Assembly: GCA_963575745.1 (NCBI GenBank)
Contig: CAUYUJ010016477.1
Coordinates: forward strand, 32,501-96,500
Length of the DNA stretch: 64,000 nucleotides
Reading direction: 5' to 3'
Source: Prorocentrum cordatum
Lineage: Eukaryota; Sar; Dinophyceae; Prorocentrales; Prorocentraceae
The notes beneath the pieces were generated by a model. That model was not told the origin of the DNA, made no database searches, and saw only the letters and a program-made list of their open reading frames with translations. How positions within the stretch are numbered: position 1 is the stretch's first letter; every line of letters begins with the position of its first letter. A program made the translations under genes and the position numbers. This document shows positions 1 through 64,000 of this stretch, piece by piece.

Positions 1-570
1 GGGGCATCGAGATCATGAAAACGGGCCAAAAGAGGACTGCGATGCGCCGATGACGGTCTAAGAGGTGTCGAACACGCTCAAAGATATCAGAGCTTCGCAA
101 AGGGTGTTCAAGTTGACCGAAGAGCCCTGAAGACGCCACAGGAGACCACCAGGAGGCCTTAACATAATTCCAAAAAGCTTGCGGAGGGGATTCGCAGCAG
201 AGGGCCACACCGTTGAATGCCATTATTGATATGATGTTGTTTGTCAATCACCTCTTCGGCTGCACGACGCTAGAAGACTCGAAAAGAGGTATCCATGACA
301 GGCCAAAAGGATGCCGCGACGCACTCCAGACGACCGAATGGGGCCACCAAGCGGCCCAAGAGGCTGAGGAGGGCCTAAGAGACTCGCGAGACGTGTCCAG
401 AAAGCGTTCCGGGTAGGGAACATAAAATGAAACATGGAGTCTTCCAGTCCAAAAGATGTTCGGGGGGCTGCAAGAGTAGCAAACGGGTTCCAATAATTCC
501 GCTAGAAGGCTGAAGATGTTCCAAGAAGGTCCAAGAGGGTTCCAATATTACCCAAGCGGGACAGGAAAGC
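1..570. other. No recognisable gene
   Basis: Short overlapping open frames occur on both strands, but none has a convincing protein composition or a family motif. Phrases such as AAGAGG and CGAAACGG faintly recall the GAGGATGTC minisatellite found at 36-37.6 kb. I see nothing else here. Confidence 0.4.
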
Positions 571-571
571 G

Positions 572-622
572 ACCACTTTTTGGGAAAATGCATGTGGGGC
601 GTCGACCGTCCCAAAAAGTGGT
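572..622. repeat. Hairpin repeat H, copy 1
   Basis: The arms ACCACTTTTTGGGA (572-585) and TCCCAAAAAGTGGT (609-622) are exact reverse complements separated by a 23-base loop. The same hairpin with longer arms occurs twice near 3.4-3.7 kb, on the other side of the RPA-like gene. The arms are conserved and the loops are not, which suggests that the structure, or an element end, is what has been maintained or spread. Confidence 0.75.
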
Positions 623-1449
623 TGGTTTTCGGCGTTCATCTCCAGTGGGGCGGCGGCAGGCGCGAGCCCGTTGCGCGCGTCCTGATTGCGCGGTGATTCT
701 CCTCAGTCGGAGACCGAGGTAGGCTAGAAGAAAACACTGCGGCAGAGAGGTTGGTGGTAACGCGCTCCAGCGTTAAATCTCCTACACGGCATCGCAAGGG
801 GGGGCGCGGGGGCGGGCGCCTGGGAGTAGCAGGTGGTAGCCAGTTCGAAAAGTATTGGAAAAGGTGGCGCGCGTTGGACGGGAAGGCATGGGGGCGCGTC
901 GAGCGGGGAAAGCCACGGATAGGACAATGGTTCGGTGAAGACACGAATGGCGCAGCTTTCCTGGGAATGGAAAAATGCAGGACTGAACAACAAGAGAATA
1001 GCAGGACGACAGATTAATTATGTTCGGGCGTGGTTCTCTTGTTTGTTTGGGCGGGGCGGTGTGTCCGTGAAGTTCCTTCCGCTTGCGTTCCTCATGTGAT
1101 TGTTTGCGCGTTAGTTGCGAGCTGTCGGGTTGGCCCAGGCAAGCGCAGAGGTTGGGCCGCATGGCCTGGGCCGGCTGCTCTTCGGAGACGCTTGCGGGAC
1201 TGCGAAACATTGCCGAATTGGCCGAAGAGGGGTCCGAAGAAAACCCGAAGGCATCGCTGGAGCAGCGCGTGTGTTCTGACGGAATGCATTGTTTTTTTTC
1301 TTCACAGATGATCGGTGAGGCGTCGCTTTGCATGAGTCAACGCAATGTCATCGGTCGCGTCGGCGTAGGGCAGCATGTTCGACGCGCGCGTTAGCCTCTA
1401 ATGCGCAAACTCGAACGGGAACTACTGCGCGCCGCGCACTGCCGGCAGC
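623..1449. other. No recognisable gene
   Basis: This is the 3' flank of the minus-strand RPA-like gene. Open frames of up to 183 codons exist but have an erratic composition and no motif. I see nothing I can support. Confidence 0.35.
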
Positions 1450-3203
1450 TCAGGCCGCGTGGGGGACGCCCCCGAGGAAGTGGGCCACGCGCTTCCGCTC
1501 GGGAGAGAGGAACGCGGTCACTGCGTTCTGAAAGGAATCGTTGTCGTCACGTTTGCGTTTGAGCTCCGCAGCAGGCTGCTTGGCGGTGTCCCAAGCGGCG
1601 GCCAATTCCTTCTCCCACTCAGGGTAGCTCGCAGCATCCTGCATGTGCCAGACGTCCGACAGCACGAGAGTGCGAGAGTTCGTATCCACGTGGGTCACGT
1701 GAACGAGCGCGACGTGCTTGCGGGCGATGGAGTATTGTGGCAAGCGGGCGACGACTGAAGTAGTAGTCGCGGTCCATTTCGTGTCCTGGTCGGTGCCGAT
1801 GACATCGGTGATCGTGTTCTTGATAGCAAACCCGCCCGCGATGCTGTCGACCTGCGGCTGCTGGGCTCCACGCGCGAGCACGAGGGCCCCGGTGGCGAGG
1901 ACTGGCGCGGGGGCGAGGCTGGAAGTGATGGTCGACCGACCCGTTGGTGACTGCGCTAGCCACGGCAACGTCGCGGGGAGGAGGCCGTCCTCGCTGGGGG
2001 CACGCGGCAGTGGGTCGGCGTGGTCGTACTGGCGGGTCTCGCCGCTGACGATGACGAGAGATGGCGTCTTCGGGCCGACGGAAGAATCCGCGGAGTCCTT
2101 AGGGGCAGCAAATCGAAGGCGCAAGCGGGTCCTCTGGAATTGCAGAGTGCGTTGGCCACAGCGGACAGGAAAGCGCCCTTATCTTCCGACTCCGAAAGGA
2201 CGAGAGCCGTAGCTTCCGGGAGATAGGCGCCCAAAGAACCAGACGCGTCGGACACGGACACTCTGGCGTATGCGCGTTCCATGCCGTGGGCGCACAAACG
2301 CTCTGGGTTAGCGTCAGCCAGCGGCAACGTACAGGAAGGCACCTCGAAGAGCGTCTCCGGCAACGCCGTCTGGAAGCTAGTAGCAAATTCGAGAGCTGAG
2401 ATGTTCATGGACACGGCCGGGCCCTTCGCGTAGTCGGCTGCGGGGGCGCCTGTGGTGAGCGCCTTGGTCTCGATGGTGGACATGTCCAAAGTGAGCAGGG
2501 CCTTAGCGCCTGGGAGAGAACCAGACGCCTTGCGTATGACGGTCGATGCGTTTGCGGAGAGATGAACGCCGCCACCGCTCTCCTTTGTCAGCCAGCCCCC
2601 GAAGACATACACCACGTCGGTCACGATCAACGTCGGCAGGAGTTCCCGGTCAGTGTCCCAGAAATTCATTTGCAGAACGTTCCCCGCGAGGTCGGAGATG
2701 CGCACCTCGGTCAGCAGGCGATTCTTCTGGGGAAGGTCCTTGTTCAGCTTGGTAATGCGGCCGCGCACGTCCAAGGCCTGCGGCCGGCTTAATGCCAGGA
2801 CGCCCCCCGAAGCCATGGATGGCTCAACTTCTGTGGGCAGGTGAACGGCGTTTGGTTGATGAGTGGGCTCGGCCTTCATTTTCTTGTGCAACAAGTTGAA
2901 CGTGCACGTGTGAGGTGCTGAATGGTACTGATCGTTGCGTTTGGCCGCCTTCAGCTGGGTGAATTTCCAAACGCTCCCAGGAACGTACTGCTGTTCCAGC
3001 TTGGCGATGATCTTGTCCTGTTCGTGGCTCTTGCCGAAGGCCAAGCCCTCGCCGATGATGTACGTCCCGTCTTGAGCGACGCACCAAGCACCAAACGCGG
3101 TAAGTTGTCCTCCTGTGGGTTTCCGCTTATACACGTGGACGATCCGCAGATTCAGCTCGTGGGTCGCGGCGTTGCTGGTGTTGAAGGTCGTGACCGATGT
3201 CAT
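1450..3203 (-). CDS. RPA-like OB-fold ssDNA-binding protein, frameshifted
   Basis: The product is probably a single-stranded-DNA-binding protein of the replication protein A large-subunit type. From the ATG at 3203, residues of about 15-115 resemble a first OB fold ending in a strand with the pattern KAAKRNDQYHSAPHTCTF. Residues of about 130-240 resemble a second, with DVRGRITKLN, then RISDLAGNVLQMNFWDTD and VVYVFGGWL, the usual RPA order of strands. The first frame stays open to 1956 but turns to arginine-rich nonsense after about 2124. The second frame (2124-1450) carries on with normal composition and a lysine/arginine-rich C-terminus (ELKRKRDDND), so one frameshift between about 2105 and 2160 interrupts the gene. 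Such proteins are normally nuclear and act in replication and repair, but RPA-like genes also travel in mobile elements such as Helitrons. No Rep/helicase gene is visible nearby. The family call is inference from motif order. Confidence 0.55.
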
Positions 3204-3414
3204 CAGGCTGCTTTAGTTTGGAATCTCGGATGCACAATATGCAGTGTTTTCGAGAATCGTTTGCTTGATGCGGAGCCTGACGCAGCTGCAGCGATGATGG
3301 ATGACATGTCACAACAACGGCACGCGGTCGGAGGCGACCAGAGCGTGAACCTCATTGGGTGGTCTACGCTAGATTAAGACTTCAGATTGCACGCGGTGGC
3401 TTGTGAGCAAACAG

Positions 3415-3473
3415 CGCGACCACTTTTTGGGAAAATTGCCGCGGGCCACGGCATGTCCCAAAAAATGGTCGCG
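3415..3473. repeat. Hairpin repeat H, copy 2
   Basis: The 18-base arms CGCGACCACTTTTTGGGA (3415-3432) and its reverse complement (3456-3473, one mismatch) flank a 23-base loop. It sits about 210 bp upstream of the RPA-like start codon. Confidence 0.85.
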
Positions 3474-3651
3474 TTGCGGCGTGACCGTCGGGATGGCAGG
3501 CAAGTAGGTTCATTTTCCGCAGGGCAAATTGTAGGAGGGTGGAGACATGGCCAACAAGACTCAAATATCAGACGCTGTAGGTCCAGAGCGTTAACCTCAT
3601 TGGGTGGCTTACGCTAGATCAGATTGCGCGCGGTGGCTTGTGACCAAACAG

Positions 3652-3710
3652 CGCGACCACTTTTTGGGAAAATTGCCGCGGGCCACGGCGTGTCCCAAAA
3701 AGTGGTCGCG
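3652..3710. repeat. Hairpin repeat H, copy 3 (perfect arms)
   Basis: Arms 3652-3669 and 3693-3710 are perfect 18-bp reverse complements, with a 23-base loop. This is the best-preserved copy. Confidence 0.9.
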
Positions 3711-3974
3711 TTGCGGCGTGACCGTCGGGATGGCAGGAAAGTTGGTTCATTTTCCGAAGGGCAAGTTACCGAAGGGTGGAGACATGGCCAACAATACCCA
3801 AATATCAGACGCCGTAGGCTTCGAACATGTATACTGGGACCTGCTAGTGGTAGTAATAGTTGTAGTAGAAGTAGTACTTGTAATAGGAGTGATTGTTTTT
3901 CACTGGAAAAAGCCCTTCGACGTTCTGGGGCTTTGTTTCCGCTGAGGTTCAGGGCGGAGCAGCTCTTGTCGCAA

Positions 3975-5440
3975 AAAATAAGTAGGCTAACCTCGTACCC
4001 TTTTTCTTCACGCCGGGGCGCGCCATATTGGAGGAATCCGCACTCGAGCGCTGAGAGGCACTATAAACATAGGCAACACCTATCTTTTTCTGCCGAATGC
4101 CAAGGAACAACATTTTCGGTCAAACCCAAAATACTCTAATTTCGTATCCTTTTCCTTCACCCTGAAGGGCGGCATATTTGAGGAATCCGCGCGCGAGCGC
4201 TGAGAGATACTACAGACATACGCACAAACGTACATTTTTCTGCCGGATGCCACGGAATAGTATTTCCAGCGAAACCCAACATACTTTAACTTCGTTTCCT
4301 TTTCCTTCACGCCGGTGGGCGCCATATTGGAGGAATCCGCGCGCCAGCGCTGAGAGGCACCACAGGCATAGGCAAAAATCCACTTTGTTCCGCTGAATTG
4401 CAGGGAAAGGCAGTTCCAGTCAAAAAAAAAGTAGGCCAACCTCGTATCCTTTTCCTACACGCCGGTGGGCGCCATATTGGAGGAATCCGCGCGCGAGCGC
4501 TGAGAGATACTGCAGACATAAGAAAAAACGTATCTTTTGCCGCCGAATGCCACGAAATAGTATTTTCGGTCAAACCCAAAATACTCTAACTTCGTATCCT
4601 TTTCCTTCACCCTGGGGGGCGCCATATTGGAGGAATCCGCGCGCGAGCGCTGAGAGGCACTACAGACATAGGCAAAAACCCATCTTCTTTTGCTGAATTG
4701 CAGGGAAGGGCAGTTTTGGTAAAAAAAAGAAATGGTCTAACCTCGTATCCTTTTCCTTCACGCCGGGGGGCACCATATTGGCGGAATCCGCGCGCGAGCG
4801 CTGAGAGGTACTACAGATATAAAAGGAAACAAAAAAAGACCTTTTTGCCGCCGAATGGCCAGGAATAGCATTTCCGGTGAAACCCAAAATACTTTATCTT
4901 CGTATCCTTTTCCCTCACGCCGGGAGGCGCCATATTGGAGGAATCCGCGCGCGAGCGCTGAGAGGCACTACAGACATAGGCAAAAACGTACCTTTTCCTT
5001 CCGAATTGCAGGGAAGGGCAGTTTCGCCCCCCCAAAAAATACTCTAACCTCGTATCCTTTTCCTTCACGCCGGGGGGCGCCATATTGGAGGAATCCGCGC
5101 GCGAGCGCTGAGAGGCACTACAAACATAGGCAAAAACGTACCTTTTCCTTCCGAATTGCAGGGAAGGGCAGCTTTGGTCAAAAAAAAAGTAGTCTAATCC
5201 GTATCCTTTTCCTTCACGCCGGGGGGGCGCCATATTGGAGGAATCCGCGCGCGATCGCTGAGAGGTACTACAGACATAAGAAAAAACGTACGGTTTTCCG
5301 CCGAATGGCAAGGAATAGCTTTTCCGGTGAAACCCAAAATACTCTAACTTCGTATCCTTTTCCTTGACGCTGGGGGGCGCCATATTGGAGGAATCCGCGC
5401 GCGAGCGCTGAGGGGCACAACAGACATGGGCAAAAACGTG
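3975..5440. repeat. Tandem satellite, about 150 bp x 10
   Basis: The core GCCATATTGGAGGAATCCGC recurs at about 4021, 4171, 4321, 4471, 4621, 4771, 4929, 5079, 5229 and 5379. Between cores the linker alternates between two types. Type A has GAATGCCA...GGTCAAACCCAAAAT and type B has TTGCAGGGAAGGGCAGTTT. The order is A A B A B A B B A. Long open frames through the array (for example 247 codons on the minus strand) are repeats of the same peptide and are not taken as a gene. Confidence 0.9.
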
Positions 5441-5468
5441 CCAGGGGTAGGCGCTGGAGCGTATGCTA

Positions 5469-5690
5469 GGACGCATTGGGGCCCTCCAAGAGCGTTTCCA
5501 AGCTGATGTAGGTTCCGACCCACCTCGGGAGCTAATTTTGGGAGGATGTCTCAAGCGAAACGGCCATCAGGGGAGGCCTTTGGGAGTCCATCTGGGTGTT
5601 TGGGAAGTCCTCTGGGGAGCCTGTCGGGGCTTACGTGGGACGCACTGGGGCCCCCCAAAAGCGTTTCCAAGCTGATGTAGGTTCCGTCCC
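5469..5690. repeat. Tandem duplication, about 169-bp offset
   Basis: The phrase GCGTTTCCAAGCTGATGTAG with its flanks occurs at about 5489 and again at 5658. Between them, GGATGTCTCAAGCGAAACGG matches the unit of the minisatellite at 36-37.6 kb, so that dispersed family reaches this locus. Confidence 0.7.
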
Positions 5691-6039
5691 TGGGGAATCC
5701 GCCAACGCCTGTCCGAAGTGCGGCCCGGAGCCCCATATAAAGATTTCTTCGAGAAAAACGGTCCACGCTCCTCGTTCCTCGTACGCGCTTCCCGTCATCC
5801 GCCGACCCTGTCGGCGTGTGTGAGGGGCTTCTCCGTTCGACTCGTCGTCTCCGTCGTCTCCGTTCTCCCCCTCCCAGGGCTCTCCTCCTCAAGCGCGCTA
5901 TCCAAAGCGAAATTAAACGACGTCGTAGTGGAGTCGAAGGGAAGCCCCTTCCCTTTGATCCCTTCCCCGCAGGGGGGGGGGAGCCCGGGGCAGATACGAC
6001 GCCCGCCGGGGCGCACTTTCCTCGAGCGGGCACGCACTC

Positions 6040-6395
6040 CTCCTCCCCTCCTTCCTCCTCCTCCTCCTTTTCCTCCTCCTCCTCCTCCACCTCTCCTCCT
6101 CCTTCCTCCTCCTCCTGCAGAGGCGTCCCGGCGTTCCGGGAGCGGGCCCCTAGGGCGCATTTTCCTCGACGGGCACGCCCGAGATGCATTTCTTCCTCTT
6201 CCGGGAGCACGTCCCAAGTCAGAATATCACACTCCCGGGGCGCACTTTCTTCGAGCGGGCACACAAAGGATGCACTTCCTCTCCTCTCCTCTCCTCTCCT
6301 CCTCCTCCTCCTTCTCCTCCTCCTCCTCCTCCTGCTCCTCCTCCTTCTCCTCCTCCTCCTCCTCCTCCTCCTCCTCCTCCGTTTCCTCCCCCCAC
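6040..6395. repeat. (CTC)n microsatellites
   Basis: Two imperfect CTC/CCT runs (about 6042-6118 and 6283-6388) are separated by GC-rich sequence. The same polypyrimidine type fills introns and spacers at 37.7-38.1 and 50-60 kb. Long open frames of poly-Ser, poly-Leu or poly-Arg across it are a by-product. Confidence 0.9.
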
Positions 6396-6399
6396 TCCT

Positions 6400-7400
6400 A
6401 GCCCTTTCGATCAGGGTCGGCGGCACCGGCCGTCAGGCCTCTCCAATAAATCGAACAGAACAGGGCTGCTTCGCAAACGCCCAGGGCCTTTCTTTCAACA
6501 AACGCTAATTTTTTGGTCCGGGTGGTTTTTACCCTCGCTTGACGCACGGCTTCCCGCCGCCCCACCGCCCGCCTCACTTCGGCGCGCTCCTTGCTCGCTG
6601 CCGCCCCCGCCCCCCCCGCCCACCGCCCGTCGCCCGCCGCGCGCTCGCCCGCTGCGCGCTCCCCTCGCCCGCCGCCCTGGCCCCCCCGCCGCTCGCCCTG
6701 CCCCCCGCCGCCGGCCTCCGCCTGCCCGGCGGCCGCTGCTGCCACTGCCCCGCGAGGGGCCAGCCGGCCGCTGCGCTTTTCTGCTGGCCGCACGCGCGCG
6801 CGTCGGCGTTTTCTCGAAGAGGCGTCGGCTAAGGACCGAAACGTGCGCGTGTACACAAATGCGTACTACCACACCTCTCGTAGAGGACCTCCGGAGCCAC
6901 CCGCAGGCGTGATCACAGCGAGTGCTTTGGGCGTCGAGCCGTGACATCACATCCTTTGTGACAAGTTTGTGTGTGTGTGTGTGTGTGTGTGCGCACAGTG
7001 GAGGCCAGTCCACAAGAAACCTTCCGCAAGAAACCCAACCCTGAGACCCCAGGACGTCCATGGGTTTTTGGTGTGGGAACGTCGCGCCTTCCTCAACAAA
7101 ACCGTCGAAACCCAAGAAACCCAGTGCACTCTGGAGGCAAGCAGGGTGTTTCTTGGCGTGGGCCACCGCCTCACCGTGACTGCCAATCTTGTGCGCGTGC
7201 CCGCACAGGGCGCCCATTTGTTGTCAACGCGTGTCCCGCCCTTGCTGATTCGGTGGTCGCGACCCATTGCCGTGTGCGAGGAACCGACGCGCGCGTGCCC
7301 GCGCTGCCGCGCTGCTGCTGCAAGGCTCCCCTGCCACGCTGCACCGTCTTCGCCAGTGCCAGGCTGGCCCCCGCCCCTCTGGGCCTGCTCGCGTGCATCT
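6400..7400. other. GC-rich spacer with a (GT)n run; no gene supported
   Basis: The stretch 6540-6790 is extremely C-rich. A (GT)n run of about 12 units lies at 6966-6991. Open frames exist in several frames at once because stop codons are rare in this composition. No coherent protein is seen. Confidence 0.5.
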
Positions 7401-7625
7401 CCCCTCGGCGCCGCGCCCGGGGGGGAAGTGCGAAGGGGCGGGATTTTTCAGAAAGCTCGGAAGTCCCTCGGCCTTCTGAGAAATGTTCTAACCCACCGAA
7501 GACGCAGAAAACTTCCCAGAAGGCGCGAGTGCTTCCCAGAAGCCCCGCCACCTTTGGAGAGGGCCTTCTCCATCTCATTTCTCCCCATCGCTCGCTGCCG
7601 ATCCTCCCCTGCCTTGAAGGAAGAA
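7400..7625. repeat. Left arm of a diverged large inverted repeat
   Basis: Read in reverse complement, this block (CGCTCGCTGC..., CTTCTGGGAAG, CTTCTCAGAAGGC..., CACTTCCCCC) matches the order of motifs in 8750-8970 on the plus strand. The two arms enclose the foldback element and the TTG and ATG microsatellites. Divergence is substantial, and the match was judged by eye. Confidence 0.55.
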
Positions 7626-7644
7626 ACAACGCCATGAACATAAA

Positions 7645-7784
7645 CTTATGGCGCTCCGCGCAGATTTCTTGGATCTGCGCTGGACCCCCCCTCCCTGGCG
7701 CGCGGAGCGCGCCACGGGCGGCGCTGGAAGCGCCGCCTGGGGGGCCCAACGCGGATCCAAGAAATCCGCGCGGAGCGCCACAAG
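7645..7784. mobile_element. Foldback (hairpin) element, 140 bp
   Basis: The left arm CTTATGGCGCTCCGCGC... (from 7645) pairs with the right arm ending GCGCGGAGCGCCACAAG (to 7784). About 42 bp pair with few mismatches, and the loop is itself self-complementary (GGCGGCGC / GCGCCGCC). No open frame of its own, so it would be a non-autonomous foldback element. A related hairpin lies at 11166-11248. No clean target duplication was found. Confidence 0.65.
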
Positions 7785-7789
7785 TTTTT

Positions 7790-7910
7790 TTGTTTGTTGT
7801 TTGTTGTTGTTTTTGTTTTGTTTCTGTTTGTTGTTGTTGTTGTCGTTGTTGTAATTGCTGTTGTTGTTTTTGTTGTTGTTGTTGTTGTTGTTGCTGTATC
7901 TCTTCTTCTT
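7790..7910. repeat. (TTG)n microsatellite
   Basis: An interrupted TTG/TTT run, immediately right of the foldback element. Confidence 0.9.
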
Positions 7911-8063
7911 CTTCGATGCCTGTCGGGCACGGGGGCGCTCGGGCTGCGCCCGCCGCTGCAAGCTACGCCCGCCGCCCCTCCGAAACACACGCGGCCGGGG
8001 CGTGGCGACTCCTTGGGCGGCCTGAGGGGGTGACGCCGGCCTATTCTTTTGAACATTCCCCCC

Positions 8064-8085
8064 TGTAGAGGGACACGCCCGACCC
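8064..8085. repeat. Solo end of the MITE family
   Basis: CCCCTGTAGAGGGACACGCC followed by CGAC matches the 3' terminal inverted repeat of the MITE at 11262-11440. No partner end was found upstream, so it is probably a broken copy later invaded by the ATG repeat. Confidence 0.5.
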
Positions 8086-8088
8086 AAT

Positions 8089-8290
8089 GCTGATGATGTT
8101 TGATGATGATGATGATGATAATGATGATGGTGATGATGATGATGACGATGATGATGTTGACGCTGCTGCTGATGATGATGATGAGGTTTGATAATGATGA
8201 TGATGATGATGATGATGCTGATGATGATGATGATGATGCTGATGCTGATGCTGATGATGATGATGCTGATGCTGATGATGATGATGATGC

Positions 8291-8349
<59 letters not shown>

Positions 8350-8350
8350 T
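8089..8350. repeat. (ATG)n microsatellite
   Basis: About 260 bp of ATG units with scattered CTG and other interruptions. Open frames of poly-Asp, poly-Met, poly-Ile or poly-Ser through it are not genes. Confidence 0.95.
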
Positions 8351-8457
8351 TTTCGCTGCACATGCTATACCGGAGTACTGGGCAGTGACGTGTGCGAGCT
8401 CGGCGGGGACTTCGCGCGACCCCCGCAATACCCTCGCTGCGCTGAGCGGGTTCGAGC

Positions 8458-8485
8458 CTTGAGCCAACCAAAATGGGCTCCGTGG
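8458..8485 (-). other. Possible spliced-leader relict (stacked)
   Basis: On the minus strand the sequence reads GGAGCCCATTTTGG then TTGGCTCAAGG. This equals the end of the dinoflagellate spliced leader with its last bases doubled, the pattern left when an SL-capped mRNA copy is trans-spliced again after reinsertion. No convincing minus-strand gene follows; the ATG microsatellite may have replaced it. Confidence 0.45.
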
Positions 8486-8749
8486 TGAGCTGGCCCTCGG
8501 GGCACGCGCGCCGCCGGGCGCAGCCGCCCCGCGGCGTCGCTCGGCCTCCGCCTGCCCTCGCGGGCTCCTGGGGCGTCCCGCGCAGTGACGTCCCAGGCGG
8601 GCTCCGAATGTCGGCGGCGAGCGAGGGGGGGGGGAAGGAGGAGGACGGCCCAGGAGGCCCACAAGACGCCCCAAGAGGGTTTTCCAGAGGGCTTCAGGAG
8701 GTCAATACGATTCCCAACCATCCTGTGGCGTTGGGTCCTCGCTGTTATC

Positions 8750-8970
8750 GGCGGCGAGCGAGGGGGGAAGCGGGAAGGAGAACGCCTTCTCAGAAGGCTG
8801 CGAGGCTTCTGGGAAGCCCTCGCGCCCTCTGTTTTTTTGTTGTTGTTTGTTTTCTGTGACTTCGGCGAAGGCTTGGGAAACTTCTCGGAAGGCCGGGGGC
8901 CTTCCGGGGGCCTTCCGAGCCTTCTGAGGAGGCCCGCCCCCTCTCACTTCCCCCGTGGGCTCGCCGCCGA
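8750..8970. repeat. Right arm of a diverged large inverted repeat
   Basis: Partner of 7400-7625. It carries GCGAGCGAGG, CTTCTCAGAAGGC, CTTCTGGGAAG and CACTTCCCCC in matching reversed order. It is interrupted by a short TTG run. Confidence 0.55.
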
Positions 8971-9140
8971 GATTCGACCACGCCAGCCTGGGGAGGCTGC
9001 GAAACCGTGAATCCGTCGCCCCTTTCTTGGCCGACGAAGAACGGCACAACAAAAACCTGTCCGCCGCCGGGGACGCCTGCCACAGGCCGGCTGGACAATT
9101 CAGACTCCGACATGCCACCGTCACCGTAAGTTTGGACGCC

Positions 9141-9336
9141 CGAAATGGGTACGGAAAGAATGGGTACAATGCCCAACAACAAATAATGTTGTCCCAAACC
9201 AACAGCGGCCGCTGTTGGGCAGGCGGCCTTCTGTCTCGAATGGACACAGGCCGCGGCGGCGTGGACAGCGAGTCCTGTTCAAAATGAACAAGATCCGCTG
9301 TTGGGCATTGTACCCATTCTTTCCGTGCCCATTTCG
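9141..9336. repeat. Inverted repeat with 38-bp arms and nested palindromes
   Basis: The left arm (9141-9178, starting CGAAATGGGTACGGAAAGAA) and right arm (9299-9336) are reverse complements with one or two mismatches. The 120-bp interior holds a perfect 20-bp palindrome, CCAACAGCGGCCGCTGTTGG (9199-9218), and a small TGTTCA/TGAACA hairpin. This resembles a foldback element or a cruciform-forming locus. Confidence 0.85.
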
Positions 9337-9487
9337 TTCGTGCAGAACAAGTGGCACGTGTGCCATGGCTCTTGCACAAAAAAGGGGAGGGTCGGAGGGG
9401 TGTGCCGTGCCGAAATAAAAGGGGTCGGGGCAGAGAGCGCGCTGGCAGGTGGGTGGGGGGGATGCGAAGGGGCGCGCGGGACGCGCG

Positions 9488-9587
9488 NNNNNNNNNNNNN
9501 NNNNNNNNNNNNNNNNNNNNNNNNNNNNNNNNNNNNNNNNNNNNNNNNNNNNNNNNNNNNNNNNNNNNNNNNNNNNNNNNNNNNNNN
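9488..9587. other. Assembly gap (100 N)
   Basis: Exactly 100 unknown bases, the usual placeholder for a scaffold join of unknown length. Order and orientation across it are therefore assembly inference. Confidence 1.
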
Positions 9588-10310
9588 TCCACTGCACGGC
9601 GCGTCTGCCCTCCGAGATTCGAGGGCGGCCGCCCCTGCACGCTCCGCCCGCCCCGCTGCCGGGGCTCCGGGCCACCGGGCGCCCGCGGCGGCCCGCCGCG
9701 GGGGCGTGGCCCACGGCTCGAAGCCGTCGTCGCTGGGCGTGGTCAGGCGCTCCATCCTGGCCCGCCGGGGCGGGGGTCGGCGGCAGACAGCGAGGTCCCC
9801 TCGAACAACTTTTGTTGGGCGGCGGGTCGAGAGCGGGCCTCTTCCGGTTAAGAGCTGGGCGGGGCGCGCGAAGCACTAATTGGGGAGACAGGGCGCGGGC
9901 GGGCGGGGCCTCAGGCGGCCGGAGGGTGCGGAGAACAGGCGGCGCCGAAGAGCTTGCACAAGAGAAGGTACGCCTTGGACAGGAGCCGGAGTCGAAGTCC
10001 CGGAGGGAGAGCGAAGTGGTGTTGCCGTCAACGGCGCGCCAGAATCACCATCCTCGAGTGCAGAGGTCACCTCGAACAAGGCTGGACCTAGACGTTGTCT
10101 TCCGTTTTGTTGTCGCCCTGTTTTGTTGTTCGATTTGCTCTGCCTGGTTTCCCTGTGCCGCCCTGCCCAAACGAAGAGCAAACCAGGGCCGCAGTCCAGC
10201 GACACAACGTGTAGGTTCAGCCCTGACCTCGAAGGGACTTTCATTACCCAGCCAGGACCCCCTCGCGCTGTGAACGAAAATCGCGACGGGAGCTTTTCCG
10301 CTATTTGCGG
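9588..10310. other. No recognisable gene
   Basis: GC-rich sequence with short open frames in several frames and no coherent protein. Nothing further is seen. Confidence 0.4.
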
Positions 10311-10455
10311 CCTGCGAGGGCCCTCACCGGGCCGCGGGCCGTCGAAACACGACCCAGGATGAAAAACCATTCCCGGGGCAGGGGTCCAGACCTGTGGGGG
10401 ATCCGTGTTGTGAGGAACAGAAAACACGACGTCGGGGGTCTGTGATCCAACCCCA
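10310..10455. repeat. Dispersed repeat R, copy 1
   Basis: It shares the order GGGCCCTC..CCGGGCC..GGGCCGTC..ACGACCCAGGATG..ACGTCGGGGGTCTG..GATCC with copies at about 11830-11930 and 32440-32575. Upstream bases (GCGACGGGAG-TTTTC) also match. The copies are diverged and none has coding capacity. Confidence 0.55.
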
Positions 10456-11165
10456 ATAATTACCCGTCGGTCGGAAAAAAGTGGGTAGAAACATAAAACA
10501 GGAAGGCGCCGAAAGTAGATTGGGCTTCCGCCCGCCACGTGAGGACGAGGGCGGAGGGAGCACCACTCGATTTTTGAAGTAGGCAGGAGCCTAAAGTAGA
10601 TAGTAGATTATGACTTGGGCATCCCAAAATACATAACTTAAGCGACCAACGGGTAATGGAACACTCATTACTGTTTTGCGAGCTACTTGACGGATTAGGA
10701 CCACAACATTCGTTGAAACAGATGATCCCACAGAGCAAACTCACCCCAGACATGCGACGTCCGTTTGCTGCAATACGCGGTCCCCAGAACTCCCGACCTT
10801 TTCTCCCGGACTGGTCTTTCATCCTAAATCGTCTTTGCCGACGGCCCAGGGATGCAGCGAGGGCCCCCAGAGGCCGAAGCTAGCCAAACACCTTCCGTCG
10901 TGATTTCTGCTGCGACGCGATCGTGTCTGGGAGCACAACCAGTAGCGCAGAAGGTTGGCGGCGCGAACAAGGGGGTGTGGGGAGGGGGGAGGGCTTCTTA
11001 GAAGCAGGCCTGCTCCTTAGAAGGCGCCGTGCCTAACATCTAAGAACAAGGCCCTCGCCTACTAAGAAGCAGGGGTGCTATCTATAAGCCCTCCCCCCTC
11101 CCCCCACCCCCCTCCGCGCGTGGCTGAGAAGGGTACAACACGGGAAGAGCACCGACGGTCGGACT
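10456..11165. other. No recognisable gene
   Basis: Mixed-composition spacer. A C-rich stretch (11088-11112) and a weak inverted pair around 10980-11080 (CTTAGAAGC / CTAAGAAGC) are the only features I see. Confidence 0.4.
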
Positions 11166-11248
11166 GCATCGGCGCTGGACTCCCCTGGCGGCGCCTCCGG
11201 CGCGGACCCTGCGCTCCGCGCGCCCAAGCGGGGGGCCCAGCGCCGATC
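11166..11248. mobile_element. Foldback element, second copy
   Basis: The left arm ATCGGCGCTGGACTCCCC and right arm GGGGGGCCCAGCGCCGAT pair with few mismatches. The interior GGCGGCGCC/GGCGC block is self-complementary. The core GCGCTGGAC-CCCC is shared with the element at 7645-7784, so these are two diverged members of one hairpin family. It abuts the MITE that follows. Confidence 0.6.
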
Positions 11249-11251
11249 CTG

Positions 11252-11450
11252 AGACCTGCGTTATGTCGGGCGTATCCCCCTACATGAGGATTTTCGACGA
11301 AAAATAAAAGATACCCCCAAAATGATCAAAAAATAGTCTGGGGACTAATTTTTGAGCATTTTTGTTAGTTTTTGAAGCATGTTTGGATTATTTTTGATTC
11401 TTCGTCGAAAATCCCCCTGTAGGGGGACACGCCCGACTTAAGACCTGCGT
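11252..11450. mobile_element. MITE with 40-bp TIRs and perfect 10-bp TSD
   Basis: The element spans 11262-11440 (179 bp). Its ends, TATGTCGGGCGTATCCCCCT... and the reverse complement of ...AGGGGGACACGCCCGACTTA, match at about 36 of 40 positions. The 10-bp sequence AGACCTGCGT occurs directly on both sides (11252-11261 and 11441-11450), a perfect target-site duplication. The interior is A/T-rich and non-coding, so it must be moved in trans by an unknown DDE transposase. A second copy with its own 10-bp duplication is at 15344-15518. The superfamily is not assigned. Confidence 0.92.
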
Positions 11451-11584
11451 GGCCCAGGCCTCCAAGAGCTGTCTATGTTTGCAACCAGGTAGATGTCGAC
11501 CCCTATATCCCTCTGCGGGACCCGGGAACGGCAGGGCCGTTTTGTCACCGTTTCCGAACATGTCCCTTGAAAATGGAGACGGCA

Positions 11585-11750
11585 AAACAAAAAAAAACAC
11601 GGCGACCGGAAACGGCAAGAAAACGGCTCCAAAATTGAAACTGGAGCCGGTCAAAAGACGGCGACGGAGCCGGTAAAAAAACGGCGTCGGAACAGGCCTA
11701 ACAACGGCAAGACGGAAGCGATAAAAAAACGGCCCTGTCGTTTCCAGGGC
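11585..11750. repeat. ACGGC-rich short repeat
   Basis: Imperfect repeats of the type GGTAAAAAAACGGC and ACGGCGACGGAGCCGG run through here, ending at repeat R copy 2. No gene. Confidence 0.55.
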
Positions 11751-11829
11751 CCACTAAAGGGGGGGACAGACAAACAAACAAACATCGTGACGGATTTTCG
11801 AGAAGGATTTTCTTTCATAACTTTTGTGT

Positions 11830-11935
11830 TGGCCTCCAGGGGGCCCTCTCCAGGCCTCGGGCCCGTCACCAAACACGGCTCGGGGTGAAACACCGGTCCC
11901 GGGGAGGTGGTCGGGAGGTCGGGTGCCCTGTCGTT
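11830..11935. repeat. Dispersed repeat R, copy 2
   Basis: GGCCTCCAGGGGGCCCTC, then CAGGCCTCGGGCCCGTC and ACACGGCTCGGGGTGAAA, parallels copies 1 and 3 in order and spacing. Confidence 0.55.
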
Positions 11936-12194
11936 TCCAAGGCCCACTGAGCCCTCTCCGAGGTTACCGTGGGCTGTCCGAGACTGGACCAGGACTCTGG
12001 GGCCCACCCTGGCAAGCAGCACGAGGGGCGTCCATCCTCGAGAGGTGGGGTGCCTGCCTCGAGAGGGGTGCGTCCACGTAGCCCCCTGGGGGCGTATCCC
12101 GGGGTCTCCCTCCTCTTCTTGAGCGGCGTCATACTGCGTCGAAACATCGGGGTGTGGGTGGGAGAAAGACCACCTAAAACATATGTGCATTCGG

Positions 12195-12420
12195 GCATCG
12201 CAGGAGAAACCAGAATCGAATCAACGAGTCGGATCGGCGATCTCCGTGAATCGGATCGGCGGAAATCTGCGGCCGAGTCGGAAAAAATCGAATCGGCAGA
12301 CATCCGCAGGCTCACCAGGCCTCCCCCGGGAAATCAGAAACCAAATCGGAATCGAAGTCGAATCGAATCGGAATCGGAACCCATCGAAATCGGGTCGAAT
12401 CGAATCGGAGGAATCGCTGT
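12195..12420. repeat. (GAATCG)n degenerate microsatellite
   Basis: Repeated GAATCG/GGATCGG units of changing length, consistent with slippage. No coding interpretation is supported. Confidence 0.8.
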
Positions 12421-12439
12421 GAGCCCTGGAACCGCTGAG

Positions 12440-12630
12440 AAACGAATGTCCTCGCACAGGCGGATTTTAGGCGAAGGATTATATATAATATACACATATA
12501 TATATATATATATATATATTCAGCAAAAAAATACACCCAAACAAAAAACATGTTTAAAAAGTCCACTGACAATTGTTTTACGCATTTTTGAATGTACTCC
12601 TCCTGTGGAGGGACAGGCCCGAGTCCACTC
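12440..12630. mobile_element. Degraded MITE family copy with internal (TA)n
   Basis: The left side has GAATGTCCTCGCACAGGCGG then ATTTTAGGCGAAGG. The right side has CTCCTCCTGTGGAGGGACAGG then CCCGAG. These parallel the two ends of the MITE at 11262-11440. A (TA)n run (about 12492-12520) sits inside. No target duplication is detectable, so this is an older copy. Confidence 0.5.
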
Positions 12631-13810
12631 CTGGCCGCGGCGGGCCGCGGCCCCGAGGAGGCCCCCGAGGCCCAGGGTCTCTGCGCGGGGGGCCTCGCGA
12701 GGCCTGGGCCGCCCACCGCGGAGCCCTGCGCAGGCCCGCGCCGTGGCGGCACGGTGGCAGCGGCAGTCCCGCGGGGGCGGGCGTCCCCCATCCCCCGGGG
12801 ACACGCACTCTGAAGGGGCCCTAAGGACACGCAAATAAATACATACAAACAACAGGATTTCCAATATTTTCCCATGTGTTCTGGGTTTTTGTCTTCCCCC
12901 ATGACACACAAACACACTCACACACACACTCAAGTTGAGCAGGGACCGACCGTCCCGACATTCCTATAGTCTTACCACGAGATGCTCCCAGAGCCCAAGG
13001 AATGCTCTAAGAGCAAGAACAATGTTCTCAGAACATTCCCCCGATGAGTTAAAACAAGACAGTCTCAACCAGAAATGTTTTAAGAACATGTCGTGGAGAC
13101 CACAAAAGGTTCTTAGAACATTGTTTGGTAGGGCTACAGGCGAGCCAAAACGCTTCGCCACTGCTTGATCAAGAGACCGGTTTTTTAGAATCGGCGATAA
13201 CCCGGGTCATCTGGGGGGGGGGAGGGGGGGGGGGGGAATGTAGAAGAGGGAGAGTGGATAAATGGAGGGAAAGTGAGGGCAGAAGAAATGCAGATAGGAA
13301 ACAAGAGAAAGGGAATCTAGTAAACAATGAGGAAATAGGTCGGAGAAGGCGGCAGGGGAGGTGTGTGGAGAATGAATAGGGGGCCGCAGAGAGCCACGGG
13401 AGAAGAAAGCTGAAACCCGGAGTAAGAAAAACTCAACGTACAAAACGGAAACCGCAGCCCGATAACCGAACCTCTCGCGCTAATGGGCAAAAAAATAATA
13501 AGACAATAACACAAAGAAAAAACCTACACCCAAAACAGAAAAAAACCCCCACATCGGGGGGGGAATGGGGGAGAGAGAAAAAAAAAAAGGTAGGAAGTAA
13601 AGAAAGGCAATGGGTTAAATAAATTAAACACCTAATACCATTACCTGAATTAAGCTTCATATCGTAAGCCGCGCGCCCCCCCCACCCACCCCGGACCTGC
13701 ACAACTGGCAAAATTAAGTTATCCTGGGGGGGCAAGCCCGGTAACCCGGGTCATCGCCAGATCCTGAAAAAAAGCAGTCTCCAAACAGTCTCCCCTTCCA
13801 ATCGTTCAGT
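12631..13810. other. Spacer with short inverted repeats; no gene
   Basis: Holds a GC-rich block to about 12800 and an AATGTTCT-C-AGAACATT palindrome (near 13024-13040) with a related TTCTTAGAACATTG nearby. G-runs lie at 13211-13236. The direct repeat AACCCGGGTCATC occurs at about 13199 and 13744. No coherent protein. Confidence 0.45.
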
Positions 13811-13817
13811 ATCTTTT

Positions 13818-13985
13818 AACCGATCCCCATCCCCATCCCCTTCGAGACCCTCACCAAATTTACCACCTCAGTTGGGGATACACCCCTCGAAACCCGAAGG
13901 AAACGACCTATACCCCCATTTAGGGGTGTAAATCGGCCAGTGGGGCCCAGGCCACGCCGCCGGGGATGGGGATCGGTTGAACAAT
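13818..13985. mobile_element. Possible small TIR element
   Basis: AACCGATCCCCATCCCC on the left (about 13819) is matched by its exact reverse complement on the right (about 13963-13979), with looser complementarity extending outward. The interior is 125 bp and non-coding. No clear target duplication was found. Confidence 0.5.
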
Positions 13986-15343
13986 ACTCAATCGTACGTA
14001 ATGACCACATCCTAAGAATAATTTCGAGCACCCAGGACAGTATCGAACCGGTGTCGAGCGAGTATCGCTTCCCAGTGCCCAGCGCGCGAAAACCGTCCAG
14101 CTTCGGTGCTTTCCTGGTGCTCGAAATTCTTTCTGGTGAACAAGGCTAGAACAGAGGTTGGAACATCATAACTAATCCAGAACACACACTCTTCCCCATC
14201 CACTCCACATGCGTTCCATGCTTTCCTGGGGATCGAAGATTAATTGTGTCTGTGTGTGTCTTCCCCTCCTGAATGGGGAAGGGAAGCATCCCAAGTCTCT
14301 GCAAACAGCGGCGTTAGTAAACGGGGCGGTAGCTAAGCGGCCTCTTCAAGCGAGAACGGGGTGACAAGACGTTTGCCTCACACTCGTGCGTGACAAACCG
14401 GGACGGCTAAAGCGTCGACACGTCATCATAACTCTGGGCGGGAGGGGGGTATCTCCTCGCACCTGCGCGCAGCAAATCAACATGTCTTTGAAAACGCCAT
14501 GGTGAACGCTCACCCTTGGCTACCGGCCCGTTTCCTGACACCCCGTTCGCAAGGGCTCGGGCATCTCCGCGGGTGAGGCGGGTGTGGGGAAAGCCCAAGG
14601 TACCGATACCGCTACTCCCCGGACCTCTCCTGGGGTGCGTTCCGACTAGAATTTCGAGGCGAATCCAGCTGTGGTGACGAGGGCCGCCCAGGAGGGCCCC
14701 CAAAAAGGGGGAACGAGCGAGAGGTAGCGGTATGGGTACCTGTTCCTCCTCTGAGGGTGGGCGCCCGGGGCGAGGGCGCAGGATTGGGAGCATCTGCGGG
14801 GGGAAGGGGGCGGCAGGCCGCTCCGCGGGGTTGGGGGTGCGCGTGCCGCGTGGGAGGCCGCACGGGGAGTCGGGCAGGGAGGCGGTTTACAGTCAGCCCG
14901 TATCGTCAGAATTTGCGCGGTAAGGACGCAAGAGGCCCATGTGGGCGCTTTTCGAGCGAGTCTGGGCAGCGAGAAACGCTGAGGATGGGTCGAAGGGGCG
15001 AGGGTGCAGGGGCATAGCCGTGGGAAGGCTGTCCATCCTTCCTATGCGGGTCGACTGTATGTCCAGATCTGAAGGTGCCCGGTGGCACACAAACAGAAGG
15101 ACACAGAGCCCAAGATCCCCCCCCGCCCTATGTTTCAATGTTTGCTGAAAAATCGTCTTCCCCCCCGCTTCCCATATTCTCCATTATTTCCCAGGGGATC
15201 CGCGATTTTTCGTGTCTGCGTTCTTGTTTCCCCCTCTTTCTGAAGTGATGCGGGAATAGATTTATGATGTCCACATCTACTGCGTCCTGGCCTTTTCTTG
15301 GGACGGGGCGCCAAGAGGCCGGGAAGCAGTGGACATGGATACG
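13986..15343. other. No recognisable gene
   Basis: Spacer of moderate GC content with short unrelated open frames on both strands. I see no repeat or motif worth naming. Confidence 0.35.
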
Positions 15344-15518
15344 AATCTAGCCTTTGGTCGGCCATGTCCCCCTAGAGGCGGATTTGGGGCGAAGTATGAA
15401 AACTAGCGCAAACATATTTTAACATATTCAAAAATAGTCAGAAAATCGTGCCCAGACTATTTTTACAGTATTTTGGAATATTCCTCCTGTAGAGGGACGC
15501 CCGACTTAAATCTAGCCT
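15344..15518. mobile_element. MITE family copy with perfect 10-bp TSD
   Basis: The element 15354-15508 (155 bp) is bounded by the direct repeat AATCTAGCCT (15344-15353 and 15509-15518). The right end, CCTGTAGAGGGACGCCCGAC-TTA, is nearly identical to that of the copy at 11262-11440. The left end (TTGGTCGGCCATGTCCCCCT) is more diverged. The interior is A/T-rich and non-coding. Confidence 0.88.
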
Positions 15519-15539
15519 CTGGGCATAACAGTTGCTTGT

Positions 15540-15850
15540 GCGGGGTCCCGGGTGCGCCGGGTGTGCCGGGTGTGCCGGGTGCGGTCGGCGCCGGGTGTCC
15601 CGGGTGCATTCGGCGCCGGGTGCCCGCGGCCGCCGGGTGTGCCGGGTGTGCCGGGTGCGCTCGGCGCCGGGTGCGCTGGGTGTCCCGGGTGCACTCGGCG
15701 CCGGGTGCTGGGCCGCCGGGTGTGCCGGGTGCGCCGGGTGCACTCGGCGCCGGGTGCGCTCGGTGCCGGGTGCGCCGGGTGTCCTGGATGCTCTCGGCGC
15801 CGGGTGCCTTCGGTGCGCCGGGCGTTGTGCTGGGTGCCCCGGGTCTGCCA
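15540..15850. repeat. GTGCCGGGT 9-bp satellite, array 1
   Basis: About 310 bp of GTGCCGGGT/GCGCCGGGT/GTCCCGGGT units with longer units containing TCGGCGCCGGGT. Larger arrays of the same unit lie at 44.1-45.0 and 60.5-61.5 kb. CCTCTGGG sits just left of the array, as at 60518. Confidence 0.9.
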
Positions 15851-15856
15851 CGAATC

Positions 15857-16104
15857 CCCTGACTCCGGATCCGCCCTACTTTGGCTTTTTCTCCAACTTC
15901 AAATTGCGTCGGAAATCCACCTAGAAGAGGCCGAAAAAGTAGGGCGGAAACTGCTGCACCCAACGTACAATAGGGCGGACATCCAGAGAAACAGCAACAG
16001 AAAAGTAGGGCGGAAATTTGCATCAGCCGGGCTTGAAAACTAAGGCGGAAATTCCAAGCCCCACTTACGAATTTCCCCAAAGTAGGGCGGATCCAGAGTC
16101 AGGG
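15857..16104. mobile_element. TIR element with 28-bp ends
   Basis: The left end CCCTGACTCCGGATCCGCCC (15857-15884 in full) is matched by the reverse complement of 16077-16104 with one mismatch. The 248-bp element contains repeated subterminal AGTAGGGCGG units in the same orientation as its right end, plausible transposase-binding sites. Non-coding. I could not see a clean target duplication. Confidence 0.8.
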
Positions 16105-16324
16105 TCGTGAGCGCCACGCCCGCAGAGCGCCTGTCTTTCAAATGTGCGCGTCCACTTGTGAACACAGAAAATCTGTGAGGACTTACGTATACAGATGGGG
16201 ACATGGGACGGGAAGATGCATGGCAATATCGTTTCACATCCTCCTGATTCTTACTTCTTATTCGTATATACTCCTACTCTCCCTTCTGTCTGGCCGATGG
16301 CGGTTGCATCCGGGCTCTCCCATC

Positions 16325-16660
16325 CAGACTGTGTGACATCAGTGCAAAATGCCCGTTTTCCCTCCCAACATGGCTTGTCTTGTCGTCGACGATGCGAACT
16401 GCGTGGCAGGAATGGGACGCGGCGCGCATCGCGCGCGGACGTCAATCTGGGCCCTCCAATCCTGACTGTCAAAACTCAATACAAAGTCTCCGCTTTTCCT
16501 TTCAACATGGCCTGTCTTGTCGTCGGCAATGCGAATTGCGGCCTCCTGAAGCCTCCTGGAGCCCCCTGGAGCGTCCCACCGCCTCAGGGAGGCCTCCTGA
16601 AGCCTCCTGGGGCCTCCTGAAGCTTCCTGGGGCCTCCTGGGGCATCCTCGGTTCGTGCTG
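16325..16660. repeat. Short duplication and CCTCCTGGAG minisatellite
   Basis: CAACATGGCTTGTCTTGTCG near 16368 recurs with changes near 16504. From about 16540 to 16645, GCCTCCTGAAGCCTCCTGG units repeat. No gene. Confidence 0.65.
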
Positions 16661-17447
16661 AAGTGCCAGCGCAGCCATTGAGACGGGCGAGGACTTCCCC
16701 ATCGGTAACCACCATGGCGGCTGCATCAGCTGTGCCACACCACCTTGACGATTTCGGTTACCGATTGCGCCTTCACTGTTTCTTATGTTGTGGGAGGGCG
16801 GGTGGGAATCACGGTGGGGATGTGCATGCCATGCTTGACGCGCTCGAACTGGCAACCTTGATCGTCCTTTTACTCCTGGTCCTGATCCTCTCTTGCGTCC
16901 TGCGCGAAGCCAGTATGCCTAGCTGCCCAATACAGGTGCGCTGAGACCGCAGGGTATAGATCGGGTACCAAAACTGCCAAGGAGCGCCCGCATCTAAGCG
17001 GTCGGGGGCCAAAACTGCCGGAGGGAGCGCCCCGCGCCCTAGCATCCCGACGGACACCTGGCGCAGGCGTGGGCGGCTCGATTCACCCATGCTCTCATTC
17101 GACTACGCCCCACCACTCAGACTCTACCACTCTCCCGGGGCGCGGCTGGGGCGCGCCCGCGCCGGTGCTGGCGTAGCGACTTCGGTTTAGCAAAGTAGAG
17201 TGCCTTATCACACTTATAGATGTAGCTGTCTCAGATGCAAATGTACTTACCGAAGCCGCAACTATACTTACACGGTGTCCCTAACCATACTTACACAACA
17301 ATTTATAATCGACATATAACCATCTTATAACTTTCATAACTTTCATAACTTCTTCAATTTCCATGCCCCTCCCCTCCCCTCCCCCCCTGTGGTTCGGCAG
17401 TGAGCCAGTAGGGCGGCGAGAAGAAAGGAGGGGGGAAGGAGGAGGAC
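16661..17447. other. No recognisable gene; AT-rich patch
   Basis: The patch 17200-17345 is unusually A/T-rich, with repeated CTTATAACTTTCATAAC. A purine-rich stretch follows. Nothing coding. Confidence 0.45.
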
Positions 17448-17643
17448 AGCGATGCATTCGCTAACGCATTCCTGGGTATGAGCGATAAATTCGCTATGTG
17501 GTTCTCTGAGCGATCAATTCGCTGTGCAATTATCTGAGCGATCAATTCGCTATAAGCGATGAATTCGCTATGTGGATCTCTGAGCGATCAATTCGCTGTG
17601 CAATTATCTGAGCGATCAATTCGCTATAAGCGATGAATTCGCT
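17448..17643. repeat. Palindrome cluster P1 (8 copies)
   Basis: Copies of the 15-bp repeat AGCGA-N5-TCGCT start at 17448, 17481, 17509, 17537, 17555, 17583, 17611 and 17629. The main forms are AGCGATCAATTCGCT and AGCGATGAATTCGCT. Spacing is 28, 28 and 18 bp in a repeated pattern. The cluster lies about 100 bp upstream of the first gene of the plus-strand series. Confidence 0.95.
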
Positions 17644-17744
17644 ATGAGGCCCCTGCCCATGCCGCCCCCCCTGCGCCATCATTCGAAGCCGTTTGCATAC
17701 GCAAGCCCGCGCGTTTTTTTTTGGGTGGGTGGGGCCGCATAGCC

Positions 17745-18326
17745 ATGGCTGCCCAGCGCTTGCGCGACCAAGTCGAGGCCGTCGGGCGATTGCTCGAGGC
17801 AGTGCAAGGGCAGCCCTGTTTCGATGCGGTGGCGGCCGCGCAGGAAAGGATGCTCGTGCAGGCTTTCGGGAGCGCGAGGCTGCAGCCCACGCAGGTGACA
17901 ACCCTCTCGTCTCTCGTCGCAGCGCAACCCTGGTCCGAGGTTTCCAAGGGGAGGCTGTTGGAGAAGCTCGGCAGCATCGTGGCTTCTGGCAGCGCCGTGG
18001 GTTTGCGAATGGCTCAGCAGGATTATGAGTGCATCTTCGGGTACCTGACAGCGGGCTCGTGGCACCAGTTGGCGCGGACCGACGTGCCCGAGGAAGCGAA
18101 GCTCAACGTGCTGGTTGATGTTGCGATTAGCTTAGGTCTTCGCAACCCGACCGAAGGCACGTATCAAATGTTGACGGCGATGTGGCGCATGGCCGTGGAC
18201 GGAGCCGAGACCGCGAAGAATTTGGCGTGGGCTGCAAAGTACTCGTACCTCCAGCAGACCAAGCGCGTGTTCAATCGCCAGGCTGCAGCTGAAATTGCGG
18301 CCCTCGTCGAGGGGAGGGGGACCTAG
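17745..18326 (+). CDS. Hypothetical helical protein (cassette A, 5' part)
   Basis: I do not recognise the family. The 193-codon frame from ATG 17745 is rich in Ala, Leu and charged residues and reads as a compact, mostly helical soluble domain (for example QVEAVGRLLEAVQG, YQMLTAMWRMAVDGAETAKN). There is no signal peptide or membrane segment. The start is the first ATG after palindrome cluster P1. The bases around it, CCGCATAGCCATGGCTGCCC, weakly recall a spliced leader. The frame closes just inside a polypurine GGAGG run, after which a second coding block follows on the same strand. This is probably exon 1 of a two-exon gene, with the GGAGG run as intron, but the splice sites were not resolved. 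Confidence 0.6.
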   Translation: MAAQRLRDQVEAVGRLLEAVQGQPCFDAVAAAQERMLVQAFGSARLQPTQVTTLSSLVAAQPWSEVSKGRLLEKLGSIVASGSAVGLRMAQQDYECIFGYLTAGSWHQLARTDVPEEAKLNVLVDVAISLGLRNPTEGTYQMLTAMWRMAVDGAETAKNLAWAAKYSYLQQTKRVFNRQAAAEIAALVEGRGT

Positions 18327-18381
18327 GAGAAGGGAGGGTGGGGGAGGAGGAGGAGGAGGGGGAGGAGGAGGAGGAGGCAGT

Positions 18382-19197
18382 TTCCCCTGGCCGCAATTTC
18401 ACCCACGAAGGTTTCGAGGCTTCCTGCGCCCCCCGTTCGGCTGACCGAGCTGCCTGCGTCCCCCTCGACGTTCTGCGAGGACCACCCTGGCTTCTTCAAG
18501 CAAGTGTATGGCGACGAGTTGCCAGCTGCATGCCCCGCGCCAGAAGCCGCGATTCGCTCCGCCCAGGCTACGTACCCATGCCGCAACACAAAGCAGCAGG
18601 CCACGGGGGCACAGATGATGAGCGCCTCGGCGTCGCAGCCCGACGTTTTGCAGATGATGCAGCTCATGTTCGATAACTTGCGGCGGGCGGACGTCGGCGC
18701 TCAGACGGGCCCTTTGAACCTCAAGATCCTGGGAGGCGGCGCGAAACGCGCCGCGGCCTCGGCGTTCGCAGCCGTGGAGGACGCTGCCCCGAGTTCTCTT
18801 CCATCTTCCGCCTCAGAAGGGGCACCGTCGCCAGCAGCGCCAACGCCACCGTCGCCAGGGACGCCTGCAGCAGCCAGCGTCGCCAAAAAGAACGTGACTC
18901 CCCCCCAGAAGGAGGACGTCGCCTCGGTCACCGAGGACATCCTGCACGGACTCGTGGCCAAGGAGAAGGGGGGGGGGCCCGAAGCCGAAGGCAAAGGGGA
19001 AGGCAAAGGGGAAGGCGAAAGCAAAGGCGACGAAGGCTGGGGCTAAGACGACGGGCGAAGGCCACGGGAAGGGCGTCACCGTGTCACCCCTGTTCAAGCC
19101 CATCAAGAAGCTCGGGTGTTCGAAGTGTCGTTACGCCAAAAAGGGGTGCTCGAGTTGCAAAGAGCGGCTCAGGATTTCAAAGCTGCTGGGTAAGTAG
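18382..19197 (+). CDS. Cys-cluster (CSKCRYAKKGCSSC) protein, frameshifted (cassette A, 3' part)
   Basis: Coding composition starts right after GAGGAGGCAG (a plausible 3' splice site) with QFPLAAISPTKVSRLPAP and continues through FCEDHPGFFKQVYGDELP. It ends in a Pro/Ala/Ser-rich linker. At a run of ten G (18968-18977) the frame is lost. One base fewer would give a lysine-rich stretch (PKPKAKGKAKGKAKAKA), then KLGCSKCRYAKKGCSSCKE and a stop at 19195-19197. The final Cys block (C-x2-C-x6-C-x2-C) looks like a small zinc-binding knuckle, and the basic stretch suggests a nuclear or nucleic-acid-binding protein. Function unknown. The frameshift lies in a homopolymer, so it may be a sequencing error. 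A poly-A run and palindrome cluster P2 follow. Confidence 0.6.
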
Positions 19198-19479
19198 CTC
19201 ATAATGTGTGTAGGTTTCCTGAGGCGCTCTCGGCCGCGCTGGGTCCGCCACGCACTTTGCCAGATGTATTTCGGCCTGGGCCGTGCCACACGCCGCGCGC
19301 TCATAGTCATGCTACGGTGTTTCGGACAGAGCGTCCAATGCATTTCGCTACCGCGCTTCTGTATATGGGGCCCTGGAGAGCGCATCCTAGCGTGTGGGTA
19401 AGCCGCGCGAGCGCCCCAGGGAACCCTGCCGCTCACTTTTACTCTTGTGAGGGCGTGCCTTACCGTTGCCTGCGATGAC

Positions 19480-19521
19480 AAAAAAAAAACAGCGATCCAC
19501 TCGCTAAGCGATTCATTCGCT
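19480..19521 (+). repeat. Poly-A run plus palindrome cluster P2
   Basis: Ten A (19480-19489), then C, then AGCGATCCACTCGCT (19491-19505) and AGCGATTCATTCGCT (19507-19521). The same poly-A/C/AGCGAT junction occurs after cassette C. Confidence 0.85.
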
Positions 19522-20178
19522 TGGGGGTAGACAGGGTGAGAGGGGTGAGAGGGGAGAGTGATGGACCGCTGACTTGGAGAGGGGTAGGAGGGGTGAGAGG
19601 GGTGAGAGGGGTGAGAGGGGAGAGGGAAGAGAGGAGGGTGAGAGGGGAGAGTAATGGATGAGGCCTCGACCCCTCAAGTGCAAAATAAAGACAAAATATA
19701 AAAGATCGTAAGAAAAGATATAAAAGACATAAAAGAGGAAACGAAGAAATAGAAAATAAAAAAAAGAAAAGAAAGAAAAAACAAAAAAATAACAGATACG
19801 CGGATAAAATAGATAAAAACATAAAAGATAAAACAACCGCCAAACCGACCAACCCCCCCCCCCACGACTTCACAAAAAGAATATCAAGGGTTCTTCCTTC
19901 CTTCACACACCCTCCTCCCGCATGCCCCACCACTCCCACCCCAACCCTTCCACCCCACCCCTACTTCCATCCCCCCCCATCCCCCCCCCCCATACCCCCT
20001 CCCCACCATACCACCCCATCCCTCCACCTCCCTCCACCCACCACGCACACCCCCGCCCCCTCCCCACCCTCTACCCTCCATCCCCCCCTCCCCCAACCCC
20101 CTATTACTCCCCCCAGCGCACGCTCCTACACCCAGCCCCTCTACCCCCCCTCCCACCGCCAACCCCCAACCCTGCGTC
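19522..20178. repeat. Low-complexity G-rich, A-rich then C-rich spacer
   Basis: GAGAGGGGTGAGAGG units (19530-19660) are followed by A-rich sequence (19680-19840), then nearly pure C/A/T (19900-20160). No gene. Confidence 0.85.
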
Positions 20179-20259
20179 AGCGATGCATTCGCTTTCCTCC
20201 GACCTCCCATCGAAGCAGCGCTCCCTTCACCTCAACCCTGTGTCAGCGATGCATTCGCT
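20179..20259. repeat. Palindrome cluster P3 (2 copies)
   Basis: AGCGATGCATTCGCT at 20179-20193 and 20245-20259, each preceded by CCCTGTGTC or CCCTGCGTC and followed by T. They precede the SL relict of cassette C. Confidence 0.95.
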
Positions 20260-20289
20260 TGCTCGCGGAGCGCCCCTGCGACCGTGCCT

Positions 20290-20326
20290 TCGCATTGCCA
20301 TTTCGGCTCAAGGCCCCGGCTCAAGG
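20290..20326 (+). other. Spliced-leader relict, stacked
   Basis: TCGCATTGCCATTTCGGCTC-AAG followed by GCCCCGGCTCAAG. The first part aligns to the dinoflagellate SL (consensus CCGTAGCCATTTTGGCT-CAAG) with few differences. The second repeats its 3' end, as expected when a reinserted SL-bearing cDNA is trans-spliced again. The ATG of cassette C follows 24 bp later. Together with the 3' poly-A at 21090 this marks a processed retrogene. Confidence 0.75.
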
Positions 20327-20349
20327 CCTCGGCGGCCGCGCCAGCGACA

Positions 20350-21086
20350 ATGGCCGACGACGCGGAGAGGTCACTGCAATCGTTGCTGTCTTTGGGCGAC
20401 CCCTTTGCGCAGTTCCAGGATGGGGCCCAGGAGAGCGGGGGCGCTGGCAACGAATCGCGCATGAATCCAACCTCAAACTCAGAGCCCCGCATGAGTCCCA
20501 TCTCAGACTCAGAGTCCGAGGGGCGGAGCGCCGCCGACAAGGGCAAAGGCTGCAAGGGCGGGTGGCGCGCCAGCGGCAAGGGCGAGCCCGACAGCGACGG
20601 CGACGCGGAGAACCCGAGGCGCAAGCAAGCGAGGATGACCTTCTTGTGGAACACCCCGCAGGCTCTCAAGGACGAGGAGGACATGGCAAAGCAGTTCGCC
20701 GTGCCATGGGCCATGCGCGGCCCGCCTCCTCCAAGCGAGGGGGGGGCCGACGATGTGGCGCGGCAACAGATGGTCAGAAGGCGAGCGGCGTTGGAAGAAA
20801 CGCGGTGGCACGTCCAGGGAGTTCTTCGAGGAGAAGTACGGCTACGGCGGCCGGGGCTGGCAAGCAGGCCACGCGCCGAAGCGGCCTTCGGACTACAAGG
20901 GCATGGGCGGCGGCAAGGGCGCCTTCCAGGAGCGGCAAAGGCCAGGAGCAGAGCAAGGGCGGCGCCTTCTCCGAGCGCAGCAAGGGCGGCAAGGACGGCA
21001 AGGGCAGCAAGGGCAGCGCCCCCGAAGGCACGCGGGCGCCGCGGGCGCAGGCCGCCTGGGACCCTCATGACCTCGAGGACATTTGA
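20350..21086 (+). CDS. Hypothetical Gly/Lys-rich protein, processed retrogene (cassette C)
   Basis: Starts MADDAERSLQSLLSLGDPFA at the first ATG after the SL relict. It has a Ser/acidic linker with two similar repeats (RMNPTSNSEP, RMSPISDSES). A conserved-looking core follows (FLWNTPQALKDEEDMAKQFA), then a Gly/Tyr/Lys-rich tail (EEKYGYGGRGW, ERSKGGKDGKGSKG), resembling disordered RNA-binding tails. The composition switches frame twice, near 20819 (one G too many in GGG) and near 20932, and reading ends LEDI-stop at 21086. Twenty A follow within 4 bases. The intact family product would be about 245 aa. Function unknown. The short tail between stop and poly-A shows a copied mRNA, and the frameshifts suggest a decaying copy or sequencing errors. 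Confidence 0.6.
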
Positions 21087-21089
21087 GAG

Positions 21090-21152
21090 AAAAAAAAAAA
21101 AAAAAAAAACAGCGATTGACTGGCCATGCAGTTCACAAGCGATTGAATCGCT
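21090..21152 (+). repeat. Poly-A(20) plus palindrome cluster P4
   Basis: Twenty A (21090-21109), C, then a degenerate palindrome (21111-) and AGCGATTGAATCGCT (21138-21152). The poly-A directly abuts the spacer repeat. Confidence 0.9.
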
Positions 21153-21189
21153 ATGCAGGTCACCTCTCTCGTCTATCTCTCCTCTCTTC

Positions 21190-21490
21190 GTCGCGATCCA
21201 GGCCAAAATCCCCACGCCGCCCTCCGCCGCGATCCAGGCCAGAATCTCCGCGGCGATCCACGCCACGGGCGCCGTTCGTAGGTCAAAATCTCCGCAGCGA
21301 CCCAGGCCAAAATCTCTGGTCTCAGTTTTTGGGCGGGCCCTTTAGGAATTTACTGACGCCAAAAATGGGTCCCAGATTTGGCGGTCCCTTCGTGGGATGT
21401 TTTTGACGCAATGAAGGCCCCCAGATTTGGCGAGCCCCTCGTGGGAAGTTACTGGCGCAAAGAAGTGCCCCAGATGCGGCGGGCCGTTCT
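21190..21490. repeat. Two short tandem minisatellites
   Basis: CGATCCAGGCCAAAATCYCC units (about 21192-21320) are followed by three units of about 50-58 bp containing CCCAGATTTGGCG-CCC-TCGTGGGA (about 21345-21480). Non-coding spacer between cassettes C and D. Confidence 0.8.
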
Positions 21491-21587
21491 CTCCCCCCTT
21501 CGGTCGCCTCGGCTTGCTCGACCTCCTCGCTCAGCCCCCATTCGATGCGTCGGCATCCTTGCACCCCTGCCCGTTGCATTTCCTCTC

Positions 21588-21603
21588 AGCGATTGCATTC
21601 GCT
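21588..21603. repeat. Palindrome P5 (1 copy)
   Basis: AGCGATTGCATTCGCT, one base longer than the consensus. GGGCTCA (21644-21650) and then the ATG of cassette D follow. Confidence 0.8.
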
Positions 21604-21712
21604 CCATGGGGCGGGCCGCGCGAGTAGTCATCTGCGTTCGTCTGGGCTCAATCTGTTTAGAACGGTTTTCTTTCTCAGCGGCCAAGGGCCAAGGCGCGCT
21701 CGGCGGGCAGCG

Positions 21713-22258
21713 ATGGATGGGCCGTCGGAGGCCGCGAGTTCCAGCGGGAGTGAATGGCTGTGGCGCGGCTTTTGCCCTCGCGGCGATTGCAAGAAAGCTG
21801 GCTCGTGCATCTTCTCGGACCCTGACAGGGACATCGTGAAGGAAAAGGTGGCGAACCACTTGTGGTGTTCTACCTACCACAACGAGGACAACGCCCTCGA
21901 GTGGGAGGCGGCGTTGCAGGAGGCAGACAATGACGCGTTCATTGTCTACGAGCTGGGCACGCAGAAGAGCAAGAAGCGCCCCGCGCCATCCGTGGAACCG
22001 CAGCCAGGGCGGGCCGTTCAACAGCGGTCTTCAGGACCAGTCGGCCAGTGCAAGTCGAAGACAGTGGTGACGCGGGACATCACGGTGCGCAAGGGCGAGC
22101 TGCAGCAGGTCATGGATTGCCTTGACAGGTCTCTGACTGCGACGGAGCACGCCGCGACCATCGCACGCAGCGCAGCGAAGGCGTTCGAGGACAGCGCTGC
22201 TGCGATCTCGGGCGCCAAGAAGACGCTCGAGAGCATCTGCATGCGCCACGTGGGCTGA
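21713..22258 (+). CDS. Hypothetical Cys-containing protein, intact (cassette D)
   Basis: A complete 181-aa frame, the cleanest of the plus-strand series. Residues of about 14-55 contain WLWRGFCPRGDCKKAGSCIF and then HLWCSTYHNED, a Cys/His set that could bind zinc in the manner of a CCCH-like finger; this is inference. The C-terminal 70 residues form an amphipathic helical region (VRKGELQQVMDCLDRSLTAT, AAKAFEDSAAAISGAKKTLE) typical of coiled-coil oligomerisation. There is no signal or membrane segment. The ATG at 21713 is the first after palindrome P5 and a GGGCTCA motif. Palindrome cluster P6 follows about 95 bp after the stop. No family recognised. Confidence 0.65.
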   Translation: MDGPSEAASSSGSEWLWRGFCPRGDCKKAGSCIFSDPDRDIVKEKVANHLWCSTYHNEDNALEWEAALQEADNDAFIVYELGTQKSKKRPAPSVEPQPGRAVQQRSSGPVGQCKSKTVVTRDITVRKGELQQVMDCLDRSLTATEHAATIARSAAKAFEDSAAAISGAKKTLESICMRHVG

Positions 22259-22354
22259 GCCACTCCAAGACGCGGCCTGCTGCCCTGCGCTCGGCCTGTC
22301 CCGGGAGCCCGCCGATTCTTTGAACAAATAATAGCACCCTCGTGACCCAACTTG

Positions 22355-22408
22355 AGCGATCGAATCGCTGGCTCTTCCTCGAAACCCCATTTGAGCGATC
22401 GAATCGCT
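22355..22408. repeat. Palindrome cluster P6 (2 copies)
   Basis: AGCGATCGAATCGCT at 22355-22369 and 22394-22408, each followed by GGCTC. Located just downstream of cassette D. Confidence 0.95.
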
Positions 22409-22595
22409 GGCTCCTCTTCAGCCCGCCCATGCGCGACCCGCCAAGATGAGAGGGGAGAGGAGGAGGGGGGGGGAGGAGAAAGTAAAGAGGAGGGTTGAGA
22501 AAGGATGAGGATGAAGAAGAGTAGGAGGAGGAGAAGGAGGAGAAAAACCGAGAAGGACAGATCAGAGAGAAAAGGACAAGGCCCGAGAGGGAGCG

Positions 22596-22625
22596 TCAAT
22601 ATTCGTTACAATTTTGACGCTCGTT
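22596..22625. repeat. Short hairpin GAGCGTCAA / TTTGACGCTC
   Basis: Related in sequence to the perfect palindrome at 59220-59249 (both start AGCGTCAATATT), so it may be a small dispersed palindromic repeat. Confidence 0.6.
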
Positions 22626-22675
22626 TCTGGTGTGGTTTCGGATACCGCATGCCCACCCACCCTCCAAGCCCTACG

Positions 22676-22872
22676 GCGATTGGTGGTCCAACGGTGGCCC
22701 AACGGTGGTCCAACGTGGGTGGTCCAACAGAAGGTGGTCCAACGTGGTCCAACGGTGGTCCAACGGTGGTCCAACGGTGGTCCAACAGGGGTCCAACGCG
22801 TTGGACCACCGTGGTCCAACGGTGGTCCAACGGGGGTCCAACGGGGGTGGTCCAACGGTGGTCCAACGTGAC
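22676..22872. repeat. GGTGGTCCAAC minisatellite
   Basis: About 17 units of GGTGGTCCAAC(G) of 10-12 bp, with one inverted patch near 22800. It is open in several frames (WSNGGPT on one strand, VGPPLDHRWT on the other), but it is a repeat, not a gene. Confidence 0.9.
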
Positions 22873-22966
22873 GTCGCCATCCGTGGTTTGCGCTTTTCTG
22901 TTTGGATGGGGGCGGGGGGGGCGAGAGAGCGAGGATCGCTGAGACCTTGTTTCGCTTGCTGAGGTT

Positions 22967-23065
22967 AGCGATACACTCGCTCAGACAAGCGATTCACTCG
23001 CTCAGACTAGCGATACACTCGCTCAGACACGCGATTCACTCGCTCAGACAAGCGATTCACTCGCT
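22967..23065. repeat. Palindrome cluster P7 (5 copies, 21-bp period)
   Basis: AGCGATTCACTCGCT-CAGACA repeated exactly every 21 bp from 22967 to 23065, with small changes. GGGCTCA (23117-23123) and the ATG of cassette E follow. Confidence 0.95.
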
Positions 23066-23104
23066 CAGACGCGCTCCCGAGCTCACGACCCCACTGCGCC
23101 TTGC

Positions 23105-23126
23105 TGCAGCCACTCTGGGCTCAAAG
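23105..23126 (+). other. Possible spliced-leader relict
   Basis: GCAGCCACTCTGGGCTCAAAG resembles the SL 3' two-thirds (GTAGCCATTTTGGCTCAAG) at most positions, 50 bp before the cassette E start codon. Confidence 0.5.
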
Positions 23127-23175
23127 CAGCGCTTCCTGCTCTCGGGTCGCTCGGGGGCGCTCGCGCAACCGAGGT

Positions 23176-24798
23176 ATGGACGAGCCTGCGGCGCGCCTGC
23201 TGCAGCAGATGTCGGCTGCCGCCCCGCCGCGCGTCTCCGCCCCGCCCAAGCGCGTGGAGGTCAAGAAGCAGCGCTCGCTGTTCGAGTTCTCAGTCGTGGC
23301 TTCGGCGGCCCGCGCGGGGCAGCTGGACGACGTCAAACAGGAACCCCCCGAGGAGCCAGAGGAAACCCCCGAGGGAGAGCCAGTGACACTTGCCGAAGAG
23401 CTAGGGATGGCCCCAGAGGATGCCGCCGAAGTGGCCGCTCACGGCGCCAGCCGCGCAGGCAAGGCCAAGCGCCCTCCCAAGAAGGCCAGGGTCAGGGCAG
23501 CCAAGGCAGTGGCAGGCCTTGCGCCCGAGGAGGACGACTGGTCCTGGGAGTGGTGGCCCGAACCCGAACACCTCGACGAAGGAGGCGACCGCGGCGGCGC
23601 GGCTGCGCCCGCAGTTGAGGAGAAGAAGGGGGGCAAGAAGAGGAGGGCCTCCGAAGGCGCCGAAGGCTGGCCAGCCGACGCCGACGGCGACGGCGCCGAC
23701 GCAGACGAGGCCGGGACTGGCGGAGACGACGGCGCCGAGGGCGCCGACTACGGCGTCAGCGGCGAGGACGGCGAGAAGGCCAAGAAAAAGAAGAAGGGGA
23801 ATAACAAGGGGAAGCGCTCCAAGACCGCCAAAAAGAAACGCAAGAAACCGGCCGCGCCGAGGAGCTCGGAGGTCCCGACAGAACCCGCCGAGGTCCAGCC
23901 ACCGTGCGCCGCTGCCCCTGATCAGACGGCTATCGACGCGGTGCCGCGCTTCGATCGCAACCCCGTTTGCACCAAGTGCAAGTAGCCCGTGGAGCCGCTC
24001 GCAGCAAGGATTGTAGGCAAGAAAAGGAATGTTTGGCAGTGCTCAACGTGCAGTTCGCGGCACACTCAGCTCCACAGGATTTTCGGAGGATGGCCGCCAC
24101 AATCCTTCAAGTCGCTTTCACAGGAAGAGAAAGATACTTTTTGGAACGACGTCAAGGAGGCGAACGGGAAGGCAGAGGTCGAGAAGATTGCGGTGGAAAC
24201 GTTCACGAGGGTATACCGCGAGAGCCGCGCCTCAGGCAGGCAGGGGAAAGACCTCCCACTCAGCGTCTACAAGAAGAAGGGCTACTCCGCAAAGAGGATT
24301 AAGAGGCTGTGCAAAGACAAGAAACAAGATGATGTCCTCGGCACGCTCTACTGCGTGAACATTGATTACAAGGACGACAAAAGCGTCGAGGAAGAGGTCC
24401 GCCAGTCCCTGACCGCCGCAAAGGAGCGCACCGCCAGCCCGCAGCAGCACCAAGGCAAGAACAAAGGCAAAGGCAAGGGAAAGGAGCAACTCGCGCCAAC
24501 CTCAGCCACCAAGAAGATGATGAGCGACGCCGTCAAGATCCTGGCCAAGGTGAGCCCGCTCGCTTTCAAGGCAAAAGGGTTGTTGAACAACCCCAAGGCA
24601 AGCAAGCTGCACAAGGGCCACAGCAAGGCCATGGCGTGGCACATCAAGGACCTCGACGCTCTCGCGGCCGCGGCCCAGGATACCCTGTCCAAGAACGCCG
24701 TGCTGTCCATTCAGCTTGCGACGGTGAAGGAGAAGGCAGACGCGGCTGAGAAGAAGTGCGCGCAGGCGGAGACAGCGCTCAGCACTTTCGACGACTGA
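23176..24798 (+). CDS. Zinc-ribbon-like C-x2-C / C-x2-C protein with an in-frame TAG (cassette E)
   Basis: One continuous 540-codon frame, interrupted only by TAG at 23983-23985 (codon 270). The N-terminal half is acidic/basic low complexity with an EEKKGGKKRRAS-type lysine-rich region suggesting a nuclear location. The stop falls between VCTKCK (Cys265, Cys268) and VWQCSTCSSRH (Cys289, Cys292), the middle of an apparent four-Cys zinc ribbon. Downstream, RIFGGWPPQSFKSLSQEEKD, FWNDV, DLPLSVYKKKGYSAKRIKRL and LGTLYCVNIDY form a globular domain that I recall from many uncharacterised dinoflagellate proteins. A Lys/Gly linker and a C-terminal coiled coil (LATVKEKADAAEKKCAQAET) follow. The intact frame and composition on both sides suggest a single substitution, readthrough or RNA editing rather than old decay. 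Seven A precede palindrome cluster P8 after the stop. Confidence 0.7.
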
Positions 24799-24895
24799 GG
24801 CTCCCCTGCGGGAGGAGAGGGGAAGTGCAGCAACGAGCATGCTGCGCGAGTGACCGCCTCTTGACATCTCTCGGGCTGAGATGCGGCGTCGGAGA

Positions 24896-25136
24896 AAAAA
24901 ATCATTCATTCCGTTAGCGATTCACTCGCTCATTTCGTTAGCGATTCAATCGCTCATTTCGTTAGCGATTCACTCGCGGATTTCGTTAGCGATTCAATCG
25001 CTCATTTCGTTAGCGGTTCAATCGCTCATTTCGTTAGCGATTCACTCGCTGATTTCGTTAGCGATTCAATCGCTCATTTCGTTAGCGATTCACTCGCTAT
25101 GAAGCGGCGCCCTCTCTCGGAAGCGATTGAATCGCT
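24896..25136. repeat. A-run plus palindrome cluster P8 (9 copies, 24-bp period)
   Basis: Seven A, then eight copies of AGCGATTCAMTCGCT-CATTTCGTT every 24 bp (24916-25098), and a ninth palindrome AGCGATTGAATCGCT at 25122-25136. This is the most regular spacer array of the series. Confidence 0.95.
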
Positions 25137-25229
25137 CGGCGCGACGGCTTGCACCCTTCACCTGCTTTACATTCCGCGCTTGGGCTCAGGAGTGCCCGAG
25201 TCCCGCGCCCCAGCGCCCGCGTGGCCATC

Positions 25230-27425
25230 ATGGGTAAGCAAGTTCTCGAGAAGCGCCGCCGCCTTGGGAGGCTGGTGACCATTCCAGGCGCGACGTGCGC
25301 TGGTTTGTGCGAGGTCCTCCGCCGACTGAGGCAAGCGCCCATCGAAGAGGAGGTCTCTGCGCATGAGGCCAAGGCCGCCGCGAAGATGGAGTACGATAGA
25401 GAGATGTCGTGTTCTCTGGAAATGCCGCTGTGCGACGGCGGCTCCTTTGAGTGGCACATTGCAAGGACGTCGCGGGGCGCGCCAAGCAGCGCGTCTTTCT
25501 TGGGCCGCAAAAAATCAACAACGGCATCTGGATTTTTTTCTGGTGCCAGTTTTCTCCTCTCCCCCTGCCCCTTCCCCCCCTCCACCCATTCCCCCCTTCC
25601 CCCTTCCCCCCCCCCCAGGGCGGGAGGGGGTGGTGCAGGGGGTTCGCGGCGCGCCTGCTTGGCGCATCCCGCTGAGGCCTGCCCGCTTGGTTCAACGGTT
25701 AGTCGAGGTGTCCCCAGCGCTGAAGCGCATGTTCGCGGCCGCGCCTATCACCCCAGCCAGGCCGTGGAACGTGATCCTTGCGCACGACGAGGTCACGCCT
25801 GGAGCTGTGCTGCGACCGCATAACCGCAGGAAGTTCGTTGCATTTTACATTTCGTTTCTAGAATTCAAGCATGCCCTTCGGCACGATTGCTGTTGGTTCC
25901 CCCTGGGCGTGATCAGGTCGGCACAAGTGGAGAAAATTCGCGGTGGCCTCTCGGGCACGATCAAGTCGTTGCTGCGTCGCTTGCTTCTTGAGGACGGCAA
26001 TCTCGTGGATGGCGTGGCCTTGCCGCTACAGGGCGGGCCGACAATGTTCTTCGCGAAATTTGCCGTGCACTTGGGAGACGAGGTCGCTTTGTCCAGGGGC
26101 CTCGGCGTGAAAGGATCTGCAGGGATCCGACCGTGTCTGAAGTGCGCCAACGTGCTCAAGAAAGGCTCAGGCATTGCTGGCGCTGGCGCCGCGCCCAATC
26201 GGTTGGTGGACATCACATGCAGGGACCGCAGCGCATTCATTTGTAATTCTGACGAGGCCGTATGGGGAGCCCACGACGAGTTGACGCACTTACAAGGGAC
26301 AATATCGAAAGCCGCATTTGTGCGCCACGAGAAAGCACACGGCATCAATTTTAATCCTGATGGGTTGTTGGCGGACGCAGACCTCCGAGGGCAGGTCGGC
26401 CCTGTTTCGTCGCTCCATTTTGATTGGATGCATGTATATTTGTGCAATGGTGTTGCGTCCCAGGAAATGTTTTGCTTCATGTCGGCATGCCAGGCCATTC
26501 CTGCTCTGAGGGACATCTATCCGAAGTTGGAACGGTACTGCCAGGCAGACTGGTCTTTCCCCCAGCAACACCGACGCAAGTGTCGGGGGGCCCACGTTGT
26601 TTTCTGCAAGGCCAGGGAGAACGCATCCAAGGAGCATTGGCGAAGCAGCGCCTCAGAGTTGTTGTGCATTTACCCGCTGGTGCGGCATGTTGCTTGCATT
26701 GTTATCTTGCCGAATTTCGATGAGCTGCGCGACGAAGTTGCCTCCCTCTGCCATTGTTTCGCTGTAATTGACAAAATTCAACGGGCGAAGGCGGGCGACG
26801 TCGATGCCTCGGCCCTCGGAGCTGCAGTTGATCGCCACGCGGACGCACATGAAAAAGCATACGGGGCCGACAATTGGAAACCAAAGTTTCATTTGGCGAC
26901 GCACATTCCCGAGCAAGTGGAGAAATTCGACGTTGTGTTGGATTGCTTCGTTGTTGAGAGGTCGCACCTTCTGCCGAACATGATTCTGGACAACCAAGAT
27001 ATACTGAAAGGCTTCGAGAAAGCTGCAATTTCTCGCGTGCTGTTGGCGCGCCTGCAGGAGCTCGAAAGTTTCGACGAGCGCCCAGGGCTCAGGGGGGCGA
27101 TGCGGAGTTGTCGCCCCTGCTGGCTGAAGCAGTCGGCGGCGACGTCGTCCTTTCATCCAGCGCTGCTTTCAAAGGCTTGCTTGTTTGGGCAGGCGACGTG
27201 GTGCGCATGCAGAACAATTTTCTATGCGTCGCAGCTCTGGGCCAACGGGGGGACGATCTATTCAATCTTGGGCACGAGTGCGTCGTGATCGAGAAGCGGA
27301 CGCCGAACGCGTCAGTCCTGCGGAAGGACGGCGAATTGCTTCTTGCGTGTTGGAGCGGCGAATCGGTTGAGATGTGCCACGCTTGGTCGGAGCTCGCCTC
27401 TGGCGACATTCTTGCTTTGCACTGA
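25230..27425 (+). CDS. DDE-type transposase-like protein, one intron and one frameshift (cassette F)
   Basis: Exon 1 runs from ATG 25230 (MGKQVLEKRRRLGRLV) to about 25475 (GGSFEWHIARTS). A C-rich intron of about 180 bp follows, and exon 2 resumes before RLVEVSPALKRMFAAAP. Exon 2 contains ILAHDEVTPGAVLRPHNRRK (candidate first acidic residue), a CLKC pair, LHFDWMHVYLCNGV (D-MH motif as in Tnp2/CACTA-like transposases) and KPKFHLATHIPEQ...DCFVVERSH (candidate last acidic residue). After a six-G run (27092-27097) one extra G would restore the frame SPLLAEAVGGDVVLSSSAAF to the stop at 27425. The family is heavily amplified in dinoflagellates, as I recall it; its superfamily is unassigned here. About 640-670 aa if intact. 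The transposase role is inference from motif order. Confidence 0.6.
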
Positions 27426-27449
27426 GCGGAAAACAACATCTGCCAGGAC

Positions 27450-27552
27450 AGCGATTGAATCGCTCATCAAAAAAACATTAGCGATTGAATCGCTCATCCA
27501 CCTCCACTCCGCATCTTTCTTCGGTCTGCGATCCTGCAGCGATTGAATCGCT
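27450..27552. repeat. Palindrome cluster P9 (3 copies)
   Basis: AGCGATTGAATCGCT at 27450-27464, 27480-27494 and 27538-27552, each followed by CATC. The first lies 25 bp after the transposase-like stop codon. Last member of the family in the window. Confidence 0.95.
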
Positions 27553-27639
27553 CATCCTCCTCGCAATCCGCCTCTTTCTTCGGTCTGCGATCCGAAGCCT
27601 CAGCAGCCACGCGGCGTCGGGGGGATGGGGGTACGCGGG

Positions 27640-27965
27640 GGAGGAGGGGGGAGAGGGGAATGATAATGTGCGATATGTACAATTCGAGGGTTGCAAAGGA
27701 GCCCAAATTTAACTTATTTCAGACAGTTGCAAGTAGTTTACAAGTTATGTGTAACTTTGATAAGTTCTTTGGCCTGCAACTTACAACTCGCAGTTACGAT
27801 AGTCACATCCCTGGGTAACTTGGGCAGCTGCAATTACAAGTGGTAAACAATGCAACCATCTATGCTAACATCAAGTTGGGTAGTTGCATGTTAGTTCTTC
27901 AGATGACCTTAGCTATGTATCAACTTACACCATGCTGTAACCAAAGCTGGCCAGCTTCAAGTTTT
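27640..27965. other. AT-rich spacer with TTGCAA/ACTTG words
   Basis: Markedly lower GC than the surroundings, with recurring GTTGCAAGT, TTACAAGT and AACTTG(G) in both orientations. It separates the plus-strand series from the next minus-strand gene, so it lies at a point of strand switch. Confidence 0.5.
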
Positions 27966-27979
27966 CTAACCCAAAGTCG

Positions 27980-29064
27980 CTACGCCAGTGCCGCGCCGCG
28001 GCCTGCCGCGCCGGCGGGCGTCGGCGCTGCGCCGCTGGCCGTCGCCGCCGCGTCGGCCCCTCCCGCGCCGCCGGCAATTCCTCCTGCTACTCCGCCCGCC
28101 GCCGCCGTCGCGCCCGGGCCGCGCGGGGCCCCCGCCTGCCCGCCGGGCACCGCAGCCCCCCGCTGCCGCGCGGCTCGCGGAGCGCTGGCGGAGGCAGGCG
28201 GAGCTCTCCTCTTCCTGGTCTCCTTTGCCCCAATCGCACTCGTGTGCGCCTGCGAGGAAACGCCGCGCAGCTTCATCAGGCGGTTGTGGAATGGCAGGTG
28301 GAGGTCGCGGCGGTCGGTCGGCGGCAGCTTCAAGTGGATCCGCGGGGCGCCCGGCTGGTCCTCCGCGCTCGAGCCGTCGTCGTACGTGCCAATGTGATAC
28401 TGGCTGAGGCCCGCCTGCATGACCGCCTTCCAATGGTGCTGCCGGAGGGCGACTGTTCTCCCGCGGACGCCTGGCTCCTGGCTCGGCAGGGTCTTCCGGA
28501 TGGAGCCACACACATCCGAACAGAAGACAATGGGTTCTCCTCGCAAAATTGTTCTCTTCATAATCTCCCTGTCGGTGAGGAACACGTCGCCGTGCTCCTG
28601 CATCTGCACCGAGGCGCCGTCCTGAGGGAAGCCGATCAACGACGCGCAGTTCCCATCCCTTTCACACCCCTTCTGAGTCCATGGAAGCTTTTTCAAGCTG
28701 GGCGAGGCCCCTCCACCCTGGCTCGAAGCCCCCTTGCCCTTGCCCACGCCGACCCCACCCCGCGCAAGCGCCATCTCTGGTCCTCGCCGTACCCCTCATC
28801 CATGGAGGGGACCTCCGGGTCGCCTGGCACCAGGAAATGGGCGTCTGCGTCCGCGCCGCCCCCCTCGGCCGCAGCCGCCGCCGCCGGCGCCCTCGCGGCG
28901 TCTCCCGCGCCGTCGTTGGCCACGCTCGCCAGCGGCGGCCCCTCCTCCTCCGCGGCCGACGCGCCGCCGTGGCTGGCTTGATCGCCCAGCCCCTCGAACT
29001 CGCGGTCGCCCTCGCCATCGACGCCGCCGCCCGCTGAGCCGCCGCCGACGTCGGAACCTGCCAT
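27980..29064 (-). CDS. Hypothetical protein, frameshifted
   Basis: From ATG 29064 the frame begins MAGSDVGGGSAGGG, with an acidic, alanine-rich, probably disordered segment ending PSMDEGYGEDQ near 28790. A second frame takes over at about 28770 and carries normal composition: LPWTQKGCERDGNCASLIGF, RGEPIVFCSDVCGSIRKTL, and ALRQHHWKAVMQAGLSQYHI. It ends in an Ala/Gly/Pro-rich tail at 27980. The shift lies in a C-rich stretch (28750-28770). The Cys pairs might bind metal, but I recognise no family. No SL-like motif or palindrome is seen next to it. Confidence 0.45.
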
Positions 29065-29279
29065 GCGGAGCCGCAACTTTGATAAGGGGCCTTCCGGATA
29101 ATGTCTCCCCCCCGTGCCTTCCCCGATTGCCCTCGGCCCCGCGCCTTCCCCGGCTGCCCTTGGCCCGTGGCATGGCGCTGCTCGTGAGAGCGCCCCGCGA
29201 ATCAAGGGCCCGCGGCCCGCGGTTCCCTTTGGCGCGAATTATCCCAGTGCGACCCGACCTAGGAGTTGGAGCATTGAGG

Positions 29280-29460
29280 AAAACAACATCTACATCTACA
29301 CCGACAGCTACATTTACATCTACACCTGCATCTACATCTACATCAACATCATCAGCGAGACTCACAATTACATTTACATTTACACATACATCTACACCTA
29401 CATCTACATCTACATCTACACCTACACCTACATCCACATCTAAACCTACACCTACATCTC
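29280..29460. repeat. (ACATCT)n microsatellite
   Basis: ACATCT/ACACCT units of 6 bp. Poly-threonine/serine open frames are a by-product. Confidence 0.95.
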
Positions 29461-30100
29461 AATGCTATGCTATGATATGCTATGATACGATGCTCTGCTC
29501 CGCTAGGTTATTATGCACGATGCTATGATATGATACGATGCGATCTGCAGACATCTCAAGACTATGCTAGACTATGACATGATATGTTCTGCTGCGCTAT
29601 GATATACTCTGTTATGCTATGCTCTGCTGCGCTATGCTACGATATGCGATGGAAGGATATGATATGATCTGTTATGGCATGATATGTTGTGCTGTGCTGT
29701 GCTGCGCAATGCTATGCTATGGTACAATATACTGATATACTGCGCTATTATATGCTATGCTGTGCTATGGCATGATGCGCTATGCCATGCTATGCTTGGC
29801 TATGATTGGCTATGCTTGGCTATGCTATGCTATGCTGTGCTAATGCTGCGCTGCGCGATGCTGCGCTAAGCGAAGGTAAGCTGAGCTATGCTAAGCTAAG
29901 CTAAGCTGGGCTAGGCTAAGCTAAGGCAAGCTAAACCAAGCCAAGCTGAACTAAGCTAAGCTAAAAGCTAAGATGAAATAAGCTAAGCTAAGCTAGGCTA
30001 CGCCAAGCTAAGCTAGGCTGGGCAAAGCTAAGCTAAGCTAAGTTAAGCTAAGCTAAAATGAGATAAGCTAAGCTGGGCTACGCTTAGCTCAGCTAAGCTG
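29461..30100. repeat. Evolving pentanucleotide array (GCTAT to AGCTA)
   Basis: The left half is made of CTATG/ATATG units and the right half (from about 29865) of AAGCT units, with a gradual transition between them. About 640 bp of 5-bp periodic sequence. Confidence 0.9.
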
Positions 30101-30372
30101 GGTGAACCCAGGGGGCGCAACTTGGGGAACCGCGGGGCGGATGCCGGGGGAACCGCCCGGAGCGAGCCCCACTGCTCGGCCCTTTCAGCACAGAGAGTAA
30201 GAACCCTTCTAGACAGAGCCTAGGTAGGGAACAATTTTGGCTTGATTCCTCGGTCGGCCTGGGAGGGCGCGCCGCGGCTGAGCCTGGGTCAAGGCCCACT
30301 GGCCCCACTCGTCGCCGACCGCGCCGACTCGGACTGCGCCGGCAACCCTGCGGCTGGCGGCGTCCCGCGCGG

Positions 30373-30426
<54 letters not shown>

Positions 30427-33180
30427 CCCCACCTCCTGGCTCTCGCGCCCTTCCTCAAGGGCGATGCGAACGCTGTGGAAGACCTCGAGCCCCGCAACAA
30501 AACTAATGAAAACAACAAACAAACACCTGGGGGGAGCCCGCGCAGCCGACTGCATGCTGGAACCACGGGCCAGGATATCTCCAAGTCCCCCCCCCCCGGG
30601 ATGGGCCCGCCAATGCCCCAGTTTGCGCGGTGCTGATTCCCAGGGCCCCGAGACCTCTAGGATGTCCCACGCCCGGACGACGTGATGCTCCATCACCTTG
30701 GCCTCTCCACCCATCGGCGCCTCGCCAACCGCGATCTCCAGAATGAGCAGCGCCACCGAGATCATGCGGAGCATCCAAGGGCTGGATCCCAACAAGGCCG
30801 CGCGAGTCTCATTGCCCTGATCCCGCATGAGCGCGCACTGCGCGTCGAACGCCATCTGGAAGCCCTTGAAGGTCAACCGGGCCTCCTCTGACCAAGGCAC
30901 TACCGTGTGGCTCACCTTGAAGTGTTCGAGCACGCGGTTGGCCATGCTCTTCACGTCCAAGCCCTGCGTCACGGGGATGTCGCGGTTCGTCGCGCGCAGC
31001 TCCGGCTCGAACACGCCGCCGCGGTTCCTGAAGCGGAGCCTCGTGATCGTGCCGTCCACGAGACGCAAGGAGTATCCACGGGGGCCTGGCTCGAACGTGA
31101 CGTGGTCTTCCTGGGCAGGCACGGAGCCCGAGGGGGGGGCCCGCCTGTCGCTTCACCAAAGACTTATGGTAGTCGAAGGGGCTACATGCTCCAGGGTGGT
31201 CATGGACAAACTCAGGGTCGCCTGGGCTAGTTAACTCAAGGTCCCCGGGGCAAGTCCAGGGCAGGCCTTGGGCATGGGTCTTGGGTAACGCTGGAAGGTT
31301 GGCCCAAGTGCTCTCTGGGTGAGCTTGGGCAGGGGCTTTGCGTAAGTAGGGTTAGGGCTTGGGGCTTTGCGTAAGTAGGGTTAGGGCTTTGGGGCGAGCC
31401 TCGGGTGGGGCCAGGCAGGCCCGGGTAGAAGTAGAGCAGGCCACTGGGTGAGGTGTGCTACATCTCAGGCCCCCCGCTTTCTGTAACTAAGCCGGTGCAT
31501 CCTCTGCGTCAGACTCCTCCTGGGTCGCCTGGGTCTCGCGCGCGGGGGCCGGGCGGAACGCGCCCCGAGCAAGCACGTGGTTGGTCGCCTCGCTCGGCAG
31601 GCCCAGCGGAGATACCATGCATTCCAATAGCTTCGGCCACTGCCAACGTTTGAACCCCTGCGGGACCTCGAGCTGCACGGGGGGCGGCGAGTGAGGCTCC
31701 ACAGGGCGACCCGACGCGAACAGCAAGCGGCACGACGTGGCCACTGCGTCAGCGCCGAGGGAGCCTCGCAGCATCGGCACAACGACGGAAGGGCGCCCAT
31801 TGCCACTGATGCCAATCGAGACCGTTGGGGCGCTTCCTTGACCGAACGCACCCGCTGTCTTTGTAGTCATTGCCGTGTGGCCTGTTTGCATCAACTTATT
31901 GAACTCCGATGCCGCGTCGGCCGGCATGCCCCGGCGTCGCCGCCTGCTCCGGCGCACGCGAATGCGCAGGGGGCCGGCCTCGCCCTGCCAGGTCAGTCTG
32001 GTGGGCCCATCTCCCCCGACACCCCGCGACAACGGAGGGGGCGGTCGTCGCCCGGGCCCCTTCATCAGTCTCCAAGCAGGGGGCAAGGCCGGCAGCCCCA
32101 CCATTCGCACGCTGCCCGCCCTTTGTGTTCTGCGCGGGGATGAGGCCGACCATCTTGAGGAAGCGGTACGCCTCGTCTAGGTTGATCAATGTCCCGTAGT
32201 ACACGCGCCCCGACAAGTCGTGCGACTCGCTCGGGGCCACTTGGTCCCAGTCCCCGGCGCATCGCAAGAAGAACGCCGCCTCCGTGAAACTCGTGAGCAT
32301 GGACGATTCCACTTTCACCGAAGGGGCAAACCCCGCCCTCCCGTACGCCCCGACGTTGTCGCCTCGCAGGCGCCATTCCGAGATCCCAGACCCCCTCGAG
32401 TCATGAAAAAATCATGACGGGAGGTTTTTCCAAATTTTCGGCCTCCGGGGGCCCTCGCCGGGCCTCGGGAGCGTCAAAAAACGGCTCAGGATGCGAAGCC
32501 GGTCATGGGGAAAGGGTCGGGGCCTCCGGGGGTCGACGTAATGAAAAAAATCATTACGTCGGGGGTCTGGGATCCCCGCGCGATCGGACTGAACGATCGC
32601 ATTTCCCGCGCCGAGCCGGTCGATCCCCCCTGGCGGTTGGCCCGACCGGGTCGCTCCCGCGATCCGATCCGCCGCTGACTCGCTCAGGTGCTCGATCGGC
32701 CGGCGAATCTGAGCTCCGCGCCAGGGCCTGCCCCCGTGGCCAAGGCGCTCGCAGTCGCCAGCACGTGGTCGTCAATTGCGCGCCCCACGACGAGGCCCCC
32801 GCCCTGTGCGTGGAGCTCTTCCGAGTCTGCGGGTAATTGATGTTGACGACCGGCAAGACTACCGGGCTTGGGTCACCAGGGAATATGTTGGTCAGTGCAC
32901 CGTTGGTGCAAGCACACAGGTGGGCGAGGATTCCCATTCCGAACGGGAACTCGTGATGTGACGCCCGGGTGGCTAGAGTGAGAATCGCTTGCGATGCCTT
33001 GTGGCCCAAGGCGACCCTGGGGTCGTACTCCTTGTCGACGATGTCCCACACGGCGCGCGTCTCATCTCGGAACTGCTGCATCGCCCCCCCGCCGCGCGTC
33101 GGGGCCAAGTCGGGTTCCCACTCGAGCCAACTGTCTGCGAGGACCAGGTGGTGGGCCCCTAGGAGTGCGCTCGCGCGGGT
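30101..33180 (-). CDS. DUF3987-like protein in several broken blocks
   Basis: Three minus-strand blocks read as one gene. Block 1 (about 33180-32800) has AHHLVLADSWLEWEP, YDPRVALGHKASQAILTLA and PVVLPVVNINYPQTRKSS, a variant P-loop. A run of five C (32796-32800) then shifts the frame, and AIDDHVLATASALATGAG continues in another frame. Block 2 (32318-31487) has YYGTLINLDEAYRFLKMVGL (Walker-B-like DE) and, after a probable intron, SEFNKLMQTGHTAMTTKT. Block 3 (31122-30289) has GLDVKSMANRVLEHFKVSHT, LLGSSPWMLRMISVALLILE and VMEHHVVRAWDILEV, like the helical C-terminus of DUF3987 proteins. Repeat R copy 3 lies at the 3' end of block 1 and a CT microsatellite near the 3' end. DUF3987 domains accompany primase/helicase functions in phages and mobile elements. 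The assignment is inference from motif order; exon limits are approximate. Confidence 0.45.
30370..30423. repeat. (CT)n microsatellite
   Basis: About 27 CT units. It lies inside the apparent 3' part of the DUF3987-like gene, where it would encode REREREREs on the minus strand, so the true coding end is probably upstream of it. Confidence 0.95.
31330..31395. repeat. Tandem duplication with TTAGGG-like words
   Basis: GGGCTTTGCGTAAGTAGGG then TTAGGGCTT occurs twice in tandem with a period of about 32 bp. TTAGGG appears once per unit, too little to call a telomere. Confidence 0.8.
32440..32580. repeat. Dispersed repeat R, copy 3
   Basis: GGCCTCCGGGGGCCCTCGCC, GGGCCTCGGGAGCGTC, ACGGCTCAGGATG and ACGTCGGGGGTCTGGGATCC follow the order of copies 1 and 2. 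Short ATGATTTTTTC-type inverted words lie at both ends. It sits between coding blocks of the DUF3987-like gene, so it may be intronic. Confidence 0.6.
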
Positions 33181-33371
33181 TCTGCTCGGGCAATTGTCAT
33201 TCCCCTCGGCTGCCCCGACCGCGCCTGGTCATTTTCCTTCCCGCCCACACCGTTCTCCATTCTCTCTGTGCAACGTATGCATGCACCTGGCCCAACCGTG
33301 CAACGCTCCGGACATGGCGGGCGCGGTGCCTAAGCAGCGGGCAATCGGCGCGCGGGCCCGGGCGGCCTCGC

Positions 33372-35075
33372 TCACTCGCTCCGCGGCTGCCCCGCACTCG
33401 CGGCCGCGCGGGCCGCGCGCGCCTGCTCGGCCAGCCAGGCCTCATTTTTCACTTCGGCCAGTTCCGTTAGCAAGAAGGCCGGGGTAAACTGCCCCATGCG
33501 GCGCACAGAATATTTGTGGCGCCCCAGAGACGAGAACAGCTGCTCGCAGATCTGGCTATTGATGTTCTTCACGAGCTCCTTGTTGCAGTCTGCCTTAGGT
33601 GAACAATTTGCTAGGCACCAGGGGTCCGCGTGGTTTCTGTCGCGCAGTCCGTCGGTGATGTACTTGATGTTGGGGTGCGCGAGCCTGCGCGCGAAGGCGC
33701 CGTCGCCCTCGCGCTTCGAAGCGTACCGCCGCAAATGGCAAGCATCGTCGTGGCGGACAACGTCGACTGCTGGGGCCTTCTCCACGACCTCCGCCAAGAA
33801 GAAGTAGCGCTGCGGCAGACTCTCTGCGCCCACGTACTCCTTCAGATGCACGATGTAGCCTTCTGGAGTGCAGGCGTAAAGCCAGCCGCATTTTCTGCTG
33901 AACTGGCTCGGGGTCGAACCGCGGCTGGCCCTGCCCAGTTGCGCCTCATTGTGGGTCCTGCACGACACGGACTGCAAATCCGCGTCGGGTGATATCGCCG
34001 GGATGTACGCCTGGTGTCCAGCATTGCCCCAGTACTCTTGCAGTTGGCCCTGGGTGACCTGGCGCGCGGCGGCCCAGCGCCTCGGCGCTCCTGGGATATC
34101 TTTCTGGTCCCGCGCCACGAGGCACACGTCGCACGGTTCAGCCCTGGGGGCCGTTTCCAGCACGCGCCGGCGCTTGTGCGAAACAAAGATTTCACTTTGC
34201 GGCGGGCCGTCATCCTCAGTCAGGGCGCGAGCCAAGTGCTTGCTGCAACGCTTCAGCTTGAATCCCGGTTTGCAAGAGCACTGCGTGGCAGTGTACCTCT
34301 CCAAGGAGGGGGAGTACATCAGTTCGGCAACAGCTCGCCCGCAGATCCGGCGGGCCAGTTTCGCATTCCCATCTATGACGATCGTGTTGATGGAGCGCCC
34401 GCTGTCCGTGAGCCCCTGCACTCGTCGGCTGAACATGTGCTCTGGGTACCATGACCAAATGGTTTTTATCAAGTCCGGCGACGTCTTCAACAAATTCAGC
34501 TCCCCCGGGCCGTTCCCGTGCTCGAACATACGGGCCATAACGCGCCGCGCGATCCAGGCCCTCTGCAACTTCAAATCTGCTCTGAACGGGACCACCTCTG
34601 CGAGCCCTGCTCGACGAGCTGCCTCCCCGTAAACCTTGGCCTCGCTGTCAAAAGACGCGCGCTGGAAGGCTAAGCGTTGCGTGAATTGCCGCAGCCACCG
34701 GGCAGACACGCCCCAGGTGTTGGCAAGGAAAAAATATTCCAGCCGATCGTGTCCACTCCAATGCCACGCATGGTTGTTCGTAGACTCTGAAATGTAATTA
34801 TACCACACGCGCTTTCGCGCGCACCCGCGCCTCTCGCATCTCAACGGCACGTGGCGCCGCGATTCCCATCCACCTACACTAAGCACGCTTGCTGTCACAG
34901 CCTCCCGCTCCTGCGGGCGCATGGGCCCTTTACAGTGTGGGCAGCTCCGGTTCGGATGGGACAGGGCACCACAGCTCCCGCCAGCAATGCGCTGTACTTG
35001 TTGGAGCAACCCCGCGGCAGCGATGTCCGGCACCCCCAAATCTTTGAGAGCGCTGTGCAAACGTTCTGCCGCCAT
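33372..35075 (-). CDS. KDZ-like DDE transposase, intact 567-aa frame
   Basis: A single uninterrupted frame from ATG 35075. The N-terminal CPHC and RCERRGC (residues about 45-85) form a Cys cluster like those fused to KDZ transposases. The candidate catalytic residues are Asp235 in NTIVIDGNAKL, Asp443/444 in VVRHDDACHLRRYA (cf. the YDxAC motif) and Glu511 in NSQICEQLFSSLGRHK. NHADPWCLANC lies between the last two, as in this family. A further Cys/His set is present at about 265-318 (CSCKPGF, RCSKH, CDVC). The length fits a KDZ-type catalytic core. It would cut and paste DNA in the nucleus, but no terminal inverted repeats were found around it. An SL relict lies 100 bp upstream, so this copy came back through mRNA and may not sit within its own element. 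Family call from motif order; function inferred. Confidence 0.65.
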   Translation of the reverse strand: MAAERLHSALKDLGVPDIAAAGLLQQVQRIAGGSCGALSHPNRSCPHCKGPMRPQEREAVTASVLSVGGWESRRHVPLRCERRGCARKRVWYNYISESTNNHAWHWSGHDRLEYFFLANTWGVSARWLRQFTQRLAFQRASFDSEAKVYGEAARRAGLAEVVPFRADLKLQRAWIARRVMARMFEHGNGPGELNLLKTSPDLIKTIWSWYPEHMFSRRVQGLTDSGRSINTIVIDGNAKLARRICGRAVAELMYSPSLERYTATQCSCKPGFKLKRCSKHLARALTEDDGPPQSEIFVSHKRRRVLETAPRAEPCDVCLVARDQKDIPGAPRRWAAARQVTQGQLQEYWGNAGHQAYIPAISPDADLQSVSCRTHNEAQLGRASRGSTPSQFSRKCGWLYACTPEGYIVHLKEYVGAESLPQRYFFLAEVVEKAPAVDVVRHDDACHLRRYASKREGDGAFARRLAHPNIKYITDGLRDRNHADPWCLANCSPKADCNKELVKNINSQICEQLFSSLGRHKYSVRRMGQFTPAFLLTELAEVKNEAWLAEQARAARAAASAGQPRSE

Positions 35076-35177
35076 GCGCACTGGTTCGTCCGGGCTCGGG
35101 AAACCGAGCGCTAGCTAGCGTTCTTGAGGTGGTCCCCGACGGGTCACTGTTACGGCGACACCATTGGGGGCGCGCTG

Positions 35178-35198
35178 TCGGAGCCAAAACGGCGACGG
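35178..35198 (-). other. Spliced-leader relict
   Basis: On the minus strand CCGTCGCCGTTTTGGCTCC aligns with the SL CCGTAGCCATTTTGGCTCA at most positions. It is correctly oriented and 100 bp upstream of the KDZ-like start codon. Confidence 0.55.
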
Positions 35199-35199
35199 G

Positions 35200-35880
35200 C
35201 CCACGAAGTGCATCGCATCAGTGCGCCAGAGGGGGGCTGTAATCAAGATGCCTAGGCGACTGGGGCATCCCCCCAACTGTTGGCAGAGATTGCAGAAGAC
35301 ATTGGATGCCGGTTGCGTTTGACAAGGCTCGCGCAAAAACAAAAAACGATCAACGGCGCGAAGTGGATGCTAGTTACGGGGTCGAGAAGTCTGGAGTTCG
35401 TTGTTGCTGGAAGGGCGACGGACGGGCTGGCCAAGGGCAGGACTCCTGACCAACAGCGTGGCTTTCCGATTGGCCGTGGGTGGCTTTGGGGATCAGCTCT
35501 TCCAATCCTTCGTCCGTCCAAGTGGGAGACTGATTTACCGTTAATTTCTCCCCTGGCACCCTCCTCAAGAACCTGCCGGTGGTTCCTGAAAAGGCTGGGG
35601 TGTCCAAAATCTCCGAAAACGGCCCCGATGTGGTTCCGCCTACCCTCGTTGGACTCCGCATTGCCCTACGGAGCCTTCAATGTGGACCCACTTTCAGCAC
35701 GTTCATCCAAGATGGCTACCAACGTGCTCGTCATAAGCTCCAAGACCATATTCATCGTCGCCTGGTGGCCCCGAGGTGGTCTGGGGCCTCCTGCTGGGGT
35801 CTCCACAATTTTCTGGACGTCGTCGTGGTCATCACCATCGCTCGTCGTTGGAGCCCGCGAGGGACCACAGGGAAGTTCCA
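35200..35880. other. No recognisable gene
   Basis: Open frames occur on both strands but lack coherent motifs. Nothing supported. Confidence 0.35.
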
Positions 35881-36135
35881 CGAAAGGACCACGCAAGGAC
35901 CAAGAAAGGACAACGGAAAGATCACGGAGGGAACACGGAGGGACCACGCAAAGGACCACAGGGAGGGACCAAGAAGGACCACGAAGGGACCACCGAGGGA
36001 CCAAGGAGGGACCTTCGAGAGACCACGGAGGGAGGGGCCATGACAGGGCCAAGAAGGGGCCGAGAGGGGAGCAAAACAGAACCACGGAGGGACCAAGAAC
36101 GGACCACGGAGAGACCCACTGAAGAGACCAAGGGG
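35881..36135. repeat. GGGACCACGGA minisatellite
   Basis: Imperfect units of about 12 bp (GGACCACGGAGGGACCAAGA and variants), about 20 copies. Confidence 0.85.
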
Positions 36136-36199
36136 CCAAGGAAGAAGCGCTCCAACGGCACAAGCTGCCCCAAGACTCCTGAACGACCCCCCGGCCAGC

Positions 36200-37215
36200 T
36201 CCTGAACGACATGCGCGGATGTCCCAAGCGAAACGGGCAAGCGCATCTCAAACCAAGGTATTTCGGAGCCTTCACCTCCGAGGATGTTTCAAGCGAAACC
36301 GGCCCGAACACTTCGAGAACCGCATCTTTGAACGCAGAGAAAACGGGCCAGCTCACTTCAATGCAAGGCTTCCCTGGCCTCAATTCCGAGGATGTCCAAC
36401 GTTTCGCCGCCGTCGCCGGGCTCGCTTCAATCGTGTTCACTTCTATGGTGATCGCATTCGTTTTGAACCCCGGAAGGGGCCGCACATGCGCGCACATGCG
36501 GCGCAGTCGCATGCACATGCCAATGCAACACTGCAAGAGCCTCAACAACATGACCGCACATGCGCGCACATGCCACACAGTCCGACGCACAGTCGGATGC
36601 ACAGCCTGGACAAACTCCGAAACTATAAACACACATGCCCGCACATGCCGCAGAGGCGAAGATTCGGAGAGGAAGGGAGGGACACACGGGGAGGAGGCCA
36701 GATAAGAGGTCAGAGTTGCGAGGATGTCCCAGAAAAAAATGGCCTGACCACCCGGGCTCAGGGCATATCGGAACCCAGAGTTGCGAGGATGTCTCACGCG
36801 GAAGTGGCTGGACCACCATGAGGCCGCGCATCTCCGAGGTCGGGTTGCGAGGATCTCTCAGGCGAAAGTGGCCTGACCACCCGAACTCAACGCATCTCGG
36901 GGCCCAGAATTGCGAGGATGTCTCAGGCGAAAATATGTCCCCCAACAACGCAGCGCGGAGAAGGGAGGATACCACCCGAGCTCCACACATCCCAAAGCCC
37001 CAGTTGCGAGGATGTGTCATGCGATAGTGGCTGGACCACCATGGGGCAGCGCATCTCCGACGTCATAGTTGCGAGGATGTCTCAGGCGAAAGTGGCCTGA
37101 CCATCTGAGCCCAGGGAATCTCGGAGCCCAGAGTTGCAAGGATGTCTCAACCCAAAGTGGCCTGACCACCTGAGCCCAGGGAATCTCGGAACCCAGATTT
37201 GCGCAGATGTCTGTC
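36200..37215. repeat. GAGGATGTC minisatellite, about 60-bp unit
   Basis: The unit pattern is TTGCGAGGATGTCTCAGGCG, then AAAGTGGCCTGACCACC, then ..CATCTCGGAGCCCAGAG. Tight copies run from 36715 to 37200; older, looser ones lie at 36200-36420. A CACATGCGCGCACATGC-rich patch is embedded at 36483-36660. Confidence 0.85.
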
Positions 37216-37219
37216 AGAA

Positions 37220-37355
37220 TTGGCGTCGGTGCTGGCGTAGGCGCGCGCATCGGTGCTGGTGTGGGCGCTGGCGGCAGCGTTGGCGCTAGCGTGTGTGCTG
37301 GCGTCGGAGCTGGCGACGGTGCTGGCGTGGGCGTCGGCGTCGGGGCCATCGCAAC
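37220..37355. repeat. GCTGGCGTNGGCG minisatellite
   Basis: Imperfect units encoding Gly/Val/Ala-rich peptides in several frames. Repeat, not a gene. Confidence 0.75.
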
Positions 37356-37454
37356 CGCAAGCGTATGTTTCAGGGGAAAGTGGCTTCCATATCGAAGCCA
37401 GGAATTCCGAGGATGTCTCACGCGCGGAGGGCCATGCCACTTCGAGAACCGCAC

Positions 37455-37660
37455 TTGGGAGACGACATGCGCGAATGTCCCAAGCGAAACGGGCCAGCGC
37501 ATCTCAAACCAAGGTATTTCGGAGCCTTCACCTCCGAGGATGTTTCAAGCGAAACCGGCCCGAACACTTCGAGAGCCGCATCTTTGAACGCGGAGAAAAC
37601 GGGCCAGCTCACTTCAATTCAAGGCTTCCCTGGCCTCCATTCCGAGGGTGTCCATGTTTG
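37455..37660. repeat. About 190-bp duplicate of 36205-36405
   Basis: From CATGCGCGAATGTCCCAAGC to TTCCCTGGCCTCCATTCCGA it repeats the block at 36205-36405 nearly base for base, about 1.25 kb apart. Confidence 0.9.
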
Positions 37661-37714
37661 TCTTGTTGTTTTTTCTTTTTGTTGTTGTTTTTTGTGTGTT
37701 GGTCCAAACGCGAA

Positions 37715-38070
37715 ACGCTCCTCCTCCTCCTCCTCCACTCCTACTCCTCCTCCCTACCTCCTCCTCCTCCTCCCCTCTTCGTCCGCCATTTCTCCCTCGC
37801 AAGGGGCGATCAGGCAGTCGGGGGGCCCTGGGATACGGGGCCCGGCCTGCCAAACCGGGGCGCGTTTTCCCCCTTCCCTCCGCCTTGTCCTCTTCTCCTC
37901 CCTTCCTCCCCCTCTTGCTCCTCCTCCTCCTTCCTCCTCCTCCTCCTCCCTCCCCCTTCCTCCTCCCTCCTCCTCTCCCCTCACCTCTCCTCCTCTTTCT
38001 CCTCCTCCTCTCCCCCCCCTCCTCCTCCTTCTCCTCCTCCCCCTCCTCTCCCTTCCTCTCTTCCCCGGGC
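37715..38070. repeat. (CTC)n polypyrimidine tract
   Basis: Two CTC/CCT-rich blocks around a unique GC-rich segment (37795-37870). Confidence 0.9.
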
Positions 38071-38429
38071 CGACCCGACTCGGCTCGCTGGGCGTCCGAG
38101 ACTCGGACGGGGAATGCGAAGGACAAGAGCAGGGCGACGACGGAAGAGGACACCGCCCTTCGCTCACCAAGAACAAATTCTTCAAACACTACCGAAACAT
38201 GCGGGAGGCCCTCGGACATCCTCGCAGGGCCCTGGGAGCTTCTGGGCGGCCCCTGAAGCCCCGGGGGTGCCGAAACCAGCAAAAACGTTTGATCCTGGAC
38301 ACGATGAACGACGGCGGCGACGACGGCGACGGCGGCGGCGACCAAGGCGACGACGACGACGACCACGGGAACCGTAAAGTCGATTTCCCTGAGGGGCCAA
38401 AAAAAGAAGAGAGAGGAAGGAAGGGCGGA

Positions 38430-38451
38430 CGGACGGAAGGAAGGAAGGAGG

Positions 38452-38491
<40 letters not shown>

Positions 38492-38830
38492 GGCGCAGGG
38501 CGCGCATCCGAGCGCTGGCGGTTTCGCCGGCCGCAGCTGGCCGCCGCGCTCGCCCGCGGCGGCAATCGCAAAAACGAGGGGCGGGCGACGAGACGGCAGG
38601 GAGACAGGGGACAGGGAGAGAGACGGCGGGAAGGAAGGAAGGAGGGGATCTGCAGGCGCACGGGGCGCAAATCCGAGCACCGGCGGTTTTGCCGGCCCCG
38701 GCCGGCCGCTGCGCCCGCCCGCGGCGGCAGCGGAGAACGAGGAATGACGACGCGGCAGGGAAAGAGGAGAGAGGGAGAAAGAGAGAGACGGAGGGAGAGA
38801 GGGAGGGGCGGGGATCTCCCCGCCGAGGCC
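38430..38830. repeat. (CT)n run and duplicated GC-rich blocks
   Basis: A CT run (about 38454-38487) is followed by GCATCCGAGCGCTGGCGGTTT...CCCGCGGCGGCA, repeated with changes from about 38655. A/G-rich flanks. No gene. Confidence 0.75.
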
Positions 38831-38885
38831 GCGCGGCTGGACAGCGGCGCTGGTCCATATGCCGTCGGGGCCACCCCTGGGCGAC

Positions 38886-39795
38886 TCACTTCTTCTGCCT
38901 ATTGTTCCTCCACCACTGGTTCCACTCCTCCCGCTCCTTCCGCTTCTTCTCCAAGAATTCTTTCCTCGCCTCGGCGGCCTCGCGCGCCTCCCGCTCGTGT
39001 TCCTCGATGGTGGCGTGGAGGGCCGCCACGCTAGAATCCCGCCGACCGACGGCGGCGCCCCACCTCACCTGGAGATCCTGGAGCTCCTGGAGCTTGGCTT
39101 TTGCCTCCTCAAGGAGAGTAGTTTTCATCTCTAACTCTTTCTGCATCACCGCTTCGGACGCAGCGGCGTCTTTGTCCTCGGCCCTCCACTGGGCTTCCTT
39201 CTTCTCCAGCTCTTTCTGGAGCTCAAAATAGTTTTGGCGCCACCAAGCCGCCTCCTTCGCGAGGGGCCGCAGCCGATGCGAGAGAAAGACAAGGCAGGCC
39301 GACGGGCGCGCACCGACGCCCCACCCACAAGAATCGCACGAATGCCTCCCGCTGGACGCCGGTCGCAGCACAAGCCAAAGGAGACGCGCGAATGCGTCCC
39401 AATGGACACATGCCGGAACGCAACCCACAGGAAGCGCACGCATGCGCCCCAGTGTGCACGCGCCGAAGAATGACCCAGAGGAACCCATCGGCGCGCCATG
39501 CCTTTCATTATCGGCTGCGCCCCTCGCTGTCCTCCTGTCCGTTGGCAAATGTCACCACTGCCGCCTCCTGGGGCGCAATGTCTTCGGAGGTCATGGCATC
39601 CCAGTCGCTCTTCTGGAGCCTGGTGCCCTTGGTTATGCCATACTTTATCAAAAACGCCTCGATCCCGAGCGCGTCGTTGGCCGAGTAGAGGTCGTTGAAT
39701 TGGCCCCGCAGGATCTTCGCCGCGTCGTTTTTTTTGGCGCCTTCGCGAGAACGCTCGACGGCCCACTTGTGCTGCTGCTTGACCGTCTCAGCCAT
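38886..39795 (-). CDS. Coiled-coil protein, two exons
   Basis: Exon 1 starts at ATG 39795 (MAETVKQQHKWAVERSREGA) and continues through AKILRGQFNDLYSANDALGI to about VVTFANGQ (near 39540). An intron of about 260 bp made of a 50-bp tandem repeat follows. Exon 2 (about 39275-38886) begins near RLRPLAKEAAWWRQNYFELQ and is a nearly continuous charged coiled coil (LQKELEKKEAQWRAEDKD, KTTLLEEAKAKLQELQDL, EFLEKKRKEREEWNQWWRNN) ending QKK-stop. Without the intron the product is about 210-220 aa, soluble, with no signal or membrane segment. The exon 1 domain also looks helical. The change of composition at both intron edges supports the model; exact splice sites are unresolved. Family not recognised. 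Confidence 0.6.
39325..39485. repeat. 50-bp tandem repeat x3 inside an intron
   Basis: Units start CGCACGAATGCCTCCCGCTG, CGCGCGAATGCGTCCCAATG and CGCACGCATGCGCCCCAGTG. They make up most of the intron of the coiled-coil gene. Confidence 0.7.
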
Positions 39796-39984
39796 GGCGG
39801 CGCGCGGCGGCTGAGGCGAGCGAGGGGCGGCTGAGGCGAGTGGCAGCCTGAGTCGAGCAGCGCTGACAACCAGAACGGCTGACGCGAGTGCCAGGGGACA
39901 GAGGAAGAGGGCCGAGGTGGGTTTTTTTTATAATTAGGAAGGGCGAGGACGAGGAGGACGACGAGGGAACGAGAAGCTGAGTAA

Positions 39985-41200
39985 CGAGATGCCGTGGGAA
40001 GGCCTGGTTGGCTGAAAGGCACGTCTGCCAGAATCCTGCGGCACATGTGGGATCTAGTACTGAAGCAGACAATGGAGACACCGATGCTGCCAAATCGGTT
40101 CCAAGTCTGTCCGTGGACCCCATCCAGGGGGTGAGGATATATGTATATATATATATGTAAGAAAAAGCACATGTTTTTCGCGCTGCGCCCAGCCGCGGCG
40201 ACGAGTGTCACCCGCGCAGGCCAGCCGTCGGTGTCTCAAACGTTTCTCGGCTGATCTGCTGCTGTGCCGTCAGCACGGCGCTGGGTAACCAAATGCTGTG
40301 GCGGGGCCTGGTTGGCTGAAGGCGCGTTTGCCAAAATCCCGCGGCACATGTGGCATCTAGTACTGAAGCAGAGAATTGAAACACCGATGCTGCCAAATCG
40401 GTTCCAAGTCAGTCCGTGGGCCCCTTTTTTTCCAGGGGCTGAGAAGGCCGATGTTTTCGCGCTGCGCCCAACCGTGGCGACGAGAGTCACCCGCGCAGGC
40501 CAACCGTCGGTGTCTCAAACGTTTCTCTGCTAAACTGCTGCTGTGCCTTCAGCGTGGCGCTGAGAGACGAGATGCTGTGGGAAGGCCTGGTTGGCTGAAA
40601 AACACGTTTGCCAGAATCCTGCGGCGCGCGCGGGATCTAGTACTGAAGCAGATAGTGGAGACGCGATGCTGCCAAATCGGTTCCAAGTCCGTCCCTGGAC
40701 CTCTCCAGGGGTTGAGAAGGACAATTTTTCGCGCTGCGCCTAGCCGTGGCGACGAGAGCCACCCGCGCAGGCCAACCGTCGGTGTCTCAAACATTTCTCG
40801 GCTGATCTGCTTTGCTCTCAGAAGACGCTGAGTAACCAGATGCCGTGGGAAAGCCTGGCTGGCTGAAGGGGCGTTCGCCGGAATCCTGCGGCGCACGTGG
40901 GATCTAGTGTTGAAGCAGATAAATGAGACACCGATGCTGCCAAATCGGTTCCAAATCAGTCCCTGGACCACATCCAAGGGCAGAGGGGCACCAATGTTTC
41001 GCGTCGCGCCCAGCCGTGGCGACGAGTGTCACCCGCGCAGGCCAACCGTCGGTGTCTCAAACGTTTCTCTACTGATTCGCGTTGCCCTCAGGAGAAACCA
41101 AGTAACAAAATGATGTGTAAAGGCCGGGTTCGCTGAACGGGCGGTTGCTTGAATCAGTCGGCACATGCCGCAATGCTTATTGCGAACCCCAAAAAACGAT
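39985..41200. repeat. Satellite of about 270-300 bp, four full copies and a part
   Basis: CTGCCAAATCGGTTCCAA recurs at about 40089, 40389, 40668 and 40938. GGCCAACCGTCGGTGTCTCA and GAAGGCCTGGTTGGCTGAA are in every unit. The first copy carries a (TA)n insertion (40138-40158). Open frames through it repeat the same peptide. Confidence 0.9.
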
Positions 41201-41204
41201 GTCG

Positions 41205-44110
41205 CTGCTCTCTGCCACTATCCGCTGCTCTCTGCTGGTGTCTGCTGCTCTTTCCTGCTCTCTGCTGCTCTCTGCTGCTCTCTGCTGGTGTCTGCTGGTG
41301 TCTGCTGCTCTTTCCTGCTCTCTGCTGCTCTCTGCTGTTCTCTCCTGTTGTCTGCTGCTCTTTCCTGCTCTCTGCTGCTCCCTGCTGGTGTCTGCTGCTC
41401 TCGGCTGGTGTCTGCTGATGTCTGCTGTTCTTTCCTGCTCTCTGCTGCTCTCTGCTGGTCCCTGCTGTTCTCTGCTGGTCTTTGCTGGTCTTTGCCAACA
41501 TAAACACGATGCCGCTGCTCTCTGCCACTATCCGCTGCTCTCTGCTGCTGTCTGTTGCTCTTTCCTGCTCTCTGCTGCTCTCTGCTGCTCTCTGCTGCTC
41601 TCTGCTGGTGTCTGCTGATGTCTGCTGCTCTTTCCTGCTCTCTGCTGTTCTCCACTGTTGTCTGCTGCTCTTTCCTGCTCTCTGCTGTTCTCCACTGTTG
41701 TCTGCTGCTCTTTCCTGCTCTCTGCTGCCCCCTGCTGGTGTCTGCTGCTCTCGGCTGCTGTCTGCTGCTCTCGGCTGCTGTCTGTGGCACTTTGCTGGTA
41801 TCGGCCGGACTCTGCTTCTCTCTGCTGACCCCTGCCGGTCGCTGTTGGTCTCTTCGGGTCGCTGCTGCTGTCTGCTGGTCTCTGCTTGTCTCTGCTCTCT
41901 GCAGACTCTGCATGTCGCTGCTGGTGTCTGCTGGTCTCTGCTGGTCTCTGCTGCTCTCTGCTGCTCCTGCTGCTGTTGGTATCAGCTGGTCTCTGCTGGT
42001 CTCTGCTGATCTCTGCTGGTCTTTGCTGGTCTTTGCTGGTCTTTGCTGGTCGCTGTTGGTCTCTTCGGGTCGCTGCTGCTGTCTGCTGGTCTCTGCTTGT
42101 CTCTGCTCTCTGCAGACTCTGCATGTCGCTGCTGGTCTCTGCTGGTCTCTGCTGCTCCTGCTGCTGTTGGTATCAGCTGGTCTCTGGTCTCTGCTGATCT
42201 CTGCTGGTCTTTGCTGGTCTTTGCTGGTCTTTGCCACAAAAGACACGATGTCGCTGCTCTCTGCCACTATTCGCTGCTCTCTGCTGCTGTCTGCTGCTCT
42301 TTCCTGCTCTTTGCTGCTCTCTGCTTGTCTCTGCTGGTGTCTGCTGATGTCTGCTGCTCTTTCCTGCTCTCTGCTGCTCTCTGCTGGTCTCTGCTGTTCT
42401 CTGCTGTTGTCTGCTGCTCTTTCCTGCTCTCTGCTGCTCCCTGCTGGTGTCTGCTGCTCTCGGCTGCTGTCTGCTGCTCTCGGCTGGTGTCTGCTGCTCT
42501 TTCCTGCTCTCTGCTGCTCTCTGCTGCTCTCTGCTGCTCTCTGCTGTTCTCTCCTGTTGTCTGCTGCTCTTTCCTGCTCTCTGCTGCTCCCTGCTGGTGT
42601 CTGCTGCTCTCGGCTGGTGTCTGCTGATGTCTGCTGTTCTTTCCTGCTCTCTGCTGCTCTCTGCTGGTCCCTGCTGTTCTCTGCTGGTCTTTGCTGGTCT
42701 TTGCTGGTCTTTGCCAACATAAGCACGATGCCGCTGCTCTCTGCCACTATCCGCTGCTCTCTGCTGCTGTCTGCTGCTCTTTCCTGCTCTCTGCTGCTCT
42801 CTGCTGCTCTCTGCTGCTCTCTGCTGGTCTCTGCTGCTCTCTGCTGGTGTCTGCTGGTGTCTGCTGATGTCTGCTGCTCTTTCCTGCTCTCTGCTGTTCT
42901 CCACTGTTGTCTGCTGCTCTTTCCTGCTCTCTGCTGCTCCCTGCTGGTGTCTGCTGCTCTCGGCTGCTGTCTGCTGCTCTCGGCTGCTGTCTGTGGCACT
43001 TTGCTGGTATCGGCCGGACTCTGCTTCTCTCTGCTGCCCCCTGCCAGTCGCTATTGGTCTCTTCGGGTCGCTGCTGCTGTCTGCTGGTCTCTGCTTGTCT
43101 CTGCTCTCTGCAGACTCTGCATGTCGCTGCTGGTGTCTGCTGGTCTCTGCTGCTCTCTGCTGCTCCTGCTGCTGTCGGTATCAGCTGGTCTCTGCTGGTC
43201 TCTGCTGATCTCTGCTGGTCTTTGCTGGTCTTTGCTGGTCTTTGCTGGTCGCTGTTGGTTTCTTCGGGTCGCTGCTGCTGTCTGCTGGTCTCTGCTTGTC
43301 TCTGCTCTCTGCAGACTCTGCATGTCGCTGCTGGTGTCTGCTGGTCTCTGCTGCTCCTGCTGCTGTTGGTATCAGCTGGTCTCTGGTCTCTGCTGATCTC
43401 TGCTGGTCTTTGCTGGTCTTTGCTGGTATTTGCCACAAAAGACACGATGTCGCTGCTCTCTGCCACTATTCGCTGCTCTCTGCTGCTGTCTGCTGCTCTT
43501 TCCTGCTCTCTGCTGCTCTCTGCTGGTCTCTGCTGCTCTCTGCTGGTGTCTGCTGATGTCTGCTGCTCTTTCCTGCTCTCTGCTGCTCTCTGCTGGTCTC
43601 TGCTGTTCTCTGCTCTTGTCTGCTGCTCTTTCCTGCTCTCTGCTGCTCCCTGCTGGTGTCTGCTGCTCTCGGCTACTGTCTGCTGCTCTCGGCTGCTGTC
43701 TGTGGCACTTTGCTGGTATCGGCCGGACTCTGCTTTCCTCGGCTGCTTTTTGTTCGTCTCTGCTGCTCTCTGCTGGTCTCGGCTGGTCCCTGCTCCGATG
43801 GTCTCTGCTGCGTCTCTCGGCTGCTCTCTGCCACTATCCGATGTTCTCTGTTGGTGTCTGCTGCTCTTTCCCGCTCTCTGCTGCTCCCTGCTGGTGTCTG
43901 CTGGTGTCTGCTGCCCTTTCCTGCTCTCAGCTGCTCTATGCTGGTCTTTGCCACTTTCCGCTGCTCTCTGCTGGTGTTTGCTCGTGTCTGCTGCCCTCCG
44001 CTGCCCTCTGCTGGTCTCAGCTGCTCTTTGCTGCTCTTTGCTGCTCTTTGCTGCTCTTTCCTGCTGCTCTCTGCTGTTCTCTGTTGTTGTCCGCTCCCCT
44101 TTCCTGCTCT
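41205..44110. repeat. CTCTGCTG 8-bp satellite with a 1.2-kb higher-order repeat
   Basis: About 2.9 kb built from CTCTGCTG and variants (CTTTGCTG, CTCGGCTG, CTCTGCTGGTGT). Marker phrases recur about 1.2 kb apart: GGCACTTTGCTGGTATCGGC at about 41786 and 42993, and GCAGACTCTGCATGTCGCTG at about 41901/43109 and 42111/43310. It is open for hundreds of codons on both strands. These frames (SLLLSAAL, AESSREQQ) are by-products of an 8-bp unit lacking stops. Confidence 0.95.
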
Positions 44111-44111
44111 C

Positions 44112-44959
44112 TGCTGGTTCCGGTTGTGCCGGGCGCGCCGGGTGTGCCGGGTGGGGTGCGATGGGTGTGCAGTGCGTGCCGGGTGCGCCGGGTGCGCCGA
44201 GCGTCCCAGGTGCGCCGCGTGCCCTGGGCGTGCTGGGTGCGCCGGGTGCGCCGGGTGCCCCAAATGTGCCGGGTGTCCCCGGATTTCCGGGTGCGCCCGG
44301 TGTCCCGGGTCTCCCGGGTGTGCCGGGTGTCCCGGGTGGACCGGGTGTCCCTGGTCTTCACGGGTGTGCCGGGTGTCCCGGGTGTGCCCCAGGTGTGCCG
44401 GGTGTGCCGGGTGTGCCGGGTGCGTTCGGCGCCGGGTGCGCCGGGTGTGCTGGGTGCATTCGGCGCCGGGTGCGCCGGGTGTCCCGGGTGCACTCGGAGC
44501 CGGGTGCCCGGCCGCCGGGTGTGCCGGGTGTGCCGGGTGCGTTCGGCGCCGGGTGCGCCAGGTGTGCCGGGTGCACTCGGCGCCGTGCCGGGTGCACTCG
44601 GCGCCGGGTGCGCCGGGTGTCCCGGGTGCGCTCGGCGCCGGGAGCTCGGCTGCCGGGTGTGCCGGGTGTGCCGGGTGCATTCGGCGCCGGGTGCCGGGTG
44701 TGCCGGGTGCTTTCGGCGCCGGGTGCGCCGGGTGTCCCGGGTGCGCCGGGTGTCCCGGGTGTGTGTGCTGGGTGTGCCGGGTGCGCCAGGTGTCCGGGTG
44801 TTCCCGGCACGCCGGGTGTGCTGGGTGTGCCGGGTGTCCCGGGTGTCCCGAGTGTCCCGGGTGTGCCGGGTGCGCCGGGTGTCCCAATGGCACGCTCGCT
44901 GCGTGCTCTGGGCGGGTGTGCTGGCTGCCCCGGGAGCCCCGGGTGTGCCGGGTGTCCTG
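44112..44959. repeat. GTGCCGGGT 9-bp satellite, array 2
   Basis: Same unit as the arrays at 15.5 and 60.5 kb, here abutting the 8-bp satellite. Longer units contain TCGGCGCCGGGT. The right boundary is CCCAGAGGGACAAAACTAC, which reappears inverted at the left edge of array 3. Confidence 0.95.
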
Positions 44960-45094
44960 CCCAGAGGGACAAAACTACTAAGATTTTAACTGTGCTAAAC
45001 CAACACGCTAACATATTAGGAAAACATTAAATGTTTAGTATTTGTCCTTTCTTCATGGTTAATAACATTCAACCTCGCACACTTACCAAACTAC

Positions 45095-45182
45095 TAAAAA
45101 ACAGTGTTGTCGTCGTCGTCGTCCGTCGTGGTCGTCGTCGCCCTCATCATCGTCGCAGTCGTCGTCGTCGTCGTCGGGGCGA
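45095..45182. repeat. (GTC)n microsatellite
   Basis: Imperfect GTC/GTCGTC run. Confidence 0.9.
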
Positions 45183-45534
45183 GCAGGAATGACGGAGCGA
45201 AGAGTAGACGGAGGAGGACGGGAGAGAAAGAGGGGCAGCTGCCGTCCCCGAGTCGAACCGACCCTTCCTTCCAAGGGTGCGCTCTGGCCAGGATTTCGAA
45301 GCGTGCCCAGCCGCGGCTGCGAGAACTCCCCAGGAAACCAACGCAAAACGGAACCTCCCCCGACTCGACCCCACTCCCGACTTGTTAGGGGTGAAGCGCA
45401 CATTTCACTTCTCGCACTTCGAGCCTCACACTGCACTCGCTGAGTAACACTGCGCAGAAGCCGTGAATGATCACGCATCTCCGCGCACAGTCGCACCAGA
45501 ACGGACAGCCATGCGAATCAGCGGTACTGTAGTT

Positions 45535-45930
45535 GCCCCATTCCCTGTCTCTTGTCGCGTTTCTGTCTCGTTTCTGTCACGTTTCTGTTTTCTGTCACGT
45601 TTTTGTCGCCGTTATGCCGCGTTGAGGTGCAGTCGGGGCGCTGAAGAAGGAACCCTTTTCGTTGGGGAAGGGGCTCGGTGTTCCTTGATTGTTTAACAGT
45701 TTGCCTTAGGTATTCCTGAGGTTTTCCATGGGGCATCGATGTTTAACGTATGAGAAACAGGCGCCTCGCTCCTTATTTAGGGTTCCTTAGGTCAACGCCC
45801 CGACTGTATTATGAATCGTTTCTGTTGCGTGTTATGGTCCCTGCAATCTTTCTGTAGTGTTTCTGTTTTCTGTCGCGTTTCTGTTGCATTTCTGTTTTCT
45901 GTCACGTTTATGTTTTGTGTCTGCCCCTTT
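45535..45930. repeat. Spacer repeat S (TTTCTGTTTTCTGTCGCG), cluster 1
   Basis: CGTTTCTGTCACGTTTCTGT-type units at 45543-45610 and 45838-45912. Read on the minus strand (CAGAAACGTGACAGAAAACA) it lies just downstream of the transposase-like gene ending at 46024. Elsewhere the same family lies upstream or downstream of other minus-strand genes. Confidence 0.85.
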
Positions 45931-46023
45931 GCTGTAAAATTCGCTATGGGCGTGACCGCGGGCACCCGAGCCCGAGCTCCTGGGTTAAAGGGAGCAGCAT
46001 TCACAAACGACAAAATACTGCGC

Positions 46024-48377
46024 TCAATTGATCTTTAAATCAACGAGCTCGCAGTTCCTATACTGCCGCACGAGCTCTGAATGCAACGTCAAACACTGAT
46101 GCAACTTGGCGCGTCGGACTCCCTCGCCGATCTCGCTCTCGTCATTATAGCACCAGCTATCTCTTGGATTATCGACCATGGCGACCTGGTCCTCAATCAC
46201 ATGATTGAAAAGATGATGTTTGGGAAAAATCTTCCACAAAAGAGGGGATCCTGCTGCTAGAGATTCCATCGACAACTCCGTATATCATAAGAGGTGTTGG
46301 ACACCAAATGCCTTAATCCTATCCTGTGATACGCCTGACCTCCAATCGCAAATCTCCCTGTACATATCTGCTAACTTTGTGACGCACTGCAACCTCATCT
46401 GGTCGTGGGCGCTGGCGTGGGGGGAACAATTCTCCAACGCGTACTGGGTGAGCGGGAGCATGTGTCGCGCCTCCGCAGCCTTCAGTTTGAATTTGGGGCC
46501 CTTTCTCGGTTGTTTTATCATGGTCAGCGTCAGGGTATTGATCGGTGGCTGACCGCCCTTCACGGTCTGCTTCGCGGCCACTCTGATGAGCGTCATAAGT
46601 TTTGCCGAAACCTCTTTATTCTTTTTACTCTCATTATCTGTGGATGTGCCCCCCAGCGATAACCACAGCTCGAAGTAGACGTTCCCTAACAGGTGCAGCG
46701 CTATGCCTGGGGCGGGATCAAATCATTGGACGAATCGACTGCCATTGCTTCGTTCTGTTTGTTATCATGTTGTTATGTGTTATGTTGTTCTTTGTGCTCG
46801 TCTGTTGTTTGTGTTTGTGTTTGTCTGTTTGTCTCTCTTTTGTGTTTGTCTGTTGTTTATCATGTTGTTCTTTCTGTTGTTTGGTATTTTGTTTGTTATT
46901 TTGTTTTGATGGTCTTGAGGGGTCGGGTTATCACAGCGCTGGGAACCGAGGTCTCCGACGTGCATCAAATCCACAGATACATAGGAAAGCTGGAAGCCAG
47001 GCCACGAGAAAATCGTCGAAACGAATCGCAATTCATTTTCGGCTGCCCTCAGATAGCTTTCGTGGGAGTGGCGCTCGGCTCTCCAAGGGGCTTCCTCGTC
47101 GCACCTCCTGAAGTCCCTGTCGGTGGTGTTAGCAGAGCACATCCAGCACGCGCTCTTCTTATGGCCCTCCCCGCGCCATCCAGTCATGCCGGAAGCTTGT
47201 TTCATCCACGCCCAGTCTCCTCGAACCTGGAGGCAAGCTGCCCTGGCCCGCACGCTGCAGCCTGCCATGTCAGCGCGGCCCTGGTCACCGAGGAACGTCG
47301 AATTCGCAAGCGAGATGCCGTCGTGCCTCTGGTACGGCAACTTCCCTACTGCCATGGCATCCAGGGGCCACCGCATGACGGCCCAGATGCATTCGAACGT
47401 GTGCCGCCCTTGACAGCCGCACCCGCACGTGTGCCTGCGCGGGCGGGCCAAGCGCCCTCGGAAGTCCGAGAGAGAGAGAGCAGTCAGGGTCGCGCTGTCT
47501 ACGAGCAAATTTCAACTGATAGGGATAAACAAAACCACAACACAACCAGAAGCGATGAAAACTGCGCGCCCCCTGACCGCTCACCCCCAAACGAGCGAGG
47601 TGAATTGAAACGAACTGATGGCGGCCTCTTGGGGAAGGCGGCGAACCAGAAACGTTTGTGGTGCCTCCCACTGATAACGTTAAACACCATCATGTAGAGG
47701 CTGTCGCGGTGCGCGTAGGGCGCCGCATCCCCCCGCACGCCTAGGGGCAGAAACCGCTCCTGCATCGCGGGGAGCTTCAACCGATCTCCCCATTCCAGAA
47801 GGGTGCGCTGCAATCCGGGTCGAGAGTCCCCGAGGTCGCTCCACTCGCTGTGATTATCTGGGCGAACAAAATAGTCCAGGATCTCGTGGGGTAGCAGGAA
47901 TGACATCAGCAGATCCTTCTTTTGTTTAGTTTTATTGTCCCACCCCGAGACGAACGCCTGGTACAGGGGAGGTAGAGGGCACGACTTATCGAGCTTGCTC
48001 ATGATACTGCGGTAGGGTTTATTCGAGTGGGCCTCGAGCACCGACCCCCAAGACTTTAGTTCCTGCGGGCGCTCTCCAGGGCAGCACGCGGACACCGCGC
48101 GGGAACACTCTGCCATATCAGTGGCAGCGATCTTGCCTTTGTAGTATTTACCCCGCAAGAACTTGGACAAGTCCTCCTCGCCAGGCCGCTTGGCCCTGCA
48201 GCGATCCTGACCGAGGCTGGGGCTAAAAAAAAAACAGCGGAGGCCGAGGCTACCTCGGGGCACGGACCTGGGGGCTACTATGGAGCATGGGGGTAATTCT
48301 GGCGCCATCTTCCCCATGCCTCTCCGCAGCAAGCGTTGGCGGCGGCGGCGGCGGAACTGCACTGGAGGCCTCGCCAT
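46024..48377 (-). pseudogene. D-MH transposase-like gene, with introns and an in-frame TGA
   Basis: Exon block 1 (48377-about 47690, starting MARPPVQFRRRRRQRL) has LPLGVRGDAAPYAHRDSLYM. Block 2 (about 47508-46935) has CIWAVMRWPLDAMAVGKLPY, SACWMCSANTTD and YVSVDLMHVGDLG. Block 3 (about 46690-46024) has LLGNVYFELWLSLGGTSTDN, GPKFKLKAAEARHMLPLTQY, FPKHHLFNHVIEDQ and SWCYNDESEIG. The order matches a large dinoflagellate family that I recall as transposase-like (G-D-G, D-MH-DLG, PKHHLF). Block 3 is one frame but contains TGA at 46285-46287 where QHLL-x-YTEL expects a residue such as Trp. Intervening segments rich in TGTTTGT/TGTTAT look like introns. An SL relict lies just upstream. The copy is probably non-functional. 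Confidence 0.6.
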
Positions 48378-48433
48378 CGCCTTCGCTGAGACGTTGCCTA
48401 ATGCCACCACCGAGCGTCATAATCTAAATCAGC

Positions 48434-48452
48434 CTTGATCCAAAAGCTGCCG
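48434..48452 (-). other. Possible spliced-leader relict
   Basis: On the minus strand CGGCAGCTTTTGGATCAAG matches the SL 3' part (TTTTGGCTCAAG) with one change. It is about 60 bp upstream of the transposase-like coding start and in the right orientation. Confidence 0.5.
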
Positions 48453-48534
48453 AGCGCAGAGCGCCATCGCGCGTCGGCAGCAGCAAGAGAAGAGTGAGCA
48501 TGTACAACTGGGCGATTACTGCTCACCGTCAAAC

Positions 48535-49050
48535 TATTCCTATGTTTCTGTCGTCTGTCTGTTGTCTGTAGCGTTTCTGTCTGGTTTATTTTGCCTGACG
48601 GATGTTTGTATTCGGTTGTTGGCATGTTTGATGTGTGAGTTATGTGTTATGTATCGTGTATGTTTGTTGTCTTGTATAATTTGGTATGTTTTTGTTCTGT
48701 ATGTTATATGTGTTATGTCGTGTTTCTATTTGCTGTAGTGTTTGTTTCTGTTGGGCTTATGTTGTGTTTGTGTGTTTGTTTCTTGTGTGTATGTCGCTTT
48801 TTATATTGGGTTATGTAGCGAATATCGTGGGTTTCTGTCGTGTTTCTGCTTTCTGTCGTGCTTCTGTCGCACGCCTACTCTTCGTTGTCTGGGAGGCGAG
48901 CGAGGGCAAATATATAATCTATTTCCCAGACCCCGAGTGCAGCGTGACCACTGACAAGTTGAAACCCCTAAATGCATGCGTGCACCGCCGTCGGATTTCT
49001 GTAGCTTTTTCTGTTTTCTGCAACGTTTCTGTCGGGTTTCTGGCGGGCCT
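48535..49050. repeat. Spacer repeat S, cluster 2
   Basis: TTTCTGTCG / TGTTTCTGTCGTGTTTCTGC-type units with T/G-rich filler (TGTTATG, TTTGTTGT). It lies upstream of the transposase-like minus-strand gene, mirroring cluster 1 downstream of it. Confidence 0.8.
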
Positions 49051-49489
49051 CCCTGGGCCCAGAATTCAGGGTCGGGCACTGTGAAATGACGGATCCAAAA
49101 TCACAGGGCGCGGCGGTGCATGCAGGCGAATCACAGTCGGGCAAAACCGCTCTGGCCCCCAGCGGGCGCAGGCATGCCCTGACCTAGGAGCTAGCTCCCG
49201 CGGAGCCCGTCGGCGTCTTGAAGCTGTCGAGGTTGGTCGCCTTCCACTTCGCGAACACATCCTGGCGGGCAGGGGCGGGGCGACGACGGGGCGCGACGTG
49301 GGGCGGGGGAATCAGCCCAGCAACCGAGTTTTTAGACCATCATGTTTGACTAAACAGGGGGGGGGGACGCCAGATAATTCCAAAGAAAGCCCACCCCTCA
49401 CGTGCCCCCGTGAAGGGCCCCCCGCGAGGCCCCCCTGGAAAGCGAAACGGGGCAGGAGGAGGAAGAGGAGGAGGAGGCGGAAGAGGAGG
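49051..49489. other. No recognisable gene
   Basis: GC-rich spacer ending in GGAGGAAGAGG purine repeats. Nothing supported. Confidence 0.4.
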
Positions 49490-49529
49490 CTCCGTAGCGA
49501 TTTCGGCTCAAGTCGTTTTAGCTCAAGTA
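49490..49529 (+). other. Spliced-leader relict, stacked, plus strand
   Basis: TCCGTAGCGATTTCGGCTC-AAG is followed by TCGTTTTAGCTCAAG. The first part matches the SL start to end with only a few changes, including its rarely preserved 5' CCGTAGC; the second repeats its 3' half. No plus-strand gene follows: the next coding sequence is the 3' end of a minus-strand gene. It therefore marks an orphaned or decayed retrocopy, or a retrocopy junction. Confidence 0.7.
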
Positions 49530-49559
49530 GGGGGGGGTGATGAGAAGGGCCAGGAAATT

Positions 49560-50408
49560 GACGAGGGTGAATTCGCCCCGTCGCCGTCCTTCTTCTCCTT
49601 GGTCGCCTTCGCGACCTTGTCCGTCAACGCGTCGACGCTGGCCGACGACGTGTTGTCGCGGGTCATCTCCCCGAGCTTGGTCTTGTTGGGCGTGTAGACT
49701 TGCAGGAGGAACTCGTCGACGATCTTCCTCTGCTCCATTGCGCTCTTCGTCAACCAGTCCTTGGGCGCAACAGGGTAGCCCTTGGCGACCACCTCCTTGC
49801 GCACGGTCGGGACCTCCGCGAGCGCGCTGCTCGCCGCCAAGGCGAAGCCCTTGGCGTCCTTCAGCGCCTTGTCGAACTTCCCCTTGCTCTCGCGCCAGAC
49901 CTTGCCCTCGGGGTCCTTGGCGTCCCCCTCCGCCTGCTTCGCCTCCTTGGCCTTTTTCTTGGCCTCCAGCTGCGCTTTCTTGAGCTGCTTGGCCTTCTCC
50001 TCGTCGTTCAGCTCGTGCGCCGAGCTCTTCTCCTCTGGCGGGCCGAGGCCGCTGGGGCCACCTGCCGAGCCCGCGGCCGAGCTGGAGGCCGCGCCTTCCC
50101 CCAGCGGCTGGTTGATCATGGCGCCGCGGGTCATCGCGAAGTCACCCGAGGACAACTCACTCCTCGACTTGATGGACGTCTTCTCGTCGCGGCCGTCGGT
50201 GGAGATCTTCTTCCTGTCCGTCCAACAGAACTGCGGGATCTGGGCGTCGCGGAAGATCTGCTCCTCGTGCGGCCTGGAAGGAAGAACTTTCGCCCACATT
50301 GCCGCGTGCTCTGGGCAGCCCGCGTACAGCGGGCCCGCCATCTGCACCTCGGTGACGCAAATCTCGATTTCGTCGTTCTTCACGCCGTGGTTGACCTGGC
50401 TCGAGGGG
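49560..50408 (-). CDS. Hypothetical protein, 3' exon
   Basis: Starts after CCCTCGAGCCAG (plausible 3' splice site, 50409) with VNHGVKNDEIEICVTEVQMA and continues CPEHAAMWAKVLPSRPHEEQ and IPQFCWTDRKKISTDG. A long Lys/Glu/Ala coiled-coil-like region (ELNDEEKAKQLKKAQLEAKK) leads into WLTKSAMEQRKIVDEFLLQV, ending near ANSPSSIS. The N-terminal Cys/His residues may form a small structural domain. Composition and codon use are those of a real exon. Further minus-strand exons lie at 50620-50740 and 51060-51891 across GAGGAGG spacers, so this is probably the last exon of that gene. Family not recognised. Confidence 0.5.
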
Positions 50409-50409
50409 T

Positions 50410-51040
50410 GACAATTAAGGAGGGGGGCGAAGAGGAAGAGGAGGAGGAGGAGGATGGGATGGGAGGAGGAGGAGGAGGAGGAAAAGGAGGACGAGGAGGA
50501 GGGGGAGGGGAATGAGGAGGAGGAGGAGGAGAAGGAGGAAGCTCAGGGTGATGGGGAGGATGGGGGACTCGGAGGAGGGGTGGCGAAGCGAGGAGGAGAA
50601 TGGAGGGAATGAGGCGAGCGACCTCAACAGTCGTCTCGCCCTCGCAGCCGCCACTCGAGGGGTCGATGGCGAAGCGCAGCGGCCACTGGCGCTTCTCTGC
50701 GTCCGACCTGGCGGGCGGAGGTGGAGGCCGACTACGACGACGAGCCGTCAGACGACGAGGACGACTAGGAATCGGAATCGGCCCCATCGGACCTCCCCCC
50801 GCAGGTGCCCCAGGGAGGGGGGAGGGGGGGGGGGGGGGGGGGGGGGGGGGTGCGCCTGTGAAAGGGGAACTAGAAGAGGTGCGCCGACTGCATCGCTCGC
50901 AACAACTTGGCGAAACATAGCCTCCAGGATGAGGAGGATGGAGAGAGGAGGAGGAGGAGGGGGGATGAGGACGAGGAGGGGGAGGAGGAGGAGGAGGAGG
51001 AGGAGGAAGAGGAGGAGGAGGAGGAGGTCGACGTTAACCG
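50410..51040. repeat. GAGGAGG polypurine tracts, probably introns
   Basis: GAGGAGGAGG runs at 50430-50590 and 50930-51030 and a G-run (50820-50850) surround the small exon. On the transcribed minus strand they are CCTCCT polypyrimidine, as in other introns here. Confidence 0.7.
50620..50745 (-). CDS. Possible internal exon of the same gene
   Basis: SDAEKRQWPLRFAIDPSSGG then CEGETTVE stands out from flanking low complexity on the minus strand. A similar pattern (ERWPPRYVLSLKENG) occurs in the exon near 59.05 kb, suggesting related genes. Boundaries uncertain. Confidence 0.4.
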
Positions 51041-51046
51041 TTTGGC

Positions 51047-51891
51047 TCAAGCCCCAAACGACCGAGCGGTGGCGTCGTACCTGCGGTATATCGTCGGCGC
51101 CTGCGCGGTGAGCTTGTAGTTCATGCCAGCGAAGGCGCGCTTGAGCATGTCGGCGGGGAGGGCGGTCAGGAGGTCCTGCTGGCTCATCTTGGAGATGTCG
51201 TAGTCGTTCTCCCTGAGGTGGCCCAAAGCTGCCTGCGCTCCCTTCGGCATCTCCCCCTGGCTCAGCGCCGCCCGCTCGTCGCTCGGCTGCGCTGGGGCGG
51301 GCTTCGGCGCAGCTGGGGCGGCCTTTCGCTGAGGAGGGGCAGCTGTTCCCGACGATGGGCCTGCGGCGACGGTCGCCGCCTCAGCTGGCGCCTCGGCCGC
51401 CGCCCCTGGCAGCGGCTCCACGGGCATCGCCAGCGGCGGCGCCGAGGCTGACCCCTCGGCCTCCAACTTGGGCTCGAGCTTGACAGTCGACGGCTGGATG
51501 ACGGCGTCCTGGCCCTTGCCCTTCTTGCCCTTGCCCTTGCCCTTGCTCTCCCCCGCCTTCCCGAGCTGGTCCACGGGCGGCGCGCCCCCGCTCTTGCACG
51601 ACATGGGAGCTGGTGTCGCTGGCTGCTTGCCGTCAATCTTGTGGCGCTTGACCAGCGGCGAGTCGGACCCGCCCTCGCTCGCAGCACTGAGTGTCTCGTC
51701 ATCGATCGGAGATGCTGCCGCAGGCCTCTTCATCTTGGCCTTCGGCTTGGCCCCCCCCCCTTCGCCTGCGGAGCCGCCAGCGCCAGCACCGCCGCGTCGG
51801 CCTGCGCCTGCGCCCTCCGCTGGGCGGCCGTGACGACGGGGTCGGACTCGTCGGCGGGGGCCTGCGACGCCTTGCGAGCCGCGCGGGCCAT
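51047..51891 (-). CDS. Hypothetical Ala/Lys-rich protein, 5' exon, frameshifted
   Basis: From ATG 51891 the frame reads MARAARKASQAPADESDPVV..AAPQAKGG and then loses sense at a run of ten C (51751-51760 on the plus strand). The next frame carries on AKPKAKMKRPAAASPIDDET, SLVKRHKIDGKQPA-type basic regions and KGKGKGKKGKGQ. It ends in a compact helical segment (GHLRENDYDISKMSQQDLLT, LPADMLKRAFAGMNYK). The basic KMKRPAA/KGKGK stretches suggest a nuclear protein. Closing sequence AQAPTIYRR is near a likely splice donor; reading on to 51047 overlaps an SL-like GTTTGGCTCAAG on the other strand. Upstream, TTGCAG at 51904-51909 could be a 3' splice site. Family unknown. Confidence 0.5.
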
Positions 51892-52019
51892 GGCTTCGTC
51901 GCTGCAAGACGCAGCCCGATCAGAATGCAACGCAATCGAAAGTGCCACAGCGGCGCCGCGCTGGAGGAGGGGGAGGGAGGACGAGAGGACGGTGGCGGAG
52001 CATGAGAATGGAGCGGCGA

Positions 52020-52069
52020 GGTTTTGCGAGGAGGAGGAGGGGGAGGAGGAGGGGGAGGGGGGGGAAGAG

Positions 52070-52101
<32 letters not shown>

Positions 52102-52145
52102 AGAGGAGGAGGAGGAGGAGGAGGAGGAGGAGGAGGAGGAGAGGG
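52020..52145. repeat. (GAGGAG)n microsatellite
   Basis: Near-perfect GAGGAG/GGAGGA repeats, probably within an intron or upstream spacer of the minus-strand gene. Confidence 0.9.
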
Positions 52146-52444
52146 AAGGGAGTCTCGAGCGAGGTGTAGTGCGGCGCCGCTTCGGCCGTTCAACTGCTCG
52201 GGCCCGCGGTGAGCGGGCAGCGGCTCGACGTGGTGGCGGCTGCGTTGGCATCCCCCGACGCGGCGGGGAGTCCGCCAGATAGACGACCCTCGACGAGGCT
52301 AGCATTGTGGATGAGGTCGAGAGCGCCAGTGATTCCTGGATGAATATATGTATCCAGAGGCGGCACAACGAGACACAACAGACCCTGTATAAACGATCCG
52401 AGGCGAGGCCAACGTCGATGAGGTCGAGAACTCAACCTGCTTCC

Positions 52445-52571
52445 TGTGGAGTTGTGGATTCTGTAATGTTTCTGTTGGCAGTCTGCTTCCTGTCAAGATC
52501 TGCGCTCGGAGGTATCGGAGCCGTTTTTTTATTTGTTGTTAACGCATGTTTTCTGTAATTTTTCTGTTTCT

Positions 52572-52632
<61 letters not shown>

Positions 52633-52745
52633 TTTTTTTTTTTTCTTTTCTGTAGTGGTGCATTTCGCCTGAGAGTGAGCTACAACTACAGACTACAGAA
52701 AAATACAGAAAACAGAAACAGAAACATTGCAGAAAAATTACAGAA
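52445..52745. repeat. Spacer repeat S in both orientations around a T(59) run
   Basis: TTTCTG units (52468-52571) precede 59 T (52573-52631), which are followed by inverted CAGAAAACAGAAACAG units (52690-52745). On the minus strand this is a poly-A tract leading directly into CAGAAACAG. This parallels the poly-A/palindrome junctions of the plus-strand cassettes. It lies downstream of the gene ending at 52937. Confidence 0.85.
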
Positions 52746-52936
52746 AATCTGGTTCGTTTTCAATCCGCTCCAGAACTCCGGAGGTCCCGGAGGTTCCGGA
52801 AGTTCCGGCCTTAGGCTGCGAGACGGCTTGGGGATCCCGAGGAGAAATGATATCAAAGGTTCCACATTTACCTCGAGCAGGACGAAGTGTCGAAGCCATA
52901 TTCACAGTAGCGGCAACTTCGTCTGCCGAGGCTAGC

Positions 52937-53735
52937 TCAGGCCTCCTCGAGCGTGTCGCCAGGATCCTCGGCGCGCCTGAAGGCAGGGAACGGGTTCCTG
53001 TAGGCGGAGCTCGAGGCGTCGGACGCCGCCCGCTTCAGGCCGCGCTTCGGGGGGCTCTCCTTCACAGAGACGGGGCTCCCCTGCGCGAGAGCGCGCGCCA
53101 TCTGCTCGTCATTCTTCTCCTGCTTGTACCGCCTCAGCGCCTCGGGGTCCTGCATGAGGCGCGCGAGCTCAGCGTCGTCCCGAAGGCGCTGGGCCCCTGG
53201 CCTGCTGCAGCCGAACTGGTCTTCGAGCGACTCCAGCGCCTTCCTGGCTTCCTCGTCCGATAAGTCCTTCCCGAACTGCAGGCCGTCCAAATCCTGTGAA
53301 ACCTCCTCGACCTCAGGGCTGCTCAAGTTCGAGCTTCTGGGACAGAATGAGCGCGTCAGCATCATCGTCGTCCTCCTCAGCAGCATCAGCATCTGCGCAT
53401 GACTCTGAGCACGGATCTGCGCCGTCGCCCATCACGTCGGCGTCCTCGGGCTCTGCGCGAGCCTCGGCAGCCTCGGGCTCTGCGCGAGCCTCGGCAGCCT
53501 CGGGCTCTGGGCGAGCCTCGTCGGCATCGACCACGTGGCGCATCTTGGCGTCGTCTGACTTCTGCCACTTGAGCCCGTAGGACATCGTGGTCGCGACCAG
53601 CGCGACGGGGGCGTCGAACCAGTCGGGCGGCTCCTTCGCCCCCCTGTGCTTCTCGAAAATCGATAGCACCTTGCGGCACCACCTGCTGGCCAACAGTGGC
53701 GAAAAGCAAGATGCCGCGGCATCGTGCTCTATGTC
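52937..53735 (-). CDS. Hypothetical acidic protein, frameshifted
   Basis: Coding sense begins about 53735 with ASRWCRKVLSIFEKHRGAKE and WFDAPVALVATTMSYGLKWQ. Then comes an acidic segment with three tandem copies of AEARAEPEA (24-27 bp repeat, 53450-53525) and EEDDDDADALILSQKLELEQ. One base is gained near 53327, after which another frame continues EVEEVSQDLDGLQFGKDLSD, KALESLEDQFGCSRPGAQRL, RRYKQEKNDEQMARALAQGS and ends EEA-stop at 52937. The last part is a helical, charged region. Probably the 3' exon of a longer minus-strand gene with exons at 54.7-55.5 kb. No family recognised. Confidence 0.5.
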
Positions 53736-53739
53736 CAGC

Positions 53740-53895
53740 TCGGGCCCCCCTTGGGGCCGTCTTGGAGCCCTCTTGGAGCAGTCTTGGGGCCCTCTTGGGG
53801 CCCTCCTGGTGCTTTCTTGGAGCCTCTTGGAGCACTCTCGGGGCTCCTTGGAGCCTCGTGGGGGCTCCAAGGGGGCTCCAAGAGGGCAAAACAAC
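53740..53895. repeat. CTTGGGGCCCTCTTGGAGC minisatellite
   Basis: Units of about 14-16 bp (GGGGCCCTCTTGGAGC and variants). A second block of the same unit occurs at 54148-54235. Confidence 0.85.
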
Positions 53896-53963
53896 AACAA
53901 CAATAATAGTCTACAAGGCGATGGTGCTATAAGGCTAAGGGGTTTCAGGGCTAAAGGCATATC

Positions 53964-54037
53964 GCGAAAACGCTGCAGGGCGACGCTCAGGCAAATTTTT
54001 GAAATTTGCCTGAGCATCGCCCCTCAGTGTTTTTCGC
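53964..54037. repeat. Long hairpin, arms of about 35 bp, 3-base loop
   Basis: GCGAAAACGCTGCAGGGCGA...CTCAGGCAAATTT and its near-perfect reverse complement, separated by TTG. The inner 14 bp pair perfectly. Confidence 0.85.
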
Positions 54038-54344
54038 CCTCACCACCAACAACAACAACAACACTTCAACAACAACTGACTAGTTGATGGGCACACGTTG
54101 TTTTATATCTCTCCCCTATATATATACACATATATACATAACATGTTGTGTTTGTGCCCTCTTGGAGCACCCTGGAGCCCTCTTGGAGCCGTCTTTGAGC
54201 CTCCTCGGGGCCCTCTTGGGGCCTCTGCGATGCGGCGGATGGCGATGTTCCTGGGGCCGCATTGGGGCCCTCCTGCGCCCGCCCTGGGGCGGCGGGCTTG
54301 GGCCCCAACCTTGCCCCCCGGCCTTCGGGGGCGGGGGCTGAGTT

Positions 54345-54625
54345 GAGCTGGTGGGGGGGGGGGGGGGGGGGGGGGGGGTGGGGGGGGGGGGGGGGGGGGG
54401 GGGGGAGGAGAGAGGGAGGAAGGGGGGGGGGGGGGGGAAGGAGGAGGGGGAGGAGTGGATGGGGAGGAGGAGGAGGAGGAGGGGAGGAGGGGAGGAGGAA
54501 GGCCAGAGAGGAGGAGGAGGAGGAGGAGGAGGAGGAGGAGGAGGAGGAGGAGGGGGGAGAGAGGAGGGAGGAGGGAGGAGAAGGGGGGGGGAGGAGAAGG
54601 GAGGAGGGAGGAGGGGGTAGTAGTT
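54345..54625. repeat. G-run and GAGGAGG tract
   Basis: Almost pure G (54352-54405), then GGAGGAGG repeats. Probably intronic or spacer for the minus-strand gene; assembly through it is likely unreliable. Confidence 0.85.
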
Positions 54626-54689
54626 GGCGGGGCATCGGCAGCTTTTCGAGATGCCCTAGGACCTAAGCGGGTAGGCGTTGGACACGTCA

Positions 54690-54835
54690 CCAGTCCGCGC
54701 GCGGGCGACGGGCTTCTTGCCTACGATGAGGGCGACCCACCACGCGTTGCTGGCGAGGCGCAGCGGCTCCATCGGCGTGTTCCTCGGGTCGCGCTTCTCC
54801 ACGGGGTCCTGAGGGATGCGACCGAGCGGAGGGGG
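54690..54835 (-). CDS. Probable exon of a hypothetical minus-strand gene
   Basis: DPVEKRDPRNTPMEPLRLAS then NAWWVALIVGKKPVARARTG is a clear island of protein-like sequence between purine tracts. The EKR..PLR pattern resembles the exon at 50620-50745. Splice sites unresolved. Confidence 0.45.
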
Positions 54836-55084
54836 GAGCTCGGCGCCCCGATGCCAGGCCGAGGTTCCGAGTTAGCTTCGATTGGGCCCCCCGAAGCAAG
54901 CTATCAGAGGATTTGCGCACGGGCCCAGATTGGGCCACCCTTGCGGACAATTTCATCCTCCTCATCCTATTCCTTTTTCTCCTCCTCCTCCCCCTCGTAC
55001 CCCTCCTCATCCCCTATCCTCTTCCGATTTGTCAATCTCCTCATCACATTCCTCACCATCTTCCTCCGCTTCGCCCCATCCACG

Positions 55085-55175
55085 CTGTCCGCGTAGCGCT
55101 CCATGTAGTCCTCGGTGGCCCACCAGGAGCTCTGCGCCATGAGCGACAGCCTGGGGGGCATGGAGGCGCGCGACA
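55085..55175 (-). CDS. Probable exon of a hypothetical minus-strand gene
   Basis: SLMAQSSWWATEDYMERYAD then SVDGAKRRKMVRNVMRRL reads as a real helical segment and stops being protein-like in GAGGAGG sequence at both ends. Confidence 0.45.
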
Positions 55176-55179
55176 ATCA

Positions 55180-55380
55180 GCGCGCAGGGGAATGAGGCAG
55201 AGGATGACGACGATGAGAAGGAGGAGGATGATGAGGAGGACGAGGAGGAGGAGGAGGAGGAGGAGGAAGGAGAGGGAATGATGAAGGAATTGGGAAGATG
55301 AGGAGGAGGGATAGGGCGAGGAAAAGGAGTAGGCGGATGGGGGGAGGAGGAGGGGGAGGAGGAGGAGGAGGGCAGGGCAA
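55180..55380. repeat. GAGGAG intron-like tract
   Basis: GATGAGGAGGACGAGGAGG units between two exon-like islands. Confidence 0.7.
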
Positions 55381-55394
55381 TGAAGGAATGATGC

Positions 55395-55560
55395 GCTTGT
55401 AGGAGTCTTCACTGCCCATCAGCCATAAACTGTATTTCCAGAAGCTGCTGTTGGACGGCGTCTCCACCACCACGTGCGCGCCCCGCTTCGCGCCGACCCA
55501 CGCCAGGTGCACGACGCACTCCCCGAACTTCTCCTAGCGCGGGCACTGATCCACCCTCCG
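55395..55560 (-). CDS. Probable exon resembling an amplified dinoflagellate methyltransferase-like fold
   Basis: KFGECVVHLAWVGAKRGAHV then VVETPSNSSFWKYSLWLM recalls the strand-loop (E-x-P-x-S-S-x-x-x-x-Y) seen in many uncharacterised dinoflagellate proteins. It may be part of a Rossmann-like domain; this is inference from memory of the family. Order with the exons at 55.1 and 54.7 kb fits one minus-strand gene with polypyrimidine introns. Confidence 0.4.
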
Positions 55561-56089
55561 CCTCGGCCCCCATGCAATGATGTCCCTTACAGCGAACACG
55601 TGCGTTTAGGACTGGTGGCAAGGACGCAACCGAAGTTGGGCGGCTAAGGGCGGGCCGCAGAAACGGCGAAGGACGGGTTGCAGAGGCGAGGACGCAAGGG
55701 CACCCTAGGGGAAGACGCGCGCCCTTACTAGGCGCGTTGGTTGTACACCCTCCGCCTGCGCATCCTCTCTCTTCCCCGCCCCCCATCGCCCTCGCCTCAC
55801 ATCTCCCCATCCCCATGCCCAGCCCACCCGCCCCCCCGAATCAACCTTCCTGCCTTTCGGGGAGGCGACAGACCAACCTCGACGGCTTCGAGGCTTCGGG
55901 GCTCGAGGCGCCCCCGCTGACCCCACAGGGCCCCGAACCCCAGAGGGAAAGGGTGGGCGCGGAGGAGGAGGCAGTAAATGGAGGGGGCAGGAGGGAGAGG
56001 GGGGAGGCGGGGCTGGAGGATACACACGATGGTGGGTCGCTGCAGATGTGCGCATGTGTGTTGATAGCGTGTCTATGTCCTGTAACTGA

Positions 56090-56230
56090 TGGTTTCTCTC
56101 GCGTTTTTTTTTGTTTTCTGTAACATTTATGTGTTGCGTGTTTTGTGTGTTCCGTACCTCGTTTTCCTAGAATTTATATTTTCTGTCGCCCGTTCTGTTT
56201 TCTGTCGCGTTTCTGTTTTCTGTCACGCTC
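56090..56230. repeat. Spacer repeat S, cluster 3
   Basis: TTTTCTGTCGCGTTTCTGTT and TTCTGTCACG at 56185-56228 plus looser copies to 56095. Immediately downstream (minus sense) of the 532-aa gene. Confidence 0.85.
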
Positions 56231-56243
56231 GGCCTGGCCGCGA

Positions 56244-57842
56244 CTAAATGCAGAGCCTGCACTTCGCCGCCCTGAGACGGGCGCGAACGTCGGCCAGCTG
56301 TGCATCACTCAGCTGCCCCACTGAGTCGGCGCCCCTGCCGAGCTCGACCTCCACGAACTCCTTCACCTCGCTGATGGCCTGGTCGATCACGTCTGACGGC
56401 CTGTACGACTCGCTCGGGCCCACCTCCAGCACCTGCTTCTTGTCGTGGGCCTTGGTGCAGATGACGACGCTCGAGCCGCCCCTGTGCGACGGCCTCTTCT
56501 TGAGCGTCAGCGGAGGGGTCGGCCTCGGAGCTGCAGCCTTAGCCTTCGCCTTGGCCTTAGCTTTTCCCTTGGCCTTCCCCTTGGCCTTGCATTTGGCCTT
56601 GCCTTTGCCCTTGCCCGCCTTCTTCTCGATCTTCTCGGGGTCCACGTCGACGACGAGGGCGCCCCCCTCCTCCTCCTCCTGATATTCGTCATCGGCTGGG
56701 CTGGGGAACTTCTTTGGCGGCATGAGGTTCCCAGTCTCATCGGGCCTGCTGTTCGGGTAGAGCGTTTCCTCCTCGTCGCCGCCGCCCCAATTCACGACGA
56801 CGAACCCCCCTGCGCCGCGGCTCTGTTTAATCGGGGGGCGGACCGAGCCGTCAGCGAGCCTGCGTTTGACCACGCCCTTCTCCAGGTACGCGTCTATCAC
56901 CGCCATCTCCTCGTCGGCCACGCGATCGGACGACTGCGAGCACAAGTTCACCAGTGCACCTGCGACGGGTGTCCCTGGCGAACAGAGGTCTAAGATCACG
57001 CGGTCGAGGGCGGCGCTGGGCTCTGGGGACTCGAACGCAAGCACGCCCAGCGCCGAATCGACGTCGCCGCCTCGGCTCGGTCGCGGGGGGGTCGATGCGG
57101 GAGGCCCCAGCGGCAACGGGTCCTCGGGGCCGAGCACGTCCTCGTCGTCGGAATCCTCAAGGGCGAGCGGATGCTGGAGCATCGCGTCATCATCGAAGGT
57201 CGCTGGCGCTGGCTCGACCATGCCGATGGGCACCGTCGGCTGCGCCCTGAAAACAGGGAACGGGCGCGCGGGGAGTGCCCGCGCAGGCGCGGGCGTCGGC
57301 CCCGCCAGCACGGCAGCGTACTCGTCGAGGATGCTGCGAGGGGCGAGGCGCTCCATGACCACGTAGATGTTCCTGAGGGCGGGCGGGTGGGGGTAGGTCT
57401 CGGACGCCTCCGTCGCATGGCGGCCGTTCTTGGCGATCAGAAGGTTCCACTGCGCGAACTTGATCCGAGTGTGAGACAACATCACCCTGTAGCTGTAGCC
57501 CACGAGCTCCACCGTCTTCTCGAACGTCTTGTTGAAGTCAAGCGCCATCTTCCTGATCTTCCCGCCGACGGCTGGCTGCTCCGCGATGACTGCGCGGACG
57601 GCCAAGGTCACGTCCAGCTGGCTGAAGATGCCGCCGCGAGGATCGATCTTCACGAGCTCGAGGAGCGACCCCGCGACAGCGCTAATGTAGCTGACGACCA
57701 CACCCTTTTTCATGTCTCTGGACGGATAGAGCCCTCGATCCGCGACGTATGCCAGCGTGCCCTCAAGCGCGCGCCCTATGAACTTGGAAGGGTCCTCGCC
57801 ATGTGTTGGCTTCCAATTCGCATGGCGAGTGCGCTTGCTCAT
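56244..57842 (-). CDS. Hypothetical 532-aa protein, single exon, SL-marked retrogene
   Basis: An intact frame from ATG 57842 (MSKRTRHANWKPTHGEDPSK). The N-terminal 190 residues form a helical globular domain (VVSYISAVAGSLLELVKIDP, MALDFNKTFEKTVELVGYSY). A Pro/acidic linker follows, then a middle segment (EEMAVIDAYLEKGVVKRRLA) and a striking lysine tract of KGKA repeats (near residue 425) suggesting nuclear or nucleolar targeting. The C-terminus is a conserved-looking helix with KCRLC. There is no membrane segment. An almost perfect spliced-leader sequence lies 28 bp upstream and no intron is visible, so the gene derives from a mature mRNA. Both flanks carry spacer repeat S in the gene-sense orientation. 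The same KGKAK low complexity occurs in cassettes A and E and at 51.5 kb. Family unknown. Confidence 0.7.
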   Translation of the reverse strand: MSKRTRHANWKPTHGEDPSKFIGRALEGTLAYVADRGLYPSRDMKKGVVVSYISAVAGSLLELVKIDPRGGIFSQLDVTLAVRAVIAEQPAVGGKIRKMALDFNKTFEKTVELVGYSYRVMLSHTRIKFAQWNLLIAKNGRHATEASETYPHPPALRNIYVVMERLAPRSILDEYAAVLAGPTPAPARALPARPFPVFRAQPTVPIGMVEPAPATFDDDAMLQHPLALEDSDDEDVLGPEDPLPLGPPASTPPRPSRGGDVDSALGVLAFESPEPSAALDRVILDLCSPGTPVAGALVNLCSQSSDRVADEEMAVIDAYLEKGVVKRRLADGSVRPPIKQSRGAGGFVVVNWGGGDEEETLYPNSRPDETGNLMPPKKFPSPADDEYQEEEEGGALVVDVDPEKIEKKAGKGKGKAKCKAKGKAKGKAKAKAKAKAAAPRPTPPLTLKKRPSHRGGSSVVICTKAHDKKQVLEVGPSESYRPSDVIDQAISEVKEFVEVELGRGADSVGQLSDAQLADVRARLRAAKCRLCI

Positions 57843-57869
57843 CGTTGCTACTCGCCGACTCAACCTGAA

Positions 57870-57886
57870 AGCCAAAATGGCTACGG
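57870..57886 (-). other. Spliced-leader relict, near perfect
   Basis: On the minus strand CCGTAGCCATTTTGGCT matches the first 17 bases of the consensus dinoflagellate SL exactly, followed by TTCAG in place of CAAG. A TATATATTTATATATT stretch is immediately upstream. The gene start codon is 28 bp downstream. Confidence 0.88.
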
Positions 57887-57899
57887 AATATATAAATAT

Positions 57900-58430
57900 A
57901 TATACTGTCACGTTTCTGTTTTCTGTCGCGTTTCTGTTTTCTGTCGCGTTTCTGTCTTCGCCGAGCTCGGGCGGTTAGAGACTCCGGAACATCCAGAGTT
58001 TTTTTGGGGGGCTGAACTTCCAGATATTTTTACAGTGTTTATGCTGTTTGTGTTTTTCTGTAGTGTTTCTGCTTTCTGTCTCGTTTCTGTTGCGTGTGCG
58101 TGTTCTGTAACGTTTTTGTGTTTTTTTCCTGTAGCGTTTCTGTCACGTTTCTGTTTTCTGTCACGTTTCTGTTTTCTGTCGCGTTCCTATCTTCCCCGAG
58201 CTCGCACGGTTAGAGACTCCGGAACATCCAGAGTTTTTGAAGGGATTGAACTTCCAGATCTGTTTTCAATGTTTATGTTGGTTGTGTTTTGTTTGTTTTT
58301 TTTCTGTAGTATTTCTGTTTTCTGTCGCGTTTCTGTTGCGTTTGCGTTTCCTGTGACGTTGTTGTTTTCTGTAGCGTTTCTGTCGCGTTTCTGTTTTCTG
58401 TCACGTTTCTGTTGCGTTTGCGTTTCCTCC
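57900..58430. repeat. Spacer repeat S, cluster 4, with a 230-bp duplication
   Basis: Repeated GTTTCTGTTTTCTGTCGCG. The block GTTAGAGACTCCGGAACATC-CAGAGTTTTT occurs at about 57975 and 58210, each between S repeats, giving two tandem units of about 230 bp. Confidence 0.9.
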
Positions 58431-58547
58431 GTCCTCTCGTCTTCATCTCCCCTCATTCTCCTCCCCCCGCCCCCCTTCCCTTCCTTCGCCCGCCCTCCTG
58501 CCCTTCCCCCTCCCCCTCGTCATCGAATGGCGCTGCCGCGTGATAGA

Positions 58548-59003
58548 AAACGCAAGCGCAACAGAAACGCCACAGAAAACAGAAACGTGACAAGAAACGC
58601 AACGCAACATAAACGTGACAGAAAACAGAAACGCGACAGAAACGCTACAGAAAACAGGAACGTGACAAGAAATGAGAGGGCATGAAGAAAGAGAGAGATG
58701 AGAGGAGAAGGATAACAAATATGATGACGAGAGTTGCGGACTAGGTGGGGACGAGGATCTGACGCCCCCCTGGCAAGCAGCGTCCTGCTCTGGCGTCGGC
58801 TTCACCCAGGGCTCGGAATCGGAGTGGTCGTCAGTCCTGGCGGTAGCACGGGAGCGAGAGTGGATGGCGGAGCGGTAGAGGGGCGACAGGGAAGGTAAGT
58901 GGGGGGATAAAGGGGGAAGCGGGGGGGCAGATACATTAGGGGGAGGCGGAAGGAGCGAGCGAGCGACAGACACATTACAGGAAACAGAAAAATTACAGAA
59001 AAT
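58548..59003. repeat. Spacer repeat S, inverted orientation
   Basis: CAGAAACGCCACAGAAAACA-type units (58555-58672) and ACAGAAAAATTACAGAAAA (58978-59000) on the plus strand, opposite to cluster 4. Clusters 4 and this one could pair as a long inverted repeat about 0.5 kb apart. Confidence 0.8.
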
Positions 59004-59095
59004 ATGGTCCTCCACGTGTCGAGGCTAATCCACAGGAGGCCATTCTCCTTCAGGCTCAGCACGTACCTCGGGGGCCAGCGCTCTGGCCCCGCCCA
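59000..59095 (-). CDS. Probable exon of a hypothetical minus-strand gene
   Basis: ERWPPRYVLSLKENGLLWIS then LDTWR is protein-like and bounded by low complexity and repeat S. It pairs in pattern with the exon at 50620-50745. Confidence 0.4.
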
Positions 59096-59210
59096 CTCCC
59101 CCCCCCCACCCACTCCCAGCCCATCCCCCAGCTCCCCCCCCCTTTCAACCTCCTCCGTTCCTCTATCCCTCCCCCTCACCCTCAACGTCTTCGATAGGGC
59201 CGTGAACAGC

Positions 59211-59258
59211 CCAAAATCGAGCGTCAATATTTTTAAAAATATTGACGCTGGTTTTTGG
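59211..59258. repeat. Perfect 30-bp palindrome
   Basis: 59220-59249 (AGCGTCAATATTTTT and its exact complement) is a perfect palindrome, with imperfect complementarity extending to 59211 and 59258 (CCAAAA / TTTTGG). A related shorter hairpin occurs at 22596-22625. Confidence 0.95.
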
Positions 59259-59429
59259 CCCAGAATCCCCCCCCTCGGGCCTCGGTGGGACGGATTCGCA
59301 ACCCTGGGGAGTTGCCTCCCCAGTCTAGGTTTCTAACTTTAACTTGAATGCGTTGGGGGCAAAAGTAGGCTGGCCCCCTCCCCCTCGGGCCCCAGGAATC
59401 CTCCTTCTCCTTCCTCCTCCTCCCCCTCC

Positions 59430-59485
<56 letters not shown>
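59430..59485. repeat. (CAT)n microsatellite
   Basis: Eighteen or so perfect CAT units. Confidence 0.95.
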
Positions 59486-59487
<2 letters not shown>

Positions 59488-59528
59488 CGAGCAGCGGGTC
59501 ACCAGACGGCAATGTGCCACCCTTTCAC

Positions 59529-59636
59529 CTGCAATATGTCCTCCGTCGAGCGTTTGCCGACGTCGAAGCCTGTGGCGTGGAGGCCCATGACCCCTGCCAT
59601 GAACGTCATGTTCTCGCTCCCCGACATGATCTCCAC
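59529..59636 (-). CDS. Exon of a hypothetical minus-strand gene
   Basis: A 108-bp exon with candidate consensus splice sites: CCCGTGAG before GTGGAG at the 5' side and CAG/GTGAAAGG at the 3' side. It encodes VEIMSGSENMTFMAGVMGLH then ATGFDVGKRSTEDILQ, 36 residues in phase. It probably joins the exons near 60.1 and 59.05 kb across polypyrimidine introns. Family unknown. Confidence 0.5.
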
Positions 59637-59689
59637 CTCACGGGGGTGAGAAGAAAACCCTCTTGGGGTCCTCCTCCCCCTCCCCCTTC

Positions 59690-59815
59690 CCCCCCCATTC
59701 CCCCCCCTCCTCCTCCTCCTCCTCCTCCTCCACCTCCTCCTCCTCTTCCTCCTCCTCCTCCTCCTCTTCCTCCTCTTCCTTCTCTTCCTCCTCCTCTTCC
59801 TCCTACCCCAACCTC
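59690..59815. repeat. (CTC)n tract, probable intron
   Basis: CTCCTC repeats between the exon at 59529-59636 and the sequence upstream. Confidence 0.85.
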
Positions 59816-59921
59816 ACCCTTTAGAGAAAATCGGTATAACAAAAAGGAAACACCCCAAACTGCAGAACACTGAAAAAACCCAGCACAGCAAAAACAGCAG
59901 CACGCTGCGGTCTGACACCTC

Positions 59922-59956
59922 CAGTGCGCGAGATCTCCTGGAGATCTCGCGCACTG
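59922..59956. repeat. 35-bp palindrome
   Basis: CAGTGCGCGAGATCTCC, one central base, then GGAGATCTCGCGCACTG. Perfect 17-bp arms, located in the probable intron of the minus-strand gene. Confidence 0.95.
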
Positions 59957-60008
59957 AGGGCCTCCTCCTCATCCTCCTCCCCCCCCTCCTCTTCCACCTC
60001 CCCCTCAT

Positions 60009-60103
60009 CCAGCTTTGAACCCCGTGCCCACCACATCCAGCTCGCGCTCGGCGACGCGAGCGGCGCAATCCACGGCCTTCACGCCGTGGATTGCCAGGGC
60101 CAT
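60009..60103 (-). CDS. Probable first exon of a hypothetical minus-strand gene
   Basis: From ATG 60103, MALAIHGVKAVDCAARVAER then ELDVVGTGFKAG, followed by low complexity. The ATG is the first in a protein-like island. An 11-bp-arm hairpin (CCACGGC / GCCGTGG, 60065-60092) lies inside the coding sequence. Confidence 0.45.
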
Positions 60104-60509
60104 CGCCGCGCCGCGCGGGCCCCAGCGCCGCGCGGGGCTCCCACGCGACGCGCGCGGCGGCGGAGCCCTTGGGCGGGGCCCTTGAGGGTCGGCAGGACGA
60201 GGGGCACCACGGCACCGCGACGCGGCACGCTGTGCTACGGCACCACAACACCACGATACGGCCCCAGGATCGCCCCCAGACGCCCCTTCGATCGCTTCCG
60301 AAATTCACCCAACGGCAGAATCGCGAGGACGCCCACTTCCCTCCCCATCATCACGAGGATCCTCTCCCTCTGCTGCTCCTTCCTGTCGAAGGCCTCATTT
60401 TAGTAACTCTTATGTTATATCTGGATAAGGAAAACTTCTAAATCTGAAGCGCGTTTTTAAAAGAAATTAGTAGTTTCTAATATTTTAGTCGGTTACTAAG
60501 ATTTAGGTA

Positions 60510-61525
60510 GTTTTGTCCCTCTGGGTGGGTGTGCCGGGTGCGCCGGGTGTTCCCGGTGTGCCGGGTGCGCCGGGTGTGCCGGGTGTGCCGGGTGCCCTGG
60601 GTGTGCCCGGTGTCCCGGTTCCGCCGGGTGTCCCGGGTGTCCCGGGTGCCCCGGGTGTCCCGGGTGTCCCACGGGCTGGTGCGCCAGCTGCCCTTGGTGT
60701 GCCGGGTGCGCCGGGTGCCTCGGGTGTGCCGGGTGTCCCGGGTGTGCCGGGTGCGCCGGGTGCGCCGGGTGTGTCGGGTGCGCCGGGTGCCCCGGGTGCG
60801 CCGGGTGCCCCGGGTGTGCCGCCGGGTGCCCCGGGTGTGCCAGATGCGCCGGGTGTCCCATGGGCAGGTGCGCCAGCTGCCCTGGGTGTGCTGGGTGCGC
60901 AGGGTGCCCCGGGTGTGCCGGGTGTCCTGGGTCTCCCGGGTGCGCCGGGTGCCCCGGGCGTGCCCCGCGGGTGTCCCGGGTGTGCCGGGTGCGCCGGGTG
61001 TTCCGGGTGTGCCGGGTGCGCCGGGCGAGCCCGGTGCGCCGGGTGCGCCGGGTGCCCCGGGTGTGCCGGGTGTCCCGGGTGCCCCGGGTGTCTTGGGTGT
61101 CCCGGGTGTGCCGGGTGCGCCGGGTGAGCCGGGTGTCCCACGGGCAGGTGCACGAGGTGCCCTGGATGCGCTGGGTGCGCCGGGTGCCCCGGGTGTGCCG
61201 GGTGTCCCGGGTGTCCCGGGTGTGCCGGGTGTCCCATGGGCAGGTGCGCCAGCTGCCCTGGGTGTGCTCGGGGCGCCGGGTGCCCCGGGTGTGCCGGGTG
61301 TCCCGGGTCTCCCGGGTGCGCTGGGTGCCCCAGGTGTGCCGGGAGTCCCGGGTGTGCCGGGTGCCCCGGGTGTGCCCGGTGTCCTGGGTCTCCCGGGTGC
61401 GCTGGGTGGTGCCCCGGGTGTGCCGGGTGTCCCGGGTGCGCCGGGTGCCCCGGGTGTGCCGGGTGTCCCGGGTGTGCCGGGTGCGCCGGGTGTCCCGGGC
61501 GTGCCGGGTCCGCCGGGTTTGCCCC
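60510..61525. repeat. GTGCCGGGT 9-bp satellite, array 3
   Basis: About 1 kb of GTGCCGGGT/GTCCCGGGT units. Longer sub-blocks near 60670, 60850, 61140 and 61230 contain CCCATGGGCAGGTGCGCCAG or a close variant. The left boundary, GTAGTTTTGTCCCTCTGGG, is the reverse complement of the right boundary of array 2. It is open on both strands with collagen-like Gly-x-Pro frames; these are not taken as genes. Confidence 0.95.
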
Positions 61526-61819
61526 GCACAGACGACTTTGCTCGCGGCATTCCGATCGCCAGATCGTGCCAGCTTCGCCGAGTCCAGGTCGCTGGCGGCG
61601 CTCGAGCATTTCACGGCCGCGGCGGGGCCGGCGCTACGCCGACACGACGCGAACTTACCGTGCGCGACACCTATGTAGAAGAAGAGAAAGCGCCTCACAC
61701 ATACTCAAACATAGTCAACTAATCAAACATGATGGAAAAAAAGAAAAAAAACAAGCCATGGGACTCCCGTGGGGGGCCCTCTTGTCGCTTTGGGAGCAAG
61801 AAGCTGCGAGTTCGCCGAA

Positions 61820-64000
61820 AGTCATTCGAATCCTTTTGTAAACGCTCTCATAGGAATCCTATTGTAGAGGCTTCCGATCAGAATCCTCTTATATATACTC
61901 TCAATAGGAATCCTTTTGTACTAGTTTCCAGTACAAAGCCGATCGCAACGCGTGTCATTAGAATCCTTTTGTAAACGCTCTCAATAGGAATCCTACTGTA
62001 GAGGCTTCCAATCTGAATCCTCTTGTATATGCTCTTAATAGGAATCCTTTTGTATTAGTTTCCAATACAGAAGCCGATTGCAACGTGTGTCATTAGAATC
62101 CTTTTGTAAACGCTCTCAATAGGAATCCTAGTGTAGAGGCTTCCAATCAAAACCCTCTTGTATAGGCTCTCAGTAGAAATCCTTTTGTATTAGTTTCCAA
62201 AAGGAAGCCGATTGCAACGGGTGTCAGTCGAATCCTTTTGTAAACGCTCTCAATAGGAATCCTAGTGTAGAGGCTTCCAATCAAAATCCTCTCATATAGG
62301 CTCTCAATAGTAATCCTTTTGTATTAGTTTCCAAGAGGAAGCCGATTGCAACGGGTGTCATTAGAATCCTTTTGTAAACGCTCTCAATAGGAATCCTAGC
62401 GTAGAGGCTTCCATGACAATCCTCTTGTATAGACTCTCAATAAGACTCCTTTTGTATTAGTTTCTAAGAAGAAACCGATTGCAACGGGTGTCATTCGAAC
62501 CCTTGTGTAAACGCTCCCGGTAGGAATCCTATTGTACAAGCTTCCAATCAGAATCCTCTTGTATCGGCTCTCACTAGGAATCCGTTTGTATTAGTTTCCA
62601 ATACAAAACCGATTGCAACGGGTGTCATTCGCATCCTTTTGTAAACGCTATCACTAGGAATCCTATTGTATAGGCTTCCAATCCAAATCCTCTTGTATAG
62701 GCTCTCAATAGGAATCCTTTTGTACTAGTTTTTCCAATAAGAAACCGATTGCAACGGGTGTCATTAGAATCCTTTTGTAAACGCTCTCAATAAGAATCCT
62801 ATTGAACAAGCTTCCAATCATAATCCTCTTGTATAGGCTCTCAGTAGAAATCATTTTGTCTTAGTTTCCAACACAACGCCGATTGCAACGTGTGTCATTC
62901 GAATCCTTTTGTAATCACTTCCAATAGGAATCCTGGTGTAGAGGATTCAAAATCCTCTTGTATAGGCTCTCGATAGGAATCCGTTTGTACTAGTTTCCAA
63001 TAGGAAGCCGATTACAACGGATATCAGTCGAATCCTTTTGTAAACGCTCCCAATAGGAATCCTAGTGTAGAGGCTTGCAATCATAATCCTCTCGTGTAGG
63101 CTCTCAATCGGGCCCTTTGTGTATTAGTTTCCAAGAGGAAGCCGGTTACAACGGGTGTCATTCGAATCCTTTTGTAAACGCTCTCAATAAGAATCCTATT
63201 CATCCTCTTGTATAGGCTCCCAATCGGAAGCCTTTTGTATTAGTTTCCAATAAGAAGCCGATTGCAACGGGTGTCATTCGAATCGTTTTGTAACCGCTCT
63301 CAATAGGACTCCACTTGTAGAGGCATCCAATCATAATCCTCTTGTATAGGCTCCCAATCGTAAGCCTTTTGTATTAGTTTCCAAGAGGAAGCCGATTGCA
63401 ACGGGTGTCATTCGAATCCTTGTGTAAACGCTCCCAGTAGTAATCCTATTGTACAGGCGTCCAATCAGAATCCTCTTGTATCGGCTCTCGCTAGGAATCG
63501 TTTGTATTGGTTTCCAATCCAAAGCCGATTGCAACGGGTGTCATTAGAATTCTTCTGTAAACGCTTTCAATCGGAATCCTATTGTCGAGGCTTCCAATCA
63601 AAATCCTCTTATATATATGCTCTCAATGGGAATTCTTGTTGTATTAGTTGCCAATAGGAAACCGATTGCAAGGGGTGCCATTAGAATCCTTCTGTAAACG
63701 CTCTCAATCGAAATCCTATTGTAGAGGTTTCTAATCAGAATCCTCTTGTATATGCTCTCAATAAGAATCCGTTTGTATTAGCTTCCAAGAGGAAGCCGAT
63801 TGCAACGGGTGTCATTATAATCCTTTTGTAAACGCTCTCAATAGGAATCCTGGTGTAGAGGCTTCCAATCATAATCCTCTCGTATAGGCTCTCAATAGGA
63901 ACCCTTGTGTATTAGTTTCCGAGAGGAAGCCGATTGCAAGGCGTGTCATTCGAATCCTTGTGTAAACGCTCCCAGTAGTAATCCTGTTGTACAGGCGTCC
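61820..64000. repeat. 135-bp satellite built of five 27-bp monomers
   Basis: About 16 units, each five related monomers of the form RGAATCCTNTTGTANNNGCT-YYCAAT. The fifth is the divergent AGGAAGCCGATTGCAACGGG-TGTCATT. The array continues past the window edge. No gene. Confidence 0.95.

What the first reader, a model, noticed from the sequence alone, without database searches (positions are those of the whole stretch)
17448..27552. Gene cassettes bounded by a 15-bp palindrome-like repeat
At least 33 copies of AGCGA-N5-TCGCT lie in nine clusters, and only between, never inside, five consecutive plus-strand genes or gene pairs. The order is the same each time: palindrome cluster, then 41-52 bp, then a (G)GGCTCA motif, then 40-63 bp, then ATG, CDS, often a poly-A run, and the next palindrome cluster (cassettes C, D, E and F; A is looser). 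Clusters differ in period (21, 24, 28/18 bp), so the palindrome is conserved while its spacing is not. This could be an insertion-site, end-processing, terminator or insulator sequence for retroposed genes, or a promoter element of a unidirectional cluster. I know of no described system with this layout.
Basis: partly seen in the sequence, partly recalled or inferred. Interest (0 to 1): 0.9.

Follow-up and report, generated by a model that had tools for sequence, protein, structure and literature searches.

The report
Dinoflagellate transposon with palindrome-bracketed genes
The strange "gene cassettes" are the inside of a 10.8-kb jumping gene of a marine dinoflagellate; each of its five genes is fenced at both ends by copies of the same 15-letter palindrome, and relatives of the element that were sampled keep the palindrome beside their genes while the letters around it change.

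Summary
In detail: 29 exact AGCGA-N5-TCGCT copies (0.10 expected), all between five plus-strand genes. It is not host gene punctuation. The block, window 17168-27988, is a DNA transposon of Prorocentrum cordatum, with terminal inverted repeats (CTGGCGTAGCGACTT...), 2-bp target duplications (14 of 15 copies read) and an empty site for one insertion. The terminal repeat occurs 111 times genome-wide (control 0); among the 100 places listed I count 37 inward-facing pairs 9.95-10.99 kb apart. The palindrome's excess over its genome control (4631 vs 3178) is about what 50 copies would add. "GGGCTCA" looks like a spliced-leader relic, significant for two genes of five. Palindromes bracket every gene: 5' clusters end 91-111 bp before the ATG, 3' clusters start 25-297 bp after the stop. 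In six diverged relatives (transposase candidate 56-71% identical) exact (four) or one-mismatch (two) palindromes lie near the end of that gene; one (57%) keeps array-53 bp-GGCTCA-ATG with another linker and period. Best reading: selected start/stop elements of the transposon's own genes, probably bound by an element-encoded protein (inferred). A second repeated unit in the window has another motif around at least one gene.

The parts
17168..27988 (+). DNA transposon copy, 10,821 bp (most other paired ends are about 10.3 kb apart)
   Evidence: Same block in unrelated flanks at C2224, C2237, C2558, C4225, and its left part at C664; inward-facing terminal repeats at C15628:49668 and 60488 = window 17168 and 27988
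17168..17194 (+). left terminal inverted repeat CTGGCGTAGCGACTTCGGTTTAGCAAA
27962..27988 (-). right terminal inverted repeat CTGGCGTAGCGACTTTGGGTTAGAAAA
17166..17167 (.). target site duplication TG (left)
   Evidence: 2-bp duplication in 14 of 15 copies read at both ends
27989..27990 (.). target site duplication TG (right)
17448..17643 (+). palindrome cluster 5' of gene A (8 exact copies)
   Evidence: relative C15238 has 6 exact copies in the corresponding piece
17745..19194 (+). gene A (two reading frames, 17745-18326 and about 18504-19194; exon structure unresolved)
   Evidence: no Pfam or NCBIfam hit (117, 118)
19480..19489 (+). A10 run ending one base before the 3' palindromes of A
19491..19521 (+). 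palindrome cluster 3' of A (2 exact)
19679..20157 (.). 479-bp insertion private to this copy
   Evidence: absent from 5 of 5 copies whose alignment spans the site, including C3313, which shares the flanks
20179..20259 (+). palindrome cluster 5' of C (2 exact)
20297..20312 (+). DinoSL relic GCCATTTCGGCTCAAG; GGCTCA 45 bp after the palindrome
   Evidence: 15 of 16 aligned bases, shuffle p 0.001
20350..21086 (+). gene C (frame broken in this copy)
   Evidence: open 245 aa in copy C4225
21111..21152 (+). palindrome cluster 3' of C (1 exact, 1 with two mismatches), one base after an A20 run
   Evidence: the decayed copy is exact in the other copies read
21588..21603 (+). palindrome 5' of D, 6-base spacer
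21713..22258 (+). gene D, 181 aa
   Evidence: 97% identical protein P0015
22355..22408 (+). palindrome cluster 3' of D (2 exact)
22967..23065 (+). palindrome array 5' of E (4 exact, 1 one-mismatch), 21-bp period
   Evidence: relative C15238 has 5 exact + 1 one-mismatch at the corresponding place
23108..23124 (+). DinoSL relic of E, AGCCACTCTGGGCTCAA; GGCTCA 52 bp after the palindrome
   Evidence: shuffle p 0.004
23176..24798 (+). gene E (in-frame stop in this copy)
   Evidence: open 540 aa in copy C4225; zinc-ribbon-like matches below cut-off
24916..25098 (+). palindrome array 3' of E (6 exact, 2 one-mismatch), 24-bp period
   Evidence: rebuilt with another unit in C15238
25122..25136 (+). palindrome 5' of F
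   Evidence: kept in C15238
25230..27425 (+). gene F, transposase candidate, one intron (about 25448-25680), frame broken near 27086
   Evidence: 97% to NCBI P. cordatum protein P0001; 36 genome matches at 97-100% over aa 74-656 with no stop inside
27450..27552 (+). palindrome cluster 3' of F (3 exact)
   Evidence: exact (4) or one-mismatch (2) palindromes near the end of F in 6 of 6 diverged relatives read

Best explanation
Shown: window 17168-27988 is one copy of a five-gene DNA transposon with terminal inverted repeats that makes 2-bp target duplications. Shown in the window: all five genes are bracketed by AGCGATNNANTCGCT-type palindromes at set distances from ATG and stop. Shown in the relatives sampled: palindromes persist near gene F (and A, E in one relative) while linkers and array periods change. 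Inferred: the palindrome is a selected binding site that marks the start and end of each of the element's own transcription units. A sequence-specific factor, most likely encoded by the element (E, or A/D, which have cysteine clusters), binds the 5' cluster to place initiation just upstream of the SL-relic/trans-splice region, and binds the 3' cluster to end transcription and shield the next gene, by the logic of TTF-I sites at both ends of rDNA units. Each gene would then be a self-contained, coordinately controlled unit.
For: Transposon: and the empty site. Bracketing: 10 of 10 gene ends; the outermost clusters have no palindromes beyond them in the window, so genes, not spacers, are bracketed. 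Conservation: the 3' flank of F has palindromes in 6 of 6 relatives at 56-71% protein identity, exact in 4, only one-mismatch copies in 2. The 5' flank of F in C16928 (57%) has 6 exact palindromes, partly in a 21-bp array with another linker, then 53 bp, GGCTCAAG, ATG; with palindromes masked that flank is not significantly like the window's (p 0.13). In C15238 the arms are 143/148 identical against 437/509 for linkers, p 1.2e-4. Element-private: genome-wide excess over control 1453, about 29 x 50 copies; all 100 listed palindrome pairs (of 1182) lie on six contigs carrying the block. T at 6 and A at 9 hold in all 29 exact copies, so asymmetric copies all point with transcription.
Against: No binding, RNA-end or expression data; gene ends are read from frames only. 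Among young copies the core is no more conserved than linkers (27/1680 vs 53/3183): expected for copies that evolve neutrally, but no support. Array homogenisation could keep palindromes alike without function, and the arms-versus-linker test treats sites as independent. Only flanks of A, E and F were compared in relatives, not those of C and D. In relative C725 the 5' palindrome is one decayed copy. A general test for any sequence shared by 5' and 3' flanks was significant for A, E and F but not for C and D. SL-relic status is significant only for C and E of five genes. The 3' flanks of C16928 and the window are alike outside the palindromes too (p 0.003). Which protein would bind is a guess: no Pfam or NCBIfam domain above cut-off.
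Confidence: 0.58

Rival explanations
1. The palindromes act at the RNA level: hairpins in a polycistronic transcript mark where poly(A) addition and spliced-leader trans-splicing separate the mRNAs.
For: Each of eight palindromes folded alone forms a 5-6 bp stem of -4.4 to -5.3 kcal/mol, and 4 of 9 clusters fold better than shuffles by z below -2. Orientation follows the sense strand. In A and C the palindromes start one base after an A10/A20 run.
Against: 5 of 9 clusters have z between -1.7 and +0.3. No two-sided compensated arm changes were noticed; in an unbiased scan for 6-bp inverted arms this sequence is the commonest by far (10, next 4). A review read in passages says polycistronic transcription now seems limited (PMC5029490).
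Confidence: 0.2
2. The palindromes are transposase-binding (sub-terminal) repeats for cut-and-paste movement, as in CACTA elements, and only incidentally lie between genes.
For: Outer clusters lie 280 bp and 436 bp from the element ends; CACTA elements carry closely spaced sub-terminal repeats (PMC8978399, passage).
Against: 8 of 10 clusters are internal, and positions track ATG and stop rather than the ends.
Confidence: 0.12
3. Neutral minisatellite: tandem arrays that grow by slippage in non-coding gaps of a transposon; the palindrome only promotes slippage.
For: Arrays differ in period and copy number between clusters, one was rebuilt in C15238, and young copies show no extra constraint on the palindrome.
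Against: The same 10 arm bases persist with other linkers at 57% protein identity and at matching distances.
Confidence: 0.1

Closest known systems
CACTA (En/Spm) and related DDE DNA transposons
   Same: Terminal inverted repeats, short target duplication, more than one gene, short repeats inside the ends; candidate transposase F has invariant D, D, CxxC and DWxH columns that recall this group (recalled, not tested).
   Different: 2-bp not 3-bp duplication; ends CTGGCG not CACTA; no Pfam match; five genes; repeats sit at every gene end.
Dinoflagellate retrogenes with DinoSL relics (PMC6050394, PMC12014239, passages)
   Same: GGCTCA of an SL-relic-like sequence 45-68 bp before the ATG of C-F; A-runs at the gene end in A and C.
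   Different: The genes travel as parts of an inverted-repeat transposon, and palindromes lie outside the relic.
TTF-I (TTF1) sites of rDNA (PMC11358750, passages); Reb1 at both ends is recalled
   Same: Short motif on both sides of each transcription unit, orientation-dependent.
   Different: Function here is not shown; RNA polymerase I genes there, a multi-gene transposon here.
13-nt intergenic motif CGTGAACGCAGTG of Lingulodinium tandem genes (PMC5029490, passages)
   Same: Proposed promoter motif between tandem dinoflagellate genes.
   Different: Other sequence, not palindromic, not in a transposon; reported as not detected in the P. cordatum genome (PMC10449503, passage).
Introner elements (PMC10666404, passages)
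   Same: Short inverted repeats, same species.
   Different: They are introns with an inverted repeat at each end; these are compact palindromes between genes.

Membership tests
TIR (class II) DNA transposon | terminal inverted repeats shared by copies | tested here: met
   57 forward + 54 reverse genome matches up to 2 mismatches, control 0
TIR (class II) DNA transposon | target site duplication | tested here: met
   2 bp in 14 of 15 copies read at both ends: 5 of 5 (read by eye), 9 of 10; C8702 does not match
TIR (class II) DNA transposon | empty site | tested here: met
   joined flanks of C2237 with one CA found exactly at C2319:25466-25492, and with 1, 3 and 3 mismatches at three more places, control 0; one insertion tested
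TIR (class II) DNA transposon | DDE/D transposase | tested here: inconclusive
CACTA (En/Spm) | 3-bp target duplication | tested here: not met
   3-bp match 0 of 10
CACTA (En/Spm) | termini CACTA (CACTG recalled as a variant) | tested here: not met
   element begins CTGGCG
DinoSL-tagged retrogene | DinoSL relic upstream of the ATG | tested here: inconclusive
   significant for 2 of 5 genes: C p 0.001, E p 0.004; A p 0.67, D p 0.25, F p 0.36
DinoSL-tagged retrogene | intron-poor processed copy of a parent gene | not tested
   no parent gene sought; F has an intron (against the window)
Host-wide gene-end element | strong enrichment across the genome | tested here: not met
   4631 vs control 3178 in 4.13 Gb; 15 of 15 fetched single hits have no second palindrome (up to one arm mismatch) in 3 kb
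Host-wide gene-end element | position at host gene ends | not tested
   single hits were not compared with gene annotation
TTF-I-type boundary site | protein binding that ends transcription | not testable with these tools
   only layout compared

The most novel reading that the evidence does not exclude
A family of large multi-gene DNA transposons in dinoflagellates carries its own punctuation code: a private palindrome, set before and after every gene and read by an element-encoded protein, gives each gene its own start and stop. The second repeated unit in the same window has another motif on both sides of at least one gene, so such private codes could be a general strategy of mobile elements in these genomes.
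Probability: 0.35. Interest if true: 0.82.

Novelty: new variant of a known kind. Interest (0 to 1): 0.63.

Why it matters
Promoters and terminators are poorly known in dinoflagellates; the P. cordatum nucleus paper reports that neither proposed promoter type could be detected in its genome (PMC10449503, passage). An element with dozens of near-identical copies, a transposase candidate open in at least 36 matches, sharp ends and a short motif at every gene end gives a small, testable candidate for both, and possibly a natural vector. It also shows that a gene cluster with SL-relic-like leaders can be a single mobile unit, so some "dark" dinoflagellate genes may belong to transposons.

Tried and rejected
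Target-site model for each gene (palindromes as duplications around single retrogenes): nearest 5' and 3' palindromes carry the same centre only in E and F of five genes, 41-52 bp separate palindrome and GGCTCA, and the block moves as a unit; rejected. Spread with linkers by duplication: no convincing linker similarity between clusters. Coding function: periods of 18 and 28 bp break frame and no cluster touches a CDS. Known RNA: no Rfam hit at gathering threshold. Other collections: palindrome pairs gave 0 viral contigs and 3 bacterial ones, taken as chance from their titles and not examined; relatives of F gave none in viral contigs. Literature: ten searches, several with capped listings (15 of 331 and 15 of 723 shown), listed no paper whose title or shown abstract describes such an element; passages of ten papers were read. 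Absence from print is not shown. Selection between young copies: pN/pS 0.74-1.85 for A1, D, E1, E2 and two parts of F, near neutral. In that call the A2 row (0.61) mixes frames because of the window's frame shift, and the F exon 1 row, with its "stops", was computed one base out of frame and is void; C3313 (same locus) is included in its totals. Ends of the second repeated unit were not found: homology to C21349 and C18595 fills the fetched pieces, past window 45204 and 59073.
Full report
OBSERVATION. The window holds 29 exact AGCGA-N5-TCGCT matches, all in 17448-27552, against 0.10 expected. One search adds three with one arm mismatch and the two-mismatch copy at 21111; one search adds one with a 6-base spacer. 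With 11 copies chosen by me, at least one per cluster except the 6-base-spacer copy, positions 1-6, 9 and 11-15 are invariant while the flanks carry little information; the arms were the selection criterion, so only positions 6 and 9 and the flanks are independent news. None of the clusters touches the five coding units as drawn from reading frames.

ORGANISM. Gene F is 97% identical to a P. cordatum protein, and gene D to a protein in an NCBI record. The window lies in a genome of 4.13 Gb in 21,875 contigs. P0001 lies on a 499,163-bp contig, the length of contig C8702, where aa 74-656 match at 100%. The published assembly is 4.15 Gb with 59.7% G+C (PMC10666404, passages); the window has 59.5%.

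EACH GENE IS BRACKETED. The clusters come in pairs, one before and one after each gene. The 5' clusters end 91-111 bp before the ATG and the 3' clusters start 25-297 bp after the stop (F's ATG is 25230, one base before the script's value). Between A-C, C-D and D-E the two clusters are hundreds of bases apart; between E and F they nearly touch. The outermost clusters have nothing beyond them in the window, nor an exact copy in 10 kb further on either side (one single-mismatch match at L020:3223). GGCTCA resembles the end of the dinoflagellate spliced leader (sequence as in PMC6050394). Against shuffles the match is significant for C (p 0.001) and E (p 0.004) but not for A (0.67), D (0.25) or F (0.36). 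In A and C the 3' palindromes begin one base after an A10 or A20 run; the poly(A) site motif reported from Amphidinium is AAAAG/C (PMC2488372, passages). A general test for any sequence shared by the 5' and 3' flanks is significant for A, E and F, not for C and D, whose palindromes have different centres.

THE BLOCK IS A TRANSPOSON. A genome search for two palindromes in tandem found 543 forward and 639 reverse places, control 0; all 100 listed places lie on six contigs and repeat the window's order of clusters as far as listed. Aligning window 12000-33000 to copies shows that homology starts at about 17168 and stops at about 27988 in C2224, C2237, C2558 and C4225 (93.6-99.2% per aligned piece). 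C664 shows the left part only; its contig ends soon after. C3313 also shares the flanks and is the same locus or its haplotype, without the 479-bp insert of the window. The ends are inverted repeats beginning CTGGCGTAGCGACTT. The terminal repeat occurs 57 + 54 times, control 0; among the 100 places listed I count by eye 37 inward-facing pairs 9.95-10.99 kb apart and three at 7.6, 11.7 and 36.8 kb. Flanks carry a 2-bp duplication in 5 of 5 copies and 9 of 10 (TG eight times, CA three, TA two, AG one; C8702 none). The empty site of the C2237 insertion is present exactly at C2319, with three near matches elsewhere, so that flank is itself repeated. The genome-wide excess of single palindromes over control, 1453, equals about 29 x 50 copies, so this family may account for all of it (arithmetic, not a direct count).

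STATE OF THE COPIES. F gives 86 matches; 36 of them span aa 74-656 at 97-100% identity with no stop inside, and C18543 has one stop; the rest are partial, more diverged or first-exon matches. The window's copy is decayed: E has an in-frame stop and C and F are frame-shifted, while intact copies exist. Between copies pN/pS is 0.74-1.85 for the gene parts read in a sound frame, near neutral (two rows set aside, see Tried and rejected). Palindrome cores differ as often as linkers (27/1680 vs 53/3183); 20 of the 27 are changes private to the window (C3313, the same locus, was left out). This is what copies decaying after insertion would show and neither supports nor denies a function.

DEEP CONSERVATION. 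One search also gave diverged relatives. Of eight that I noted, I fetched the region at the 3' end of F for six (C16928 57%, C725 56%, C6469 60%, C16906 64%, C5047 67%, C5224 69-71%); C16264 was not fetched, and C15238 was sampled in four pieces. All six have palindromes there: exact copies in C16928, C5047, C6469 and C5224, one-mismatch copies only in C16906 and C725. The end of the F frame is visible in the pieces of C16906, C725, C6469, C5224 and, without a stop, C16928; for C5047 its place was extrapolated from the match. Five of the six share a unit of about 36 bp not seen in the window; C16928 has different linkers again. The 5' flank of F was read in two. C16928 has six exact palindromes and one with a mismatch, several in a 21-bp array with linker ACCTTA, then 53 bp, GGCTCAAGG, and the ATG 80 bp after the last palindrome; C725 has only one decayed copy. 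With palindromes masked, the C16928 5' flank is not significantly similar to the window's (p 0.13); the 3' flank is (p 0.003), perhaps through purine-rich simple sequence, which I did not test. In C15238, where flanks are 77% (A5) and 84% (E5) identical, the array 3' of E is rebuilt from another unit while palindromes remain. Over A5, E5, F5 and F3 the arms are 143/148 identical and the linkers 437/509 (Fisher p 1.2e-4). That test treats sites as independent, leaves gaps out, and depends on alignments of tandem repeats.

MECHANISM. Position, private distribution and conservation point to a sequence-specific cis element of the transposon's own genes. T at 6 and A at 9 hold in all 29 exact copies, so the asymmetric ones all point along transcription; in ten distinct palindromes of the relatives T6 holds in 7 and A9 in 8. 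A dyad with half-sites one helical turn apart suits a dimeric DNA-binding protein (inference). A site on both sides of a unit recalls TTF1 in rDNA, whose sites lie upstream and downstream of the coding region and are bound in an orientation-dependent way (PMC11358750, passages). An RNA hairpin role is the main rival: stems are possible but only 4 of 9 clusters fold clearly better than shuffles. I cannot separate the two without RNA ends.

A SECOND CASE. The motif ACAGAAACGNGACAGAAA occurs 46 times with up to 3 mismatches (0.09 expected), mostly at 45.5-58.7 kb. Gene M1 (56247-57842, minus) is flanked on both sides by it (shared flank score 34, largest shuffle 15.5), with a DinoSL relic of 17 of 17 aligned bases between array and ATG. 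In the same test M2, M4, M6 and M8 showed no significant shared flank, M3 only simple CCT sequence, and M5 and M7 short other matches (p 0.005 and 0.010), so the layout is shown for M1 alone. The region recurs at 99% on three contigs, 92% on one and 77% in five places, so it is another dispersed unit; its ends were not found.

STANDING. The transposon is certain for practical purposes; a selected role of the palindrome is likely; the start/stop role and an element-encoded reader are inference. 

Noticed in passing
L004:1790-2913 (IMGVR_UViG_3300045993_001077): An AT-rich contig of the viral collection, giant-virus-like to my eye, carries two exact DinoSL copies; one heads a GC-richer stretch of about 950 bp. 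It looks like a processed dinoflagellate cDNA captured by a virus, or a chimeric contig.
   Followed up: no
window 45200-59070: Second dispersed unit with ACAGAAACGNGACAGAAA arrays, inverted at 58.56-58.67 kb.
   Followed up: partly
window 49492-49527: A tandem DinoSL relic pair (19/21 and 15/21) on the plus strand lies at the 3' end of a minus-strand reading frame, in the wrong orientation for it.
   Followed up: no
window 48225-48234: A10 run followed by cAGCG without a palindrome; three of the four A>=10 runs on the plus strand are followed by cAGCG.
   Followed up: no
window 15548-15807 and 44120-44882: Similar CCGGGTG-type minisatellites in two places.
   Followed up: no
window 17168-27988 versus C3313:125687-136022: Same insertion site with and without the 479-bp insert at 19679-20157, which suggests that the insert is younger than the transposon insertion.
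   Followed up: partly
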